The position numbers and the translations under genes are program-made. The notes beneath the pieces are model-generated. The model saw only the letters and a list, made by a program, of their open reading frames with translations. It made no database searches and was not told where the DNA came from. Shown one piece after another: positions 1-64,000 of a DNA stretch of 64,000 nucleotides. Source of the DNA: an uncultured Lachnospiraceae bacterium (GTDB taxonomy: Bacteria; Bacillota; Clostridia; Lachnospirales; Lachnospiraceae); the NCBI GenBank assembly GCA_947173945.1, contig CAMWGV010000001.1, positions 82,747 through 146,746 on the forward strand. The letters run 5' to 3'. How positions within the stretch are numbered: the stretch's first letter is position 1; each line of letters starts with the position of its first letter.

Positions 1-959
1 GAACAGCCAGTATATTAGTATATGTTAAAGGTAAGGGAGTAGTTTTGAAGGAGCCGTCTGTCGTAGCTTATGACAGAGATACAAATTCCATTAAGGCTAT
101 AGGTGAGGAAGCAAGGCTTATGTTGGGTAGAACCCCGGGTAACATAGTTGCGGTAAGACCACTTAGACAAGGTGTGATTTCTGACTACAAGATTACTGAA
201 AAAATGCTAAAATATTTTATTGAGAAGGCGGTTGGAAAAAGCTTTTTTGGCAGACGACCAAGAATAAGTGTATGTGTTCCATCCGGTGCTACCGAGGTGG
301 AGAAGAAAGCAGTTGAGGATGCCACATATCAGGCAGGTGCCAGAGATGTTTATGTTATTGAGGAGCCTGTTGCGGCAGCAATAGGAGCAGGAATAGATAT
401 TTCAAGACCTTGTGGAAATATGATTGTGGATATAGGTGGAGGAACAACAGATATTGCGGTTATATCCCTTGACGGAATAGTCGTAAATTCATCGCTTAAG
501 GTTGCCGGAGACGATTTTGATGATGCAATCGTCAGATTTATGAGAAAACGGCATAATCTTCTCATAGGCGAAAGAACAGCTGAGGATATCAAGATAAATA
601 TAGGAACATGCTATAAAAGACCGGAAAACATTACTATGGATATACGTGGACGTAATCTGGTAACCGGACTTCCGAAAACCGTTACGGTATCTTCTGATGA
701 GACAGAGGAGGCACTGAGAGAGGTTACTGCACAAATCGTTGATGCAGTTCATTCTGTACTTGAACGTACACCACCAGAGCTTTCTGCAGACATAGCAGAC
801 AGAGGTATAGTATTAACAGGCGGAGGAGCATTGCTTCACGGTCTGGAGGATCTTATCGAAGAAAATACCGGAATAACAACAATGACTGCGGAGCAGCCGC
901 TTACGGCAGTTGCAATTGGAACAGGAAAATATATAGAATTTTCAAGCGAGAAAAATTAG
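1..959 (+). CDS. mbl: Rod-shape actin homologue MreB/Mbl, 5' end outside window
   Basis: Bacterial actin that polymerises under the membrane and guides lateral wall synthesis. The open frame runs from position 3 with no stop, and the residues before the in-frame TTG at 45 (TASILVYVKGKGVVL) are the expected MreB N-terminal strand after the missing DLG motif. The gene is therefore cut by the window edge and the TTG is an internal Leu codon. Actin-family nucleotide motifs are visible: DIGGGTTDIAV near 424-460 and VLTGGGALLHGLEDL near 810-850. In Bacillus mbl is followed by flhO and flhP, exactly as here, which favours Mbl over MreB. The next gene starts 11 bp after the stop, so co-transcription is likely. 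Confidence 0.93.
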   Translation, partial: TASILVYVKGKGVVLKEPSVVAYDRDTNSIKAIGEEARLMLGRTPGNIVAVRPLRQGVISDYKITEKMLKYFIEKAVGKSFFGRRPRISVCVPSGATEVEKKAVEDATYQAGARDVYVIEEPVAAAIGAGIDISRPCGNMIVDIGGGTTDIAVISLDGIVVNSSLKVAGDDFDDAIVRFMRKRHNLLIGERTAEDIKINIGTCYKRPENITMDIRGRNLVTGLPKTVTVSSDETEEALREVTAQIVDAVHSVLERTPPELSADIADRGIVLTGGGALLHGLEDLIEENTGITTMTAEQPLTAVAIGTGKYIEFSSEKN

Positions 960-970
960 GAGTTGAGAAA

Positions 971-1753
971 ATGGTAAGAGGGCTATTTACAGCATGGACG
1001 GGCATGCGCAACGAGCAACGGCGTATGGATGTCGTAACAAACAATATGGCAAATGCAGATACCACTGGTTTTAAAAAGATTGATGTTACGTCACAGTCCT
1101 TTGACAGACAGCTTGCAGTAAAAATTAACGATACTACGGAGGGTGTAAATATTATACGTGGTATAGGTGGCGTAACCTTGGGAGTTAAGATTGGAGAAAC
1201 ATACTACGATATGTCGAATGGAAATTTCAGGGAGACTGGAAGCCAATACAATTTTGCACTGGACGGAAGAGGATTTTTTACCATTAGCACAACTGACAAG
1301 AGTGGAACCGAGCATATCAGATATACACGTGATGGAGATTTCACTGTAACCAGGGAAGGTTATCTTGTTACAAAGGATGGAGATTTTGTGTTAGGTGATG
1401 GTGGGAATCGTATTCAGATTCCGGGAGCCAATCTGGTAGATATAAGTGTAAACGAGCGTGGAGAAATTTACTCCGGGAACAATTATATTTCTACCTTACA
1501 GATTGTTGATTTTGACAATTATGACGCACTTTCAAGTTATGGAGAAAACATGTATGAGCCTGTGCAAGGCACAAATATAATACAATCAAATGCAACTGTT
1601 ACCCAGGGATATCTTGAGATGTCAAATGTTAATATGGTAACGGAGATGGTTGACATGATAGCCATAACAAGGGCATACGAAACAAACCAGAAGATGATTC
1701 AGACGATTGATAAGGAACTTGAAAAGGCAACTACAGAAGTGGGTCGTGTATAA
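971..1753 (+). CDS. flhO: Flagellar rod protein FlhO (FlgF/FlgG family)
   Basis: A structural component of the flagellar rod, exported by the type III apparatus and placed between the basal body and the hook. The 260 residues start with MVRGLFTAWTGM and a rod-family N-terminal motif (NNMANADTTGFKK, about residues 25-37). They end with a heptad-rich C-terminus (NVNMVTEMVDMIAITRAYE), the paired terminal helices typical of rod, hook and hook-associated proteins. A GGAG-type ribosome site (aggagttgag) lies 5-12 bp before the ATG. The place after mbl and before a second FlgG-like gene matches Bacillus flhO. It could equally be called FlgF. Confidence 0.9.
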   Translation: MVRGLFTAWTGMRNEQRRMDVVTNNMANADTTGFKKIDVTSQSFDRQLAVKINDTTEGVNIIRGIGGVTLGVKIGETYYDMSNGNFRETGSQYNFALDGRGFFTISTTDKSGTEHIRYTRDGDFTVTREGYLVTKDGDFVLGDGGNRIQIPGANLVDISVNERGEIYSGNNYISTLQIVDFDNYDALSSYGENMYEPVQGTNIIQSNATVTQGYLEMSNVNMVTEMVDMIAITRAYETNQKMIQTIDKELEKATTEVGRV

Positions 1754-1781
1754 TATAAAGCTTAAATGGAGGTAATACAAT

Positions 1782-2621
1782 ATGATGCGTTCATTATGGA
1801 CTGCGGCATCAGGAATGAGAGCTCAGCAGACAAATGTAGATACTATAGCAAACAACCTTGCAAATGTTAATACAATAGGATACAAGACACAGGAGGCAAC
1901 ATTTAAGTCTCTGTTGTATCAGAACCTACAGTCAACATCTACCAACAATGCAGGTGAAAACAAGCCGGTTGCGGCAGAGGTTGGTCTGGGTACGAGAACA
2001 GCTGCAATAACAGCTATATTTAGGCAGGGAAATATTACGGATATAGATGACCCATTTTGTATGGCGATTGAAGGAGATGGTTTCTTTCAGGTGAAGGATG
2101 CCAGTGGACAGACATTATATACAAGAGACGGAAGTTTTATTGTATCTCCTACGGAAGAGGGAAATTATTTATGTACATCTGATGGATACTATGTCTTAGA
2201 TCAGTTTGGAAACAACATTGTGCTTCCGACTACATATATGGCTTCTGACCTGCAGGTTACGAAGGAAGGAGTCTTAGGTTTTCCGGGAGCAGATGGAAAT
2301 GTGGTTCCTCTTACAGGAACAAATGCACAGGGACAGACATATAATATTACTTTTGGACTTGTACAGTTTAACAATCCTGCCGGACTGACGAGAGAGAGCG
2401 GAAATAATTATGCCGTAAGTGTTGCGTCCGGAGATCCGGTGCCTGAGGGAACAGCAAATGCTAAGCCAAGTAAGGTGCACCAGAAGCATCAGGAGTCATC
2501 AAATGTAGATGTGGCAAACGAAATAGTTAATCTTATCGTGGCACAAAGAGCATATGAGATGAATTCAAAGGCAATACAGGCAACGGATGACATGATGCAG
2601 CAGGCGAATAACCTGAGATAG
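1782..2621 (+). CDS. flhP: Flagellar distal rod protein FlhP (FlgG family)
   Basis: Distal rod subunit of the flagellum, paralogous to the preceding gene. The 279-residue protein opens with MMRSLWTAASGMRAQQ and has a near-consensus rod motif (NNLANVNTIGYK, about residues 24-35). It ends with SSNVDVANEIVNLIVAQRAYEMNSKAIQATDDMM, whose first part is the classical FlgG C-terminal signature. A strong ribosome site (tggaggtaa) precedes the ATG at 1782. The closer match to FlgG than its neighbour, and its second place after mbl, support FlhP. The middle (residues 90-230) is less conserved, as usual for the family. Confidence 0.92.
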   Translation: MMRSLWTAASGMRAQQTNVDTIANNLANVNTIGYKTQEATFKSLLYQNLQSTSTNNAGENKPVAAEVGLGTRTAAITAIFRQGNITDIDDPFCMAIEGDGFFQVKDASGQTLYTRDGSFIVSPTEEGNYLCTSDGYYVLDQFGNNIVLPTTYMASDLQVTKEGVLGFPGADGNVVPLTGTNAQGQTYNITFGLVQFNNPAGLTRESGNNYAVSVASGDPVPEGTANAKPSKVHQKHQESSNVDVANEIVNLIVAQRAYEMNSKAIQATDDMMQQANNLR

Positions 2622-2658
2622 TCAAGTCTACCATTTATAGCAGACAGGAGGAACGTTT

Positions 2659-3003
2659 ATGGATATGTCAGTTAATGCAGTTGATTATGCATCTGTATAT
2701 AATCAGACACAGACGACTGGTCTTGAGAACCGGCTCAAAAACTCAGATTCCGATAAAATAACCGACAAGAAGGCGATGGAGGCATGTAAAGAATTTGAGG
2801 CATATATGTTAGAGCAGGTATATAAGTCTATGGAAAAGACTATAATGCGTGCTGAGGAAAAGAGTGATTACGAAGACTATTTTGGGGATATGCTTACCCA
2901 GCAATATGTCGGCTCAATCATGGATCAGGGAGGCATCGGGCTTGCCCGTCAGCTTTACGATTCCATGCAAAAAAATAATCAGATAAATATAACCAGTGAG
3001 TAA
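2659..3003 (+). CDS. flgJ: FlgJ-type rod-binding protein without muramidase domain
   Basis: Short protein of 114 residues that matches the N-terminal rod-binding domain of FlgJ, thought to cap or scaffold the growing rod. The typical motif is present in the middle: KKAMEACKEFEAYMLEQVYKS (residues 38-58, FEAxxLxQMxKSM pattern), followed by an acidic, Tyr-rich stretch and a GGIGLARQLYDSM end. The peptidoglycan-hydrolase half of proteobacterial FlgJ is absent, which is common in Firmicutes. A good ribosome site (caggagg) precedes the ATG. It follows the two rod genes by 37 bp and its end overlaps the possible GTG start of the helicase gene. Confidence 0.8.
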   Translation: MDMSVNAVDYASVYNQTQTTGLENRLKNSDSDKITDKKAMEACKEFEAYMLEQVYKSMEKTIMRAEEKSDYEDYFGDMLTQQYVGSIMDQGGIGLARQLYDSMQKNNQINITSE

Positions 3004-3007
3004 TACT

Positions 3008-5329
3008 ATGACCAGAGAAGGATACATAGAAAAAATAATATACAAAAACGATGAAAACGGCTATGCTGTTTTTTCGGTAGAAAATGATGATGGAGAAGAG
3101 ATCTTTGTCGGCAACCTGTTTGGTGCCGGCGAGGGTCTCTATATAATTGCTGAGGGAGAGTATGTCAATCATCCTCAATATGATGTTCAGTTTAAGTTCA
3201 CTTCCTGTTCTGTCAGAATGCCTGATGATACAATGGGTATAGAAAGATATCTTGCATCAGGTATAATCAAGGGAATAGGCGAGGTTCTCGCAAAAAAAAT
3301 TGTAAAAAAGTTCAAAGCAGATACCCTTAGAATAATTGAAAATGAGCCTGAGAGACTTGCGGAAATCAGTGGAATTTCTGAGAGAAAGGCAAAAGCCATA
3401 GCCGCATCTTACGCTGAAAAAAAGGAATTTCAGGAGGTTGTTATATTCTTATCCGAATATGGTATTTCCGTAAATCTTGCACTGAAAATATATGGTGAAT
3501 ATGGGGACAGAATATACGAAATATTAAAGGGTAATCCATATAAAATAGCAGAGGACATATCGGGGATTGGCTTTCGGATAGCAGATGATATTGCGAGAAA
3601 AATGGGAATCAGCCCTGATTCGGAATATAGAATGAGGTCGGTGCTGATTTATGTGCTTGCAGGTGCAACTATGGAAGGACACATGTACCTTCCAAAGGAC
3701 ATGCTCATAAAGAAATCAGTGGAGCTCATAAGAGGCGGCACTGACACTCAGGATGGGACATATTATGGTTATGCCGAATATGAGGATGCATATAGTGCAA
3801 GTTCAGTGTATGAGCAGTATTCTGAAAGGCTTGAGGAACAGCTTATGGAACTGTCCATAGAGAGCAAGTGTATTATAAAGGAATTGGACGGCCAGCCTAT
3901 CGTATACAATTCCGTTAATTATTTTACTGAGCTTAATTCTGCAAGGATGCTGACAGACCTGCAGCTTAGATATGAAATGCCTGACAGTGAGCTGGAAGAA
4001 GTGCTTGCGGGAATTGAAAGAGAAGGGGATTTTACTCTTGATATGCTTCAAAGACAAGCAGTGAAGTCGGCTATTACAGCGGGAGTTGCAGTTGTGACCG
4101 GTGGTCCGGGAACAGGAAAAACGACAATTATAGATACAATAATAAAATACTTTTCGTCACAGGGAATGGAAATAAAGCTATGTGCACCTACGGGCAGGGC
4201 AGCAAAGCGGATGACAGAGCAGACCGGATGGCCGGCACAGACGATACACCGTCTTTTGGAGCTTAGTGGTGCACCGACCGATGAGGGTGGAAACCAGACA
4301 CTTAGATTTGGACGAAATGCAGAAAATCCATTGGAATGTGATGCTATCATAGTGGATGAAATGTCAATGGTGGACAGCTTCATATTTCATTCACTGCTTC
4401 AGGCTGTTGTTTATGGGACAAGACTGATACTTGTTGGGGATGTCAATCAGCTTCCGTCTGTAGGGGCAGGAAACGTTCTGAAGGATATTATAGCATCCGG
4501 TTGTTTTCCTGTTGCAACATTGACGAAGATTTACAGGCAGGAGGATGGGAGTGACATTGTCATGAATGCCCACACAATAAACAAAGGTGGCCATTTGGAA
4601 ATAATGAACAAAAGTAAGGACTTTTTCTTTATACCAAGGCAGGGTGCAGGTAACATAATAGCAGAAGTCAAGGAGCTTGTATCTGACAATCTCCCGAAAT
4701 ATCTTGGAATTGATCCATTGGATATACAGATTCTTACACCTATGAGAAAATATGAAACAGGTGTTGAAAGTATGAACAAAAAATTGCAGGAGCTGCTTAA
4801 TCCGTGGAAGCCTGAGTGTGATGAGAAACAAAAAAATGATGTCGTATTCAGGGTAGGCGACAAGGTAATGCAGGTAAAGAACAACTATAAGCAGGAGTGG
4901 AAAATATATTCGGACTATGAAAAGTCAAAGATGGGTAAGGGATATGTGCTTGAGGAGGGCGTAGGTGTATTTAACGGAGATGTTGGTGTAATAACGGATA
5001 TCAGCAATTATGATGAAGAGATAACGGTGCTTTTTGATGATGGCAGGGTGGCAGTGTACACTTTTGCAAATTTGGATGAGCTGGAACATGCATTTGCGAT
5101 AACAATACACAAATCACAGGGAAGTGAGTATCCGGCAGTTGTGATTCCATTGCTGACAGGAACCAAAAAGCTCCTCAACAGAAATTTGCTGTATACAGCA
5201 ATAACAAGAGCAAAACAAATGGTTGTAATAGTCGGAAATATAAATCTTGTAAATCAGATGATTGACAATACAGAGGAACAAAAAAGATATACGACATTTG
5301 CAGAGCGAATTGAGGAATTGTATACATGA
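3008..5329 (+). CDS. recD2: ATP-dependent 5'-3' DNA helicase RecD2
   Basis: RecD-like helicase of the RecBCD-independent type, linked to DNA repair and replication-fork maintenance. The 773 residues hold an N-terminal OB-like segment (EGYIEKIIYKNDENGYAVF), helix-hairpin-helix repeats (near residues 90-200), a Walker A loop (GGPGTGKTT, from about G365), a Walker B DEMSM (from D450) and a C-terminal motif with TIHKSQGSEYPAVVIPL and LLYTAITRAK, all typical of RecD2. I prefer ATG 3008, which has a weak GTGAG site before it; GTG 2996, overlapping the previous gene by 8 bp, is the alternative and adds four residues. No recB or recC is present. Confidence 0.93.
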   Translation: MTREGYIEKIIYKNDENGYAVFSVENDDGEEIFVGNLFGAGEGLYIIAEGEYVNHPQYDVQFKFTSCSVRMPDDTMGIERYLASGIIKGIGEVLAKKIVKKFKADTLRIIENEPERLAEISGISERKAKAIAASYAEKKEFQEVVIFLSEYGISVNLALKIYGEYGDRIYEILKGNPYKIAEDISGIGFRIADDIARKMGISPDSEYRMRSVLIYVLAGATMEGHMYLPKDMLIKKSVELIRGGTDTQDGTYYGYAEYEDAYSASSVYEQYSERLEEQLMELSIESKCIIKELDGQPIVYNSVNYFTELNSARMLTDLQLRYEMPDSELEEVLAGIEREGDFTLDMLQRQAVKSAITAGVAVVTGGPGTGKTTIIDTIIKYFSSQGMEIKLCAPTGRAAKRMTEQTGWPAQTIHRLLELSGAPTDEGGNQTLRFGRNAENPLECDAIIVDEMSMVDSFIFHSLLQAVVYGTRLILVGDVNQLPSVGAGNVLKDIIASGCFPVATLTKIYRQEDGSDIVMNAHTINKGGHLEIMNKSKDFFFIPRQGAGNIIAEVKELVSDNLPKYLGIDPLDIQILTPMRKYETGVESMNKKLQELLNPWKPECDEKQKNDVVFRVGDKVMQVKNNYKQEWKIYSDYEKSKMGKGYVLEEGVGVFNGDVGVITDISNYDEEITVLFDDGRVAVYTFANLDELEHAFAITIHKSQGSEYPAVVIPLLTGTKKLLNRNLLYTAITRAKQMVVIVGNINLVNQMIDNTEEQKRYTTFAERIEELYT

Positions 5330-5357
5330 AAACGATACATGGGATAGAGTGATTTAT

Positions 5358-6134
5358 ATGATTGGAAATAAAATAAAAAAAATTTTAAATAAAATATCAG
5401 GAAGTCTGCTGTACCTTCTTTATCCACATGCGTGTCCATTTTGCGGAAGAGTGCTTGAACATGAAGAAAAGGATATATGTGGTGAATGCGAGCCTCTTAT
5501 TCCACGAATAAGCGGTCCGGTGTGCTTAAAGTGCGGCAAAGAAATAATTGATATGGAAGCAGAGTTATGTGTGGACTGTAAGAGGCTGTTGAGAAGCTAT
5601 GTCCGGGGCTTTCCGGCATTAAATTATGTTGCTCCACTGAAAGAGAGTATCGGACAGTTTAAATATCATAACAAAAAAGAATATGCTGCTTTTTTTGCTT
5701 CTGAGATAATACGGGCTCATGGTAAAAATATATTGGATGTATCGCCTGACGTACTTGTTCCGGTGCCATTGCACAAGAAGAAAATGCAGAGGAGAGGATA
5801 TAATCAGGCGGCCGTTCTTGCCAAAGAGCTTAGTCGAAAATTAGGGATACCTGTAGATGAAAATATTATTGAGAGATGTGTGAATACATTGCCACAAAAA
5901 ATGCTATCAGGTGACGAAAGAGAGAATAATATAAAAAAAGCTTTTCTTTCATGTAAAAAATGTGTAGAATATAAGAGTGTAATGTTGGTTGATGATATTT
6001 ATACAACTGGTGCCACCATAGAAGCTTGTACGAGGCTTCTGCATGATATGGGGGTCAAGGATGTTTTTTACACAAGTATAAGCATAGGAAGGGGTATTGA
6101 TTTATATGGAATTAAGGAATTGCCGAAATTGTAA
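5358..6134 (+). CDS. comFC: ComFC-type phosphoribosyltransferase-fold protein
   Basis: ComF family protein, required for DNA uptake in competent Bacillus and probably acting on imported single-stranded DNA. From ATG 5358 it has 258 residues. There are four N-terminal Cys pairs (CPFC, CGEC, CLKC, CVDC) that should bind zinc, then VPVPLHKKKMQRRGYNQA and a PRPP-type loop (MLVDDIYTTGAT, about residues 208-220). The open frame extends upstream to 5262, inside recD2, but that part has no family similarity. GTG 5349 is also possible. No strong ribosome site is seen, suggesting translational coupling to recD2. In Bacillus comFC precedes yvyF and flgM, as here. Confidence 0.88.
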   Translation: MIGNKIKKILNKISGSLLYLLYPHACPFCGRVLEHEEKDICGECEPLIPRISGPVCLKCGKEIIDMEAELCVDCKRLLRSYVRGFPALNYVAPLKESIGQFKYHNKKEYAAFFASEIIRAHGKNILDVSPDVLVPVPLHKKKMQRRGYNQAAVLAKELSRKLGIPVDENIIERCVNTLPQKMLSGDERENNIKKAFLSCKKCVEYKSVMLVDDIYTTGATIEACTRLLHDMGVKDVFYTSISIGRGIDLYGIKELPKL

Positions 6135-6507
6135 GAAATTATTCAATTACATAAGTGGGGAACCGATTTGTCCGGGCTGCAAAAAGGTGCTTGAGGATAA
6201 GTTCCAGGAGGTTAAGGAATACATAAGAGAAAATCCCGGAGTCAATGCCAATAGCGTGGCAGAGGAGTGCGATGTATCGCTTAAGCAGATTAAAAAATGG
6301 GTGCGTGAGGAAAGACTTACATTTTCAGATGATTCACTTATTGGTTTGGAATGCGAGAGATGTGGCAAAATGATTCATAGTGGAAGATTTTGCAGTAGCT
6401 GTGCAGGAGGACTTTCTGATGCACTTGGTAATGCGTACAAGAAAGAGGTTATTTCTGTCAAAAAGCCGGAACCGAGAAGTGGTGGAAAGATGCGTTTCCT
6501 TGAATAA
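6106..6507 (+). CDS. yvyF: Flagellar operon zinc-ribbon protein YvyF (TIGR03826 type)
   Basis: Small flagellar-operon protein of unknown biochemical role, 133 residues from ATG 6106. It has an N-terminal Cys pattern (CRNC, CPGC), a central helix-turn-helix-like stretch (NPGVNANSVAEECDVSLKQI, then KKWVREERL) and a second Cys set (CERC, CSSC), the architecture of Bacillus YvyF. An AGGAAGGGG ribosome site about 9 bp upstream supports ATG 6106 over the TTG at 6097. The start overlaps the end of comFC by 29 bp. The comFC-yvyF-flgM order is conserved in Firmicutes. A DNA- or RNA-binding role is plausible from the fold but not shown by the sequence. Confidence 0.85.
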   Translation: MELRNCRNCKKLFNYISGEPICPGCKKVLEDKFQEVKEYIRENPGVNANSVAEECDVSLKQIKKWVREERLTFSDDSLIGLECERCGKMIHSGRFCSSCAGGLSDALGNAYKKEVISVKKPEPRSGGKMRFLE

Positions 6508-6532
6508 ATGAAGTAGTTTTACCAAATTAACA

Positions 6533-6580
6533 AATGGGAGCTGTCATATATGATATATTAATGGCAGCTCCCATTTTTTA
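6533..6580 (+). terminator. Rho-independent terminator after yvyF
   Basis: A 15-bp stem is formed by AATGGGAGCTGTCAT (6533-6547) and ATGGCAGCTCCCATT (6561-6575) with one G-U pair and a 13-nt loop, followed by a T-rich run (tttttta). It separates the mbl-to-yvyF group from the flgM operon. Confidence 0.9.
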
Positions 6581-6595
6581 TTTATTAGCAAAGGG

Positions 6596-6622
6596 TTATG
6601 TTATTTTGATTTATACCGATAA
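6596..6622 (+). promoter_or_regulatory. Candidate sigma-D (FliA) promoter for flgM operon
   Basis: The sequence ACCGATAA at 6615-6622 matches the sigma-D -10 element (GCCGATAA) in 7 of 8 places. The -35 region at the proper distance (TTAT, 6596-6599) is a poor match to TAAA. It sits between the yvyF terminator and flgM, about 37 bp before the start codon, where a late flagellar promoter is expected. Confidence 0.55.
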
Positions 6623-6658
6623 ACTTATTGAGAGAAAAATTTTCAAGGAGGGATTATT

Positions 6659-6949
6659 ATGCGAATTGGTACATATAACATGATTAGCCAGTTGTATGGA
6701 AACGGACCGGCTAAAAAATCAAATTCAGCAAATGGTACCAGCTATGCAAGCTTCAAGGATGAAGTTTCTTTTTCCAGCACTGGAAAGGACATGCAGGTTG
6801 CAAAGAATGCACTTGCAGCTACACCGGATGTGAGAGAGTCACTTGTGAATGACATTAAGGCAAGGCTTGAGAATGGAACTTATGAAGTTAGCAGCGAGGA
6901 TTTTGCGTCAAAGATTATGGAAGCTTTTTCTGCCAGAAAAGTATTTTAG
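6659..6949 (+). CDS. flgM: Anti-sigma-D factor FlgM
   Basis: Negative regulator that binds the flagellar sigma factor until the hook is complete. It has 96 residues, the usual length. The N-terminus is polar and low-complexity (GPAKKSNSANGTSYASFKDE). The C-terminal half has the FlgM pattern: V-x-FSSTGKDMQVAKNALAA, VRESLVNDIKARLENGTYEV and a final SKIMEAF helix, which is the sigma-binding part. A strong AAGGAGG site lies 6-7 bp before the ATG. It is the first gene of the flgM-flgN-flgK-flgK-flgL-fliW-csrA group and lies behind a sigma-D-like promoter, as expected for feedback control. Confidence 0.92.
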   Translation: MRIGTYNMISQLYGNGPAKKSNSANGTSYASFKDEVSFSSTGKDMQVAKNALAATPDVRESLVNDIKARLENGTYEVSSEDFASKIMEAFSARKVF

Positions 6950-6958
6950 GAGTGTATT

Positions 6959-7492
6959 ATGGCAAGTTTGATTGAGAATTTAATTACTCAGATGAATGAG
7001 GAGTACGCTGTGTATGAAAAGCTTCTTGAGGCATCTTCTGAGAAAACATCGGCGATAGTTTCGAACAATCTGGACCGCTTGAAGGCTGCTACAGATAAGG
7101 AGCAGTTTCTTGCAGACACGATAGCAGGGCTTGCAAATGCAAGACGTGAAACTATGGACAATATCGCAATGGTGTTAAACAAAAGCAAAGAAGATCTTAA
7201 GATTACGGATGTTATCCAGTTTTTGGATACACAGCCTGAGTTCAGGGATCCTTTAGCGGCTATCAATGAAAAGCTTGCAAAGCTTGCCAGAAGGTTAAAG
7301 GAAGTAAACGTTCATAACCAAAATCTTATAATTGAGTCACTATCTATGATAGAGTACAACATTAATTTATTACAGAATTTGAACAGAGCACCGGAAACGG
7401 CAGAATATTCGAGAGATATGTTCAAAGGCCATGATGGTTATACAGGCAGTACGACCGGGCCGGATGCAGGAAAATTTGACGCAAAACAGTAA
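6959..7492 (+). CDS. flgN: Flagellar export chaperone FlgN
   Basis: Cytosolic chaperone that keeps the hook-filament junction proteins FlgK and FlgL soluble for export. The 177-residue protein is nearly all helical and coiled-coil (MASLIENLITQMNEEYAVYEKLLEASSEK; later INEKLAKLARRLKEVNVHNQ), the FlgN pattern, with a polar tail from residue 150 (HDGYTGSTTGPDAGKF). A short NQNLIIESLSMIEYNINLL motif near residues 118-140 is typical of the family. It lies 9 bp after flgM and 13 bp before flgK, the conserved order. Confidence 0.88.
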   Translation: MASLIENLITQMNEEYAVYEKLLEASSEKTSAIVSNNLDRLKAATDKEQFLADTIAGLANARRETMDNIAMVLNKSKEDLKITDVIQFLDTQPEFRDPLAAINEKLAKLARRLKEVNVHNQNLIIESLSMIEYNINLLQNLNRAPETAEYSRDMFKGHDGYTGSTTGPDAGKFDAKQ

Positions 7493-7505
7493 GGAGCAGT
7501 GAGCA

Positions 7506-9323
7506 ATGGGCGGAACTATGGGAAGGTTGTCAGTTGGAGTTACAGGATTGCAGACGAATCAGTATGCACTTAACACAACGGCACACAACCTTATGAATAC
7601 TCAGACAACAGGATATGGAAGACAGCAGGTTATGCTTACGGACAGAGCCTACAATGTTGTAGGTAGGGATGGAACTATTGTTCAAAAGGTAGGACTTGGA
7701 GTTGTTACCGCAGAGCTTAAGCATGTAAGAGATAACTTTGCGGATTTAGCGTATAGAGCTGAGTCGGGAAGATTGGATTATTACAAGGCTCAGTATGAGA
7801 CTGTTGAGGAGGTTGAAAGCTATTTCGGAGAGCTTCAGGGACAGACCTTCAACAAAACAATGGAGAATTTGTGGGATGCCCTGCAGGAGATGCAGAAGGT
7901 GCCGAACAGTATCGTTACAAGAAGTTCGTTTATAGCAACAGCGCAGACATTTCTTGACAGAGTACAGATTATCAGAAACAGTCTTGTTACGTATCAGAGT
8001 AATTTGAATTTCGAAATTAAGAATCATGTATCACGTATAAATGAGCTTGCAAAGGATATATATGAGTTAAATGACAAAATTCTTGAAACAGAGGCTGCAA
8101 ATATTGAAAATGCAAATGACTATCGTGATGCAAGAGATCTTGCAATAGATGAGTTGTCAGCACTTGTAAATACGGAAATTGTAGCAAGTAAGGATGGAAC
8201 AGTTGAAGTATTTATTGAGGGAAAGTGCCTTGTTACAAAGGGTCACGTATATGAGCTTACAACCATGAGAGTAAGTGACAACGAAGTATATAAAAGAGAT
8301 TATAATTTTGCCAGTGATGCGGCAGATTTTGTTATGCCTGTATGGGCTGATGATATGTCGGCACTGTTTAACATAAAGAAAATTCCGTCTACAGAGACGG
8401 AGAGTGATATAGGTGTTATCAAAGGATTGATGATGTCAAGAGGTTACTTCATAAGTAACTATACAGATGTTCCTGTAAAACCGCAAAGACCGGTGTCTGA
8501 TGATTTTGATAATGATGCGGATTACCAGGCAGCTATGGCACAGTATATGACAGATTCAAATCAGTACAGTAAGGATTTGGAATATTTTAATAAATTTGTA
8601 GAACCATACACGGTTACCAATCTTATGGCACAGTTTGATGTTCTTGTGCATGGTATGGTACAGGGTATGAATGATGTTCTTTGCCCAAATAAAGAAGTAG
8701 AGCTTGCAGATGGAACCAAGATAAAAATTCTTGACGAGGAAGCAGCAGGAATCGGTATGGGTGAAGGAAATGAATATGCAGGAACAGAGTTATTTGTAAG
8801 AAAGAATACACCGAGATACACAACACAGACTATCACACTTGCAGATGGAACCACTATGGAGGCTCAGGTTTACAATGAAGAGGATCCGGATGATTATTAT
8901 TCACTGTACTCTACAGGAAATATAACCGTAAACATAGAGCTTACACAGGATCCGTCATTGTTACCGCTTTCAAGGCAGACAGGTGATGAGGCTCAAGAGG
9001 TTGTAGATAACCTTCTTAACCTTTGGAATAATAAATTTGCAACAGTAAGTCCTAATTCGCTCGTTGAATGTAATTTCATGGATTACTATGCAGGCATGAT
9101 GGAGGATTTATCTGACAGAGGTTATACAAATAAGAGTATGATGGAAACTCAGCAGCAGGCAGTCATAGATATAGACAATTATAGGCAGGAGGTTGTTGGA
9201 GTATCTTCAGATGAGGAGCTTTCCAACATGATTAAGTTCCAGCATGCATACAACGCTGCATCAAGATATGTAAATACTGTATCAGAGATGATAGAGCATC
9301 TTATAAACAGATTGGGAGCTTAA
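7506..9323 (+). CDS. flgK: Flagellar hook-associated protein 1 FlgK (copy A)
   Basis: First hook-filament junction protein. The 605 residues start MGGTMGRLSVGVTGLQTNQY with the rod/hook N-terminal motif (HNLMNTQTTGYGRQQV, about residues 28-43) and end in a FlgK-type heptad region (SNMIKFQHAYNAASRYVNTV) that packs against the N-terminal helix. The middle is variable and acidic. A ribosome site (aaggagcagtgag) precedes ATG 7506; an inner ATG at 7518 is possible. It is followed at 23 bp by a second, clearly different FlgK gene. Confidence 0.9.
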   Translation: MGGTMGRLSVGVTGLQTNQYALNTTAHNLMNTQTTGYGRQQVMLTDRAYNVVGRDGTIVQKVGLGVVTAELKHVRDNFADLAYRAESGRLDYYKAQYETVEEVESYFGELQGQTFNKTMENLWDALQEMQKVPNSIVTRSSFIATAQTFLDRVQIIRNSLVTYQSNLNFEIKNHVSRINELAKDIYELNDKILETEAANIENANDYRDARDLAIDELSALVNTEIVASKDGTVEVFIEGKCLVTKGHVYELTTMRVSDNEVYKRDYNFASDAADFVMPVWADDMSALFNIKKIPSTETESDIGVIKGLMMSRGYFISNYTDVPVKPQRPVSDDFDNDADYQAAMAQYMTDSNQYSKDLEYFNKFVEPYTVTNLMAQFDVLVHGMVQGMNDVLCPNKEVELADGTKIKILDEEAAGIGMGEGNEYAGTELFVRKNTPRYTTQTITLADGTTMEAQVYNEEDPDDYYSLYSTGNITVNIELTQDPSLLPLSRQTGDEAQEVVDNLLNLWNNKFATVSPNSLVECNFMDYYAGMMEDLSDRGYTNKSMMETQQQAVIDIDNYRQEVVGVSSDEELSNMIKFQHAYNAASRYVNTVSEMIEHLINRLGA

Positions 9324-9346
9324 AGAATCGAGAAGGGAGTGGTTAG

Positions 9347-11236
9347 ATGCCATCAACATTTTTAGGATTAAACACCGGACTTTCCGGACTTTCCTATTTT
9401 CAATCAGCACTGAATACAACTTCACACAATATATCGAATGCTAACACTACAGGATATTCAAGACAGCAGATTCTGGCTACTGCATCAGATCCGTTAAGCT
9501 ATAACCGGAGCTATGGTATGATGGGAACCGGTGTAAAAGGGGTTTCGATAGACAGACTCCGAGAGACTTTTTATGATAACAAATATTGGAATGTAAGCGG
9601 AAAAAGTTCGCAGTATAAGACGCAGTATGACAAACTTTACAATCTTGAAACATATATGAATGAAATAGGAAGTGAGGCAGGTTACACAAAGTGGATGTCG
9701 TCCCTGTCAGATGCACTTCAGGATTTGGCAGGTAATCCGTCTGATTATACAACAAGAATTTCATTTACGCTTGGTGCGGATTCCTTTACTGATGTTGTTA
9801 ATGAGCTTGCTACCAATTTCCAGAATGAGCAGAAATCTATAAATGACGAAATAGAGCTTATCATAAGCGATATCAATTCTCTTTCAAAGCAGATTTATGA
9901 GCTTACACAGCAGATAATAAATGTTGAGCTTAAGGGTGGTTCGGCAAATGATTTGAGGGACAAACGAGATGTTTGTATAGACAGACTTTCAGAATACGCA
10001 ACAGTTGAAGTTGAGGAACATTCTATTATGTATGGCGTAGGTAAGGATTCTGTTCCTTCAAATGCAACAACAATGAGCGTTCGTCTAAACGGAGAGCTTT
10101 TGGTTGATGAGATGGAATACAAAGAGCTCAGGGTATCTCCGAGAGAACAGAAATTAAATCAAAATGATGTAGACGGACTTGTAGATATATATTGGAAGTG
10201 TTCTGACGGAACTGCCGGTGATAAGTTCAATGTAACAAAATATACTGGACGTCTTGCAGGTCTTATTAATACAAGAGACGGAAATAACGGAGAGGTTTTT
10301 GCGGGAACCATTACATCAGTAAGTGAAAATCCTTCTACAGCAAAGATTGAGCTTCCAAAGGATGTACACATAAACGTGCTCAACATACCGGAGCAGGGAA
10401 CAATCACATTAAACGGCAGAGCCTATTACTATGATGGATGGACTGCTGATTATGACGAAAATGGATATTTGAATAACTTCGAGTTTCAGAATATGACCAT
10501 GATGAACCAGAGTAATGTGGAAGTATCTGCATTGTTTCCTGACAACATGGTTGGATATACAGGTAAAATCGGTGAAAGTAACAGGTTTAAAGGAATTCCT
10601 TATTATATGGCAAGGTTGAATGAACTTGTAAGAACGTTCTCCAAATATATGAATGACCTTACCACAAAGCCATTGGATGACGGAAGATATCCTGTTGATG
10701 AAAACGGAGATCCGGGACTTGACATGTTTACTGCAGCACAGCCTACAGGCGATGATTATGTTTTGGCAGGAACACTTGCCGGAACGGGAACCTTTACCGC
10801 AACAGAGTCAAGCTATTATAAGCTTACGGCACTCAATTGGGAGCTTAACAGCAGTTGGAAAAAGGATCCGAGCAAGGTTGTCGTATTCTACAACGACGAT
10901 TATGCTCAGGGGAATATAGATCATAGGCCGGTTGTTGACAATATTATATTTGGTATGACAGATTTTACCATGTTTGAGCAGGGCAGTGTATCACATTTCC
11001 TGCAGGCGGTAACTACAAATCTTGGCGTAGACATCAAGAAAATGGAAGTGTTTGAGGCAAACCAGGATGACATTAAATACACGATAGACAGCCAGAGGAA
11101 GTCGGTTTCCGGCGTAGATGAGAATGAGGAGGCATCTGACCTTGTGAAGTTCCAGAATCTTTATGACCTGGCTTCAAAGGTAATATCAGTATTGAATGAG
11201 GTCTACGACAAGCTTATTAACCAAACCGGAGTATAG
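9347..11236 (+). CDS. flgK: Flagellar hook-associated protein 1 FlgK (copy B)
   Basis: Second full-length FlgK homologue, 629 residues. It opens with MPSTFLGLNTGLSGLSYFQS and HNISNANTTGYSRQQI (about residues 27-42), closer to the FlgK consensus than copy A, and ends with ASDLVKFQNLYDLASKVISV. Both ends needed for assembly are intact, so this is not a decayed copy. The two proteins share the terminal architecture but differ through the middle, so the duplication is old. Both FlgK genes lie between flgN and flgL. Possible roles are two successive junction layers, or one serving as the first and the other as a specialised junction; the sequence cannot decide. Confidence 0.9.
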   Translation: MPSTFLGLNTGLSGLSYFQSALNTTSHNISNANTTGYSRQQILATASDPLSYNRSYGMMGTGVKGVSIDRLRETFYDNKYWNVSGKSSQYKTQYDKLYNLETYMNEIGSEAGYTKWMSSLSDALQDLAGNPSDYTTRISFTLGADSFTDVVNELATNFQNEQKSINDEIELIISDINSLSKQIYELTQQIINVELKGGSANDLRDKRDVCIDRLSEYATVEVEEHSIMYGVGKDSVPSNATTMSVRLNGELLVDEMEYKELRVSPREQKLNQNDVDGLVDIYWKCSDGTAGDKFNVTKYTGRLAGLINTRDGNNGEVFAGTITSVSENPSTAKIELPKDVHINVLNIPEQGTITLNGRAYYYDGWTADYDENGYLNNFEFQNMTMMNQSNVEVSALFPDNMVGYTGKIGESNRFKGIPYYMARLNELVRTFSKYMNDLTTKPLDDGRYPVDENGDPGLDMFTAAQPTGDDYVLAGTLAGTGTFTATESSYYKLTALNWELNSSWKKDPSKVVVFYNDDYAQGNIDHRPVVDNIIFGMTDFTMFEQGSVSHFLQAVTTNLGVDIKKMEVFEANQDDIKYTIDSQRKSVSGVDENEEASDLVKFQNLYDLASKVISVLNEVYDKLINQTGV

Positions 11237-11268
11237 GCAATCGCTACAAGAAGGAGGTAAACCCTAAA

Positions 11269-12798
11269 ATGAGAATAACGAATCAGATGATAACAGGAAA
11301 CTCTCTCAGAAATATGCAGAAAAGTATGTCTGAGGTTAACAAAAGAACAGAGCAGTTAACAAGTGGAAAGAAAATAGCAAGAGCATCAGAGGATCCTGTA
11401 ATTGCAATAAGGGCGCTCAAGCTTAGAACAACAGTTGACCAGCTTACGCAGTATAAGGACAAAAATATTCCGGATGCAGAGTCGTGGTTTAAGATTACAA
11501 CAACATCTCTTGATAACATAACTAACAGAATAAAGGGAATCAATGATTATTGTGTTCAGGGTTCAACGGACTCCTTCAGTACATCGGACAGAAGTGCTAT
11601 TATTGATGGCTTAAAAGAGATTCGGGATATGATATATAGCGAGGGAAATTCAACCTATGCAGGAAGATACATATTCTCAGGCTATAAAACAGACAGAAGT
11701 CTTGCATTTACGCGCACAGAGGATATTACAAAATATTCTTATGATATAACGCAGCATTTAAAGCCTACTGATTTAGACACGAAAAGAGTGGTATGGTCAG
11801 AGGTTGATTACACAAAGGTTGATGCATACATTAATGGAACGGAAACATATCAGCAGCCAAATCCGGAGATGGTATACAGACTTAATCTTGCATATGAGAA
11901 CATTGATGACACAAATAATGCAGGAGACATGGTGCTTGATTTGAAGGCATTTGATGCTGATGGAAACGAAATGGCACTTACAGGATTTGCACCAACAGTA
12001 AAGGAACTTGGTGATATCAAGACATATTATGAGGTTGGTCCGGATGATATAAATATTATTAAAGAAACCGGAGAAATTATATTTGGTGAGAATGTATATA
12101 ATAAGTTGAAAATGGCTTCTGATATTCAGGTTTCCTATGCAAAGAAAAAGTTTCAGGCTGATGAATTGAGACCGGAGCACTACTTTGACTGTACCCAGTA
12201 TACAGTGCAGACGGATGGTTCAATAAAAGAAACTGAATATAAGCTGTACGATGAAGGTCAGCCTATATATTATGAGGTTAATTTCAACCAGAGCCTTCAG
12301 GTAAATACAGAGGGTAACAAGATTATAAATTCAAAGGTTGGAAATGATATAAATGATCTTATATATGCTCTTCAGGATCTGATGGATGCAGAGACAGCAA
12401 AGTCAAAACTTGAGGGTATGCTCAATGATGTACAGTATGCATCTGATGACGCTGCTGTTGCAAAGATAAATCAGCTGATTGCGGATGCTGATGTTGAGAT
12501 TACAGTCAAGAGAGAGACAATGCAAAAGACATTCTCTGCAAATATAAAGAACTTCCAGGATTATATGTCACAGGTTGCAGCAATGGAATCAGATGTCGGA
12601 AGCCGTATGACTAAGCTTGATATGATTAAGGTAAGAGTAACAGAGCAGTATGAGGCATTTAAAGAGCTTAAGAGTATCAATGAGGATACGGAAACAGATT
12701 CTACAATCATAGATTTCAATGAGGCAGAGCTGGTATATGAATCAGCACTTGCTGCAACAGGAAGCATTATGAATAAGACTTTACTTGACTATATCTAA
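11269..12798 (+). CDS. flgL: Flagellar hook-associated protein 3 FlgL
   Basis: Second hook-filament junction protein, related to flagellin. The N-terminus MRITNQMITGNSLRNMQKSM and SEVNKRTEQLTSGKKIARAS, with SEDPVIAIRALKLRT, is diagnostic. The C-terminus (DFNEAELVYESALAATGSIM, then NKTLLDYI) is the matching helix. At 509 residues it is much longer than the usual 300 or so; the extra sequence is an acidic central region (about residues 140-420). An AAGGAGGT site 10 bp upstream supports the start. It follows flgK copy B by 32 bp. Confidence 0.92.
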   Translation: MRITNQMITGNSLRNMQKSMSEVNKRTEQLTSGKKIARASEDPVIAIRALKLRTTVDQLTQYKDKNIPDAESWFKITTTSLDNITNRIKGINDYCVQGSTDSFSTSDRSAIIDGLKEIRDMIYSEGNSTYAGRYIFSGYKTDRSLAFTRTEDITKYSYDITQHLKPTDLDTKRVVWSEVDYTKVDAYINGTETYQQPNPEMVYRLNLAYENIDDTNNAGDMVLDLKAFDADGNEMALTGFAPTVKELGDIKTYYEVGPDDINIIKETGEIIFGENVYNKLKMASDIQVSYAKKKFQADELRPEHYFDCTQYTVQTDGSIKETEYKLYDEGQPIYYEVNFNQSLQVNTEGNKIINSKVGNDINDLIYALQDLMDAETAKSKLEGMLNDVQYASDDAAVAKINQLIADADVEITVKRETMQKTFSANIKNFQDYMSQVAAMESDVGSRMTKLDMIKVRVTEQYEAFKELKSINEDTETDSTIIDFNEAELVYESALAATGSIMNKTLLDYI

Positions 12799-12878
12799 AA
12801 ATTTAGTCATAATATAATGAAACGAAAAACAATATAAACCTGCATGGTCTTGTGCGTGGTGAAAAGGAAGGTGCATAT

Positions 12879-13343
12879 ATGAAGGCGGAAACAAAATTTT
12901 TTGGAACAATAGACATTGAAGACGATAAAATAATACATTTCCCAAATGGTATCATAGGATTTGATTATTTGAAAAACTTTGCCCTTATATTTGATTCGGA
13001 AAGAGAGGAACCATCGAAGATAAGCTGGTTGCAATCTATGGAAGAACCACTTATGGTGTTACCGGTTATAAATCCTATTGATATAACGGAAAACTATAAT
13101 CCGCTTATTGAGGATGAACTGATGAAAAATATCGGTAATCCGGCAGATGCAGATATACTTATACTTGTGTCCATGTCTATTCCGTCTGACCTTACGCAGA
13201 TGACAGCAAATTTGAAGGGACCTTTCATTATTAACACTGTGAACAGAAATGCCATGCAGGTTATTGTTGAAAATGAAGATTATGAAGTCAAGTATAACGT
13301 ATATGATGCCATAGAGAGACTTAAGGCAAAGGAGAGTGAATAA
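12879..13343 (+). CDS. fliW: Flagellar assembly factor FliW
   Basis: FliW binds free flagellin or, when flagellin is used up, binds CsrA and blocks it. This is the partner switch that sets flagellin translation. The protein has 154 residues from ATG 12879, which has an AAGGAAGGT site 7 bp upstream; the frame opens earlier at GTG 12852 but without a site. Family features are the start (KAETKFFGTIDIEDDKIIHF, then PNGIIGFDYLKNFALIF) and the later LKGPFIINTVNRNAMQVI. It lies 1 bp before csrA, as in Bacillus, and both genes regulate the flagellin genes 4 kb downstream. Confidence 0.93.
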   Translation: MKAETKFFGTIDIEDDKIIHFPNGIIGFDYLKNFALIFDSEREEPSKISWLQSMEEPLMVLPVINPIDITENYNPLIEDELMKNIGNPADADILILVSMSIPSDLTQMTANLKGPFIINTVNRNAMQVIVENEDYEVKYNVYDAIERLKAKESE

Positions 13344-13344
13344 T

Positions 13345-13560
13345 ATGCTGGCACTATCAAGAAAACAGGGCGAATCCATTATGGTAGGAAACGATATTGA
13401 GCTCACTGTCCTTGAGGTAAAGGGCGAACAGGTGAAGGTTGGCATATCTGCTCCGAAAAGCATTCCTGTGTACAGGAAAGAAATATATATGCAAATTCGC
13501 GAGGAAAATAAAGAAGCTGCACAAAATATTGATATAGAAAGCTTGAAGAAATTGCTTTAA
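13345..13560 (+). CDS. csrA: Carbon storage/translation regulator CsrA
   Basis: RNA-binding dimer that represses translation by covering GGA motifs near ribosome sites. The 71 residues from ATG 13345 (MLALSRKQGESIMVGNDIEL) hold the conserved beta strands, including VKVGISAPKSIPVYRKEIY with the R that contacts RNA. An AAAGGAG site lies 10 bp upstream; the GTG at 13336 is only 1 bp after that site and is unlikely to be used. The protein extends some 15 residues past the short CsrA forms (EENKEAAQNIDIESLKKLL), as in Bacillus and Clostridium, where this end binds FliW. A likely target is the flagellin leader at 17091-17229. Confidence 0.95.
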   Translation: MLALSRKQGESIMVGNDIELTVLEVKGEQVKVGISAPKSIPVYRKEIYMQIREENKEAAQNIDIESLKKLL

Positions 13561-13565
13561 AGGTG

Positions 13566-13593
13566 TAAACTATTTGTATCGTCTTGACGATAC
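13566..13593 (+). promoter_or_regulatory. Possible sigma-D promoter overlapping a palindrome, upstream of flaG
   Basis: TAAA at 13566-13569 is followed after 16 bp by GACGATAC (13586-13593), 6 of 8 matches to the sigma-D -10 element. The same bases form a perfect inverted repeat GTATCGTC-TT-GACGATAC (13576-13593). It would drive flaG-fliD-fliS, but the spacing is 1 bp long, and a hairpin with a T-run follows at 13616, so the call is weak. Confidence 0.35.
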
Positions 13594-13615
13594 ACTAAAT
13601 AGAGTATAAGCATTT

Positions 13616-13658
13616 AGCGTCCATAAGGTTAGTGTAGTTATATACTCGGACGCTTTTT
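13616..13658 (+). terminator. Stem-loop with T-run between csrA and flaG
   Basis: AGCGTCC (13616-13622) pairs with GGACGCT (13648-13654), an inner helix AGTGTA/TATACT closes a GTTA loop, and TTTTT follows. It may end the flgM-csrA transcript or act as a partial attenuator. Only 46 bp separate it from flaG, and no convincing promoter was found there. Confidence 0.5.
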
Positions 13659-13704
13659 GCTGTTGTTTACTAAATGTTTTAAAATCACATGGAGGTGTAT
13701 GAAC

Positions 13705-14142
13705 ATGGCAAGAATTGATGGAATTTCTGGCAGTGCAGCAAGCACTATGAGCCAGACAACTAGCAGACCACAGAATAAGGAGATTCGTGTGTCTGATGCA
13801 GTACCAAGGGAGCAGATTAGGTTGGAAACACCTGTTGTTACTGCAACGGAAGGAAAGAGCGATTCCCAGACAAACGACAGGGAAGAACTTTTCGGAAAAA
13901 ACGTCTCTCCTGAACAGGCAAAAGCAGCTGTTGAGGATTTGAACAAACAGGTAAAACAGCCAAGTATAATCAAACACACACAGCTAAGCTTTTCGTATCA
14001 TGAGGAAACCAACAGAATCAGTATTACTGTGACAGACAGCGATACAGATGAGGTTATCAGAGAGATACCACCTGAGAAGGCGCTTGATATGCTTGCAAAG
14101 GCATGGGAGATAGCAGGTCTTTTGGTGGATGAGAAGAGATAG
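13705..14142 (+). CDS. flaG: Flagellar protein FlaG
   Basis: FlaG family protein, associated with control of filament length and found beside fliD in many polar and peritrichous bacteria. It has 145 residues from ATG 13705, chosen because GGAGGTG ends 7 bp before it; ATG 13699 would be too close to that site. The N-terminal half is polar and unstructured. The C-terminal half is the conserved domain: HTQLSFSYHEETNRISITV, then DSDTDEVIREIPPEKALDML. Located between csrA and fliD, with fliD starting 12 bp later. Confidence 0.88.
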   Translation: MARIDGISGSAASTMSQTTSRPQNKEIRVSDAVPREQIRLETPVVTATEGKSDSQTNDREELFGKNVSPEQAKAAVEDLNKQVKQPSIIKHTQLSFSYHEETNRISITVTDSDTDEVIREIPPEKALDMLAKAWEIAGLLVDEKR

Positions 14143-14154
14143 GAGGGAAATCAA

Positions 14155-16116
14155 ATGGGAATGAGAATGACAGGCCTCATATCCGGTATGGATACTGAGA
14201 GCATGGTTAAGGAATTAGTAAGTGCCAGCTCAGGCAAGGTAGATAAAGTAAAAAAAGAAAAACAGGTTCTTCAGTGGAAGCAGGAGGCTTGGCAAGGCTT
14301 AAATACAAAGCTTTATGACTTCTTTAAAACAGAGGTTTCAGCACTCCGCCTTACAACATCCTTTAAGGCAAAAAAGGCAACTTCAAATGATGAGTCTAAG
14401 GTTACTGTTAAGGCCGGTAACGCAGCAGCAAGCGGTTCACATCGTGTATCTGTTAAGCAGCTTGCGTCATCTGCATATCTTACGGGAGTAAACATTAAGT
14501 CTCGTGGAAACAATTACACTACATATGCAGAAGCTACAGCAAGCACTAAATTTGCTGATATGACAGACGAATTAGGCAACAATCTTGGTCTTACAGGACA
14601 GACTATAACAATAAAGGCAGGAAATGCCTTGTTAGATGATTTGACATTTGAGATTGGTGGAACAGGCGAAAACGGTGTTGCAAGTCTTGAGGAGCTTAAC
14701 CAGAAGCTTGCAGCTACATCAGGTTTTGAGAAGCTTACAGCAAGCTTTTCAGCGGGAAAGCTTACATTTACCAATGCATCTGCATCTAAAAATGAGGACG
14801 GAGTTACAATCGGTGAGATTTACACTGTAGAGAGTACTGCGTTTGGAATTTCTGGAGAAGTTGGATTTAAGTCTGACGAGGCTACAGGAGATAAAAATAC
14901 TCTTGAAGGTAGTTTGGACCTTCGTTATGAGAAGAACTTCACAAGTAGCGATATTAATAAGTTTACAAAGCTTGCAGACATTGGAATCAATGTAGGAACA
15001 AGCTTCACAGTAAATGGCAAGGATTTTGTTGTAGATAAGGACACTACAGTTTCTGATTTCGTTGAAGGACTTTCCAAGCTGGGAGTTTCAGCAAGCTTTG
15101 ATGAGAAGCAGGGAAGGTTTTATATCAATTCTGCCGAAACTGGCGTAGACTATAATTTTGATTTGACTTCTTCCGACAGCAATGCCCTTGATATACTTGG
15201 TCTTAGTGTTGCTGCTGGAGCAACAAAGGTAGAGGCACAGGATGCCATTATCGATTACAATGGGGTTGAGTATATTGGAAGCAGCAACACATTTGAGTTA
15301 AATGGACTTACCATTACTGCGAAAGGTGTTACAGGCACATATGATGCAGCAACAGGTAAGCTTACAAATGATTCTCCTATCAATATTGAGGTGGAGAATG
15401 ATGTAGATAGTATGTATGATACTATCAAGAACTTCGTTAAGAAATATAATGAGCTTGTAGATGAGATGAATACACTCTACAGCGAAAAGAAGTCTGAATA
15501 TGAGCCTCTTACTGAGGAGGAAAAGAGACAGCTTTCAGATACAGAGGTAGAAAAGTGGGAAAAGCAAGCTAAGGTAGGTCTTCTGAGGAGAGATGAGACC
15601 ATAGATAAACTCCTTTCTTCTATGAGAAATATCTTAAATAAGGCTATTACAGTAACTGATAAGGATGGAAATGAGAAGGTCTTTAACCTTGCTTCCCTTG
15701 GAATCGTTACAGGCGATTGGACAGAAAAAGGAAAACTTCATATTTTGGGAGATCCGGATGATGCTGAATATGCGGCACAGGATAATAAGCTTAAAGAAGC
15801 ACTCTCAACAAATCCGGAGATATTCTCGCAGGTATTTGTAGGGGATAAGGAAAATCCGGGATTTGGAACACAGCTTTATAATTCTTTGCAGACTGCCATG
15901 AAACGTACAGACTACAGCCGTTCCTTGACATTCTATAACGATATCTCTCTTGAAGATGAGGTTAAGGATAAGGATACTGAGATTGACAAGTGGGAACAGA
16001 AGCTTAAGGATTTGGAAGATAAGTATTATAAGCAGTTTGCTGCTATGGAAAAAGCAATGGCTTCTCTTCAGTCACAGCAAACATACCTTGCACAGCTTAT
16101 GGGTTCTGCTTCATAG
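14155..16116 (+). CDS. fliD: Flagellar filament cap protein FliD
   Basis: Cap protein (HAP2) that sits at the filament tip and folds incoming flagellin. The 653 residues begin with the FliD signature (MRMTGLISGMDTESMVKELV, reached after two further Met codons) and an early VLQWKQEAWQGLNTKLYDFF motif. They end in a long helical part (KDKDTEIDKWEQKLKDLEDK, then YYKQFAAMEKAMASLQSQQT). The middle is rich in Thr, Ser and Gly, typical of surface-exposed domains. An aggaggg site lies before ATG 14155. It is followed at 26 bp by its usual partner fliS. Confidence 0.93.
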   Translation: MGMRMTGLISGMDTESMVKELVSASSGKVDKVKKEKQVLQWKQEAWQGLNTKLYDFFKTEVSALRLTTSFKAKKATSNDESKVTVKAGNAAASGSHRVSVKQLASSAYLTGVNIKSRGNNYTTYAEATASTKFADMTDELGNNLGLTGQTITIKAGNALLDDLTFEIGGTGENGVASLEELNQKLAATSGFEKLTASFSAGKLTFTNASASKNEDGVTIGEIYTVESTAFGISGEVGFKSDEATGDKNTLEGSLDLRYEKNFTSSDINKFTKLADIGINVGTSFTVNGKDFVVDKDTTVSDFVEGLSKLGVSASFDEKQGRFYINSAETGVDYNFDLTSSDSNALDILGLSVAAGATKVEAQDAIIDYNGVEYIGSSNTFELNGLTITAKGVTGTYDAATGKLTNDSPINIEVENDVDSMYDTIKNFVKKYNELVDEMNTLYSEKKSEYEPLTEEEKRQLSDTEVEKWEKQAKVGLLRRDETIDKLLSSMRNILNKAITVTDKDGNEKVFNLASLGIVTGDWTEKGKLHILGDPDDAEYAAQDNKLKEALSTNPEIFSQVFVGDKENPGFGTQLYNSLQTAMKRTDYSRSLTFYNDISLEDEVKDKDTEIDKWEQKLKDLEDKYYKQFAAMEKAMASLQSQQTYLAQLMGSAS

Positions 16117-16142
16117 ACAAGAGATTAGGAGGCTAATTTGTT

Positions 16143-16529
16143 ATGGCATATAATAATGCGGCAAAGACATATGGCACCAATAGGATTGCAACAGCATCAC
16201 CGGCTGAGCTTACGCTTATGCTTTATGATGGAGCGGTGAAATTCTGCAATATAGCAGTTGCTTCTTTGGAAAAGAAAGATTTTGAAACTACAAATACTAA
16301 TATCCAGAAGAGTCGGAACATTATTGTAGAATTGAACACAACATTGGATCATAAGTATGCTGTGGCAGAGGATTTTAAGCGTATGTATGATTATATATAT
16401 GCCCTTTTGGTTGAGGCAAATATGAACAAGGACATGGAAATGCTGCAAAGAGCACTTGATGAGATACGTGGTATGCGTGACTTGTGGAAGGAAGTTATGG
16501 CAAAGGCAAAGGTAAAGGAACAAAAGTAG
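16143..16529 (+). CDS. fliS: Flagellin export chaperone FliS
   Basis: Chaperone that binds the C-terminus of flagellin and prevents filament assembly in the cytoplasm. It has 128 residues, the family length, with the characteristic start (AYNNAAKTYGTNRIATASPA, then ELTLMLYDGAVKFCNIA) and a helical rest (LNTTLDHKYAVAEDFKRMYD, then YIYALLVEANMNKD). It also binds FliW in Bacillus, linking it to the FliW-CsrA switch coded 3 kb upstream. The site aggaggctaatttgtt precedes the ATG. Confidence 0.94.
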   Translation: MAYNNAAKTYGTNRIATASPAELTLMLYDGAVKFCNIAVASLEKKDFETTNTNIQKSRNIIVELNTTLDHKYAVAEDFKRMYDYIYALLVEANMNKDMEMLQRALDEIRGMRDLWKEVMAKAKVKEQK

Positions 16530-16565
16530 ATTTAATGTAAGTATGTGTGGAGAGCGAGGGGCATT

Positions 16566-17048
16566 ATGAATCAGACCGGTACGTATGTGAATATTATGCA
16601 GGAATCATTAGTTCGCAAGAAAAAGTACCTCTTGGAAATTTTGGAGTTGACAAAAAAACAGGAGCAACTCGCAAAGGCAAAAAAGTTTGATGAGGATGCC
16701 TTTGGTGACACAATTGACAAAAAAGAAGTACTTATAAATAATGTGGAAGAGATTGACAAAGGCTTTACATCTGTGTATGATAGGGTCAGAAGCGAGATTA
16801 TGGAGGAAAAGGAGCTTTACAATGATGAGCTTCTTAGTATGCAGGGTCTCATTAAAGAATGTGTTGATTTAGGTATGCAGATAGAAGCTATGGAGGAGAG
16901 GAACAGAGCGAGCCTTGAACATGCCTTTTCCACAGGATTTAAGGGCATAAAACGTGCCAAACAGTCAAAACAGGTGGCAAATAAGTATTATAAGTCCATG
17001 TCAAATGGTGTAGTTAACGACTCTATGCTATATGACAGAAAAAAATAA
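16566..17048 (+). CDS. FliT-like or FlgN-like flagellar coiled-coil protein
   Basis: A 160-residue, highly charged helical protein located directly after fliS, where FliT-type chaperones are usually coded. I cannot see a diagnostic motif. It has coiled-coil heptads (about residues 10-60 and 70-120), then a basic tail (TGFKGIKRAKQSKQVANKYY, later SMLYDRKK). ATG 16566 is preferred because GAGGGGC lies 6 bp before it; the frame opens at 16545. The last 39 bp (17010 to the stop) are inside the flagellin duplication, and a 38-bp piece of this gene (16751-16788) reappears in the scar at 18563-18600. Confidence 0.6.
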   Translation: MNQTGTYVNIMQESLVRKKKYLLEILELTKKQEQLAKAKKFDEDAFGDTIDKKEVLINNVEEIDKGFTSVYDRVRSEIMEEKELYNDELLSMQGLIKECVDLGMQIEAMEERNRASLEHAFSTGFKGIKRAKQSKQVANKYYKSMSNGVVNDSMLYDRKK

Positions 17049-17058
17049 AAAAAGGGGT

Positions 17059-17084
17059 TAAGTATTGGAAATGAATTCCGATAT
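17059..17084 (+). promoter_or_regulatory. Sigma-D promoter of flagellin gene 1
   Basis: TAAG (17059-17062), then 15 bp to CCGATAT (17078-17084), is close to the sigma-D consensus TAAA-N15-CCGATAT. It lies 145 bp before the start codon and is repeated exactly before flagellin gene 2. Confidence 0.85.
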
Positions 17085-17090
17085 ATAAAA

Positions 17091-17229
17091 TGTAAGCAAC
17101 AAGGAAAGAGTTACTTACAGATGAATATGGTAATATCTCTTCGGAGAATTACATAAAAACAAAATAACGCCGGCATGACCGGTAGTACATCTTGCAAGGA
17201 TGCAAGATTATATTCAAGGAGGAATTATT
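17091..17229 (+). promoter_or_regulatory. Structured flagellin leader with CsrA-type GGA hairpins
   Basis: Four hairpins can be drawn. GTAAGCAAC/GTTACTTAC (17092-17118, one mismatch) shows AAGGA in its loop. TAAT-AT-CTC/GAG-A-ATTA with a TTCG tetraloop is at 17131-17151. GCCGG/CCGGT is at 17169-17183. A perfect CTTGCA/TGCAAG stem with an AGGA loop is at 17191-17206. The ribosome site AAGGAGG (17216-17222) is itself a GGA motif. The last hairpin plus the ribosome site copies the two-site layout of the Bacillus hag leader, so CsrA repression is strongly suggested. Confidence 0.8.
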
Positions 17230-18045
17230 ATGGTAGTACAACACAACATGCAGTCTATCAACACTAACAGAATGTTGGGACAGAACGTTAAGGCAGTGAA
17301 GAAGTCAGTAGAGAAGTTATCATCAGGATACTCTGTAAACAGAGCAGCAGATGATGCAGCAGGACTCTCTATCAGTGAGAAGATGAGAAACCAGATTAGA
17401 GGACTTAACCAGGCTGTTAAGAACGCTGAGGATGGTGTATCACTTATCCAGACAGCAGAAGGTAACATGAACGAGATTCATAGCATCCTTCAGCGTATGG
17501 GTGAGCTTGCTACTAAGGCAGCTAACGACCCTAACGCAACAGAAGACCGTACAACAATCAAAGACGAGATGGATCAGCTTTATCAGGAGATTGATTCTAT
17601 TGCTTCTAAGGCAGCATTCAACGGCACTAAGCTTTTGAATGGATCATTCTCTGGCAAGCAGCTTCAGGTTGGTGCGGTTGCAGGTGAGAACATGTCTATC
17701 ACTATTTCTTCAATGAAAGCTTCTGATTTGCTTGGATCAGCTAACATTAAGGTTAGCTCACACTCAGCAGCTTCAAAGGCAATGAGTGCTATTTCATCAG
17801 CTATCAAGAAGGTTTCAGCTGCAAGATCACTTCTCGGTGCTAAGCAGAACAGACTTGGTTATACAATCAATAACCTTGAGAACTACTCAGAGAACTTGAC
17901 TTCAGCAGAGTCACAGATCAGAGATACTAACATGGCTACTGAGATGACTAACTACACTAAGAATAACATTCTTCAGCAGGCTGCACAGTCAATGCTTGCA
18001 CAGGCTAATCAGTCTACCCAGGGTGTACTTTCATTACTTCAGTAA
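17230..18045 (+). CDS. fliC: Flagellin, copy 1
   Basis: Filament subunit of 271 residues. ATG 17230 is chosen because AAGGAGG lies 7 bp upstream. The N-terminal D0/D1 part (VVQHNMQSINTNRMLGQNV, later SSGYSVNRAADDAAGLSISE) and C-terminal part (NYSENLTSAESQIRDTNMA, later QANQSTQGVLSLLQ) are standard. The middle has almost no variable domain, so the filament surface is mostly D1. The TLR5-contact stretch LQRMGELATKAAND (around residue 90) keeps the usual R and E. The likely substrate of the Maf enzymes downstream is Ser/Thr in the central region (SGKQLQVGAVAGENMSITIS, about 150-170). The protein is identical to copy 2. Confidence 0.97.
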   Translation: MVVQHNMQSINTNRMLGQNVKAVKKSVEKLSSGYSVNRAADDAAGLSISEKMRNQIRGLNQAVKNAEDGVSLIQTAEGNMNEIHSILQRMGELATKAANDPNATEDRTTIKDEMDQLYQEIDSIASKAAFNGTKLLNGSFSGKQLQVGAVAGENMSITISSMKASDLLGSANIKVSSHSAASKAMSAISSAIKKVSAARSLLGAKQNRLGYTINNLENYSENLTSAESQIRDTNMATEMTNYTKNNILQQAAQSMLAQANQSTQGVLSLLQ

Positions 18046-18061
18046 TCTAATTGCTGACAAT

Positions 18062-18097
18062 ATAAGTCGGTTCCATGTGAACCGGCTTATTTTGTTT
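18062..18097 (+). terminator. Terminator after flagellin 1
   Basis: ATAAGTCGGTTC (18062-18073) pairs with GAACCGGCTTAT (18079-18090), 12 bp with one G-U pair and a 5-nt loop, followed by TTTGTTT. It should make a short, abundant flagellin mRNA with some readthrough into the next gene. Confidence 0.88.
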
Positions 18098-18098
18098 C

Positions 18099-18127
18099 TT
18101 GTGTTTAATTTAATTATTTGATATTAT
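18099..18127 (+). promoter_or_regulatory. Weak sigma-A-like promoter before the 106-codon gene
   Basis: TTGTGT (18099-18104), 17 bp and TATTAT (18122-18127) form a possible promoter right after the flagellin terminator. The -35 match is only 3 of 6 in a very AT-rich stretch. The same sequence recurs at 19690-19718 in copy 2. Confidence 0.35.
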
Positions 18128-18158
18128 ATGCTTATAGTATTTTGGGTTTTATAAAAGT

Positions 18159-18479
18159 ATGGAAAGGAAAAGCAGTCAGGCTTTGATAGAATGCCTGCAG
18201 CATGGAATAAAAATGGATAAAGACAAATTAGAAAATTTGAAAAGTAATATGGAACAAATAGCGGATGTATTATATAGGGGAGATACTATGGACGGCATTG
18301 CCGGAATTAGTAATGTGCTTCCTGATATTGCGGATGCTGCATCGGACATGCCTGATGATGATTCAAGACAGGAATTGATTGATAATGCACTTGCACCGCT
18401 TCTTGAGGCGATGGAGCAGGGGGACGGAACTCTTATGGCTGATATTATAAGCTATGAGCTTGTTCCATTGCTAAAGTAG
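18159..18479 (+). CDS. Unknown 106-residue acidic helical protein, copy 1
   Basis: I do not recognise a family. The protein is acidic, predicted helical and soluble, with no signal peptide, membrane segment or Cys pattern. The N-terminal third is basic and polar (MERKSSQALIECLQHGIKMD), and the end (LLEAMEQGDGTLMADIISYE, then LVPLLK) is amphipathic. No clear ribosome site precedes ATG 18159; the inner Met at 18213 is an alternative. It sits between flagellin and maf1 in copy 2, and the same two-gene unit is repeated here. A role in flagellin handling or glycosylation is suggested only by this position. Confidence 0.65.
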   Translation: MERKSSQALIECLQHGIKMDKDKLENLKSNMEQIADVLYRGDTMDGIAGISNVLPDIADAASDMPDDDSRQELIDNALAPLLEAMEQGDGTLMADIISYELVPLLK

Positions 18480-18516
18480 TTGCTTTAATTAGCAAATATT
18501 AGGAGTAATTAAATGA

Positions 18517-18600
18517 TAAAATGATTGAAACGAGGATGTATAGATTAATAAAATCCTATAATGATTGACAAAGGCTTTACATTTGTGTATGATAGAGTCA
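18517..18600 (+). pseudogene. Mosaic scar of maf1 and fliT-like fragments
   Basis: After the maf start codon copy (ATGA at 18513-18516), positions 18519-18562 match 20522-20565 inside maf1 (codons 140-154) with 3 mismatches in 44 bp. Positions 18563-18600 match 16751-16788 in the fliT-like gene with 2 mismatches in 38 bp. At 18601 the sequence jumps to the counterpart of 17010. These are the remains of one maf copy and one fliT-like copy left by deletions within a larger tandem duplication. No functional frame remains. Confidence 0.88.
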
Positions 18601-18649
18601 GTAGTTAACGACTCTATGCTATATGACAGAAAAAAATAAAAAAAGGGGT

Positions 18650-18675
18650 TAAGTATTGGAAATGAATTCCGATAT
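18650..18675 (+). promoter_or_regulatory. Sigma-D promoter of flagellin gene 2
   Basis: Same TAAG-N15-CCGATAT elements as at 17059-17084 (here 18650-18653 and 18669-18675), so each flagellin gene has its own late promoter. Confidence 0.85.
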
Positions 18676-18681
18676 ATAAAA

Positions 18682-18820
18682 TGTAAGCAACAAGGAAAGA
18701 GTTACTTACAGATGAATATGGTAATATCTCTTCGGAGAATTACATAAAAACAAAATAACGCCGGCATGACCGGTAGTACATCTTGCAAGGATGCAAGATT
18801 ATATTCAAGGAGGAATTATT
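18682..18820 (+). promoter_or_regulatory. Flagellin 2 leader with CsrA-type hairpins
   Basis: Identical to the first leader. The GGA-loop hairpins are at 18683-18709 and 18782-18797, and the ribosome site AAGGAGG is at 18807-18813. The duplication therefore doubles the number of CsrA-binding leaders in the cell. Confidence 0.8.
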
Positions 18821-19636
18821 ATGGTAGTACAACACAACATGCAGTCTATCAACACTAACAGAATGTTGGGACAGAACGTTAAGGCAGTGAAGAAGTCAGT
18901 AGAGAAGTTATCATCAGGATACTCTGTAAACAGAGCAGCAGATGATGCAGCAGGACTCTCTATCAGTGAGAAGATGAGAAACCAGATTAGAGGACTTAAC
19001 CAGGCTGTTAAGAACGCTGAGGATGGTGTATCACTTATCCAGACAGCAGAAGGTAACATGAACGAGATTCATAGCATCCTTCAGCGTATGGGTGAGCTTG
19101 CTACTAAGGCAGCTAACGACCCTAACGCAACAGAAGACCGTACAACAATCAAAGACGAGATGGATCAGCTTTATCAGGAGATTGATTCTATTGCTTCTAA
19201 GGCAGCATTCAACGGCACTAAGCTTTTGAATGGATCATTCTCTGGCAAGCAGCTTCAGGTTGGTGCGGTTGCAGGTGAGAACATGTCTATCACTATTTCT
19301 TCAATGAAAGCTTCTGATTTGCTTGGATCAGCTAACATTAAGGTTAGCTCACACTCAGCAGCTTCAAAGGCAATGAGTGCTATTTCATCAGCTATCAAGA
19401 AGGTTTCAGCTGCAAGATCACTTCTCGGTGCTAAGCAGAACAGACTTGGTTATACAATCAATAACCTTGAGAACTACTCAGAGAACTTGACTTCAGCAGA
19501 GTCACAGATCAGAGATACTAACATGGCTACTGAGATGACTAACTACACTAAGAATAACATTCTTCAGCAGGCTGCACAGTCAATGCTTGCACAGGCTAAT
19601 CAGTCTACCCAGGGTGTACTTTCATTACTTCAGTAA
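18821..19636 (+). CDS. fliC: Flagellin, copy 2
   Basis: Encodes the same 271-residue flagellin as 17230-18045, and I saw no nucleotide difference. ATG 18821 follows AAGGAGG by 7 bp. Having two identical genes, each with its own sigma-D promoter and CsrA leader, should raise flagellin output rather than give filament diversity. Complete identity beside diverged scar sequence points to recent duplication of the core or to gene conversion. The gene is followed by a terminator, the second 106-codon gene and the intact maf1. Confidence 0.97.
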   Translation: MVVQHNMQSINTNRMLGQNVKAVKKSVEKLSSGYSVNRAADDAAGLSISEKMRNQIRGLNQAVKNAEDGVSLIQTAEGNMNEIHSILQRMGELATKAANDPNATEDRTTIKDEMDQLYQEIDSIASKAAFNGTKLLNGSFSGKQLQVGAVAGENMSITISSMKASDLLGSANIKVSSHSAASKAMSAISSAIKKVSAARSLLGAKQNRLGYTINNLENYSENLTSAESQIRDTNMATEMTNYTKNNILQQAAQSMLAQANQSTQGVLSLLQ

Positions 19637-19652
19637 TCTAATTGCTGACAAT

Positions 19653-19688
19653 ATAAGTCGGTTCCATGTGAACCGGCTTATTTTGTTT
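19653..19688 (+). terminator. Terminator after flagellin 2
   Basis: Exact repeat of the 12-bp stem and T-rich tail found at 18062-18097. Genes from 19750 on need readthrough or the weak promoter at 19690-19718. Confidence 0.88.
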
Positions 19689-19749
19689 CTTGTGTTTAAT
19701 TTAATTATTTGATATTATATGCTTATAGTATTTTGGGTTTTATAAAAGT

Positions 19750-20070
19750 ATGGAAAGGAAAAGCAGTCAGGCTTTGATAGAATGCCTGCAGCATGGAATA
19801 AAAATGGATAAAGACAAATTAGAAAATTTGAAAAGTAATATGGAACAAATAGCGGATGTATTATATAGGGGAGATACTATGGACGGCATTGCCGGAATTA
19901 GTAATGTGCTTCCTGATATTGCGGATGCTGCATCGGACATGCCTGATGATGATTCAAGACAGGAATTGATTGATAATGCACTTGCACCGCTTCTTGAGGC
20001 GATGGAGCAGGGGGACGGAACTCTTATGGCTGATATTATAAGCTATGAGCTTGTTCCATTGCTAAAGTAG
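19750..20070 (+). CDS. Unknown 106-residue acidic helical protein, copy 2
   Basis: Identical in translation to the gene at 18159-18479, with the same lack of a clear ribosome site. This copy lies 33 bp before the intact maf1 gene, the likely ancestral context. That the frame stayed intact in both copies while the maf and fliT-like copies were lost suggests either that it is useful or simply that it sits inside the homogenised core. I see no domain that would set its function. Confidence 0.65.
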   Translation: MERKSSQALIECLQHGIKMDKDKLENLKSNMEQIADVLYRGDTMDGIAGISNVLPDIADAASDMPDDDSRQELIDNALAPLLEAMEQGDGTLMADIISYELVPLLK

Positions 20071-20103
20071 TTGCTTTGATTAGCAAATATTAGGAGTAGT
20101 TAA

Positions 20104-21942
20104 ATGAATATATTTGATAGAAACTTAGAGGCACTTAAGATACATAATGAGGAATTATATGATTATTTGCAAAGAAATATAATAACAAATAGTGAGAATG
20201 TATGTGTAGAAACAGCGAAAAATGGAGAAAAGATAATAAAATCATATGGCATATATTTAAATTCGAGATATAATCCTTCAGCAGAAGCCCAAAAATATAT
20301 GCAGGATGAGATTCATCTTCCGGATGAAGCTGTACTTGTTATGTTTGGATTTTCAAATGGAGCATTTGCAAGAGAATTTTTAAGAAAAAATAATAAACAT
20401 ACATCCTGTATTGTTGTAGAACCGGATCCTGCAATTTTTATGCAGGTTATGCAAAATATTGATATAACAGACTTATTATCGGATAACAGGCTTCAACTTT
20501 TTATCTATGGAATAAATGATGAAATGCTTGAAATGAGGATGTATGGATTAATAAAATCCTATAATAAGAGCACAAATCAACACATAACGTTACCAAAATA
20601 TGGACAATTATATACAGAAAAACTTAATGATATGATTGATACTTTAAATGAACAATATGATAAACGTCAGGTGGAGTACAATACGGCAATTGGTAACGGC
20701 GCAAAAGGCTGTCGTAATACAATATATAATATGAGATTTCTTGAGGGCTGCAGGAGTATGGATGATTTTATTGGAAAATTTCCTGCAGATATGCCGGCTG
20801 TATTGGTTTCAGCAGGACCATCTTTGACCAAAAATGTTAATCTCCTTAAAAATATAAAGAATAGAGCATTTATAATGTGTACAGATAGAGCTTTTAATAC
20901 ACTTTCATCAATAGGTGTTGAGCCGGATATGATTATTGGGGTTGATTATGAAAAACCGGTAGAATTGTTTCAAAAAGAAAAATTAGTAAACATCCCATTT
21001 TTAGCAGATAAGGATTTCAATACAAAGGTATTGGAGTATTTAAAACCGAAAGATTTGATTTTTCTTGCAAATACTGACAGTATGTGGGGGAGATTATTTT
21101 CAAGTGTAGGAAGCACTTTGAAAAGCATTAATGCAGGAGGTTCTGTGGCAACGGTAGCAATAGGATGTCTTGCAAAATGGGGATTTAAAAAAATAATTCT
21201 CATAGGTCAGGATTTGGCTCTTACGGGGGAGAAGGAACATGCAGGAAATACTCACAAGGTATCGGAAGCCGAAATAGCAAAATGCAAATTTTTGGAAGAT
21301 ATAGATGGGAATATGGTTCCTGTAAGATATGATTTATTACTGTATCTTAGATGGATAGAAGACTTTGCTCTTAAGAATAGACATATAGAAATAATAGATG
21401 CGACTGAGGGCGGTGTCAAAAAAAAGAATACGTCTGTTATGTCATTCCAATCAGCAATAGATAAATACTGTATAAAGGATTATGATATAAGAGGAATAAT
21501 AGACAGAGTTCCAAGATTGTTCGAAGGAGATATGTACAAAAAGGTTGCTTTCGAATTGGAACATATGAGAGATAATATATTAGAATTCAAAAAAGATTTT
21601 AATAAGGTGATTGAATATTGTATTGATGCAGGCAGGATGCTGGCTGAAGGCAATTATGATATAAAGCGGCTTAGGGAAATCAATGATTTCATGGCAAATG
21701 TGGAGAATTCCTTCGTAAACTCTGAAGAATCAGGTTTTATCAATAAATTTATAGTGCAGGCAGAAGCTGACATGGCTGATGATTTTTATATTGAGGCGGA
21801 TAATGATATTGATGAGGCAATCAGATTGTATAATAAATCAGTGGCATATTATGAGAAAATAGTAAATGAGATACCGGAAATCATAAATATATTAGATGAA
21901 GCTATTGTCCAAATTGAATCTACGGCAAAGGAGAAAATTTGA
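20104..21942 (+). CDS. maf1: Maf flagellin glycosyltransferase (DUF115/MptE-like), paralogue 1
   Basis: Motility accessory factor, a cytosolic enzyme that moves a nonulosonic acid from its CMP form to Ser/Thr of flagellin. The 612 residues have an N-terminal Rossmann-like part (VLVMFGFSNGAFAREFL, IVVEPDPAIF; residues 77-112), the MptE-like core (MPAVLVSAGPSLTKNVNLL from about 230, later GGSVATVAIGCLAKWGFKKI and LIGQDLALTGEKEHAG) and a helical C-terminus. This is the most divergent of the four paralogues in the window and the one nearest flagellin. AGGAG lies 8 bp before the ATG. A pterin-kinase role, implied by the family name, is unlikely in this context. Confidence 0.92.
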   Translation: MNIFDRNLEALKIHNEELYDYLQRNIITNSENVCVETAKNGEKIIKSYGIYLNSRYNPSAEAQKYMQDEIHLPDEAVLVMFGFSNGAFAREFLRKNNKHTSCIVVEPDPAIFMQVMQNIDITDLLSDNRLQLFIYGINDEMLEMRMYGLIKSYNKSTNQHITLPKYGQLYTEKLNDMIDTLNEQYDKRQVEYNTAIGNGAKGCRNTIYNMRFLEGCRSMDDFIGKFPADMPAVLVSAGPSLTKNVNLLKNIKNRAFIMCTDRAFNTLSSIGVEPDMIIGVDYEKPVELFQKEKLVNIPFLADKDFNTKVLEYLKPKDLIFLANTDSMWGRLFSSVGSTLKSINAGGSVATVAIGCLAKWGFKKIILIGQDLALTGEKEHAGNTHKVSEAEIAKCKFLEDIDGNMVPVRYDLLLYLRWIEDFALKNRHIEIIDATEGGVKKKNTSVMSFQSAIDKYCIKDYDIRGIIDRVPRLFEGDMYKKVAFELEHMRDNILEFKKDFNKVIEYCIDAGRMLAEGNYDIKRLREINDFMANVENSFVNSEESGFINKFIVQAEADMADDFYIEADNDIDEAIRLYNKSVAYYEKIVNEIPEIINILDEAIVQIESTAKEKI

Positions 21943-24377
21943 TGGATTTCCCATATGATTATTTTCAGGATGAAGTAAAAGAAGGATTTTATGTATCTGG
22001 TCTGATAAAAAGAGCATGGGCAGCTCAGCTGGAAGTGCTAAATGAAATAGACAAGGTGTGTAAATTGCATAATATAAAATGGTATATAGATTCGGGAATA
22101 CTTTTGGGTGCCATTCGACATGGGGGATTTATACCATGGGATGACGATGTTGATATATGTATGTCAAGAGAGGATTATGACAAATTTATCCAAATTGCTG
22201 AAAACGAAATGCCAAAGGGATACATACTTTTGAATTATGATAAAGATGACTATGATAATCTTTGGTTACGTGTCACGAATGAAGACAAGATTGTATTCAA
22301 TAGAAGTTTTTTGGATAAGTATCATGATTGTCCATATGCAATGGGAATTGATATATTTCCATTGGATTATATGGCATCGGATGAAGAAACAGAAAGAAAA
22401 AGAGGGGAACTTGTGTCATTGCTCTGTTCTGTTACAGATGTTATTTCCGAAGAAAATAAATGTACAGAGGAAATAAAAAATATTCTTTCAGAAATTGAAG
22501 ATTTGTGTGATGTGAGATTTGACTATGAAATGGATATAAAAAAGCAACTATATATGGCCACAGAAAAAATTTTTTCGTTATTTGACAAAAAGGATGCCTC
22601 TTATGTAATTCATGTGCTTTGTTGGTATCAAAGTAGTAGAAGCCGCTATAAAATAGAGGATTATAGTAATAGTATGCTATATCCGTTTGAGACAACTATG
22701 TTACCGGCACCTATAAATTATCATGATGTACTTTCTTGCACATATGGTAATTATATGGAAACGAAAAAAGGAGGGGCAATGCATGATTATCCATTTTTTT
22801 TAAAACAGATGGATAAGTTTGAACAGGAATTAGGGAACAACTCGTATAATTATGTATTTGACGTACAGGATTTAAATCGAAATGAAGAATTAAAGAAAAA
22901 TGATGTGAAGTCAAGCGTGCATGATTTTCTAGGTATACTTGACAAAGCATATAGTATTATATTAAGGCTGCTAAATACAGAGGAGTATCCGGAATGCTTT
23001 GCTATATTGGAATCATGTCAAACAAGTGCAATAAATATCGGAGAGATGATAGAGGCTGTTTATGGAGAGGAGCATGTGTCTGTACGGGTGTTGGAAGAAT
23101 ACTGCGAATCAATATATGAAATTTATGAAGCCTTGTCTGAAGCTTTGATAACAAAGGAAGCTGCCAGTGAAGCACTTAAATGCATTACGCAAAAGGTAAA
23201 AAAAGAAATAACAAGTACGCTGTTAGAAAGAAGGGAAGTGGCTTTTTTACCTTTTAGGGCAAAGTATTGGGATGCTATGAAAAGCATATGGGAATGTGCT
23301 AGTATGGATGATACATATGATACATATGTTATACCTATTCCTTATTATGAAAAAACTGCTTTGGGGGAATTGGGTAATTTCTATTATGAAGGGAATGAAT
23401 TCCCTGATGATATGGTTATAACAGGATATGAAGATTATGATTTTGAAAAAAGGCATCCTGATATAATATTTATTCAGGTTCCTTATGATGAATATAATTA
23501 TACGTTAAGTGTAGAACCTTTTTATTATTCAAAAAACTTAAAAAAATATACAGATAAACTTATTTATGTACCTTTTTTTGAATTGAATGACAATTATGGT
23601 CAAAATTCATGCGAGAAGAAAACAATGGAGTTTTTTTGTAGGGTACCGGGTCTTGTGCATGCAGATAAGATTTTTGTACAATCGGAAGAAATGAGAGAAG
23701 CTTATGTAAATTGTCTTAGTGAATTTGCAGGAGAAGATACAAAAGACATATGGGAACAAAAAATATCAGGAATAGGAACACCTCTATCTGATGTGAAAAT
23801 TTTAAATTATGTGAAAGAAAGAAACGATATTCTTAAAAATCTTCCGGCAGATTGGAGAAATAAGTTATTTAGAAAAGATGGGACAATAAAAAAGATAATT
23901 CTGTGTGTTACAAGTGTTACATCATTTATAAATTTTGGTGAACAAGCAATAAAGGATTTGGAAACAACTTTTGATTTTATACAGACCAAAGCAGAAGAAG
24001 TATGTTTATTGTGGATGACGTATCCGATTACTCCGACTGATGCGGAAGGTAAGCCTTTACCTGTTCCGGCTATTCAGAAGCTGCTGGATAAGTATGAGAA
24101 GGAAGCTTGGATGCTCTATGATAAAATGGCGGATATTGGTAGAGGATGTGTACTTTGTGATGGTTACTATGGAGATCCATGTTGGGGTGGCCATAGATGT
24201 GAAATATTGGGGAAACCGGTAAGGTACATAAATTGTATAACAGAGACAAAAGGGATATCTGCTTTAAAAAGCATACAGGATTTTTGCGATGATGTTTTAA
24301 AATTTAATGGACAAGACACAAACGACATAGAAACAGGTGTTGGAAAGAAGATATGGGATGAAGCTTGTAAAAATTAG
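21942..24377 (+). CDS. LicD-type phosphotransferase fused to a CDP-glycerol phosphotransferase-like domain
   Basis: An 811-residue protein from ATG 21942, which overlaps the maf1 stop; AAAGGAG lies 8 bp upstream. The N-terminal domain has the LicD motif, from WYIDSGILLGAIRHGG to FIPWDDDVDICM (residues 47-74). LicD proteins transfer phosphocholine or a similar phospho-group from a nucleotide carrier to a glycan. Residues from about 430 (FLPFRAKYWDAMKSIWECA, later DIIFIQVPYDEYNYTLSVEP and YSKNLKKYTDKLIYVPFF) resemble a family often found in Clostridia near CDP-glycerol glycerophosphotransferases; this second call is less sure. Lying between two maf genes, it probably adds a phosphodiester or phosphonate to the flagellin glycan. 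Confidence 0.7.
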   Translation: MDFPYDYFQDEVKEGFYVSGLIKRAWAAQLEVLNEIDKVCKLHNIKWYIDSGILLGAIRHGGFIPWDDDVDICMSREDYDKFIQIAENEMPKGYILLNYDKDDYDNLWLRVTNEDKIVFNRSFLDKYHDCPYAMGIDIFPLDYMASDEETERKRGELVSLLCSVTDVISEENKCTEEIKNILSEIEDLCDVRFDYEMDIKKQLYMATEKIFSLFDKKDASYVIHVLCWYQSSRSRYKIEDYSNSMLYPFETTMLPAPINYHDVLSCTYGNYMETKKGGAMHDYPFFLKQMDKFEQELGNNSYNYVFDVQDLNRNEELKKNDVKSSVHDFLGILDKAYSIILRLLNTEEYPECFAILESCQTSAINIGEMIEAVYGEEHVSVRVLEEYCESIYEIYEALSEALITKEAASEALKCITQKVKKEITSTLLERREVAFLPFRAKYWDAMKSIWECASMDDTYDTYVIPIPYYEKTALGELGNFYYEGNEFPDDMVITGYEDYDFEKRHPDIIFIQVPYDEYNYTLSVEPFYYSKNLKKYTDKLIYVPFFELNDNYGQNSCEKKTMEFFCRVPGLVHADKIFVQSEEMREAYVNCLSEFAGEDTKDIWEQKISGIGTPLSDVKILNYVKERNDILKNLPADWRNKLFRKDGTIKKIILCVTSVTSFINFGEQAIKDLETTFDFIQTKAEEVCLLWMTYPITPTDAEGKPLPVPAIQKLLDKYEKEAWMLYDKMADIGRGCVLCDGYYGDPCWGGHRCEILGKPVRYINCITETKGISALKSIQDFCDDVLKFNGQDTNDIETGVGKKIWDEACKN

Positions 24378-24397
24378 GCTTTTTATGAGGGATTTTT

Positions 24398-26233
24398 ATG
24401 GTGTATGAAGATAACTTAAAAATGCTAAAGAGTAAATATCGAGTTATTTATGATGCAATAAGCAGCGAAAAAGGAATGGAATTACCGACTAATGTACGTG
24501 TTGAAGCGGCACGTAAAGAGGGGGATGTGGTAGTATACCATAACCATAATAAAGATGTTTATCTTAATTCACAATATAACCCTAATAATGAGGCAAACAG
24601 ATATATGGCGGAAAATTTTGATATGCAGGATGAATCCATTCTTATTATGTTTGGTTTGTCAAATGGATATTATGCAGATGCGTATATAAAAAATGCCAAA
24701 GAAAATACGAAATGTATTATATATGAGCCAAGTAAAGAAATTTTTGCAGAGGTCATCAAGCATATCGATATAAAAAATTTATTATTATCAGATAGAATAT
24801 ATATCGTAGTAGAGGGAATCAATGATGAAGATTTAACTTATATAATGGATGAATGGCTTCAAATTTATAATGCGGATTATAATAAAATAGTATGCGCACC
24901 TAAATATGATGAGTTATTTTATGACAGCTATGATATATTTTTAAAAAAAATACAAGAGTTGTATGAAAGATTTTATGCATTTAAAAATACTGAAGTGATT
25001 GACGGGAAACAATTTGCCAAAAACGGAATAAAAAATATGATGTTTTTTCCGGGATGCAGCAGTGGTGCTGAGCTTCAGGATATATTTCCTGCAGATATGC
25101 CCGCTATTGTTGTGTCCTCAGGACCGTCTCTTGAAAAAAATGTTGAATTGCTAAAAGATATAAAGGGAAATGCATTTATTTTTGCGACTGATTCAGCTGT
25201 ACGAAAGGTAGTGGCACAAGGAATAAATCCGGATGCAATGATAACGATTGACCCAAATAAGTCAGTTGACAATTTTAAGGTCAAGGGTATAGAATCGATA
25301 CCCATTTTTGTGGAAATGTATGCAAAAACAGAAATTTTGGAATATGTCAAACCAAAAAATTTATTTTTTTTCTCATCCGATTCAATTTTTTGGAGCAGAT
25401 TGTTCAGAGAGGCAGGAAGTAAAATCTTAAATGTTCCCTCAGGAGGTTCAGTTGCAACTGCAGCTATAGCTAATTTGATTACATGGGGCTTTAAAAAAAT
25501 TATTTTGATTGGTCAGGATTTGGCATTTACAGGGAACCGTATGCATGCAGGGGAAGCTGAAATTGAAATAAATACAAATGACAGCAGGTATATGACGGTA
25601 AAAGATATTAATGGTGAAGATGTTGCAATTCGCAAGGACTATTATATATACCTGAAATGGATAGAAAATGTTGCATCTAAATATACGGACATTGAATTTA
25701 TTGATGCTACTGAGGGCGGGGCACTAAAGCAATATGTTAAGCAAATGACATTCAGGGAAGCCATAGACAAATATTGTACAAAAAATTATGGTAATATTTC
25801 AGACATTTTGTTGTCCGTTCCAAGATTATTTGAAGGTGAAGATAAACAATTGGTCTTGGATGCGTTTTATCATATGAAGAGAGATTTTATAAACATGCAA
25901 AATCAGCTTTTGATTTGCAGAGATGATTGTTTAAAGGGTGAGGAAATTTTACACTCACAGAAAATTGATATTGACAAGTTAAAACGTATAAATGAAAATA
26001 TAAAAAAGGCAGATGAGCTTATCGAGGATTCTGATGAGGATGTATTCATAAAAAAATATGTGGCAGGACTGGAAGCTGAAATGATGTCTGATATGTATAA
26101 AGAGGAAAAGGATGATATAAAAGAAACCATCAGAATGTATGAAAAAAGCAGGAAATATTATGATGGAATTTTAAATATACTTCCTGAATTAATAGAGTTA
26201 GTTGGTGATAACATTCGTAACTTCAATAAATAG
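24398..26233 (+). CDS. maf2: Maf flagellin glycosyltransferase, paralogue 2
   Basis: Second Maf protein, 611 residues, with the same three-part layout: FGLSNGYYADAYIKNAKENT near residue 85, core MPAIVVSSGPSLEKNVELL near 235, then PSGGSVATAAIANLITWGFK and ILIGQDLAFTGNRMHAGEAE. The C-terminal helical region (about 470-611) is charged. It is closer to paralogues 3 and 4 than to paralogue 1: the phrase GNRMH replaces GEKEH of maf1. A GAGGGA site lies before ATG 24398. The gene follows licD by 20 bp and lies 47 bp before maf3. Confidence 0.92.
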   Translation: MVYEDNLKMLKSKYRVIYDAISSEKGMELPTNVRVEAARKEGDVVVYHNHNKDVYLNSQYNPNNEANRYMAENFDMQDESILIMFGLSNGYYADAYIKNAKENTKCIIYEPSKEIFAEVIKHIDIKNLLLSDRIYIVVEGINDEDLTYIMDEWLQIYNADYNKIVCAPKYDELFYDSYDIFLKKIQELYERFYAFKNTEVIDGKQFAKNGIKNMMFFPGCSSGAELQDIFPADMPAIVVSSGPSLEKNVELLKDIKGNAFIFATDSAVRKVVAQGINPDAMITIDPNKSVDNFKVKGIESIPIFVEMYAKTEILEYVKPKNLFFFSSDSIFWSRLFREAGSKILNVPSGGSVATAAIANLITWGFKKIILIGQDLAFTGNRMHAGEAEIEINTNDSRYMTVKDINGEDVAIRKDYYIYLKWIENVASKYTDIEFIDATEGGALKQYVKQMTFREAIDKYCTKNYGNISDILLSVPRLFEGEDKQLVLDAFYHMKRDFINMQNQLLICRDDCLKGEEILHSQKIDIDKLKRINENIKKADELIEDSDEDVFIKKYVAGLEAEMMSDMYKEEKDDIKETIRMYEKSRKYYDGILNILPELIELVGDNIRNFNK

Positions 26234-26280
26234 AATGTATTACCAAACTGTGTTAATACTTGATTTTTAGGAGGAATGGT

Positions 26281-28125
26281 ATGATATTCGAAGATAATCT
26301 GAATATATTGGAAAATAAATATCCCAATATATATCACATATTAAATGATAAGTATATAAAGTTTGAATCAGATACTGTATATATTGAGGATGCACATCAT
26401 GGTGGAAAGATTGTAGTATATGATGAAAGAGGAAACAAAATTTATCTGAATTCTAAATATGACCCGATGAATGAGGCTGATAAATATATGCAGGAATATT
26501 TTGTAATGCCTGATACTTCTGTACTTGTTATGTATGGATTATCAAATGGATATTATGTACGTGAGTATATTAGAAATTCGAATGCAAATACAAGATGTAT
26601 TATATATGAACCAAACATAGATATTTTTATGACGGTTTTGAGAAATATAGACATCAGTGACTTATTAAAATCAGACAGAATTTATTTTGTAATTAAGGAT
26701 ATTAATACTGAGGAATTTGCATTTATCATGCAGGAATGGCTTGAGGTGCACAATGTAAATATAAATAAGCTTGTTGCAGCACCTAAATATAAGGAATTGT
26801 TTCGTGAGGATTATACGAATTTTGAGAATGAAGTGGATGAAATGTATCAGAGATTTTATTCATCTACAGAAACTGAAATAGAATTTGGGAAAAAATCCGT
26901 AAAAAACAATCTGTATAATTTACTTTATTTTGAGGGTTGCCGAAACGGCATGGAGCTTCAGGGGAAGTTTCCGAAGGATATGCCTGCAATCGTTGTGTCT
27001 GCCGGACCGTCCCTTGAAAAAAATGTTGAACTTCTTAAAGCTGCCAAGGGGAAAGCATTCATATTTGCAGTTGATTCCGCCATTTCTAAAGTATTAGAAA
27101 TTGGAGTAAAGCCTGATGCGATAATTTCAGTTGACTGTAATAAGTCGGTTGAACATTTTAAAGTGCCGGGAATAGAACAGTTGCCTTTTTTTATTCAAAT
27201 GGATGCAAACACAGCTGTTTTGGATTATGTACATCCGCAAAATTTATTTTTTTGTTCTGCGGATTCAGAGCTTTGTATTGACTTGTTTAAAAAGGCAGGA
27301 AGTGAAATTGATTATATGGAGGGCGGAGGTTCTGTCGCAACAGTGGCAATTGCAAGTCTGATTTCGTGGGGAGTAAAAAGAATTATTTTGATTGGACAGG
27401 ATCTTTCTTTCACCGGGAATCGTATGCATGTAGGAGAAGATGCCATAGAAATTGATGAAAACGATGATTTTTATACATATGTGAAGGATATTGACGGAAA
27501 TGATGTGATAATAAGGCAAGATTACTATATGTATTTAAAGTGGATAGAGGAAACCGCATTAAAATACAAAGATATTGACTTTATTGATGCGACAGAAGGT
27601 GGCTCATATAAAAAGAATCTCAGACAAATGCCATTCCGTGATGCAATTGAAAAGTATTGCACAAAGGAATATGATATATCAAATATTCTGCTATCTGTTC
27701 CAAGGGTATTTCAAGGGGCTGACATGCATCTTGTGACAGAGGCATTTGAGAAGATGAAGAATGATTTCAGATATATAAAGAAACAACTTGCTCTTTGTAA
27801 GGCTGATTGCTCAAGAGGCATCAGAATCCTTGAAAGCGGACAGAATGATATAAAAGAACTTAAACGAATAAATAAAAGTATAGAAAAAACGGATGCCCTT
27901 ATTTCGGATTGTGACGAGCGAATGTATCTCTATAAATATAATGTATTATCAGAGATGGATATGATGCAGGATATGTATTCGGAAGAGGAAAGTGGTATAA
28001 AAGAAGCAATACGTATGTATAAGAAAAGTGAGAAATACTATGCATCCATTGTACAGATAATACCTGATTTTCTAGATATTATAGATGATTGTATTTTAAG
28101 AACGAAAGGAGAAAAGTTATGTTAA
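26281..28125 (+). CDS. maf3: Maf flagellin glycosyltransferase, paralogue 3
   Basis: Third Maf protein, 614 residues. ATG 26281 is chosen because AGGAGG lies 6-7 bp upstream; the frame opens at 26260. The core motifs are MPAIVVSAGPSLEKNVELLK, GGGSVATVAIASLISWGVKR and ILIGQDLSFTGNRMHVGEDA. Its stop overlaps the pseB start by 7 bp, so it is translationally coupled to the pseudaminic acid operon. By that position it is the best candidate for a Pse transferase. Confidence 0.92.
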   Translation: MIFEDNLNILENKYPNIYHILNDKYIKFESDTVYIEDAHHGGKIVVYDERGNKIYLNSKYDPMNEADKYMQEYFVMPDTSVLVMYGLSNGYYVREYIRNSNANTRCIIYEPNIDIFMTVLRNIDISDLLKSDRIYFVIKDINTEEFAFIMQEWLEVHNVNINKLVAAPKYKELFREDYTNFENEVDEMYQRFYSSTETEIEFGKKSVKNNLYNLLYFEGCRNGMELQGKFPKDMPAIVVSAGPSLEKNVELLKAAKGKAFIFAVDSAISKVLEIGVKPDAIISVDCNKSVEHFKVPGIEQLPFFIQMDANTAVLDYVHPQNLFFCSADSELCIDLFKKAGSEIDYMEGGGSVATVAIASLISWGVKRIILIGQDLSFTGNRMHVGEDAIEIDENDDFYTYVKDIDGNDVIIRQDYYMYLKWIEETALKYKDIDFIDATEGGSYKKNLRQMPFRDAIEKYCTKEYDISNILLSVPRVFQGADMHLVTEAFEKMKNDFRYIKKQLALCKADCSRGIRILESGQNDIKELKRINKSIEKTDALISDCDERMYLYKYNVLSEMDMMQDMYSEEESGIKEAIRMYKKSEKYYASIVQIIPDFLDIIDDCILRTKGEKLC

Positions 28126-29111
28126 ATAATAAATCAATATTAATCACCGGAGGAACGGGGTCTTTTGGAAATTATTTTGTGGATTATATCTTTAAGCATT
28201 ATAAACCTAAAAGGGTAGTTATATATTCCAGAGACGAATATAAACAGTTTGTGATGGCAAACAAGTTCAGGGAACATGAGAAAGAACTTCGATTCTTTAT
28301 TGGTGACGTCCGGGATAAGGAACGCTTTAGCAGAGCATGTAAAGATGTGGATTATGTTATTCATGCAGCAGCTATGAAGCAGGTACCGGCATGTGAATAC
28401 AATCCGATTGAGGCAATAAAAACAAACATAAACGGAGCAATGAATATCATTGATGCTGTTTTGGATGCACCATCGGTAAAGCGTGTTGTGGCACTTTCAA
28501 CCGATAAAGCTGTTAATCCTATAAATCTTTACGGAGGAACAAAGCTTGTATCTGATAAATTGTTTGTTGCGGCAAATGCGTATGTAGGTGACAGAGATTT
28601 AAATTTTTCTGTAGTCAGATATGGTAATGTTGCAGGCAGTCGGGGTTCCGTTATTCCTTTTTTTCAGAATATTATAAATAATGGTGGAAAGGAACTGCCT
28701 ATTACAGATTACAGAATGACAAGATTCTGGATTGATTTGGAACAGGGTGTTGAGCTTGTTATAAAGGCCCTTGGTGAGGCGACAGGAGGAGAAATCTTTA
28801 TATCAAAAATACCATCCTTTAAGATAACGGATCTTGCCCGTGCCATGCTTCCTGACTGTGATATGCCTGAGGTAGGGATACGCGAGGGAGAAAAGCTGCA
28901 TGAGGTAATGATTACACGTGAGGATTCAATGACTACATATGAGTATGAAAAGCATTATATTATATATCCTCATTTTGAATGGTGGAACAAAAAGATTATT
29001 TCCGGAGGCAAACGGGTTGAACCTGAATTTGAATATAGCTCGGAAAACAATACAAGCTGGTTGGGAGTAGAGGAATTGCGAAACAGACTAGCAGGAATGA
29101 AAAAGGTTTAG
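28119..29111 (+). CDS. pseB: UDP-N-acetylglucosamine 4,6-dehydratase (inverting) PseB
   Basis: First step of pseudaminic acid synthesis: UDP-GlcNAc to UDP-2-acetamido-2,6-dideoxy-L-arabino-4-hexulose. From ATG 28119 (AAAGGAG 7 bp upstream) it has 330 residues, the normal soluble PseB length, with no membrane part. The NAD loop is TGGTGSFG (10-17); HAAAMKQVPACEYNP and the active-site LYGGTKLVSDKL (Y138, K142) are as in PseB. The order pseB-methylase-pseH-pseC-pseF-pseI-pseG that follows is complete for CMP-Pse5Ac7Ac. Confidence 0.94.
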   Translation: MLNNKSILITGGTGSFGNYFVDYIFKHYKPKRVVIYSRDEYKQFVMANKFREHEKELRFFIGDVRDKERFSRACKDVDYVIHAAAMKQVPACEYNPIEAIKTNINGAMNIIDAVLDAPSVKRVVALSTDKAVNPINLYGGTKLVSDKLFVAANAYVGDRDLNFSVVRYGNVAGSRGSVIPFFQNIINNGGKELPITDYRMTRFWIDLEQGVELVIKALGEATGGEIFISKIPSFKITDLARAMLPDCDMPEVGIREGEKLHEVMITREDSMTTYEYEKHYIIYPHFEWWNKKIISGGKRVEPEFEYSSENNTSWLGVEELRNRLAGMKKV

Positions 29112-29122
29112 GAGGAAATAAC

Positions 29123-29752
29123 ATGTATAAAACAGAACAGGAAGAATTTTGGGCAGGAGAGTTTGGAAATGCGTATGTTGATAGAAACAATACATATTCT
29201 ATTGTCGCATCAAATATTGCATTTTTTTCTGAAATATTTAGTAAAAATATGTCCGCTAAGGAAGTAAACAGTGTTATAGAGTTTGGCTCAAATATTGGAT
29301 TGAATCTTAGAGCAATCAATATATTAAGACCGGAAATGGAACTTGCGGCGATTGAAATAAATGAAAAAGCTGCAGAAATATTAAAGGAAAGCCTCAAGGA
29401 TAAGGTTAAGGTATATCAAAGTTCAATATTGGAATGTGATATAAAGGAAAAATATGATATATCATTAATTAGAGGGGTGCTTATTCATATTAATCCTGAT
29501 GAACTAGACACAGTATATAAAAAGCTTTATGAATCTACAAACAGATACATTCTAATTTCGGAATATTATAATCCGACACCTACCGTTATTGAGTACAGAG
29601 GTGAAAAAAATAAATTATTCAAGAGGGATTTTGCAGGTGAAATGCTGGATAAATTTTCTGATTTGAGACTTGTTGATTATGGATTTAAATATCATAGAGA
29701 TAATATGTTTCCAATGGATGACGCTACATGGTTTTTGCTGGAGAAGTGTTAG
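29123..29752 (+). CDS. Pseudaminic acid biosynthesis-associated methyltransferase
   Basis: A 209-residue protein of the SAM-dependent family that occurs with Pse genes (TIGR03587 type). It starts with the diagnostic EQEEFWAGEFGNAYVDRN, then has a SAM site (VIEFGSNIGLNLRAINIL, residues 52-69) and IRGVLIHINPDELDTVY. The end has RDFAGEMLDKFSDLRLVDYG. Methylation of a Pse precursor or of the linked sugar is likely but the position is unknown. AGGAGG lies 7 bp before the ATG; pseB ends 11 bp earlier. Confidence 0.88.
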   Translation: MYKTEQEEFWAGEFGNAYVDRNNTYSIVASNIAFFSEIFSKNMSAKEVNSVIEFGSNIGLNLRAINILRPEMELAAIEINEKAAEILKESLKDKVKVYQSSILECDIKEKYDISLIRGVLIHINPDELDTVYKKLYESTNRYILISEYYNPTPTVIEYRGEKNKLFKRDFAGEMLDKFSDLRLVDYGFKYHRDNMFPMDDATWFLLEKC

Positions 29753-29781
29753 AATAAAATGTGTTGGGATGGGTGAAGAAT

Positions 29782-30228
29782 GTGACATTAACATTGAAAA
29801 ATGCATGCGAAAATGATAGAGATTTACTATTTCAGTGGGTAAATGACAAGCAATGCAGAGCGAATTCTTTTCATTCGGCAGCAGTGCCATATGCAGAGCA
29901 TTGTGCATGGTTTGCTGAAAAATTGAATGATAGCATGTGTCAAATGTATATTTATTATGTTGATGAAACACCAATAGGGCAAATCCGTATTGACCTTAAA
30001 AATGGAGAGGGCTATATCAGTTATTCTGTTGCAAATGAATATAGAGGACAGGGACATGGATTTAATATGTTAAAGCTGGTAGAATCAAAGCTGCAAAGTG
30101 GGATAAGTCGGTTGATTGGGTTTGTTAAATATGACAATGTAACATCGCAGAGGACATTTAAAAAAAATAAATATGTAGAAGTAAGGGAAAACGATTATAT
30201 TAAATATTATAAAGAATTCAATTATTAA
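29782..30228 (+). CDS. pseH: UDP-4-amino-sugar N-acetyltransferase PseH
   Basis: GNAT-fold enzyme that acetylates N4 of the 4-amino Pse intermediate using acetyl-CoA. GTG 29782 gives 148 residues and has GGTGA 5 bp before it; the frame runs back to GTG 29761. Motifs: LKNACENDRDLLFQWVND at the start, a sheet with YYVDETPIGQIRI, the acetyl-CoA loop YRGQGHGFNMLKLVESKL (R/Q-x-x-G-x-G/A) and a typical N-x-x-S-Q-R-T-F near the end (VTSQRTFKKN). It is found between the methyltransferase and pseC, as in other Pse operons. Confidence 0.85.
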   Translation: MTLTLKNACENDRDLLFQWVNDKQCRANSFHSAAVPYAEHCAWFAEKLNDSMCQMYIYYVDETPIGQIRIDLKNGEGYISYSVANEYRGQGHGFNMLKLVESKLQSGISRLIGFVKYDNVTSQRTFKKNKYVEVRENDYIKYYKEFNY

Positions 30229-30262
30229 TTGTTTAAAATCATCATGAAAGGTGACAAAAATT

Positions 30263-31399
30263 ATGTATATTCCATATGGAAGACAAACAATAGATGAGAA
30301 AGATATACAGGCAGTTGTTGAAGTGCTTCGTTCTGACTATCTTACAACAGGACCTAAAGTTGAAGAATTTGAAAAACGTGTTGCAGATTATGTAGGAGCA
30401 AAGTATGCGGTTGCAGTTAACAGTGGCACGGCGGCACTTCACATTGCTTGTCTTGCAGCGGGAATAAAAGCGGGGGATGAGGTAATTACATCGCCTATTA
30501 CATTTGCAGCTTCCGCCAACTGTGTCCTTTATTGTGGAGGAACCCCTGTATTTGCTGATATAGATGAGGATACATATAATATTTCACCGAATGAGATTGA
30601 AAGAAAGGTGACAGAACATACAAAAGCGATTATCCCCGTACATTACACCGGGCTGCCTTGTGATATGGATGCAATTATGGATATTGCAGAGAAACATGAT
30701 TTATTGGTTATAGAGGATGGAGCTCATGCATTAGGAGCATCATATAAGGGACGAAAAGTAGGTAGTATGGCAGATATGACCTGCTTTAGCTTTCATCCTG
30801 TCAAACCAATTACCACAGGAGAGGGTGGGATGGTTGTCACAAACAGTGAGGAACTGTATAAGAGGCTTATATTATTTAGAAGTCATGGTATAACAAGAGA
30901 CAGATCTATGATGACAGAGCAACAGGGAGATTGGTATTACCAGCAATTGGAGCTTGGATATAATTATCGGATAACCGATATTTCCTGCGCTTTGGGGCTT
31001 AGCCAAATGGACAAGCTGGATGGATTTCTTGAGAGACGAAGACAAATTGCCAAGCGTTATAATGATGCGTTTAATGATGTTGATGATATAAAAATTCCTG
31101 CACAAGCAGACGATTGTGAAAGTGGATGGCATTTATATATGATTCAGGTTAAGCGTGACTGTAGGAAGAAGATATTTGACGGTTTGAGAAAGAGCGGTAT
31201 AGGAGTAAATGTACATTACATTCCTGTTTATAAGCATCCTTATTATCAGAGAAACGGTTATGCCAACGAGTGTTGTAAAAATGGGGAAACATTTTATGAA
31301 AGAGCAATAAGTCTGCCTATTTTTCCGCTTTTGACAGATGAACAGCAGGATTACGTTATTTGTCAGGTGTTGAGGTTAGTAAAAAAAAGTATGTTGTAG
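30263..31399 (+). CDS. pseC: UDP-4-amino-4,6-dideoxy-N-acetyl-L-altrosamine transaminase PseC
   Basis: PLP-dependent aminotransferase of the DegT family that converts the PseB 4-keto product to the 4-amine. ATG 30263 (378 residues) has AAAGGTG 9 bp upstream; GTG 30251 is possible. Family landmarks: YIPYGRQTIDEKDIQAVVEV, LRSDYLTTGPKVEEFEKRVA, the phosphate site NSGTAALHIA and the catalytic Lys in SFHPVKPITTGEGG (K181). The tail HYIPVYKHPYYQRNGY is characteristic of PseC. Confidence 0.94.
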   Translation: MYIPYGRQTIDEKDIQAVVEVLRSDYLTTGPKVEEFEKRVADYVGAKYAVAVNSGTAALHIACLAAGIKAGDEVITSPITFAASANCVLYCGGTPVFADIDEDTYNISPNEIERKVTEHTKAIIPVHYTGLPCDMDAIMDIAEKHDLLVIEDGAHALGASYKGRKVGSMADMTCFSFHPVKPITTGEGGMVVTNSEELYKRLILFRSHGITRDRSMMTEQQGDWYYQQLELGYNYRITDISCALGLSQMDKLDGFLERRRQIAKRYNDAFNDVDDIKIPAQADDCESGWHLYMIQVKRDCRKKIFDGLRKSGIGVNVHYIPVYKHPYYQRNGYANECCKNGETFYERAISLPIFPLLTDEQQDYVICQVLRLVKKSML

Positions 31400-31464
31400 A
31401 TGGGGGTTCTATAGTATGCGCAGATTGTTAAGGAATATGAAAGCAGAGAAGGAGAAGAATTGTC

Positions 31465-32175
31465 ATGTGTAAGAATATAGCTATTATTCCTGCAAGAGGA
31501 GGAAGCAAGCGTATACCAAAAAAAAATATAAAGAATTTTTGCGGTAAGCCCATTATTGCGTATTCGATAGAAGCTGCAATAAAGAGCAATATATTTGATG
31601 AAGTAATGGTTTCTACTGATAGCGAAGAAATTGCAAATATTGCAATGTCATATGGAGCCAGTGTACCTTTTTACAGAAGCAAAGAAACATCGGATGACTT
31701 TGCGACAACAAGTGATGTTATTATGGAGGTTTTGAATAACTATATAAAGGCAGGAAAAAACTATCAGTATGCGTTTTGCATATATCCGACAGCACCATTT
31801 ATAACACCAGAGTTAATTGTTGATGCGGAAATTTTAATGAAAGATAAGAAACCAAATGAAATAGTAACAGTAGTTGAATTTTCTTATCCGCCACAACGAA
31901 GTTATATTGTTACGGAAGACGGAATGATAAAATATAAGTATGAGCAGTATGTTAATTCCCGTTCACAGGATTTGGAAAAGTGGTATCATGATGTAGGACA
32001 GCTTTATGTTTTCGATGTTGAAAACTTTCGTGCAAACAACGGACAAATCAGGGAACGTATTATGCCAATTATGGTGTCTCCACTGGTTGCACAAGATATT
32101 GATACGGAAAATGATTGGCTTCTTGCAGAAGAAAAGTATAAGTTGATAAATAAAATGGGAAGAGGAGAGTCATAG
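31465..32175 (+). CDS. pseF: Pseudaminic acid cytidylyltransferase PseF
   Basis: Makes CMP-pseudaminic acid from CTP and Pse5Ac7Ac, the direct Maf donor. It has 236 residues with the CMP-sialate synthetase signature (IIPARGGSKRIPKKNIKNF, residues 6-24), the PseF-specific YPTAPFITPELIVDA and the end MPIMVSPLVAQDIDTENDW. A purine-rich site (agaaggagaag) lies 7 bp before ATG 31465. The 65 bp between pseC and this gene hold no clear promoter. Confidence 0.93.
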   Translation: MCKNIAIIPARGGSKRIPKKNIKNFCGKPIIAYSIEAAIKSNIFDEVMVSTDSEEIANIAMSYGASVPFYRSKETSDDFATTSDVIMEVLNNYIKAGKNYQYAFCIYPTAPFITPELIVDAEILMKDKKPNEIVTVVEFSYPPQRSYIVTEDGMIKYKYEQYVNSRSQDLEKWYHDVGQLYVFDVENFRANNGQIRERIMPIMVSPLVAQDIDTENDWLLAEEKYKLINKMGRGES

Positions 32176-32180
32176 GTAAT

Positions 32181-33230
32181 ATGAAATCAGGTGGTTATAA
32201 AATAGAGGATGAAAGACCTGTGTTTATAATTGCTGAAATGTCGGCAAATCACATGCAGGATATAGAACGTGCGAAAAAGATAATTTTAGAGGCAAAAAAT
32301 TCAGGCGCTGATGCGGTGAAGATTCAGACATACAGACCAGACACGATAACAGTAGATTGTCGTGGTGATGAGTTTTTATGTGCTCTGGGGAACTCTTGGG
32401 ACGGAATGAATTTATTTGAATTGTACAAGAGTGCATATACACCTTGGGAGTGGCATGGTGAGCTGTTTGATTATGCAAAGAAAATTGGGATTCCAATGTT
32501 TTCGACACCATTTGATTTGTCAGCGGTAGATTTTTTACGTCAGTTTGATATGCCGGCTTATAAAATTGCATCTTATGAAATAAATGATATTCCATTGATT
32601 AAAAAAACTGCGAAAGAGATGAAGCCTATTATCATTTCTACCGGTTTAGCTACATTAAGCGACATTGAGTTGGCAGTTGATACATGTAGAAAAGTCGGAA
32701 ATAATCAGATTACGCTATTAAAATGTGTGTCAGAATATCCTACACCTTATGAAGACATTAACCTTAAGACAATGGTTAATATGAAGGAAACCTTTGGATG
32801 TGAAGTTGGATTATCTGACCATTCTCTGGGTAGCAGTGTGCCTGTTGCAGCAGTTGCATTGGGTGCAAAGGTTATTGAGAAGCATTTTACACTTAGCAGG
32901 GCAGACGGCGGAGCTGATGCTGTATTTTCCATGGAGCCTGAAGAATTTAGCAAAATGGTTGAGGATGTCAGGAACGTTGCAAAAGCACTCGGAAGTGTAA
33001 CCTATACTTTGACACAGGGGCAACAAAAAAGTAAAGAACTCTCCAGGTCGCTATATATTGTTGAAGATGTAAAAACAGGAGAAGTATTAAACGAACATAA
33101 TATGAAATCCATCAGACCCGGCTATGGATTACATACAAAGTATTATGAAAAGCTTTTGGGGAAAAAAGTAAAAAAAGATTTAAAAAAGGGTACCGCTTTG
33201 GATTGGAGCTATATTGAAAATGAGCAATAG
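32181..33230 (+). CDS. pseI: Pseudaminic acid synthase PseI
   Basis: Condenses the trideoxy-altrose sugar with phosphoenolpyruvate. The 349 residues comprise a NeuB-type TIM barrel (PVFIIAEMSANHMQDIERAK; FSTPFDLSAVDFLRQFDMPA; STGLATLSDIELAV; GLSDHSLGSSVPVAAVALGA; IEKHFTLSRADGGADAVFS) and an SAF antifreeze-like domain (about 285-349; RSLYIVEDVKTGEVLNEHN). The ADGGAD in place of the PxxPDH-type motif of sialate synthases supports Pse. The end overlaps pseG by 11 bp. Confidence 0.94.
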   Translation: MKSGGYKIEDERPVFIIAEMSANHMQDIERAKKIILEAKNSGADAVKIQTYRPDTITVDCRGDEFLCALGNSWDGMNLFELYKSAYTPWEWHGELFDYAKKIGIPMFSTPFDLSAVDFLRQFDMPAYKIASYEINDIPLIKKTAKEMKPIIISTGLATLSDIELAVDTCRKVGNNQITLLKCVSEYPTPYEDINLKTMVNMKETFGCEVGLSDHSLGSSVPVAAVALGAKVIEKHFTLSRADGGADAVFSMEPEEFSKMVEDVRNVAKALGSVTYTLTQGQQKSKELSRSLYIVEDVKTGEVLNEHNMKSIRPGYGLHTKYYEKLLGKKVKKDLKKGTALDWSYIENEQ

Positions 33231-34263
33231 TATTATGATAGGATTTCGGCTTGACGCAAATGAGCAAATTGCAACGGGACACATGATGAGGTGTATTGCG
33301 ATTGCAAAACAGTGTCAATCGCTGGGAGAAGATTGTATATTTTTATTAGCAGAAAAGAAAAATATAGAATTTTTAGAAGAAAATCATCTTATGTATCATG
33401 TGTTAAATGTCGATTGGCAGGATTGGGATGGCAGTATTCCAAAGGTGACTGATGCGATTTACAAATTTCAAATTCGTTGCCTGGTTGTAGATTCTTATCA
33501 GGTCACTCACAATTTTTTTAATCAATTGTATAATAAAACAAAGCTTTTCTATATAGATGATATGTGCAAAGAAAAATTTCATGTACATATGGTATTGCAC
33601 TATCCACAGTGGGGAGAAGAAAAAACAATAGAGGATTTGTATGCAAATACGGAAACGGTCACATATTCAGGCTTGCAGTATATGCCTCTCAGGGAAGAAT
33701 TTTTGTCAAAGGGGAAGAAAACAGAAAAAAAACAAATTCTTGTGACAACAGGAGGAACGGATCCCCTGCATTTCACATTAAAGCTGTGCAGGCAGATTTT
33801 ACAGGAGCCTGCATTGGATACATATGATATATGTGCAGTATTAGGGAAATGGAATAGCGATAAAAAAGAAATGGATATACTTGCAGGAGAAAATAAACGG
33901 CTGAAGGTATATCAGAATATCAAAAATATGAGCGAAAGGATGCGTGAAAGTACAATCAGTGTATCAGCAGGCGGTTCCACAGTTTATGAATTGTTTGCTT
34001 GTGGTGTGCCGGTTGTATGCTTTGGCTTTTCTGATGATCAGGTTGGCATAGGAGAGCGGATGGGAGAAACAGGCATGGTTATATGGGCGGGGGATGCCCG
34101 GACAGATATAAACAATGTTGTGACACGTGCGTTAGAGGGATTAAAACGATATGTGGTTTGTGATATGAGTGAATTATCTCTTAAGCTTCAGGGACTGGTT
34201 GATGGAAAGGGCTGTGAAAGAATAGCAGGAATTTTAAGGGAGAGTATATATGACATTGTATGA
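33220..34263 (+). CDS. pseG: UDP-2,4-diacetamido-trideoxy-altrose hydrolase PseG
   Basis: GT-B-fold hydrolase that removes UDP before PseI acts. ATG 33220 is inside the pseI end; ATG 33235 is an alternative. The 347 residues begin with the PseG motif (IGFRLDANEQIATGHMMRC) and have VVDSYQVTHNFFNQLYNK, a nucleotide site ILVTTGGTDPLHFTLKL and the final ESTISVSAGGSTVYELFACG, VPVVCFGFSDDQVG. With pseB, H, C, F and I it completes the pathway. maf4 begins inside its last codons. Confidence 0.91.
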   Translation: MSNSIMIGFRLDANEQIATGHMMRCIAIAKQCQSLGEDCIFLLAEKKNIEFLEENHLMYHVLNVDWQDWDGSIPKVTDAIYKFQIRCLVVDSYQVTHNFFNQLYNKTKLFYIDDMCKEKFHVHMVLHYPQWGEEKTIEDLYANTETVTYSGLQYMPLREEFLSKGKKTEKKQILVTTGGTDPLHFTLKLCRQILQEPALDTYDICAVLGKWNSDKKEMDILAGENKRLKVYQNIKNMSERMRESTISVSAGGSTVYELFACGVPVVCFGFSDDQVGIGERMGETGMVIWAGDARTDINNVVTRALEGLKRYVVCDMSELSLKLQGLVDGKGCERIAGILRESIYDIV

Positions 34264-36082
34264 AAAAAATATGCAGGAATTAAAAAATAAATATCCCATG
34301 ATTTATAATGCAATAAAAGATGCCTGTGCAGAGGAGTCGACTGATATTGTACATATTGAGACTGCCCGCAATGGTGGAAGTGTTATCGTGTATAATAACA
34401 ATGGAAAAATTGTCTTCTTAAATTCAAAATATGACCCTGAGAATGAAGCAGCAAAATATATGTCGGAAACCTTTGAAATGTCGAATGAAGCAGTATTAAT
34501 GATGTATGGTTTGTCGAATGGTTATTATATTAAAGAATATATGAAGCATACGAAAGGGAATACAAAATGTATTGTGTTTGAGCCAAGCTTAGATATTTTT
34601 ATACAGGTTGTTTTACATATTGATATATCAGATATTATTAAATCGGAGCGGATATGTATTGTAGTAGAGGATATTAACATGGAGCTTTTTTCCATAGCAG
34701 CCGACAATTGGATTGACATGGGAAATAAGGGCTTCAGTAAGATAATGGCAGCGCCTAAATATGTAGAATTGTTTCATGAAAGTTATGAAAAATTCAAACA
34801 AAATTGTATTGACAGATATATAAATTTATATGCAATTGCAAATGCGGTGGTTGATTTTGGTAGGAATGAAGTAATAAGTGTGTTACATAATATGAAATAC
34901 CTTATAGGATGCCGTTGTGGAACTGAGCTTAAGGGTAGATTTCCGGAAGATATGCCTGCAATTGTTGTATCTGCCGGACCATCTCTTGAAAAAAATGTTG
35001 AGTTGCTTAAAGATGCAAAGGGAAAAGCGTTTATATTTGTGGTTGATGCCGCTGTTTCTAAAGTAATGGAGCTTGGAATAAAACCTGATGCAATCATATC
35101 TATTGACCCGAGAAAGCCTGTGGAACAATTTAAATGTAAAGGAATAGACGAATTGCCATTTTTTGTACATACAAATTCCAATGCACAGGTTTTGGAGTAT
35201 GTAAATTCGAATCATTTATTTTTCTTTTCATCAGACTCAATAGTTTGGAATGATTTATTTGAAAAAATGGGGACGAAAATTGATACGCTAAGCCTGGGTG
35301 GCTCTGTAGCAACGGCAGCCATCACATGTCTGATTTCATGGGGAATAAAAAGAATAATTTTAATTGGACAAGATCTTGCCTTCACAGGGAATCGTATGCA
35401 TGTAGGGGAAGAAGAGATGGAACTTGATAATGATGAGAATATATATACACATGTTAAAGATATTAACGGAAATGATACGATTACAAGTTGGATATTTTAT
35501 AACTATTTAAGATGGATAGAGGAAACGGCGTTAAAGCATAGGGATATCCACTTTATTGACGCTACGGAAGGTGGTGCATTTAAGAATCACTGTGAGCAAA
35601 TGACACTGAAAGAAGCAATTGAAAGGTATTGCACGCAGGAATATAATATATCTGACATTTTGCTTTCACTTCCACGATTATTTGAAGGTGGTCATTATCA
35701 GATGATAATTGATGCTCTCGAAAAAATGAAAATGGATTTTAGAAATATGAGAAAACAGTCAATAAATTGTAAGGTTGATTGCTTTAAAGGGAAAAAAATA
35801 ATTGAAAGCCGAACAGGTAATTTCAGGGAGCTTAAACAAATAAACAGGAATATTGTTAATACAGTGGATATGATAAAAAATTCAGCTGAATATGACTGTA
35901 TATATAAATGGACAGCAAAGTCAGAGCTAAATATGCTGAAATATAATGATGTAAACAGTGATAGCGAAGAAGCAGCAATTCAAAGATGTGAGAGAAATGC
36001 AACATATTTTGCTGAACTAGCGGATGCAATGACGGATCTTATTAAAATAGTTGATGACTGTATTACACAGTTAATGCAGTGA
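34250..36082 (+). CDS. maf4: Maf flagellin glycosyltransferase, paralogue 4
   Basis: Fourth Maf protein, 610 residues, overlapping pseG by 14 bp. Core motifs: MPAIVVSAGPSLEKNVELLK, IISIDPRKPVEQFKCKGIDE, LGGSVATAAITCLISWGIKR and ILIGQDLAFTGNRMHVGEEE. Its tail (QRCERNATYFAELADAMTDL) differs from the others. It sits on the border between the Pse genes and the second nonulosonate set, so it may use either CMP sugar. Confidence 0.92.
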   Translation: MTLYEKNMQELKNKYPMIYNAIKDACAEESTDIVHIETARNGGSVIVYNNNGKIVFLNSKYDPENEAAKYMSETFEMSNEAVLMMYGLSNGYYIKEYMKHTKGNTKCIVFEPSLDIFIQVVLHIDISDIIKSERICIVVEDINMELFSIAADNWIDMGNKGFSKIMAAPKYVELFHESYEKFKQNCIDRYINLYAIANAVVDFGRNEVISVLHNMKYLIGCRCGTELKGRFPEDMPAIVVSAGPSLEKNVELLKDAKGKAFIFVVDAAVSKVMELGIKPDAIISIDPRKPVEQFKCKGIDELPFFVHTNSNAQVLEYVNSNHLFFFSSDSIVWNDLFEKMGTKIDTLSLGGSVATAAITCLISWGIKRIILIGQDLAFTGNRMHVGEEEMELDNDENIYTHVKDINGNDTITSWIFYNYLRWIEETALKHRDIHFIDATEGGAFKNHCEQMTLKEAIERYCTQEYNISDILLSLPRLFEGGHYQMIIDALEKMKMDFRNMRKQSINCKVDCFKGKKIIESRTGNFRELKQINRNIVNTVDMIKNSAEYDCIYKWTAKSELNMLKYNDVNSDSEEAAIQRCERNATYFAELADAMTDLIKIVDDCITQLMQ

Positions 36083-36091
36083 GGTAGATGT

Positions 36092-37129
36092 ATGAATTAT
36101 ATGGATTATTGCGTAGATGTATCTGTTACAATAAAGGATGCAATGAAGTGCATAGAAATTGTAAAACCTAAAATTGTATTTCTTGTCGAGGGAAAAAGGC
36201 TTAAGGCATCTCTTACAGACGGAGATGTCAGAAGATTTTTGCTTGCAGGAGGGGCACTGACTGATTTGGCAATTGATGCAGGAAATAAAAATACCCTTTA
36301 TGCAAAAACAACAACAGGGGCAAAGGAGCTTTATCACCAGAAAAATTTTGTTGCCATACCGATAGTAAATGACGAGAGAGAACTTACGGATATTTACATT
36401 GGTGAAAAAAATCGTATGGAAAAACAGGAGTCCTTAAATATCCCGGTTGTAATAAATGCAGGTGGGAAGGGAACCCGACTTGAGCCATATACAAAAATAT
36501 TGCCGAAGCCTTTAATACCTGTGGGTGAAATGCCGATTATAGAGCATATTATGCAGAACTTTATGGACTATGATTGTGAACAGTTCAGCATTATTGTAAA
36601 TTATAAAAAGGACTTGATTAAAGCATATTTTGCTGATTGTGATAAAAAGTATGATATTACATGGTACGATGAGGACAAGCCTCTTGGAACGGGTGGAGGG
36701 CTCTGCTATTTAAAGGGGAAAATAGACACAACGTTTTTCTTTACAAACTGTGATAATCTTCTTCTTTCGAATTATGGAAGCATGCTTCGGTTTCATAGAG
36801 AAAACAAAAATGTTATCACAATGGTTTGTGCATATAAAAATATTGTTATTCCGTATGGTGTGGTTGATATGGGATTAAACGGTTCCATAAACTCGATGGA
36901 GGAAAAACCGGAGATTTCGTTTCTGACAAATACAGGAATATATATTGTTGAACCGGAGGTTCTTAGTGATATAGAAGATAACGTATTTATTGGATTTCCT
37001 GACATTGTTAAAATGCAGATGGAAAAAGGGAAAAAGGTTTCCGTGTATCCTGTCAGTGAAAATGAATGGCTCGATATGGGGCAACTGTCAGAGTTGGACA
37101 AAATGCGAGAAAAATTGTATGATGAATAG
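36092..37129 (+). CDS. ptmE: CBS-domain sugar-1-phosphate guanylyltransferase, PtmE-like
   Basis: A 345-residue fusion. Residues 1-105 look like a pair of CBS domains (KIVFLVEGKRLKASLTDGDV, then RRFLLAG; FVAIPIVNDERELTDIYIGE). Residues 115-345 are a nucleotidyltransferase (VVINAGGKGTRLEPYTKILP, then KPLIPVGEMPIIEHIMQ; FTNCDNLLLSNYGSMLRFHR). This layout matches Campylobacter PtmE, which makes GDP-GlcN for the legionaminic acid pathway. The gene order ptmE-legI-legG-legF recalls the Campylobacter set. GDP as product is inferred from the family. Confidence 0.8.
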   Translation: MNYMDYCVDVSVTIKDAMKCIEIVKPKIVFLVEGKRLKASLTDGDVRRFLLAGGALTDLAIDAGNKNTLYAKTTTGAKELYHQKNFVAIPIVNDERELTDIYIGEKNRMEKQESLNIPVVINAGGKGTRLEPYTKILPKPLIPVGEMPIIEHIMQNFMDYDCEQFSIIVNYKKDLIKAYFADCDKKYDITWYDEDKPLGTGGGLCYLKGKIDTTFFFTNCDNLLLSNYGSMLRFHRENKNVITMVCAYKNIVIPYGVVDMGLNGSINSMEEKPEISFLTNTGIYIVEPEVLSDIEDNVFIGFPDIVKMQMEKGKKVSVYPVSENEWLDMGQLSELDKMREKLYDE

Positions 37130-37139
37130 AGGTAATCGG

Positions 37140-38135
37140 ATGGGGGTTTATATAATTGCAGAAGCAGGAGTAAATCATAACGGAAGTGTGGAAATTGCAA
37201 AGAAGCTGTGTCTTGAGGCGAAGAAGGCAGGTGCGGATGCGGTTAAATTTCAAACGTGGATTACCGAGAAAATAATAACGAAAACTGTTAAGCAGGCTGA
37301 TTATCAAAGTGAAAATACGGGAAGTGAAAAATCACAGTTCGATATGTTAAAGGAGCTTGAGCTTTCGTATGATGATTTTAGGGAAATAAAAAGCTACTGT
37401 GATGAAATCGGTATTTGCTTTGCCTCAACGGCAGACGAGCCTGACAGTCTTGATTTTTTGATTGAGATTGGAATTCCGTTTATAAAAATAGGTTCGGGAG
37501 ATATAGGAAATCTGCCGTTCTTACGGTATATTGGAAGTAAGAATCTGCCGGTTATTCTCAGTACGGGAATGAGTACGCTGGCTGATGTGGAAGAATCCTT
37601 AAAGGCTTTGCGGCAGGGTGGAGCAGAGGACATATCGCTATTACACTGCACCACAAGCTATCCGTGTCCTTACGATAAGGTTAATTTAAATGCCATTGAC
37701 ACATTACGCAGTGCTTTTGGTGTGAATGTAGGTTATTCTGACCATACAATGGGGATAGAGGTTCCCATAGCGGCAGTGGCACGAAATGCAACAATAATTG
37801 AAAAGCATTTTACCCTTGACAGAAGTATGGAGGGACCTGACCATTTGGCAAGCACGGAACCGGTTGCTTTTAAGAGGATGGTTGATGCAATCCGAAACAT
37901 AGAACAGGCATTAGGCAGTGGAAGCAAACAACCTACGAAAGAAGAAATAGAAATATCGCAGGTGGTTTTAAAGCGTATTGTAGCAAGACGGTTTATTCCG
38001 AAGGGAAAGATTATTGATGGGGAAGATTTGATTGTCAAGAGAAACGACGAGGGTATTTCGGTAAAATATTGGGATTTGGTAATAGGAACGACCGCAAGAA
38101 AAAATTATGAGATTGACGAGGCAATAGAGTTTTGA
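37140..38135 (+). CDS. legI: Legionaminic/N-acetylneuraminic acid synthase (NeuB family)
   Basis: Condenses a 2-acetamido mannose-type sugar with phosphoenolpyruvate. From ATG 37140 it has 331 residues; the frame opens at 36990 inside ptmE but those residues lack family similarity. Motifs: YIIAEAGVNHNGSVEIAKKL, AVKFQTW, FASTADEPDSLDFLIEIGIP, STGMSTLADVEESL, GYSDHTMGIEVPIAAVA, IEKHFTLDRSMEGPDHLAST (the NeuB PGPDH-type motif) and a C-terminal SAF domain. PDH instead of the Pse motif separates it from PseI at 32181. Whether the product is Leg5Ac7Ac or Neu5Ac cannot be settled here. Confidence 0.9.
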   Translation: MGVYIIAEAGVNHNGSVEIAKKLCLEAKKAGADAVKFQTWITEKIITKTVKQADYQSENTGSEKSQFDMLKELELSYDDFREIKSYCDEIGICFASTADEPDSLDFLIEIGIPFIKIGSGDIGNLPFLRYIGSKNLPVILSTGMSTLADVEESLKALRQGGAEDISLLHCTTSYPCPYDKVNLNAIDTLRSAFGVNVGYSDHTMGIEVPIAAVARNATIIEKHFTLDRSMEGPDHLASTEPVAFKRMVDAIRNIEQALGSGSKQPTKEEIEISQVVLKRIVARRFIPKGKIIDGEDLIVKRNDEGISVKYWDLVIGTTARKNYEIDEAIEF

Positions 38136-39340
38136 TAGCTGATAGTAATGAAAATAAATATCAGATATGTGTTGTAACAGGAACGAGGGCAGAGTATGGT
38201 TTGCTGAAGGAGTTGCTGTTTAAGTTGCGTGACGATAGCAGATGTAAGCTTACGCTTGTTGTCACGGGTAGTCACCTTGTGGAAAGTTTTGGGAACACAC
38301 AAAAGGAAATAATGGAAGATGGCTTTGAAGACTATATTAAGGTTCCCATTCCGCTGGAGGATGATAGCAAATCGGGAATGGCAAAGACAACAGGAATAGC
38401 CATGCAAAAATTTAGTGAGCTTTTTACCGATTATAAGCCTGATATCTGTATTGTTTTAGGGGACAGATTTGAGATTTTTGCTGTTGCCGCTGCCGCACAT
38501 CTTATCGGAATACCTGTTGCACATATTTCGGGAGGCGATGTGACAGAGGGAGCAGTTGATGATGCAATGAGGCACTGCATAACCAAGCTGAGCAGCCTAC
38601 ATTTCCCAGGGTGTGAGCAGTCGGCAAAGCGGATTATTCAGATGGGAGAGCAGCCTGACAGAGTATTCAATGTGGGAGAACCGGGAGTGGAAAATTGTCT
38701 TAAGGTTACTTGTATGTCTCGCAGGGAGCTTGCAGATAATCTGAATTTTGAGGGAATAATGGGTGACTATGCAGTAGTGACCTTTCACCCTGTTACGATG
38801 GAAAATAGTACTGCCGCTTATCAATTACATGAATTGATTGGTGCGATGGAAGAGTTTCCTGATATGTCGTATATTATTACAAAGGCAAATGCAGATGCAG
38901 AGGGCAGAATTGTGAATGATATATGGCAACAGGAGACGGAGAAACATGCTAACTGGAAGCTGGTTTCGTCCTTGGGCATGGTAAGATATTTATCGGCAGT
39001 AAAATATGCAAAGGCAGTTATCGGTAATTCGTCGAGTGGAATATATGAGGTACCATCCATGGGAATCCCAACGGTAAATATTGGGGACCGACAAAAGGGT
39101 AGAATTATGGCAGAAAGTATAGTAAGCTGCTTTTCGGAGAAAGAAAAAATTACAGCTTCCATAAAGGAAGTGTTAAAGGATGATTTTCAACAAAAGGCAA
39201 AGAATATTGTTCCGATGTATGGGGATGGGACAACGTCTGCACAGATTGTAAGTCACGTTATGGAATATCTGCTAAAAATCAGTGGGACAACAAAAAAACA
39301 TTTTTATGATATCGATTTTGTTTTAGCAGAGAAAGGTTGA
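38132..39340 (+). CDS. legG: Hydrolysing UDP/GDP-N-acetylsugar 2-epimerase (NeuC/LegG)
   Basis: Releases the nucleotide and inverts C2, giving the free manno-sugar for the NeuB-type synthase. The 402 residues begin at TTG 38132, which overlaps the legI stop (TTGA) and suggests coupling. Motifs: VVTGTRAEYGLLKELLFKL, VTGSHLVESFGNT, VLGDRFEIFAVAAAAHLIGI, HISGGDVTEGAVDDAMRHCI, FHPVTMENS and IGNSSSGIYEVPSMGIPTVN, all typical of NeuC. In a Leg pathway the donor would be the diacetamido GDP sugar; in a sialic acid pathway, UDP-GlcNAc. Confidence 0.9.
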   Translation: MIADSNENKYQICVVTGTRAEYGLLKELLFKLRDDSRCKLTLVVTGSHLVESFGNTQKEIMEDGFEDYIKVPIPLEDDSKSGMAKTTGIAMQKFSELFTDYKPDICIVLGDRFEIFAVAAAAHLIGIPVAHISGGDVTEGAVDDAMRHCITKLSSLHFPGCEQSAKRIIQMGEQPDRVFNVGEPGVENCLKVTCMSRRELADNLNFEGIMGDYAVVTFHPVTMENSTAAYQLHELIGAMEEFPDMSYIITKANADAEGRIVNDIWQQETEKHANWKLVSSLGMVRYLSAVKYAKAVIGNSSSGIYEVPSMGIPTVNIGDRQKGRIMAESIVSCFSEKEKITASIKEVLKDDFQQKAKNIVPMYGDGTTSAQIVSHVMEYLLKISGTTKKHFYDIDFVLAEKG

Positions 39341-39349
39341 AATGTAAAA

Positions 39350-40072
39350 ATGACAACAAAATGTAAAATCTTGAAAAGTATTGCCATTATTCCGGCAAGA
39401 AGTGGTTCCAAGGGTCTTAAGGATAAAAATATAATGGATTTAAACGGACAACCTTTGATGGCATACACAATTGATGCTGCATTGAAATCAGGATGTTTTG
39501 ATGAGGTGATGGTATCGACGGATGACGATTGCTATGCAGAGATTGCAAAAAGCTTTGGGGCATCGGTTCCATTTTTAAGGGAGGAGGCTACTTCGGGCGA
39601 TAATGCAGGCTCATGGGATGTTGTAAGAGAGGTTCTTTTAAATTATGAGCGAAATGGCAGGCAGTTTGATTATGTAGCATTGCTTCAACCCACATCCCCA
39701 CTCAGAAATGCGGAGGATATTTCAGGCGTTTTCGATATGCTGCAAAATGAAGATGTGCATAATGTTGTAACAGTAACCGAGGTTGACCATCCTGTGCAAC
39801 ATTGCTTCAAAATGCCACCAAACGGTTCCATGAAAGAAATGGCAGAGTCACCCTACAATTATACAAGGAGACAGGATTTAGAACCATATTATAGGGAAAA
39901 TGGGGCAATTTATCTGGTTGATGCAAAGAAGATAAGAGATAAGGATTATAATTTTTATGCAGATGCCTGTTACGGATATACAATGCCACGTGAAAGGTCT
40001 GTGGATATAGATATAAAAATGGATTTAGAGATAGCCGGTGTTATTTTGAAATCATATTTGAAAAGCGAATGA
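39350..40072 (+). CDS. legF: CMP-legionaminate/N-acetylneuraminate cytidylyltransferase
   Basis: Activates the second nonulosonate with CTP. It has 240 residues with IIPARSGSKGLKDKNIMDLN (residues 13-32), VSTDDDCYAEIAKSFGASVP, LLQPTSPLRNAEDISGVF and the end PRERSVDIDIKMDLEIAGVI. This is the NeuA/LegF branch (SGSKGLKDKN, LLQPTSPLR), clearly different from PseF at 31465 (GGSKRIPKKN, YPTAPF). It follows legG by 9 bp. Confidence 0.91.
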   Translation: MTTKCKILKSIAIIPARSGSKGLKDKNIMDLNGQPLMAYTIDAALKSGCFDEVMVSTDDDCYAEIAKSFGASVPFLREEATSGDNAGSWDVVREVLLNYERNGRQFDYVALLQPTSPLRNAEDISGVFDMLQNEDVHNVVTVTEVDHPVQHCFKMPPNGSMKEMAESPYNYTRRQDLEPYYRENGAIYLVDAKKIRDKDYNFYADACYGYTMPRERSVDIDIKMDLEIAGVILKSYLKSE

Positions 40073-40086
40073 AAGGAAGTCAATGC

Positions 40087-40737
40087 ATGGGTAAGGAAAA
40101 AATTGTACTTGTAGGAAATGGTCAACATGCCAGAGTTGTCTTATACAATTTAAAAGCACAGGGCTTGTATGATGTGGCTTGCTTTACAACCCATGATCCT
40201 ACATTGGTTGGAAGTATCTATGAAGGCTATGAAATAGGAGGCACAGATGATGATATAGATAGTTTGCGGGAAAAGTATCATACAAATAAGTTTTTTATTG
40301 CCTTTGGTGATATGAAAAAAAGAAAAAAGCTATATGAATACTATGTTTCCAAAGGATGGGAAGCAGTAAATATTATTCATCCTAATGCGGTTGTGTCAGA
40401 TGAAGCAAAAATAGGAAGAGGTGTTTTAATTGAATGTGGCTGTCTTATTACACCAAATCCGATAATTGGTAATAATGTTGTAGTCAACACAGGGTCACAG
40501 GTTAACCATGATAATATTATAGAAGATCATGTGTATATAGCATCAGGGGTAATTCTCTCAGGAGGTGTGACCATAAAAGAAAATACTCTTCTGGATGATG
40601 GAGTTATAGTAACATTGGGACATACAGTAGGAAAAAACTGCTTGATTGGTGCAGGGACTGTGGTTGCGAAGGATATTCCTGAAAGTAAGGTGGCCTGCGG
40701 TAATCCGGCGAGAATATTGAGAGATAATGAGCAATAA
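40087..40737 (+). CDS. legH: NeuD/PglD-family sugar N- or O-acetyltransferase
   Basis: Acetyltransferase with a Rossmann-like N-terminus (EKIVLVGNGQHARVVLYNLK) and left-handed beta-helix repeats (residues 98-205: AVVSDEAKIGRGVLIECGCL, later GVTIKENTLLDDGVIVTLGH). It ends with the family sequence PESKVACGNPARILRDNE. From ATG 40087 it has 216 residues; AAAGGAAG lies 8 bp upstream. In a legionaminic acid pathway it would acetylate the 4-amine (LegH); in a sialic acid pathway it would be NeuD. Confidence 0.85.
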   Translation: MGKEKIVLVGNGQHARVVLYNLKAQGLYDVACFTTHDPTLVGSIYEGYEIGGTDDDIDSLREKYHTNKFFIAFGDMKKRKKLYEYYVSKGWEAVNIIHPNAVVSDEAKIGRGVLIECGCLITPNPIIGNNVVVNTGSQVNHDNIIEDHVYIASGVILSGGVTIKENTLLDDGVIVTLGHTVGKNCLIGAGTVVAKDIPESKVACGNPARILRDNEQ

Positions 40738-40749
40738 GGAGGATGTAAA

Positions 40750-41418
40750 GTGGAAATGGAGCTTAAATCTTTTGATGACGGATGGGAAAAAATTCATGCA
40801 GAAAATGAGTGGGGCAGATATCCTACAGAGCATGTTGTACGTTTTATAGCAAGAAATTTTTACAAGAGAGATAGAAAGGCGGTTAAGATACTGGATTTTG
40901 GCTGTGGTGCAGGAGCTCATACATGGTTTCTTGCCAGAGAGGGATTTGATACATATGCCTTTGATGGATCAAAAAGTGCGGTGAAGAAAACGGAGGAGTA
41001 TCTTGGTAAAGAAGGGCTTAAGGCTGATATCAGGGTATGTGATGCATTGAAATTGAATTACAGTGAAGATTTTTTTGATTGTGTAATTGACAATGTAACG
41101 GTATATGCCAATATACTTGACGATATAAGACAGATGTACGAAAATATTTATAATATGCTGAAAAAAGGAGGTAATATTCTGACCGTCGTATTTTCAAAAA
41201 ATACAGATGGATATGGAAAAGGAACGGAAATAGAAAAGGATACCTTTGTAGATGCGACGTTTGGCCAGATTGTAACGCCAAAGGCACATTATTTTGATAA
41301 GGAGAGTATTACGTTGTTGCTTTCTGAAATTGGCTTTAAAGATATATGTGCGGAAGTGAGCCGTTATACGGATAGAGGAAATGTGATAGAGCATATTATT
41401 GTTTCAGCAACAAAATGA
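40750..41418 (+). CDS. Class I SAM-dependent methyltransferase
   Basis: A 222-residue methyltransferase. GTG 40750 is chosen because AAGGAGG ends 6 bp before it; ATG 40756 is an alternative. Motif I is ILDFGCGAGAHTWFLAREGF (near residues 46-65), motif II FDGSKSAVKK and motif IV FDCVIDNVTVYAN. The substrate is unknown. Its place after the second nonulosonate set suggests O-methylation of that sugar or of the glycan. Confidence 0.8.
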   Translation: MEMELKSFDDGWEKIHAENEWGRYPTEHVVRFIARNFYKRDRKAVKILDFGCGAGAHTWFLAREGFDTYAFDGSKSAVKKTEEYLGKEGLKADIRVCDALKLNYSEDFFDCVIDNVTVYANILDDIRQMYENIYNMLKKGGNILTVVFSKNTDGYGKGTEIEKDTFVDATFGQIVTPKAHYFDKESITLLLSEIGFKDICAEVSRYTDRGNVIEHIIVSATK

Positions 41419-41436
41419 TACTATAAGGATTATATA

Positions 41437-42684
41437 ATGCAAGATATGTATAATAGATATGATATACAAGAGAGTAAAATACGGATGCAAAGTCAATGGG
41501 CAGAAAATATCAGATTTGCTGAAGAACGAAAAAATATAATTTTAAAATGGAATGAAAAATACTTGTCAACGGAGAAAAAATACCTTAGAAAAATTGACGA
41601 GTTGATTGGGATAGGGACAAATGATTCATATATGAAAATATGTGAAATGTTTGAGGACACGGAGGGCTTGTCAGATGATGAAATTATAGCAGCCGGAAAG
41701 ATTCCAATTAATGTTTTTAAAGAAAGAAATGAGATGGCATATCTGATTCAGGCGATAAACATATATTACAGGGAGCAGGCTGCAGAGACAGAAGCTACCA
41801 TTTTTGACCATGGTGATAAGCTTACTGACATTATAGATGTAATAAACGAGGTGAGGCTTTTATTATTTGAATTGGAGTTTTTTAGGGATGATGAGGGACT
41901 TGTTGAGTATGTAAAAAATAATAAGATATCGCAACCAATGGTATCATATCTGGCCGCATCATGTATAGGAGAGCTTCGCAAGGTTAAAGAAGAACCATGC
42001 CATGAACAATTCAATAAGGCTCCAAATCGCCATGCAGGGAAAAAGATAGCATTTATTTTATGTACAAATAATGAAGTTTATATGCGGCATGCGCTATATT
42101 TTATAAGTAAGCTTGAGGTGCCATATGGCTGTGAGGTGGAGATTTTAACAATACAGGATGCGAATAGTATGACTGGTGGTTATAATGAGGGTATGGCGGC
42201 GTCAAGTGCAAAATATAAGATATATATGCATCAGGATGTGCTAATCATAAATCAGTATTTTATATATGATATACTTGATATATTTGAGGACGTAAATGTT
42301 GGAATGATTGGAATGGTAGGTGCACCAATGCTGTCTCCAAGTAAGGTTATGTGGTATTCAGATAGAATAGGGAAAATTTACAGTGCAACTGCTTATAAAA
42401 CAGATATTATGAAATTTCCACCGATGAAAGGCAAATATGAAAGCGTTGAGGTTGTTGATGGACTTTTAATGGCAACGCAGTATGATATCCATTGGCGTGA
42501 AGATTTGTTTGATAAGTGGGATATGTATGACGTATCACAAAGCTTGGAGTTTCACAGGCGAGGGTATGAGGTTGTTGTGCCCAATATGAGTGCTCCATGG
42601 TGCCTGCATGATGACGGATTTATGAATCTGGACAATTATTATGGAGAGCTTGATAAGTTAAAGAAGGAATACCATGGGGAATAA
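41437..42684 (+). CDS. Two-part protein with StrF-like family 2 glycosyltransferase domain
   Basis: A 415-residue protein. The first 190 residues are charged and helical without a motif I know. From about residue 200 (GKKIAFILCTNNEVYMRHAL) it resembles the GT-A-like StrF/Glyco_tranf_2_5 family: YNEGMAASSAKYKIYMHQDV (the usual HQDV), IGMVGAPMLSPSKVMWYSDR and VVDGLLMATQYDIHWREDLF, then DKWDMYDVSQSLEFHRRGYE. No membrane segment is visible, so it may act in the cytosol on flagellin glycan. The ribosome site is weak (taaggat). Confidence 0.75.
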   Translation: MQDMYNRYDIQESKIRMQSQWAENIRFAEERKNIILKWNEKYLSTEKKYLRKIDELIGIGTNDSYMKICEMFEDTEGLSDDEIIAAGKIPINVFKERNEMAYLIQAINIYYREQAAETEATIFDHGDKLTDIIDVINEVRLLLFELEFFRDDEGLVEYVKNNKISQPMVSYLAASCIGELRKVKEEPCHEQFNKAPNRHAGKKIAFILCTNNEVYMRHALYFISKLEVPYGCEVEILTIQDANSMTGGYNEGMAASSAKYKIYMHQDVLIINQYFIYDILDIFEDVNVGMIGMVGAPMLSPSKVMWYSDRIGKIYSATAYKTDIMKFPPMKGKYESVEVVDGLLMATQYDIHWREDLFDKWDMYDVSQSLEFHRRGYEVVVPNMSAPWCLHDDGFMNLDNYYGELDKLKKEYHGE

Positions 42685-42763
42685 ACAGGACTGCAAATAT
42701 ACAGGTAGATAATTGAATGGAATCGTCCATGTACAAAGCGAATGAAATAGGAGAATTTAAAGT

Positions 42764-43933
42764 ATGAATATCGATTTAGCCAAGGTGAGCCATATAATTC
42801 GTGATTTGATAAGCAATCCCAAATTATCCGTGCAGGATACAGATAAAATTCAAACACTGATGCAGCAGGTGAATACGCTTTTGTTTCATAACCCAACCCT
42901 TAAGTTCCAAGTATCACATGACTGTACAACACCAGCAGGAATGGAAGAGTTCCGGAGTGAGACAGAGCATATTTTAGAACTGTGGAATGAGTTTGAACAG
43001 CTTAGCGCAGGGAATTATGCCAACAGGCAGTTTGCAGAAATATATGCTTTTTTTAAGTATGTTGACGCTGAGATAATCTATGAAAAAGTCGTGTCGCGTT
43101 TTGAGAGTTTACCTGTTGAAATAAAAGAATACTTTACAAATATTCAAAAAGGGTTTTCATTTATAAAAAAGAGTTTGAATTACAGAGAAAAAGATTATTC
43201 GTTAATCAAGCAGCATGTGGATGTTATGTGCAACAGGGTGGAAGATTATAAATGGTTGTATGGTAAGCTATATGATTGGCGTTCTAAGGTAACGTTAAAT
43301 GAGATTATTAACTATTGGTTTACATTTGATATGGACAGACTATGGAATTTGAAGGAAAATGTCTTCCCTGAATATTATGATTTGGATTTGGTGGAATGTA
43401 GTTCTAATGAGGTGCTGGTTGACTGCGGTGCATTTTCAGGAGATTCTGCCATGAATTTTATAAACACGTATGGCGAGTATAAAAGAATATATTGTTATGA
43501 GCTTACACCGGAAATCTACAAACTGTTGACGGCAAATTTGTCGGGAGTGGATAACGTTATATTGAAAAATAAAGGTGTAAGTGACAAACGTGAGACTATT
43601 TATATAGAGGATGCTATGGATGCAGGTAATAGTATTGCTAAGAAGGGAAATTGCCCAGTGGAGCTTGTAGCCCTGGATGATGATATTGATGAGCCTGTCA
43701 CTTGCATAAAAATGGATGTAGAGGGTGCGGAGAAAGCGGCTCTTTGTGGTGCAAGAAATCATATAATCAATGAAAGACCAAAACTGCTCATTTCCGCATA
43801 TCATATTCCGGAGGATATTTTTGATATTCCGAAGCTGATTACAGATATGAGAGATGATTATAAGCTGTACCTGAGGTATGATGGAAAACCGGGCTTAATG
43901 TGGACCTGTGATTATGTTTTATATGCTTTATAA
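42764..43933 (+). CDS. FkbM-family methyltransferase with helical N-terminus
   Basis: A 389-residue protein. Residues 1-215 are helical and unrecognised; the rest is an FkbM-type SAM domain: VDCGAFSGDSAMNFINTYGE, IYCYELTPEIYKLL, then CIKMDVEGAEKAALCGARNH and KLLISAYHIPEDIFDIPKLI. Such enzymes O-methylate sugars. AGGAGAA precedes the ATG. It ends the glycosylation island; the 262 bp after it hold an inverted repeat and a new promoter. Confidence 0.82.
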   Translation: MNIDLAKVSHIIRDLISNPKLSVQDTDKIQTLMQQVNTLLFHNPTLKFQVSHDCTTPAGMEEFRSETEHILELWNEFEQLSAGNYANRQFAEIYAFFKYVDAEIIYEKVVSRFESLPVEIKEYFTNIQKGFSFIKKSLNYREKDYSLIKQHVDVMCNRVEDYKWLYGKLYDWRSKVTLNEIINYWFTFDMDRLWNLKENVFPEYYDLDLVECSSNEVLVDCGAFSGDSAMNFINTYGEYKRIYCYELTPEIYKLLTANLSGVDNVILKNKGVSDKRETIYIEDAMDAGNSIAKKGNCPVELVALDDDIDEPVTCIKMDVEGAEKAALCGARNHIINERPKLLISAYHIPEDIFDIPKLITDMRDDYKLYLRYDGKPGLMWTCDYVLYAL

Positions 43934-44061
43934 AAATACATGTGAAGAGCGTATTGATGCTTAGACTTGCTATACATACCCTATGTATTTAATTGTAAGC
44001 ATTTCATTGTTAAAAGGTTGCTGTCTCGAATTTGTTTATAAATAATTCGCCAATGTGAGTC

Positions 44062-44097
44062 GTTAGCCTTATTTTTATCAGGGAAATAAGAGTTAAC
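44062..44097 (+). repeat. Imperfect inverted repeat before the next operon
   Basis: GTTAGC-CTTATTT (44062-44074) pairs with AAATAAG-A-GTTAAC (44084-44097), 13 bp with one bulged A, one G-U pair and a 9-nt loop. No T-run follows on either strand, so it is not a normal terminator. It ends 14 bp before the -35 element at 44111 and could be an operator. Confidence 0.5.
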
Positions 44098-44110
44098 ATG
44101 TCAAAAATAC

Positions 44111-44139
44111 TTGTAATACTAAGGCCTGTACCATATAAT
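44111..44139 (+). promoter_or_regulatory. Sigma-A promoter of the deacetylase-ACP-LuxEC operon
   Basis: TTGTAA (44111-44116), exactly 17 bp, then a perfect TATAAT (44134-44139). It lies 57 bp before the start codon at 44196 and begins a run of seven closely spaced genes. Confidence 0.7.
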
Positions 44140-44195
44140 TATTATTGGATTATGGATGTCAGAAAGTATACTTTTTGTTTTTTTTAGGAGAAATA

Positions 44196-45149
44196 ATGGG
44201 GAAATTGTATATTGTAATGTATCATTATGTCAGAGAATTAAAGAATAGCAGATATCCAGGGATAAAGGGAATGGATATAAAACTTTTTCGGAAGCAGATT
44301 GCATTTTTTAAACAAAATTTTAACATAGTGACGATGGAACAGGTGATAGATGCCTCCGATGGAAAAGTCGATTTGCCTCCAAATGCTATGTTACTTACCT
44401 TTGATGATGGATATATTGACGGTTACACTTATGTATTTCCTATTTTAAAGGAAGAAAAACTACAAGGTTCTTTCTTTATTTCGGGAATGACATTTTCAGA
44501 ACATCAGCTTTTAGATGTTAATAAGGTTCATTATATACTGGCGAGTGCAGATATCAGACAACTTTTGTCGGATGTAAAAAAGAAAATGGATTATTTTCGA
44601 GGCAAGGAATTCGATTTCCCTGCAACGGAGGAATTGTTTGAGGAATATGCTGTTGCAAATAGATTCGATAATAAAGAGACAATTTTTGTAAAGAGAATTT
44701 TGCAGACCGTATTGCCAGAGAGACTTCGGAATCGCATAGCTAGTGATTTGTTTGAAGAGTATGTAGGTGTTTCAGAAAAACAACTGGCATATGAGATTTA
44801 TTTGACAAAAGAACAGATACGAACCATGAAGAATCATGGAATGTTTATAGGATTTCATGGATACAATCACTATTGGCTTGGAAATTTGCCAAAAGAAAAA
44901 ATGCAACAGGATATTCTAAAAGGATTGGAAGTGATGGATGAATTTTTGGTTCCGGGACGTTGGGTGATGAATTATCCCTACGGTAGCTATAATGCGGATG
45001 TGTTAGAATGTGTGAAAAAGCATGGTGCCTGCCTTGGTTTGACTGCAGATGTGAGGATAGCAGATTTATCTACAGACGGATTGCTTGAGCTTCCAAGACT
45101 GGACTGCAATGACTTCCCACCTAAGAGTGAGAATTACAAAAATATATAA
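44196..45149 (+). CDS. Polysaccharide deacetylase (NodB domain)
   Basis: Carbohydrate esterase family 4 protein, 317 residues from ATG 44196, which has AGGAG 8 bp upstream; the frame opens at 44145 but those codons cover the promoter region. Motifs: LYIVMYHYVRE, catalytic LLTFDDGYIDG (TFDDGY near residues 68-73), the metal pair in GFHGYNHYWLG (H-x3-H) and NYPYGSYNADV. No signal peptide is visible, so it may act in the cytosol on a nucleotide- or lipid-linked sugar. It is the first gene of its operon. Confidence 0.85.
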   Translation: MGKLYIVMYHYVRELKNSRYPGIKGMDIKLFRKQIAFFKQNFNIVTMEQVIDASDGKVDLPPNAMLLTFDDGYIDGYTYVFPILKEEKLQGSFFISGMTFSEHQLLDVNKVHYILASADIRQLLSDVKKKMDYFRGKEFDFPATEELFEEYAVANRFDNKETIFVKRILQTVLPERLRNRIASDLFEEYVGVSEKQLAYEIYLTKEQIRTMKNHGMFIGFHGYNHYWLGNLPKEKMQQDILKGLEVMDEFLVPGRWVMNYPYGSYNADVLECVKKHGACLGLTADVRIADLSTDGLLELPRLDCNDFPPKSENYKNI

Positions 45150-45202
45150 CATTAACTCGTAGGTAATTAGTAAAATAATAAGAAATCGGAAAGGGGATAA
45201 AG

Positions 45203-45439
45203 ATGAGTGTTAAGGAAGAAATCATTAAGATTATGACAGAGGTGCTTGAAGTTGAAGAAAGTACGTTAGATGAGGATACTGCAATCGGTGATATTCCGGA
45301 ATGGGATTCCCTACATCATTTAAATATCATTAGCACCATAGAAAACAGATTTGGGATTCAGTTTACACCAGACATCCTTATGGATTTGGAAGATGTGAGT
45401 GACATTGTAAAAGCAACAGAAGATAGGGTAAAGAAATGA
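45203..45439 (+). CDS. Acyl carrier protein
   Basis: A 78-residue carrier with the phosphopantetheine site EWDSLHHLNIISTIE (Ser36). It is acidic and helical and of normal ACP length. A GGAAAGGGG site lies before ATG 45203. The next gene, an AMP-dependent ligase, overlaps its end by 4 bp (ATGA), so the two are likely partners and the ligase may load this carrier. It is not a housekeeping ACP by context, as no fatty acid genes are near. Confidence 0.9.
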   Translation: MSVKEEIIKIMTEVLEVEESTLDEDTAIGDIPEWDSLHHLNIISTIENRFGIQFTPDILMDLEDVSDIVKATEDRVKK

Positions 45440-46905
45440 AGTCCATAGTTGAACAAATTTTTATATACGCTAAAGAAAATCCACAAAAAGAAGCACTGAA
45501 AGATGGCAAAGACGTGATGACATATGGGGAACTTATAGATCGAATCCGGATTGATAAAATTATACTATCTAAATGGTATCATTTAAATGCGAACGATTCA
45601 TTAATCATTGCGGCTGACAAGCAAATGTCATTTATAACAATATATTTTGCGTGTCATATATTAGGAGTGACCGTTCTGCCGATTGCACCGGATACAAATG
45701 ATAAGCGGTTTCAACTTATCTACCATAAGGTGCAACCAAAACTTGTTATAGGATTTGATGCCAAGGGCATAGAATGTCAGAAAGCTTCTTTGGGAGATTT
45801 TGAAAATGCTGCAGAGAATATGGTGTTGGACAATGATTTGGTGGAGTTCCCGGATTTGTCAAATGTGGCTGATATAATGTTTACAACAGGAACGACTGGG
45901 GAACCGAAAGGAGTACAGCTTACACAGAGAAATCTTGCGGCAGCTGCACGTAACATCAATACCTTTATTGGAAACAAAAGCACAGATGTGGAAATGTTGG
46001 CTCTTCCTGTTTCCCATTCTTTTGGGCTAGGGAGAATGCGTTGTGCTTTGTCCAATGGACAGACACTTGTGTTGTTAGGAAGTTTTGCGAATATGAAGAA
46101 GTTTTTCCGGTTTATTGATGAATTCCATGTGACTGGATATGGAATGGTTCCGGCAAGCTGGGCAATGATTAAAAAGTTAAGTGGGCTTAAAATAAAAGAA
46201 TATGCATCACAGCTTCGCTATATTGAAATTGGAAGCTCTCCCATGCCAATGGAAGAAAAGCGGACATTAACAGAGAATCTGCCAAACACCCGTATCTGCA
46301 TGCATTATGGGTTAACAGAGGCATCCAGAAGTGCATTCATTGAATTTCATGAGCAATACGACTATTTGGATACAGTAGGAAAGCAAAGCCCCAATATGTT
46401 TATTGAGATACGAGATGAAGATGGTATAAAAGTATCAAATGGAATAGAAGGTGAAATCTGTGTGCGTGGTGAAGCGGTTTTTTCTGGATATTATGAGATG
46501 CCTGATGAAAACAAAAAATCTTTTTGGGGGGAATATTTTAGAACAGGTGACTGGGGAACTATGGATGATGATGGGTATATCCGTCTAGTCAGTAGAAAAA
46601 AGGAACTGATTAATGTTGGGGGAAAAAAGGTCAGCCCAATCGAAGTGGAGGAAGTTTTAGCCAAGATTGAAGGGGTAAAGGATTGCGTGTGCGTTGGTGT
46701 GTCTGATCCCGAGAAAGTCCTAGGTGAAGTGGTGAAAGCTTATATTGTTGCAGACGACCCTTCCTGTATCAGTTTTGATGAAGTGAAAAAGAAGCTTATG
46801 CACTCATTGGAAGATTATAAAGTGCCGATGCTTTATGAATTTATTGATGCGGTACCAAAGACAAGTTCCGGTAAGGTGCAAAGACTGTCATTAAAAAAAT
46901 CCTAG
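45436..46905 (+). CDS. AMP-dependent acyl ligase (acyl-CoA/ACP synthetase family)
   Basis: An adenylate-forming enzyme of 489 residues that activates a carboxylic acid and probably loads it on the ACP coded just upstream. Motifs: phosphate loop DIMFTTGTTGEPKGVQLTQR (147-166), MHYGLTEASRSAFIEF, YFRTGDWGTMDDDGYIRLV and the C-terminal catalytic Lys in PKTSSGKVQRLSLKKS. The substrate is not predictable from the sequence. The start overlaps the ACP stop. Confidence 0.88.
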   Translation: MKSIVEQIFIYAKENPQKEALKDGKDVMTYGELIDRIRIDKIILSKWYHLNANDSLIIAADKQMSFITIYFACHILGVTVLPIAPDTNDKRFQLIYHKVQPKLVIGFDAKGIECQKASLGDFENAAENMVLDNDLVEFPDLSNVADIMFTTGTTGEPKGVQLTQRNLAAAARNINTFIGNKSTDVEMLALPVSHSFGLGRMRCALSNGQTLVLLGSFANMKKFFRFIDEFHVTGYGMVPASWAMIKKLSGLKIKEYASQLRYIEIGSSPMPMEEKRTLTENLPNTRICMHYGLTEASRSAFIEFHEQYDYLDTVGKQSPNMFIEIRDEDGIKVSNGIEGEICVRGEAVFSGYYEMPDENKKSFWGEYFRTGDWGTMDDDGYIRLVSRKKELINVGGKKVSPIEVEEVLAKIEGVKDCVCVGVSDPEKVLGEVVKAYIVADDPSCISFDEVKKKLMHSLEDYKVPMLYEFIDAVPKTSSGKVQRLSLKKS

Positions 46906-46921
46906 AATGAAAGGTGCATAT

Positions 46922-48064
46922 ATGTGGAATCCACAAGGTATTTATACAAATTTTATATTAAAGCAACCCGTTATATTTCATGGCGAAGAAGCGTTCCGAG
47001 GATTATTTGATTTCCCAGGCAACAGAATTGCAGTTATATATGGTAACGGAATGTCGGATAATGCACAGCAGTTGATTGAGGGTATCTTTAAACATCGTAG
47101 CCTATGTTTTATTAAAAAAAGTTGGAAAGATGAACCAAGTATAGATGAACTTGACATGGCTGTAAAGCAACTTGAAGAATTTAATCCGGATATTATTGTT
47201 GCAATTGGCGGAGGTTCTGTCATTGATGGGGCGAAGTTGTGCCGAATATGCTTTGAGTTTCCTTACATTGACTGGAAAACCAACAGGCTGTCACAGATGG
47301 TATTTAAGACACGCTTCATTGCTGTACCCACAACTTTGGGAAGTGGTGCAGAGGCATCCTCTGCCGCTGTGTATTACAGCAAAGGTGACAAAACAAAGAA
47401 AATGGCTGTGTGCCATGCCTTACAACCAGAAGTGGTCATATTTGATCCTGAATATGTAAAAAATGCACCAGCTTCTATCCTTTATCCATCAATTGCGGAT
47501 GCTTTGGCCCATATGATAGAAGGGTATGTTTCTAATATTAGGAATCCCTTTGCAGAAGAAATGGCTGTATGGGGTATTTCTATCATAAGACAGGAAATGG
47601 AACAAGGTAGCAAGGATAAAATAGATTTTATGAGACTTCAGTATGCAGGATATTTAGGAGGGATAGTGCAGAACCATTGTTTGGTTGGTGCCACCCATGC
47701 CTTTGCACACCAGCTTACTTCCTATGGATTTTCACATGGAAAAGCAGTGTCGCTGTTGCTTTTGCGAACCATACAAATGAATCAAAAGAACAAAGAGGTG
47801 GAAAAGGTATATCAGGAGTTGGCGAAGAAATCAGGTTTTTCTAACATAGATTCCATGTTGTTTTTTTTACAAGAGTTTATCCACCACGTGGAAAAAGAAA
47901 ATACACAGCGATTAGGTAACATACTAAGTAATTGCCTATTAGACAAGGACTTTATCCAAAATGTAAAATCTGACCCGGGTGGAAGGGGAAATCCCGTACC
48001 GATAACGGAGAGATATATAGAAGAATTCATTGGAGATTTTAATTATGAGCTATTTAGCAGATGA
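46922..48064 (+). CDS. Iron-containing alcohol dehydrogenase family protein
   Basis: Group III alcohol dehydrogenase of 380 residues. ATG 46922 has AAAGGTG 5 bp before it; ATG 46907 is an alternative. Motifs: IVAIGGGSVIDGAKLCRI, AVPTTLGSGAEASSAAVYYS and the metal-binding IADALAHMIEGYV and YGFSHGKAVSLLLLR, with D and three H in place. In this operon it would interconvert an aldehyde and an alcohol and may reduce the LuxC product. It overlaps the LuxE-LuxC gene by 20 bp. Confidence 0.85.
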   Translation: MWNPQGIYTNFILKQPVIFHGEEAFRGLFDFPGNRIAVIYGNGMSDNAQQLIEGIFKHRSLCFIKKSWKDEPSIDELDMAVKQLEEFNPDIIVAIGGGSVIDGAKLCRICFEFPYIDWKTNRLSQMVFKTRFIAVPTTLGSGAEASSAAVYYSKGDKTKKMAVCHALQPEVVIFDPEYVKNAPASILYPSIADALAHMIEGYVSNIRNPFAEEMAVWGISIIRQEMEQGSKDKIDFMRLQYAGYLGGIVQNHCLVGATHAFAHQLTSYGFSHGKAVSLLLLRTIQMNQKNKEVEKVYQELAKKSGFSNIDSMLFFLQEFIHHVEKENTQRLGNILSNCLLDKDFIQNVKSDPGGRGNPVPITERYIEEFIGDFNYELFSR

Positions 48065-50525
48065 AATATTGCAAATGCCCCCATATGATTACAGTGATGA
48101 GGAGAAAAAGCCGGGAGGGCATTTTTATAGGGCATTGCTAGAGGAATTATGTTTCCATTATGACAATAATGAGAAGTACCGTCGTTTTTGTGACAATAAA
48201 AACTTCAATCCACATACTTTTGAAGGTGAAATTGTGGATATTCCTCCCGTTCATGTGAGCGTTTTTAAGGAATTAGGGGGAAGCCTTCGTTCTGTACCGG
48301 AAGATGAGATTAAGCTTACACTCCAATCTTCTGCGACATCAGGTGCTTCAAGTAGTGTGGCTATAGATAGAATTACTTCCAAACGTCAGTCAAAAGCGAT
48401 GGTGCGGGTGCTTAGTGATTTTATTGGAAATACCAGACAGCCTTTTTTAGTTATGGATGTAAATCCAAGAGAAGGATTCAGTGAGCTTTTAGGTGCTAGA
48501 TATGCAGCGGTGAGTGGCTATCTTAAATTTGCATCGGAAGTCGGATATTTTTTAAAAGTAGATAAAAATTATAGATATTATTTTGACATAGATGGGATGA
48601 AAGATTTTATCAAAAATTTGGATCCGAAAGTTCCAGCTGTTTTGTTTGGATTTACTTATATTCTTTTCTCGGAGATTTTAAAGCCTTTAGAGAGTGAAGG
48701 GCAATTTTTTTCCTTACCGGAGGGGTCTAAAGTCATACACATTGGCGGTTGGAAAAAACTAGAAGCACAAAAAATAAAAAAAGAGGATTTTAATCAGCTT
48801 ACAGCTCGGATTTTTGGCGTCCATACAGAAGATGTTATTGATATTTATGGCTTTACTGAGCAGATGGGGTTGAACTACCCGGATTGCAAATGTGGGTATA
48901 AACATGCATCACTGTATTCAGAAGTGATTGTACGTGATGTTGTTACGAAGAAAGTTTTATCGTCTGGAAAAGAAGGACTATTGGAATTTGTGTCCATTGT
49001 GCCTCATTCCTATCCGGGAAATGTAGTACTTACAGATGATATCGGATATATTGTAGAGGAACAATATCCATGTGGTAGAGCCGGTACGAAGTTTTGCGTG
49101 ACAGGGCGATTGAAAAAAGCTGAGATAAGGGGATGTGGCGATATTCTCTCAAGTAAGCTTAAGTTTTCGGATAGTTCTTCAGAAAAAGTCAAACCTCAGG
49201 AGAACACATTTCGGGTGGAATTTTATCGTGGTAAAGGACTTCCCGCAGAGCAGAGTATAGAGCAAATCGAGAAAAGTCTGCGAGATTGGCTCCCTTGGAT
49301 TCGCAGACAGCCCGTAGATGCATTGATTGGATTGATTTCAAAAGTAGCTAAAAAGTGGGAGACGAACGCAGATTCCAATCCAAGTTTAAAAGGATTGCAG
49401 AATAACGGATTGGGATTTCTTTCCGCTTGGTGTACGCCGGAACATTTGATTGCAGTGATGGCAGAAGGTCTGCGGGGAAATAGACAACATGTGGATGGAT
49501 TTGTATCCATATCAGATTCTGTTGCGCAATCTCAAAAAGCCGTATCAAGGGGACTTATCTGTCATTGGCTTGCGGGGAATGTTCAGGTGCTGGGGATGTT
49601 TGTGCTAATTGAAAGCATTTTAACGAAGAATGTAAATTTACTTAAGGTTTCCTCTAGAGATGAAGGGGTTTTTCGGGCGATGTTGGAAGCGTTTGATGGT
49701 GAATCATTTACCACAGTAGGCGGACATACGATTTTGGGTGACGACCTTTTAAAAACGATTTCATTGGTGTATTATGGACATTCAGAGAAGTCCATTGGAG
49801 AAAAAATGTCTGCCATGGCCGATGTACGGGTTGCATGGGGAGGGAAAGAAGCAGTGGAAACAGTATCGCAATTTCCGGCTAAATTTGATTGCGAGGATTT
49901 AATTATGGGACCCAAGCTATCTTTCTCTGTCATAAGCAAAGAGGCCTTGGAAGAAGAACGAAAGGTGAAGAAACTGGCAAGACGTGTTGCGGTTGATGCG
50001 AGTGTGTTTGACCAGACCGGTTGTGCATCTGCCCATAATGTTTTTGTTGAAAGAGGCGGAAATATTTCTCCGAAAGAATTTGCACAATATTTGGCAGATG
50101 GCATGGCAAAAACTGCAGTCCAGATTCCTAAGGGAGACGTTTCACCGGAACAGATATCAGCTATTCACTCTGCTCGTGGTGTATATGATTTCAAAGGAAA
50201 AGTATTTGGAGATGACAATTCTATTTGGACTGTTTTGTATAGCGAAGATCTTGAACTGAGTCCACCTGTATATTCCAGAGTGGTTTTTGTTCATCCAGTG
50301 GAAAACATGGAAGATGTGCTGCCTTTTGTCACTGAAGATATTCAAACAATTGGTTTGGCGGCTGAGGGAAAAAGAGCGGAGGATTTTGCAATAATGGCAT
50401 CGGAGCAGGGGGCTATGAGGTTCCCTGTGTGTGGCAGGATGCTCAAGTTTGACTCTCCCTGGGATGGAATGTATTTAATGGACCGCATGGTACGCTGGGT
50501 TACCCTTGGCGGACCGCTTGTGTAA
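48045..50525 (+). CDS. LuxE-LuxC fusion: acyl-protein synthetase and acyl-CoA reductase
   Basis: An 826-residue fusion from ATG 48045. Residues 1-370 match LuxE (PPVHVSVFKELGGSLRSVPE, with the nucleophile region TLQSSATSGASS; later IYGFTEQMGLNYPDCKCGY and the FCVTGRLKKAEIRGCGD end). Residues 400-826 match LuxC (NGLGFLSAWCTPEHLIAVMA; HWLAGNVQVLGMFVLIESIL; catalytic Cys660 in FDQTGCASAHNVFVE). LuxE activates an acid and passes the acyl group to LuxC, which reduces it to an aldehyde with NADPH. No luxAB genes are present, so light production is excluded; the aldehyde probably serves glycan synthesis. Confidence 0.88.
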   Translation: MSYLADEILQMPPYDYSDEEKKPGGHFYRALLEELCFHYDNNEKYRRFCDNKNFNPHTFEGEIVDIPPVHVSVFKELGGSLRSVPEDEIKLTLQSSATSGASSSVAIDRITSKRQSKAMVRVLSDFIGNTRQPFLVMDVNPREGFSELLGARYAAVSGYLKFASEVGYFLKVDKNYRYYFDIDGMKDFIKNLDPKVPAVLFGFTYILFSEILKPLESEGQFFSLPEGSKVIHIGGWKKLEAQKIKKEDFNQLTARIFGVHTEDVIDIYGFTEQMGLNYPDCKCGYKHASLYSEVIVRDVVTKKVLSSGKEGLLEFVSIVPHSYPGNVVLTDDIGYIVEEQYPCGRAGTKFCVTGRLKKAEIRGCGDILSSKLKFSDSSSEKVKPQENTFRVEFYRGKGLPAEQSIEQIEKSLRDWLPWIRRQPVDALIGLISKVAKKWETNADSNPSLKGLQNNGLGFLSAWCTPEHLIAVMAEGLRGNRQHVDGFVSISDSVAQSQKAVSRGLICHWLAGNVQVLGMFVLIESILTKNVNLLKVSSRDEGVFRAMLEAFDGESFTTVGGHTILGDDLLKTISLVYYGHSEKSIGEKMSAMADVRVAWGGKEAVETVSQFPAKFDCEDLIMGPKLSFSVISKEALEEERKVKKLARRVAVDASVFDQTGCASAHNVFVERGGNISPKEFAQYLADGMAKTAVQIPKGDVSPEQISAIHSARGVYDFKGKVFGDDNSIWTVLYSEDLELSPPVYSRVVFVHPVENMEDVLPFVTEDIQTIGLAAEGKRAEDFAIMASEQGAMRFPVCGRMLKFDSPWDGMYLMDRMVRWVTLGGPLV

Positions 50526-50560
50526 CATTTGACACTATTGTGTAGGAGGATAGGATAAAA

Positions 50561-50971
50561 GTGAAATTGCATCATATTGGAATTGCAACCAAGGATATTG
50601 AAAAAACGGCAATGTTGCTTTGCGATTTCGGTTATATTGCTCATGCCACAGAGTTTGATAAAGAACAAAATGTGTATGTGAAATTTATGGAACAGCCCAA
50701 TGCGCCTTGTATTGAGTTAATCATGCGAGGAAAGGATAATTCTCCTGTGGATAAGATTATAGAAAGAAATGGTACTTGCGTATATCATCTATGTTATGAG
50801 GTGGAAGATATTGATACGTCCGTACAGGAATTAAGGGTAAAGGGCTATTTTCCCACTGGAAGAAAAACAAAGTCTGTGATAGATGGCAGAGACGTTATAT
50901 TTTTGTTCCATGCAGATAACTGTTTGATTGAATTATTAGAGAGAGAAAAAAATGAAACTGAATCTTTATGA
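50561..50971 (+). CDS. VOC-superfamily protein, methylmalonyl-CoA epimerase-like
   Basis: A 136-residue vicinal-oxygen-chelate protein. GTG 50561 follows the taggaggatagg site. Motifs: KLHHIGIATKDIEKTAMLL, CIELIMRG, VYHLCYEVEDIDTSV and NCLIELLE, with H and E residues in the metal-ligand places. It resembles epimerases acting on acyl-CoA or acyl carriers, in line with the ACP/ligase/LuxEC set upstream. The exact reaction is unknown. It overlaps the next gene by 20 bp. Confidence 0.78.
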   Translation: MKLHHIGIATKDIEKTAMLLCDFGYIAHATEFDKEQNVYVKFMEQPNAPCIELIMRGKDNSPVDKIIERNGTCVYHLCYEVEDIDTSVQELRVKGYFPTGRKTKSVIDGRDVIFLFHADNCLIELLEREKNETESL

Positions 50972-51968
50972 AATCAGATTACTAAAAAGAGAAGAATATG
51001 ACAAAATGGTGGACTTTATTCGTTGTCACTGGAGTGAAAAACATATTTTCTGTAAGCACCGGGAAATATTTGAATTTCAGCATGGGCAGGCAGAACAGGG
51101 GAATTATGATTTTGTAATTGCCGTCCATAAGGAAAGCAGTGAGATACATGCTGTACTGGGTTATATCACATCTTCATTATATGATAAGAGCCATGGCGAC
51201 CCTCAGGCAATTTATGGAGCACTCTGGAAAGTTAGGGACGATGTTAAAAATAAGGAAATCGGGAAACTAGGACTGGGAGTACTTTATTACTTGATAAAAA
51301 TGTACCCTCATTCTGCCTATATTACCTTGGGTCTAAGCCAAGACAGCCAACATATATATAATGCATTACATTTTGGTTTTGGGGTGATGAATCACTATTA
51401 TATTGCCAATCCCAGTATAAAAGATTATGTAATTGCAGCAAATCCAATTTCAGAACCAAATATGATGCTCAGGGAAGATGTTGTTCTGGAAAGGTTAAAT
51501 GAAATTCCAGAAATAAAAAATACATTTTTTCCTAACAAGAATAGTGAATATATACGCAATCGATATATTAATCATCCTATATATAAATATGAACTGTTGG
51601 GAGTGTTTGTTGGAACAACGCTAAGGTGCATATGGGTTGTCCGTAAAATAACAGTGCAAGGAAGTAATTGTTTCCGATTAGTTGATATGATGGGAAGCAT
51701 GGATGGTATGGAACGGATATGCGGTAATGTTCAGCAGTTTTTGAAGGAATGTAACGCAGAATATATTGACTGTTATAATTATGGAATTGAAAAAGAAAAA
51801 TTTTTAGTAGCGGGTTTTCATATGGTTGACGGAGAAACCATTATTCCAAATTATTTTGAGCCCTTTGCAAGGCAAAATATAGATATACATTATGCTTTCA
51901 ATGGGGGGAAGCCGGTTGTGATTTTTAAGGCAGATGCAGATCAGGACAGACCCAATATTGTTACGTGA
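50952..51968 (+). CDS. GNAT-like N-acyltransferase of a surface-glycan type
   Basis: A 338-residue protein. Its first 160 residues look like a GNAT fold (FVIAVHKESSEIHAVLGYIT; ALWKVRDDVKNKEIGKLGLG; AYITLGLSQDSQHIYNALHF, then GFGVMNHYY). The second half has SEYIRNRYINHPIYKYELLG and RLVDMMGSMDGMERIC, as in acyltransferase-like proteins from polysaccharide loci. This classification is moderate. The start lies inside the VOC gene (coupled). It is the last gene before a 111-bp gap with no clear terminator. Confidence 0.55.
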   Translation: MKLNLYEIRLLKREEYDKMVDFIRCHWSEKHIFCKHREIFEFQHGQAEQGNYDFVIAVHKESSEIHAVLGYITSSLYDKSHGDPQAIYGALWKVRDDVKNKEIGKLGLGVLYYLIKMYPHSAYITLGLSQDSQHIYNALHFGFGVMNHYYIANPSIKDYVIAANPISEPNMMLREDVVLERLNEIPEIKNTFFPNKNSEYIRNRYINHPIYKYELLGVFVGTTLRCIWVVRKITVQGSNCFRLVDMMGSMDGMERICGNVQQFLKECNAEYIDCYNYGIEKEKFLVAGFHMVDGETIIPNYFEPFARQNIDIHYAFNGGKPVVIFKADADQDRPNIVT

Positions 51969-52079
51969 AATACAGTAGGAAAAATAAATCGGGATAAAGA
52001 AGCAATGGCTAACAATTTACATATATGTTAATATTAAAAAGGTTAATTATGATTACATTCGACAAGCGGAGGGGTTAAA

Positions 52080-54089
52080 GTGAAAGCGTTAATTTTAAAT
52101 TCCGGTATGGGAAGCAGGATGGGTGTTCTCACATCAGAGCATCCAAAATGTATGACTGAAATATACAATACAGAAACAATTCTTAGCCGTCAATTGAGAC
52201 AGCTGGCAGATGTGGGAATAAAGGATATTATTATAACCACAGGATTATTTGATACTGTGCTTATTAATTATTGCAATAGTCTTGATTTGTCACTTAATAT
52301 TACCTATGTAAAAAATCCCGTATATGATAAAACAAATTATATATATTCCATATTCTGTGCAAGAGAATATCTTGACGATGATATTATCTTAATGCATGGT
52401 GATATGGTGTTTGAAAATGAGGTTCTCGACATGGTCGTATCCTCTGAAAAAAGCTGCATGACCGTAAGTGGGGCAGTAAGTCTTCCTGAGAAGGATTTTA
52501 AGGCAGTTGTAAAGGATGGGCGTATTGATAAAATCGGAATCGAATACTTTAACAATGCGGTTTGTGCCCAGCCGCTTTATATGCTTAAAAAAGAGGATTT
52601 TTCTCTTTGGCTTTCCCAAATAGAAAAATATGTAGAAGATAACAATACGGGCTGCTATGCTGAAAATGCATTTAATGATATATCAGACAAATGTCATATT
52701 TATCCACTTGATGTAAAGGATATGTTATGTGGGGAAATTGATAATGCGGATGATTTGGCAGTGATGTCCAAGCAGGTTAAGGACTTGGAAAACAGAGTGG
52801 TTTATATGTGTTTTTCAACAGATATACTTCACAGTGGACATATCAATATTATAAAAAAGGCAAAACGTTTTGGAAGGCTTGTCATAGGTGTTCTTTCTGA
52901 TGAGGCTGTTGCCAGCTATAAAAGGTATCCGTTGCTGCCATTTTCCGAGAGAAAATCCATGTTTGAAAATATAGTGGGTGTGCATTCCGTGGTGGAACAG
53001 AAAAACTTGAGCTATAAGGATAACATAGAGATGCTGCATCCGTCCATTGTCGTACATGGTGACGATTGGGCAACAGGCTTTCAAAAGCCTGTGAGGGACG
53101 AGGTTGTGTCATGTCTGGCCAAGTATGGCGGACGGCTGGTTGAGTTCCCATATGCAGTTGACAGAAAATATCAGGAGATGGAGAAAAGCGTAAGGTCGGA
53201 GCTTTCGCTGCCGGGTAACAGAATCGGAAGACTGAGGCGTATGATTGCCATGAAGGGATTGGTAACTGCTCTTGAGGCACATAGCGGAATAACAGGGCTG
53301 ATTGCGGAAAAATCTGTTGTATTTCAGGAGGGTAAGGCGTATCAGTTTGATGCAATGTGGATTAGCTCCCTTTGTGATTCAACTGCGAAAGGAAAGCCTG
53401 ATATAGAGCTGGTTGACATGAGTTCAAGATTCAGAACCATTGATGATATTATGGAGGTTACAACAAAGCCGATTATATTTGATGGGGATACAGGCGGACT
53501 TTTGGAGCATTTTGTGTACACCGTAAGAACATTGGAACGAATGGGTGTATCGATGATTATTATAGAGGATAAAACCGGGCTTAAGAAGAATTCGTTGTTT
53601 GGAACGGAAGTAGAGCAGACACAGGATACCATAGAAAATTTTAGTGCAAAGATAAATGCAGGAAAACGTGCTCAGAAAACAGAGGACTTTATGATATGTG
53701 CAAGAATTGAAAGCCTTATTTTAGAGATGGGAATGGAGGATGCATTGACAAGAGCATTTGCGTATGTGGATGCAGGGGCGGATGCAATTATGATACACAG
53801 CAGAAAAAAGGAGCCGGATGAAATATTTGAGTTCGTTGACAAATTCAGGGAGAAAAATCAGGCTACGCCTATTGTTGTTGTTCCTACGTCGTTTAATTCT
53901 GTTACGGAGGATGAGTTTAAGGCAAGAGGAGTAAATGTTGTTATTTATGCCAATCAGCTTACAAGAACCGGATTTCCGGCTATGCAGAAAGCGGCAAATA
54001 CCATACTTGAAAATCACAGGGCAAAGGAATGTGATGACATGTGTATGTCAATAAAGGATATTATAACCTTGATTCCTGAGGAGGAATAG
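52080..54089 (+). CDS. pepM: Three-domain phosphoenolpyruvate mutase: nucleotidyltransferase, TagD-like, PepM
   Basis: PEP mutase makes the C-P bond of phosphonates (PEP to phosphonopyruvate). GTG 52080 has GGAGGGG 5 bp upstream. The 669 residues contain an NTP-transferase domain (1-230; LNSGMGSRMG, EHPKCM), a TagD-like cytidylyltransferase domain (238-365; STDILHSGHINIIKKAKRFG with HxGH at 251-254, KRYPLLPFSERKSMFENIVG, VVHGDDW) and the mutase (385-669; IIFDGDTGG and the diagnostic EDKTGLKKNS at 496-505). The TagD-like part lacks the usual GIS(S/T)T end motif (it reads EFPYAVDRKYQEME). The first domain may nucleotidyl-activate the phosphonate, as in PntC-type fusions. Confidence 0.9.
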   Translation: MKALILNSGMGSRMGVLTSEHPKCMTEIYNTETILSRQLRQLADVGIKDIIITTGLFDTVLINYCNSLDLSLNITYVKNPVYDKTNYIYSIFCAREYLDDDIILMHGDMVFENEVLDMVVSSEKSCMTVSGAVSLPEKDFKAVVKDGRIDKIGIEYFNNAVCAQPLYMLKKEDFSLWLSQIEKYVEDNNTGCYAENAFNDISDKCHIYPLDVKDMLCGEIDNADDLAVMSKQVKDLENRVVYMCFSTDILHSGHINIIKKAKRFGRLVIGVLSDEAVASYKRYPLLPFSERKSMFENIVGVHSVVEQKNLSYKDNIEMLHPSIVVHGDDWATGFQKPVRDEVVSCLAKYGGRLVEFPYAVDRKYQEMEKSVRSELSLPGNRIGRLRRMIAMKGLVTALEAHSGITGLIAEKSVVFQEGKAYQFDAMWISSLCDSTAKGKPDIELVDMSSRFRTIDDIMEVTTKPIIFDGDTGGLLEHFVYTVRTLERMGVSMIIIEDKTGLKKNSLFGTEVEQTQDTIENFSAKINAGKRAQKTEDFMICARIESLILEMGMEDALTRAFAYVDAGADAIMIHSRKKEPDEIFEFVDKFREKNQATPIVVVPTSFNSVTEDEFKARGVNVVIYANQLTRTGFPAMQKAANTILENHRAKECDDMCMSIKDIITLIPEEE

Positions 54090-54107
54090 AAAGGAAGTAC
54101 GAGAAAT

Positions 54108-55244
54108 TTGGAACAGAAGCTAATAAATTTGAGAGATGCAAATAGTCAGATTGTTCCATATTTTAAGAATATGGGAATAAAAAAGCTGTTTTTAGTGTGT
54201 GGAAATTCCGTATCAAAGCTTGAGGTATATAGACGGTTATGTAATATATTGGAGGAGGCAGGTACGGAAGTATTTCGTTTTTCAGGCTTTAAGCCTAACC
54301 CTGAATATGCTTCTGTTGTGAGTGGTGTCAGTGCATTTTGTGAAAATGGCTGTGATGGTGTGATGGCAATCGGCGGTGGAAGTGCAATGGATGTTGCAAA
54401 ATGCATTAAGCTTTATGCCCGGTTAAATACTAAAACGGATTTTCTTGAACAAAAATGTGAGCCTAACAATATACCGTTTATAGCAGTTCCTACCACTGCA
54501 GGAAGTGGAAGTGAGGCAACACGGTTTGCGGTTATCTATAAGGATGGAGTCAAGATGTCCATATCGAATGAGAGTGCGATTCCGTCTTGTGTAATATGGA
54601 GCAGCGATACCTTGGATAAGCTTTCTGACTATCAGAAAAAATCCACAGTTTTGGATGCACTCTGTCATTGCATAGAGTCTATGTGGTCAGTAAATTCAAC
54701 AGATGAAAGCAAAACGTATGCTTCACGTGGAATAGAGTTGATTTTTAAGGGTATTGACGAATATGTTTCAGGGGATAAAAGTAAAAATGACATAATGATG
54801 GAAGCAGCATATGTTGCAGGACATGCAATTAATATAACTCAGACCACTGCCGGACATGCTATGGCATATAAGCTTACGGGATTATATGATTTTGCACATG
54901 GACATGCGGTGGCTTTATGTATTGACAGGCTTTTACCATATATGGTTGAAAATATTGATAAAGACAATATGTGTCTTGATAAAAGAGGAACGAAGCATTT
55001 AAAGGACACAATGCTTTTTCTGGCACATGCCATGGGTGGGGAATATATAGAAGATGTTCCCGCAATATTTCACGAGCTTTTAGTCAGACTTGGTCTTAAT
55101 ACACCAGTAAAATATTCAGAGCAACAGCTTGAGGAATTGGTTGCATCGGTGAATATTGAAAGATTAAGAAATCATCCCGTGAAGCTGGATGATAAAAGTA
55201 TAAAAGCATTATATAAACAGATTATGAGTGAAGGAGTCAAGTGA
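54108..55244 (+). CDS. Phosphonoacetaldehyde reductase (iron-containing alcohol dehydrogenase)
   Basis: Likely reduces phosphonoacetaldehyde to 2-hydroxyethylphosphonate. TTG 54108 is the start of the 378 residues; AAGGAAG lies 10 bp before it. Motifs: VMAIGGGSAMDVAKCIKLYA, AVPTTAGSGSEATRFAVIYK, VLDALCHCIESMWSVNSTDE, TQTTAGHAMAYKLTGLYDFA, then HGHAVALCIDRLL, with the D and three H metal ligands. The GSGSEATRFAV stretch and its place between pepM and ppd support this role over a general alcohol dehydrogenase. It overlaps ppd by 1 bp. Confidence 0.85.
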   Translation: MEQKLINLRDANSQIVPYFKNMGIKKLFLVCGNSVSKLEVYRRLCNILEEAGTEVFRFSGFKPNPEYASVVSGVSAFCENGCDGVMAIGGGSAMDVAKCIKLYARLNTKTDFLEQKCEPNNIPFIAVPTTAGSGSEATRFAVIYKDGVKMSISNESAIPSCVIWSSDTLDKLSDYQKKSTVLDALCHCIESMWSVNSTDESKTYASRGIELIFKGIDEYVSGDKSKNDIMMEAAYVAGHAINITQTTAGHAMAYKLTGLYDFAHGHAVALCIDRLLPYMVENIDKDNMCLDKRGTKHLKDTMLFLAHAMGGEYIEDVPAIFHELLVRLGLNTPVKYSEQQLEELVASVNIERLRNHPVKLDDKSIKALYKQIMSEGVK

Positions 55245-56368
55245 TGACGGTAGAAAAATTATTAAATTTAATCAGCGGAGATTTTTATGTAGGTGTTCCC
55301 GATTCACAGCTTAAGGCACTTTGTAATTACCTTATGGACAGATATGGCATTGATGCAAAGCATCATGTGATTACGGCTAATGAGGGAAATGCTGCTGCCC
55401 TTGCTGCAGGATACCATTTTGCAACGGGTAAAACCCCTGTTGTATATATGCAAAACAGTGGAGAGGGCAACATTGTCAATCCAGTGGCATCACTTATGAA
55501 TGATAAGGTGTATGGTGTGCCATGTATATTTATAATAGGCTGGCGTGGTGAACCTGGTGTACATGATGAGCCACAGCATATATTTCAGGGAGAGATTACC
55601 CTGAAGCTGCTTGAGGATATGGATATAGCAGCATATGTTATAGATGAAACAACAACAGAAGAAGATATTTCTAATGTAATGGATGGATTTCGGAAGCTAC
55701 TTTCAACTGACAAGCAGGTAGCATTCGTTGTAAAAAAGAATGGACTTTCCTATGAAGGTAACGTTAAGTATGAAAATAATAATGTGCTTATACGTGAAAA
55801 TGTTATAGAGCATATTGTCGATGTGTGTGGAGAGGATGTAATTGTTTCCACTACGGGAAAGGCAAGCAGGGAGCTGTTTGAGATACGTGAGTCAAAAGGG
55901 CAGGGACATCAGTATGATTTTTTAACCGTAGGTTCTATGGGACATGCTTCCACCATAGCATTGGGTGTAGCAGCAAATAAACCAAATACCAGAGTCTGGT
56001 GCATTGATGGTGATGGGGCTGCTCTTATGCACATGGGTGCCATGGCTGTAATTGGAAGCAATAAGCCAAACAACCTTATCCATGTTGTTATAAATAACGG
56101 TGCTCATGAAACAGTTGGTGGTATGCCGACGGTAGCAGAAGCTATTGATATACCTGGTGTTGCGAAGGCATGTGGATACCCTTATGTGTGCTCAGTAGAT
56201 ACTTATGAGACGCTTGATAAGGAGCTTAAGTTAGCGAAGGAAGCCAATGTGCTTGCTCTTATAGAGGTAAAGTGTAATCTGGCTTCAAGAAAAGACTTGG
56301 GAAGACCGACAACAACGGCAGCGGAAAACAAAAGAAGCTTTATGGAATATTTGAAAACAGTAGAGTAA
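55244..56368 (+). CDS. ppd: Phosphonopyruvate decarboxylase
   Basis: ThDP enzyme that makes the pathway irreversible by converting phosphonopyruvate to phosphonoacetaldehyde. ATG 55244 (GAAGGAG 7 bp upstream) gives 374 residues, the Ppd length. Motifs: DFYVGVPDSQLKALCNYLMD, ITANEGNAAALAAGYHFATG with the catalytic Glu, FIIGWRGEPGVHDEPQHIFQ and the ThDP site CIDGDGAALMHMGAMAVIGS, then NKPNNLIHVVINNGAHET. Together with pepM and the reductase it defines a 2-hydroxyethylphosphonate route. Confidence 0.93.
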   Translation: MTVEKLLNLISGDFYVGVPDSQLKALCNYLMDRYGIDAKHHVITANEGNAAALAAGYHFATGKTPVVYMQNSGEGNIVNPVASLMNDKVYGVPCIFIIGWRGEPGVHDEPQHIFQGEITLKLLEDMDIAAYVIDETTTEEDISNVMDGFRKLLSTDKQVAFVVKKNGLSYEGNVKYENNNVLIRENVIEHIVDVCGEDVIVSTTGKASRELFEIRESKGQGHQYDFLTVGSMGHASTIALGVAANKPNTRVWCIDGDGAALMHMGAMAVIGSNKPNNLIHVVINNGAHETVGGMPTVAEAIDIPGVAKACGYPYVCSVDTYETLDKELKLAKEANVLALIEVKCNLASRKDLGRPTTTAAENKRSFMEYLKTVE

Positions 56369-56426
56369 GAGGAAACTACAGTCCTTAAAAAGGATGTGGA
56401 TTTTAAACCAAGGAGGGCTGGACGAT

Positions 56427-57206
56427 ATGAAGGTCGTAATTTTAGCGGGCGGTTTTGGAACACGAATATCTGAGGAGTCAGAATATAAGCCAAAGCCTAT
56501 GATTGAGATAGGCGGAATGCCCATTTTGTGGCACATTATGAAAGAGTATTCTGCATATGGCTTTCATGAATTTATAATATGTGCAGGGTATAAGCAGCAT
56601 ATGATTAAAAAATGGTTTGCAGATTACTTTCTTTATACATCAGATATGACCTTTGATTTCACGCAGGGAAATAAAATGACTATCCACAATCAAAAATCTG
56701 AGCCGTGGAAGGTAACAGTTGTAAATACAGGACTGCACACCATGACAGGAGGACGTATAAAACGAATCAGACCTTATGTGGAGAATGAGACATTTCTTAT
56801 GACATATGGAGATGGTGTGTGTGATGTTGATATTTCTAAGCTGGTCGAATTTCATAACAGCCACGGAAAAATTGCAACGCTTACCTCGGTTATGATGAAT
56901 CAGGAAAAAGGGGTGCTTGACATCGGTGGAGATAATGCTGTTCGTTCATTCAGGGAGAAAAGCATGACTGACGGAGCACCTATCAATGCAGGGTATATGG
57001 TTTTAAATCCGAAAATTTTTGATTATATTGAGGGTGACAATACTGTCTTTGAGCAGGAACCTTTAAGAAAGCTGGCAGAACAGGGAGAATTAATGTCATA
57101 TTTACATACGGGATATTGGCAGTGTATGGATACAAAACGTGAAATGGATATATTAGAACGACTATGGGAGAATAATCAGGCACCATGGAAGAATTGGGAG
57201 GATTAA
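56427..57206 (+). CDS. rfbF: Glucose-1-phosphate cytidylyltransferase RfbF/DdhA
   Basis: Makes CDP-glucose, the entry to 3,6-dideoxyhexoses. ATG 56427 has AAGGAGG upstream and gives 259 residues. Motifs: VVILAGGFGTRISEESEYKP, then KPMIEIGGMPILWHIMKEYS, MTYGDGVCDVDISKLVEFH, NAGYMVLNPKIFDYIEGDNT and YWQCMDTKREMDILERLW, as in RfbF. CDP-glucose 4,6-dehydratase (RfbG/DdhB), the usual next gene, is not found in the window. rfbH follows after 3 bp. Confidence 0.93.
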   Translation: MKVVILAGGFGTRISEESEYKPKPMIEIGGMPILWHIMKEYSAYGFHEFIICAGYKQHMIKKWFADYFLYTSDMTFDFTQGNKMTIHNQKSEPWKVTVVNTGLHTMTGGRIKRIRPYVENETFLMTYGDGVCDVDISKLVEFHNSHGKIATLTSVMMNQEKGVLDIGGDNAVRSFREKSMTDGAPINAGYMVLNPKIFDYIEGDNTVFEQEPLRKLAEQGELMSYLHTGYWQCMDTKREMDILERLWENNQAPWKNWED

Positions 57207-57209
57207 AGT

Positions 57210-58550
57210 ATGTTTCAGGACAAGACAGAGCAGCAGGCAAAGGATGAAATATTAAGCTTGGTAAAAGAGTATTGTGATACGTTTCACAATAAAAGGAAGC
57301 CGTTTGAGCCGGGAGACAGAATTGCATATGCGTCAAGGGTGTATGATTCGGATGAAATGTGTAATTTGGTTGATTCTGCTTTGGAATTCTGGCTTACTGC
57401 AGGAAGATACACAGCGGAATTTGAAAAACGGCTTTGTGAATATCTGGGTGTGAAATATTGTTCGCTTGTAAACTCCGGTTCTTCCGCAAATTTACTTGCG
57501 TTTATGGCACTGACATCACCGCTTTTGGGAGAGAGACAAATACGTCCGGGTGATGAAATGATTACGGTAGCGGCAGGATTTCCAACCACGGTTACCCCTG
57601 CTATACAATATGGTGTAGTGCCTGTGTTTATTGATGTTACAATCCCTCAATATAATATGGATGTGAGTATGCTTGAGGATGCATTGTCGGATAAGACAAA
57701 GCTTGTGATGGCGGCACATACATTGGGAAATCCGTTTGACCTGAAAACGGTCAGGCAATTTTGTGATAAGCATGGGCTCTGGCTGATTGAGGACAATTGT
57801 GATGCGTTGGGAACTACATATAAGATAGACGGAGAAGTTCGTTATACAGGAACAATCGGAGATATCGGAACATCATCCTTTTATCCACCACATCATATGA
57901 CAATGGGTGAAGGTGGTGCTGTCTACACAAATAATCCACTGCTCAATAAATGTATCCGTTCTTTCAGAGATTGGGGCAGGGATTGTGTATGTAATCCGGG
58001 ACAGGATAATATGTGTGGGAACAGGTTTAATGGAAAGTACGGAGAGCTTCCGGAGGGCTATGACCATAAGTATGTTTATTCACATTTTGGTTATAACCTG
58101 AAAGCAACTGATATGCAGGCAGCAGTCGGATGTGCACAGCTTAAAAAGTTTCCTTCCTTCGTTGAATGTAGAAAAAAGAATTTTGCACGGTTGAGAGATG
58201 GATTAAAGGGCTGTGAGGATAAGCTGATATTACCTGAGGCTTGTGAAAACTCTGACCCGAGCTGGTTTGGATTTTTGATTACCTGTAAGGAGGGTGTTGA
58301 CCGTAATGTACTTGTCCCTTGTCTTGAAGAACGGGGAATACAGACACGTATGTTATTCGCAGGCAATCTGATTAAGCATCCTTGCTTTGACCAGATGAGA
58401 AAATCAGGAACCGGGTATCGCACAGTAGGTGAGTTGACAAACACAGAACGTATTATGAGAGATTCTTTTTGGATAGGGGTATATCCGGGAATGACGGATC
58501 AGATGATAGATTACATGGCAGAAATTATTAAAGAAGCTATAATGGAATAA
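57210..58550 (+). CDS. rfbH: CDP-4-keto-6-deoxyglucose 3-dehydrase RfbH/DdhC
   Basis: PMP- and iron-sulfur-dependent dehydrase that removes the 3-OH of CDP-4-keto-6-deoxyglucose. The 446 residues belong to the DegT fold, but the PLP Lys is replaced by His228 in SFYPPHHMTMGEGG, the hallmark of this enzyme. The cluster cysteines follow the E1 pattern: DNCDALG and then CVC-x7-C in RDWGRDCVCNPGQDNMC. A reductase partner (DdhD/E3) is not seen here. It lies between rfbF and the acetaldehyde dehydrogenase gene. Confidence 0.93.
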   Translation: MFQDKTEQQAKDEILSLVKEYCDTFHNKRKPFEPGDRIAYASRVYDSDEMCNLVDSALEFWLTAGRYTAEFEKRLCEYLGVKYCSLVNSGSSANLLAFMALTSPLLGERQIRPGDEMITVAAGFPTTVTPAIQYGVVPVFIDVTIPQYNMDVSMLEDALSDKTKLVMAAHTLGNPFDLKTVRQFCDKHGLWLIEDNCDALGTTYKIDGEVRYTGTIGDIGTSSFYPPHHMTMGEGGAVYTNNPLLNKCIRSFRDWGRDCVCNPGQDNMCGNRFNGKYGELPEGYDHKYVYSHFGYNLKATDMQAAVGCAQLKKFPSFVECRKKNFARLRDGLKGCEDKLILPEACENSDPSWFGFLITCKEGVDRNVLVPCLEERGIQTRMLFAGNLIKHPCFDQMRKSGTGYRTVGELTNTERIMRDSFWIGVYPGMTDQMIDYMAEIIKEAIME

Positions 58551-58596
58551 CATCCGAATATATGTTAGACTATGAGAAGAAAATCAGGAAATAAAT

Positions 58597-59475
58597 ATGA
58601 ATAAGATAAAAGTTGGAATCATAGGGACAGGAAATATCGGGACAGATATTTTAATGAAATTAAAAAGATCAAGTATATTGGAATGTGGAATTTTTGCCGG
58701 TCGTAACCCTGATTCAAAGGGAATTCAGCTTGCAAAGAAGATGGGTGTGCCAACATCGACAGAATCAATTCGGGCAATTGAGGAAAATCCAGATTGTTGT
58801 GAAATAGTATTTGACGCAACTTCAGTAACAGTACACAAGCAAAATGCACCCATTCTGAGAAGACTGAAAAAGTTCGCAATTGATTTGACACCGGCACATG
58901 TGGGGAAAATGTGTGTTCCTGTATTGAATTTGGAAGATTGTCTTTTGTTAGATAATGTAAATCTGATTACCTGTGGTGGGCAGGCAACAATCCCTATTGC
59001 AAAGGTTATTAGTGATGTGCATCCGGAAACAAAATATATTGAAATTGTTGCAACCATTGCATCTAAGTCAGCAGGTCCGGGAACGAGAAATAATATTGAT
59101 GAATTTACACAAGTAACAAGAGATGCCTTATCAGAGTTTACAGGGATTGAACATACGAAGGCTATTATTGTGTTGAATCCGGCAGAGCCTCCTATTACGA
59201 TGCATAATACGGTATATGCATTGATTGACAACCCGAATATGGATGAAATCAGACGCCGTGTACGTGAGATGGAAGCAAAAATTAAGAAGTATGTGCCTGG
59301 ATATTCTATTTTGTTAGAACCAAGCTATGAAAATGGGCGTGTCACAACGACGCTTCAGGTTGTCGGATTGGGAGATTATTTGCCGAAATACTCAGGCAAT
59401 TTGGATATTATTACTTGTGCTGCCATTGAGATTGCGGAGTATTATGCACGGGAAAAGCTATTAAAGAGGGGATGA
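58597..59475 (+). CDS. mhpF: Acetaldehyde dehydrogenase (acylating), MhpF-like
   Basis: Interconverts acetaldehyde and acetyl-CoA. The 292 residues have the NAD loop GIIGTGNIGTDILMKL, catalytic Cys126 in TCGGQATIP and the family phrase ATIASKSAGPGTRNNIDEFT. The ribosome site is weak (caggaaat). The next gene codes its channelling partner, 4-hydroxy-2-oxovalerate aldolase, after 4 bp. No aromatic-ring cleavage genes are present, so a catabolic Mhp pathway is unlikely. Here it may supply or consume acetaldehyde for sugar branching. Confidence 0.93.
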   Translation: MNKIKVGIIGTGNIGTDILMKLKRSSILECGIFAGRNPDSKGIQLAKKMGVPTSTESIRAIEENPDCCEIVFDATSVTVHKQNAPILRRLKKFAIDLTPAHVGKMCVPVLNLEDCLLLDNVNLITCGGQATIPIAKVISDVHPETKYIEIVATIASKSAGPGTRNNIDEFTQVTRDALSEFTGIEHTKAIIVLNPAEPPITMHNTVYALIDNPNMDEIRRRVREMEAKIKKYVPGYSILLEPSYENGRVTTTLQVVGLGDYLPKYSGNLDIITCAAIEIAEYYAREKLLKRG

Positions 59476-59479
59476 TAGA

Positions 59480-60529
59480 ATGAGTAAAATCAAAATATTT
59501 GATTGTACACTGCGGGACGGAAATCATGCCTTGAAGCATCAATTGACGAAAGATAATATTGAAGACTATTGTCTTGCAATGGATGGAAGTGGTGTTTATA
59601 CAATTATGGTAGGACATGGAAATGGCTTAGGTGCTTCTTCTTTGCAGGTAGGACTGGCACTTTTAGATGAACGTACAATGCTGCAGACAGCAAAAAAAAA
59701 TCTTGAAAGGACAAAGCTGGGAATATATATGATTCCTGGTTTTGGAACTATTAAAGATAATCTTGAGCCAGCTATACAAGATGGTGTGGAACTGTTTGAG
59801 ATAGGATGCCACTGTACGGAGGCAGATACAACGAGAGAGCATATAGAGTATTTGTGTAATCGTGGTCTTGAAACATATGGGGTTTTGATGATGTATCATA
59901 TGGCATCTCCGGAAAAGATTCTTGAAGAAGCACAAAAGATGCAGTCATACGGAGCAAAGGGTGTAATTTTGATGGACTCAGCAGGTGCCTCGACACCAGA
60001 GATGGTTCAGCGTGTTATTGCTTTGCTGGTAGATAATTTACACGTTCAGGTTGGGTTCCATCCACATAATAATATGGGATTGGCCGTTGGTAATGCATAT
60101 ACAGCAGTTTGTGAAGGTGCCACAATTATTGATGGAACTTTGCGTGGATTTGGTGCAGGGGCAGGAAATTGTCAACTTGAAGATATTGTTGCGGTACTTG
60201 AGAAAACGGGGAAGCGGACGGGCATTGACTTGTACAAAATGTTAGATGCCAGCGATCAGGTAATGCCTGATATCATGGGAAAGGAATTTGGGCAGGATCC
60301 CATTAGCATTGTCAGTGGGCAGGCCGGTGTATTTTCAGCATTTAAGCTCCATGTGTTGAATGCGGCAAGGGAATTTGGAGTAGACCCAAGAGATATATTT
60401 AAAGAACTTGGAAAAAGAAAAGCTGTTGGGGGACAGGAAGATATGATTGTGGAGGTGGCAGAAAAACTCTCTTCTCCAATGGGTTCAAGAAATAGTAATG
60501 TAAATTATCAGTTGGAATCGTTATTATAG
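59480..60529 (+). CDS. mhpE: 4-hydroxy-2-oxovalerate aldolase, MhpE-like
   Basis: Metal-dependent aldolase that joins or splits pyruvate and an aldehyde. The 349 residues carry FDCTLRDGNHALKHQLTKDN (7-26), VGHGNGLGASSLQVG, EIGCHCTEADTTREHIEYLC, VGFHPHNNMGLAVGNAYTAV (metal His pair) and GTLRGFGAGAGNCQLEDIVA. The classical GHGDGL reads GHGNGL here. It is paired with mhpF and followed by a ThDP lyase, a combination that suggests it builds a 2-oxo acid for the lyase. Confidence 0.93.
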   Translation: MSKIKIFDCTLRDGNHALKHQLTKDNIEDYCLAMDGSGVYTIMVGHGNGLGASSLQVGLALLDERTMLQTAKKNLERTKLGIYMIPGFGTIKDNLEPAIQDGVELFEIGCHCTEADTTREHIEYLCNRGLETYGVLMMYHMASPEKILEEAQKMQSYGAKGVILMDSAGASTPEMVQRVIALLVDNLHVQVGFHPHNNMGLAVGNAYTAVCEGATIIDGTLRGFGAGAGNCQLEDIVAVLEKTGKRTGIDLYKMLDASDQVMPDIMGKEFGQDPISIVSGQAGVFSAFKLHVLNAAREFGVDPRDIFKELGKRKAVGGQEDMIVEVAEKLSSPMGSRNSNVNYQLESLL

Positions 60530-60549
60530 ATAAATAGGAGGTTATATCA

Positions 60550-62340
60550 ATGAATGTTTCGGAATTTATTTTTGATTTTTTTTCCCAAAAAGGAATTGAC
60601 ACTGCATTTATGGTAACGGGTGGGCAAGCAATGTGGCTGAACGATGCTATCGGAAAAAGTGGAAAGTATAATATTATTTGTACACATCACGAGCAGAGTG
60701 CAACTATGTCAGCAGATGCTTATGGAAGAATTAAAAATAAACCTGCATTGGCACTTGTGACGGCTGGTCCGGGTAGTGTGAATGCAATGAATGGAGTAGT
60801 AGGCGGATATACAGATTCATCACCAATGATAATTATTTCCGGACAGGCTGCACTTTCATTTGTCCAATATCAGGAGGAAACTAAAATACGTCAGCATGGA
60901 GTACAGGGAATCAATATCAAACCGTTAGTAGAGAATGTTGTAAAATATTTTATAACAATAGATGACGCACAAAAAACCGAATATTATTTGGAAAAGGCAT
61001 ATCAGGAAGCCACATCCGGACGTCCGGGACCGGTATGGGTAGATGTTCCGTTGGATATTCAGAATACACAGGTTGACTTGAAATACATGGAAAAATATGA
61101 TTCTGAAGAAGAGTCTGAAGGCAGAATTGGTTTATTGCAGGCGGTAAAGCAAGCATATAAACTTTTAGAGGCAGCAAAAAGACCGGTTTTTCTGGTTGGT
61201 CAGGGAGTTAGCCTTGCAGGTGCCAGAGAATTATTTTATGAATATGTTAACAAGGTTAGAATACCGGTAATTACGGCCAGGTTAGGTATTGATCTTATTG
61301 AATCAGATAATGATTTATATGTTGGCAGACCTGGCAACTATGGAGAGCGAGCAGCTAACTTAGCTATTCAAAACGCAGATGTTATAATTTCCGTAGGCTG
61401 TCGTCTGGCATCATCCTTGGTAGGTCATGCTCCGAAAGAATTTGGTAAACATGCATATATTTATGTGGTTGACATTGATCAGAAGGAATTGGATAAACCA
61501 GGTGTGAAAATTGACTATAAGGTTAAACTTGATTGTAAGGCTTTCTTTGAAGGGATGAGTAGTAAACTGGAAGAACATCTTCTGCCATCATATGAAGAGT
61601 GGATTCAAGTGACTCAAAAATGGAAGAAGAATTATCCTGTATGTGACCCTGAATATAAGAATCAGAAACCCGTAAATTCATATTATTTTATTGACAAATT
61701 ATCACAGTTTGCAAAGAATGATGCTGCGATTATGGTAGATACCGGTTCCTGTTTCCATGTAGCATGTCAAACATGGAAAATAAAAAAGGGCCAAAAATAT
61801 CTGACTACAGGCGGGCTTTCCTCTATGGGTTATTGGTGTGCAGGAATTGGGGCATGTATGGCAAATGATAGGAAGGAAACAATCGTAATTACAGGTGATG
61901 GAAGCCTTCAGATGAATCTGCAGGAATTTGCAGTTATCAAACATAATAATTTGCCAATTAAGACATTTGTACTTAATAACAATGGGTATCTGCTAATACG
62001 TCATACCCAACGTAATTTTATGGAGGATCGATTTGTTGGTGAGAGTCCTGCTTCAGGCGTTTGGTGTCCAGATACGTTAAGGATTGCTGAAGCATACGGA
62101 ATTAAGGCAGTTCGTATAGAATCTGTTGATGAAATAGATCAAAAAATAAAGGAAGTATTAGAGTATAGCGGACCTGTGGTATGTGAGGTTATGACTCCGG
62201 AATGGCAATTATTGATTCCAAGAATTGCCTCAGATAAGCTTCCGGATGGAACACTTCGTTCCAGAGATTATGAGGATATGTTCCCTTACCTTGATCCGGA
62301 GGAACTGAAAGCTCAGATGGTGGCTGAGAATGGGAAATAA
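60550..62340 (+). CDS. ThDP-dependent acetolactate synthase-like lyase, YerE-type candidate
   Basis: Enzyme of the acetohydroxyacid synthase family, 596 residues, with the catalytic Glu48 (THHEQSATMSADAYGRIKN), the central domain (GPVWVDVPLDIQN; VFLVGQGVSLAG) and the ThDP motif GDGSLQMNLQEFAVIKHNNL, then PIKTFVLNNNGYL (from about 449). No small regulatory subunit or other ilv genes are near. Beside RfbF and RfbH it resembles YerE, which adds a two-carbon unit to a 3,6-dideoxy-4-hexulose in yersiniose synthesis. AGGAGGT precedes the ATG. Confidence 0.8.
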   Translation: MNVSEFIFDFFSQKGIDTAFMVTGGQAMWLNDAIGKSGKYNIICTHHEQSATMSADAYGRIKNKPALALVTAGPGSVNAMNGVVGGYTDSSPMIIISGQAALSFVQYQEETKIRQHGVQGINIKPLVENVVKYFITIDDAQKTEYYLEKAYQEATSGRPGPVWVDVPLDIQNTQVDLKYMEKYDSEEESEGRIGLLQAVKQAYKLLEAAKRPVFLVGQGVSLAGARELFYEYVNKVRIPVITARLGIDLIESDNDLYVGRPGNYGERAANLAIQNADVIISVGCRLASSLVGHAPKEFGKHAYIYVVDIDQKELDKPGVKIDYKVKLDCKAFFEGMSSKLEEHLLPSYEEWIQVTQKWKKNYPVCDPEYKNQKPVNSYYFIDKLSQFAKNDAAIMVDTGSCFHVACQTWKIKKGQKYLTTGGLSSMGYWCAGIGACMANDRKETIVITGDGSLQMNLQEFAVIKHNNLPIKTFVLNNNGYLLIRHTQRNFMEDRFVGESPASGVWCPDTLRIAEAYGIKAVRIESVDEIDQKIKEVLEYSGPVVCEVMTPEWQLLIPRIASDKLPDGTLRSRDYEDMFPYLDPEELKAQMVAENGK

Positions 62341-63250
62341 GAATACAGGAGTGGTGGTGACGGGTGCAACCAGTATGATAGGGATTGCACTCATTGAAGA
62401 ATGTGTAAAAAATAATATTCCTGTAGCTGCCATTATACGTCCACATACAAAACGTATCAGTAGATTACCTAAAACAAATTTAATAACAATATATGAGTCG
62501 GAACTATGTGAATTGTCAAAGGTTGATATACAATCCGGTTCATGGGACGTGTTTTATCACCTTGCATGGAGTGACACTGGAAAAGATACAAGAGATAATC
62601 CGAATTTGCAGGAAAAAAATATAAAGTATACATTAGATGCTGTAAATCTTGCAGAAAAGTTGGGCTGTACTACGTTTATCGGAGCTGGTTCGCAGGCAGA
62701 ATATGGACCGGTGGATGGGGTGATTTTTCCGGATACAAAGACAAATCCTGTTATAGCATATGGAATGGCGAAGGAAGCTTCCCGTATGCTTAGTTCAAGA
62801 CTGTGTGATATATATGGGATAAAACATATTTGGGGAAGGATATTCTCTGTTTATGGACGCTATGATAATGAGGGAACAATGCTTGTGTACGCAATAAAAA
62901 AATTACTATCAGGGGAAACGGCTGAATTTTCCACAGCAAGCCAGCCGTGGGATTATCTCAATGAGTGTGATGCGGGAAGAGCTTTGTATTTGTTAGGCAA
63001 GAGTGAGAATGCAAAAGGAACATACTGTATTGCCTTTGGCAAAAGCAGGCCTTTAAAGGAATATATTTTGGAATTGGGAAGACAGCTGGGGGCTGTTGAT
63101 AGATTAATATTTGCTAAGCAAGGAGAAAAAAAGGATGTGGGGATTCAGGCAAATATTGATAAATTGAAAAGGGATACAGGTTTTGTACCGGAGGTTTCTT
63201 TTTCGGCTGGGATTCAAAAGATGATAAGCGCATATACGGAAAATATATAA
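62330..63250 (+). CDS. NAD-dependent epimerase/reductase (extended SDR), YerF-type candidate
   Basis: A 306-residue extended short-chain dehydrogenase with VVVTGATSMIGIALIEECVK (GxxxxxG, residues 12-18), HLAWSDTG, a catalytic YGMAKE (Y144, K148) and GRIFSVYGRYDNEGTMLVYA. It could reduce the keto group of the branched sugar (YerF role) or act as a 4-reductase or epimerase on a nucleotide sugar. It does not look like CDP-glucose 4,6-dehydratase. The start overlaps the lyase gene by 11 bp. Confidence 0.75.
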   Translation: MGNKNTGVVVTGATSMIGIALIEECVKNNIPVAAIIRPHTKRISRLPKTNLITIYESELCELSKVDIQSGSWDVFYHLAWSDTGKDTRDNPNLQEKNIKYTLDAVNLAEKLGCTTFIGAGSQAEYGPVDGVIFPDTKTNPVIAYGMAKEASRMLSSRLCDIYGIKHIWGRIFSVYGRYDNEGTMLVYAIKKLLSGETAEFSTASQPWDYLNECDAGRALYLLGKSENAKGTYCIAFGKSRPLKEYILELGRQLGAVDRLIFAKQGEKKDVGIQANIDKLKRDTGFVPEVSFSAGIQKMISAYTENI

Positions 63251-63308
63251 AAAGATATGTATTTTATACATCTTGTATGACAAGAAATAATGAATATAGG
63301 AGTGCTTT

Positions 63309-64000
63309 ATGGATAATGGTGCAGCTTTAAAATATGAACAGGGAATCGCTCTTTTTGAGGAAGGACGCTATGAGGAGGCAGTTGCATGTTTTATTTGTGC
63401 ATATGAGAGTGACTATATGCAGGCTGAAATACTTCAGAACATTTATAATTGTTTTGTCATTCCTAATATTCAGGAATTTCAGGATAATTATAATGTGACC
63501 GGTGTTGAACGATATGGTATTATATGTGAGGACACCGTTATTGATTTTATTCCGGTTGCAGAATATACATTTTATATCTGGCATAGAAAACAGGAAAAAT
63601 TTATAGGGCTGCTTGATGTCTCGGATATGAAAAAGCCTGTAAGTAAAAGCTTTCAAAGCTTATTTATAACTGATCGATGCAATATTGAAGATATGCTGGA
63701 TTTGTTAACGCAGAAAAACTGGAGTAATGTATATATATTGCTTCAGGGACAGGAGTCAGAGCTTCTTTCCTTTTGTAAGCTGCCACTTTTTTTCACACGG
63801 TATTTAAAGGATGCCGTATTTTTCAAATCGGAGAAAGAATTAAAGTCATATTTTAAAAATAGTGAAAATTATCTTCCACACAAAATGTGCACTGATAATG
63901 AACAATATTATAATGCTTTATTTGAAGAAATACATAATGAAAGAATTAATGAAGTAGGTGAGGAGAGAAACAATATATTCCTGTCTGTTTGTATCCCGAC
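63309..64000 (+). CDS. Glycosyltransferase gene with helical N-terminal region, cut by window end
   Basis: An open frame from ATG 63309 (AGGAG 6 bp upstream) to the window end without a stop, at least 230 residues. It starts with a TPR-like repeat (ALKYEQGIALFEEGRYEEAV), followed by about 170 residues I do not recognise, and ends in FLSVCIPT, the usual first strand of a family 2 glycosyltransferase. A GT2 domain should follow outside the window. It may add one of the sugars made by this cluster. The call depends on the last eight residues. Confidence 0.6.
   Translation, partial: MDNGAALKYEQGIALFEEGRYEEAVACFICAYESDYMQAEILQNIYNCFVIPNIQEFQDNYNVTGVERYGIICEDTVIDFIPVAEYTFYIWHRKQEKFIGLLDVSDMKKPVSKSFQSLFITDRCNIEDMLDLLTQKNWSNVYILLQGQESELLSFCKLPLFFTRYLKDAVFFKSEKELKSYFKNSENYLPHKMCTDNEQYYNALFEEIHNERINEVGEERNNIFLSVCIP

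Follow-up and report, generated by a model that had tools for sequence, protein, structure and literature searches.

The route to yersiniose runs through a 3-dehydratase, a lyase and an SDR. In the yersiniose A pathway, the lyase YerE acts on CDP-4-keto-3,6-dideoxyglucose and is presumably followed by a reductase; to our knowledge, this pathway operates without an MhpE-MhpF pair. According to passages of PMC12247030, YerE prefers pyruvate and transfers a chain of C3 at most. The same passages describe the erwiniose pathway of P. atrosepticum, where the YerE-like lyase ErwE shares the CDP-4-keto-3,6-dideoxyglucose acceptor, uses 4-hydroxy-2-oxo acids as donors and gives a ten-carbon product branched at C4 (PMC12247030). 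ErwE, reported in section 2.1 to refuse pyruvate, also takes 4-hydroxy-2-oxohexanoate, and was assayed in vitro with an analogue as the ketone acceptor; JanthE accepts short and longer alpha-keto acids, pyruvate included (PMC12247030, same passages). Erwiniose is known from Erwinia/Pectobacterium (PMC8657720 and PMC9912281); the passages searched of the P. atrosepticum exopolysaccharide paper do not name such genes (PMC8657720).

The MhpF and MhpE families are best known for aromatic degradation, and we know of no way, other than engineering, in which the 4R product of the aldolase has been obtained until now. The described pairs DmpG-DmpF and BphI-BphJ (PDB 1nvm; passages of PMC3962088) belong to these same two families. 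In BphI, the double variants L87N/Y290F and L87W/Y290F are 4R-specific, inverted from 4S, Y290F by itself merely relaxes stereocontrol, and chain length is governed by Leu89 (passages of PMC3962088). Searches of the open-access literature never found a 4-hydroxy-2-oxovalerate aldolase alongside yersiniose or glucose-1-phosphate cytidylyltransferase, and matches for acetaldehyde dehydrogenase with O-antigen were unrelated to such loci, as judged by titles and the beginnings of abstracts. Specialists may already know the aldolase-lyase pairing.

Both families occur beside a YerE-like lyase in the window, the whole 64,000-nucleotide stretch from an uncultured Lachnospiraceae bacterium analysed here. 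We consider it probable that the genes from 56394 to rfbG make an erwiniose-type CDP-sugar, likely flagellin-bound, with an aldolase predicted to be 4R-specific. The set and its continuation on contig C7 are as follows.

56394..57206, + strand: rfbF, glucose-1-phosphate cytidylyltransferase (TIGR02623, 373 bits, cut-off 300)
57210..58550, + strand: rfbH, CDP-4-keto-6-deoxyglucose 3-dehydratase, E1 type (PRK15407, 720 bits, cut-off 423)
58597..59475, + strand: mhpF-like acetylating acetaldehyde dehydrogenase, Cys126 in CGGQATIP (TIGR03215, 388 bits, cut-off 282)
59480..60529, + strand: mhpE-like 4-hydroxy-2-oxovalerate aldolase, glycan clade (TIGR03217, 364 bits, cut-off 286)
60550..62340, + strand: YerE-like ThDP-dependent lyase, GDG motif, Glu48 (PDB 8rph, 404 bits)
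62330..63250, + strand: extended SDR, predicted branch-ketone reductase (PF01370, 87 bits)
63309..64000, + strand: glycosyltransferase gene, 5' part, cut by the contig end, the rest on contig C7
Contig C7, after the glycosyltransferase remainder: rfbG, CDP-glucose 4,6-dehydratase (TIGR02622, 443 bits)
Contig C7, beyond rfbG: fliB, flagellin lysine methylase (NF038110, 188 bits)

The first-pass annotation had placed six ORFs at 56427-63250, and all are present on the + strand in the order given, with identities borne out by family scores and solved structures. The rfbF gene was correctly recognized, but its start at 56427 is an internal ATG, the ORF opening at the ATG at 56394. Spacing is operon-like, with 4 bases between mhpF and mhpE, 20 bases between mhpE and the lyase gene, and an 11-base overlap between the lyase and SDR genes. 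The SDR belongs to one of three SDR families that have a member in 66 of the 78 lyase loci described below. RfbH scores 536 bits against the solved dehydrase 3bcx, and alignment with it confirms the earlier reading that histidine (His228) replaces the PLP lysine and that a cysteine set is present (Cys197/259/261/269), which we take to bind the 2Fe-2S cluster.

The join to contig C7 was supported in several ways. A 55-bp overlap sequence was found only at the ends of the window's contig, C1, and of C7, and both halves of the split glycosyltransferase match a single ORF in locus L009, whose lyase is 98% identical to that of the window. RfbF, RfbG and RfbH for a CDP-4-keto-3,6-dideoxy sugar are thus complete, with RfbG beyond the assembly gap. 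A search of the genome with one query, a weak negative, found no RfbI-type reductase.

In the proposed pathway, RfbF would form CDP-glucose, RfbG would convert it to the 4-keto-6-deoxy sugar and RfbH would strip the 3-hydroxyl, as expected from family membership. MhpF would reduce acetyl-CoA to acetaldehyde, which MhpE, running its catabolic reaction in reverse, would join to pyruvate to give 4-hydroxy-2-oxovalerate. By analogy with ErwE, the ThDP lyase would decarboxylate this acid and transfer the resulting 3-hydroxybutanoyl unit onto the ketone at C4, and the SDR would reduce the newly formed branch ketone. The predicted product is a 3,6-dideoxyhexose with a four-carbon 1,3-dihydroxybutyl branch at C4. 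Its glycan residue would be C10H18O5 (218.115 Da), as against C8H14O4 (174.089 Da) for a two-carbon branch. The earlier suggestion of a C5 keto acid donor and a four-carbon branch is well supported by the gene linkage below and by the donors of ErwE, but the predicted ten-carbon product is erwiniose-type and so already known, not the new branched sugar that had been envisaged.

To survey related loci, two peptide patterns were used that returned 371 stretches, 85 of them encoding a relative; the best 80 of these 85 gave 78 distinct loci. Among them, MhpF and MhpE lie within 3.1 kb in 69/78, across many phyla, and on the lyase's strand in 68 of the 69. The pair, first described as unusual in this setting, is therefore the rule, and its proposed role as the donor-supply module of the lyase gains support, since it travels with the lyase and adjoins it here. 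The complete combination of RfbF, RfbG, RfbH, MhpF, MhpE and lyase occurs in 58/78 loci. The pair is missing from nine loci; a contig end truncates L064, and two more, L019 and L077, lie at contig ends. An aminotransferase is found nearby in L020 and also in L019, and transketolase halves in L068 and L080, indicating that lyases of this family use other donors as well. Searches of 397, 391 and 383 genomes (overlapping draws) with the aldolase sequence added three further clade members; L181 and L182 have the full set, whereas in L165 the aldolase module stands beside a different, two-subunit thiamine enzyme with E1 alpha and beta subunits and beside GDP-sugar genes, GDP-mannose dehydratase among them. 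The module hence looks portable.

The lyase contains the domains PF02776, PF00205 and PF02775, and its catalytic Glu48 is kept in all 76 aligned lyases, 8rph among them. It falls under the cut-off of every family among the best 25 of 52 listed (top TIGR00118, 365 versus 538 bits). Its closest solved chain is 8rph (404 bits), ahead of the next-best chain 5ahk (245 bits). We take 5ahk to be PpYerE, a YerE homologue, and 8rph to be JanthE, with which its CDG motif agrees, the entry title being just thiamine pyrophosphate-binding protein; the window lyase and its Bacillota relatives have GDG instead. The closeness to yersiniose drawn at first is accordingly replaced by closeness to 8rph, which shares 98.7% identity with the L038 lyase, from a locus where MhpF-MhpE adjoin the lyase gene. 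The window enzyme is thus a YerE-like ThDP lyase predicted, from its sequence, to place a four-carbon branch at C4. A housekeeping acetolactate synthase role was rejected, the genome holding two other such genes (29 and 33% identity). In the lyase tree, loci with and without MhpE-MhpF are not separated (7 changes; 25/500 shuffles equally low), so that lyase sequence alone cannot foretell the module.

The aldolase differs from its described relatives at the residues behind handedness. It shares with DmpG and BphI the catalytic and metal-binding residues and a communication domain (DmpG_comm, PF07836, 93 bits), but has Tyr83 for Leu87 and Phe285 for Tyr290 of BphI. Comparison was made between 70 lyase-linked aldolases (the window's and 69 full-length ones from loci that have both genes, so that nine loci are not represented) and 39 comparison enzymes. 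Of the latter, 30 are from Bacillota, the best 30 of 43 above-cut-off matches (42/398 genomes had one), a selection biased towards typical members of the family that leaves the remaining 12, the window's aside, outside the comparison; the 4-kb loci of the 30 contain no RfbH or lyase. In BphI numbering, position 87 is His or Tyr and position 290 is Phe in 70/70 lyase-linked aldolases, with neither Leu87 nor Tyr290 retained in any (0/70), whereas both are kept in 39/39 comparison enzymes (34/34, then five more). A wider count of 73 versus 51 is not relied on, as it adds ten comparison rows (L169-L178) labelled by the residues themselves, hence circular, and L166 and L167, without lyase or RfbH in 19 and 8.6 kb, respectively. 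The catalytic Arg, Asp and His and the metal-binding His are conserved in all 70, which form a clade separate from the 39 with support of 100/100. Because the swap is clade-wide, the 70 copies reflect a single evolutionary event or at most a few. The L181 aldolase has Val at 290.

With Tyr and Phe replacing Leu87 and Tyr290, the window aldolase would likely make the opposite-handed (4R)-4-hydroxy-2-oxovalerate instead of the usual (4S) acid, a prediction read from these residues; the natural clade has His or Tyr at 87, in contrast to the engineered Asn or Trp of BphI. The configuration of erwiniose is one that a (4R) building block would match.

Several other readings were weighed against this pathway. 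A longer, caryophyllose-like branch would arise if the substrate of the aldolase were propionaldehyde or a C3/C4 aldehyde bearing a hydroxyl group. In caryophyllose, a core of like kind carries a longer chain (the name appears in passages of PMC9026286), ErwE accepts a six-carbon donor, and the 70 lyase-linked copies have Ile or Met in place of Leu89, the residue governing chain length in BphI. Ile at 89 is, however, also present in 6/39 comparison enzymes, and the score of MhpF above its family cut-off (388 versus 282 bits) indicates acetaldehyde, so we consider this reading unlikely. We judge it still less likely that the lyase uses pyruvate for a yersiniose-like two-carbon branch while MhpF-MhpE serve another route. 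The gene logic of yersiniose and the use of pyruvate by YerE and JanthE would fit, but the linkage in 69/78 loci, the tight spacing and the kinship with 8rph speak against it, as does the fact that the window aldolase is the genome's only one above the family cut-off.

That the pair is catabolic and in the locus by chance is highly improbable, even though MhpE exceeds the general family cut-off and both families have their aromatic associations. The aldolase clade is separate, its linkage to the lyase recurs across phyla, and no match to a DmpE-type 2-oxopent-4-enoate hydratase (TIGR03220) was found in the genome, a weak negative given that the control matched in 1/14 genomes and above cut-off in 0/14. 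The glycan-type aldolase is the only match at 1e-60 in 23/26 surveyed genomes having that type. Together with the hydratase result, this makes catabolism, which the first-pass annotation had named as the finding that would overturn its idea, unlikely.

An equally improbable reading is suggested by the genes upstream of the sugar set.

52080-54089: PepM (PEP mutase), upstream of the sugar set
54108-55244: Fe-ADH, upstream of the sugar set
55241-56368: Ppd (phosphonopyruvate decarboxylase), directly upstream of the sugar set

RhiG reportedly uses phosphonoacetaldehyde in an aldolase step of rhizocticin synthesis, and MhpE might likewise act on phosphonoacetaldehyde from the adjoining PEP mutase and decarboxylase. 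Yet no PepM or Ppd match was found in the fetched flanks of the 78 lyase loci, not even in those of L009 and L010 with their closely similar aldolases (98 and 95% identity) and unchanged residue pattern, and a phosphonate link was rejected.

The predicted erwiniose-type genes lie here not in a Gram-negative O-antigen or EPS locus but in a flagellin glycosylation island, in a relative of the Lachnospiraceae.

7506..19636, + strand: flagellar block with FlgK-like genes, a Flagellin_N (FlgL-like) gene, FliD and two flagellin genes
17200-18045 and 18791-19636, + strand: the two flagellin genes, encoding identical proteins
20104..40072, + strand: flagellin-modification genes, four MptE-like/Maf, LicD, PseB/PseC/PseI/PseG, NeuB/NeuC and two cytidylyltransferases

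Flagellin, Maf-type transferases and nonulosonic-acid genes share one stretch with the sugar genes, and the island is colinear in the genome of L010; no flagellar genes were found around the Lachnospiraceae loci L013 and L016 in the stretches searched. From this neighbourhood, the branched sugar would likely decorate flagellin, and erwiniose-type sugars are predicted on Lachnospiraceae flagella. The first-pass annotation did not mention rfbG, the flagellin island or the phosphonate genes.

While the erwiniose chemistry is known, the aldolase residues, the flagellin-island setting and the coupling in L165 are new. We regard as possible, though somewhat short of probable, the wider proposal that a natural stereo-inverted (4R)-4-hydroxy-2-oxovalerate synthase, equal in outcome to the engineered BphI doubles and predicted to run in the synthetic direction, forms a portable module that serves YerE-like lyases on CDP-sugars across many phyla and, next to the GDP-sugar genes of at least one genome, an unrelated thiamine enzyme with two subunits, to build four-carbon branches on surface sugars, flagellar glycans included. 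If the 4R assignment is true, the clade offers a ready natural catalyst for that product and explains how a stereocentre is set in bacterial ten-carbon branched sugars. The module also supplies a predicted natural donor for lyases so far called promiscuous, such as JanthE, or left without an assigned substrate. Positions 87 and 290 provide a sequence rule that splits the sugar-making aldolase clade from same-named catabolic enzymes; the TIGR03217 cut-off is exceeded by the window aldolase and all 26 clade members surveyed.

The six proposed genes were all recovered, at 56394-63250 (+ strand), with family matches to RfbF, RfbH, MhpF, MhpE (with DmpG_comm), a ThDP enzyme and an extended SDR; the ThDP enzyme, the lyase, scored under the cut-off in each of the best 25 of 52 matching families. 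They are closely packed on a single strand (MhpF-MhpE gap, 4 bases; MhpE-lyase gap, 20; lyase/SDR overlap, 11). In an alignment with the dehydrase 3bcx, RfbH has His228 and Cys197/259/261/269. Neither an RfbI-like reductase nor a DmpE-type hydratase (TIGR03220) was found in the genome, both weak negatives, the hydratase model having matched in 1 of 14 control genomes.

The genome's only CDP-glucose 4,6-dehydratase over the cut-off (rfbG) lies close to one end of another contig, C7 (70822 bases), and the window ends where its own contig, C1, ends. A 55-bp stretch has exactly two copies in the genome, at these two ends. In the related locus L009, a single ORF matches both halves of the split glycosyltransferase and is followed by rfbG:

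12760-16323, L009 glycosyltransferase ORF, 1187 aa, made of two copies in tandem; its counterpart holds the window's contig break

The assembly break may stem from this tandem repeat. The pathway gene set is complete when the C1 end is joined to C7.

The first-pass annotation considered MhpE-MhpF unusual in such a locus. A lyase-alignment scan of genome contigs gave 78 loci (the distinct ones among the best 80 of 85 relatives), from Lachnospiraceae through Bacteroidota, Pseudomonadota, Bdellovibrionota, Omnitrophota, Armatimonadota, Gemmatimonadota and Actinomycetota, and the pair proved recurrent: both genes lie within 3.1 kb of the lyase in 69 of the 78, on the lyase strand in 68 of these 69. 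The search for the gene set elsewhere, suggested at the same time, found RfbF, RfbG, RfbH, MhpF, MhpE and lyase together in 58/78 loci, and at least one member of three SDR families in 66/78.

It had also been proposed that the lyase adds a four-carbon branch, giving a new sugar. YerE, the yersiniose lyase, is described as transferring a chain no longer than C3, the lyase ErwE of P. atrosepticum as using 4-hydroxy-2-oxo acids but not pyruvate as donors (PMC12247030), and erwiniose as a C4-branched sugar of ten carbons (PMC8657720, PMC9912281). A 3,6-dideoxyhexose with a 1,3-dihydroxybutyl branch also totals ten, so that, given the lyase precedent, the proposed mechanism would yield an erwiniose-type sugar; its chemistry has precedent, and the predicted product is not of a new class. 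Judged from sequence, the window set plus rfbG quite probably encodes an erwiniose-type pathway. PDB chain 8rph, which we take to be the promiscuous lyase JanthE, carries a CDG motif. This motif is described as a JanthE feature (PMC12247030). The lyase of locus L038, which adjoins MhpF-MhpE, is 98.7% identical to 8rph, and such a near-twin suggests 4-hydroxy-2-oxovalerate as the natural JanthE donor. JanthE is reported to accept pyruvate too (PMC12247030), which, like the weak RfbI negative, counts against the erwiniose-type reading. The window lyase and its Bacillota relatives have GDG where JanthE has CDG, yet share the same aldolase module. CDG occurs in 61 of 76 aligned lyases (8rph included; L021-L086).

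The handedness of the donor was approached through the aldolase. In the catabolic aldolase BphI, Leu87 and Tyr290 are described as sitting either side of substrate C4; the wild type is strictly 4S, Y290F and Y290S take both, and L87N/Y290F and L87W/Y290F take 4R only (PMC3962088). Leu87 and Tyr290 were found in 34/34 comparison enzymes (39/39 after adding five). At position 87 the 70 lyase-linked aldolases examined, which as copies in one clade represent few evolutionary events, show His in 59 cases and Tyr in 11, and at 290 all 70 have Phe; their catalytic and metal residues are intact throughout. One branch splits the two groups in the aldolase tree (support 100/100), and within the clade the Bacillota rows (Tyr) separate from the others (His). 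Tyr/Phe was also seen in 120/120 nearest proteins of a large database, the window's record and some already-counted ones among them. TIGR03217 scores in 27 genomes divide along the same line, with 26 matches scoring 357-390 bits and another five 552-575 bits. Searching with the aldolase sequence added three clade members (L165, Tyr/Phe; L181, Tyr/Val; L182, Phe/Phe) and no more when 391 genomes sampled from the class were searched; in the window's own family the clade is rare (2/397 genomes). A (4R) aldolase product is predicted, a step that by itself is somewhat more likely than not. If 3,6,8-trideoxy-4-C-[(R)-1-hydroxyethyl]-D-gulo-octose is the right name for erwiniose, carbon 7 is R by our derivation, which fits a (4R) donor as consistency, not proof. 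Caryophyllose likewise has a D-gulo prefix (PMC9026286).

The pair is missing from nine loci (L019, L020, L029, L064, L066, L068, L077, L080, L082), four of which have other genes by the lyase:

8822-9994, L020, class I/II aminotransferase
2531-3292, L019, class I/II aminotransferase
7268-9138, L068, transketolase halves (the one locus of the two covered by the Pfam search)
7902-9772, L080, transketolase halves

These suggest that the gene neighbouring the lyase sets the donor, hinting at other lyase donors here. A parallel arrangement is seen in L165:

1026-12858, glycan-type MhpF-MhpE locus whose ThDP enzyme has two subunits, also encoding GDP-mannose dehydratases and a DegT dehydratase of E1-like type

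No YerE-like lyase was found in the 18 kb of L165 searched, though the clade aldolase and MhpF are there; the lyase's place is taken by the two subunits of an E1 enzyme, alpha (PF00676) and beta (Transket_pyr/Transketolase_C). Its DegT enzyme has Lys replaced by His plus a Cys cluster, and an SDR, an aldo-keto reductase, an epimerase, two GDP-mannose 4,6-dehydratases and a GDP-fucose-synthase-like protein are also encoded. Related-superfamily enzymes that branch antibiotic sugars are described as transferring two or three carbons or preferring pyruvate (PMC12247030), whereas this one locus suggests a candidate four-carbon version acting on a GDP-sugar.

Immediately 5' of the sugar set lies a phosphonate module:

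52080-56368, + strand, nucleotidyltransferase/cytidylyltransferase/PEP mutase fusion, Fe-dependent alcohol dehydrogenase, phosphonopyruvate decarboxylase

It probably makes and activates 2-hydroxyethylphosphonate. PepM and Ppd had no match in the retrieved flanks of the 78 lyase loci, nor had the phosphonate genes in the ~100 kb searched of the L010 genome, whose flagellin island is colinear with the window's. That island, also 5' of the sugar set, holds flagellar hook-associated genes, four MptE-like/Maf genes, LicD, pseudaminic-acid genes and NeuB/NeuC, together with:

17200-18045 and 18791-19636, + strand, two flagellin genes encoding identical proteins
45436-50971, + strand, consecutive AMP-binding enzyme, Fe-ADH, LuxE-LuxC fusion (831 aa) and glyoxalase-like protein, together a set for acyl activation and reduction

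In L013 and L016, flagellar genes were not found within the stretches searched. In L011, a flagellin lies ~3 kb from the lyase. In the window's own genome, fliB is on C7, 3' of the sugar set. Flagellin is thus the likely target of the sugar in the window's group, not of the cassette at large.
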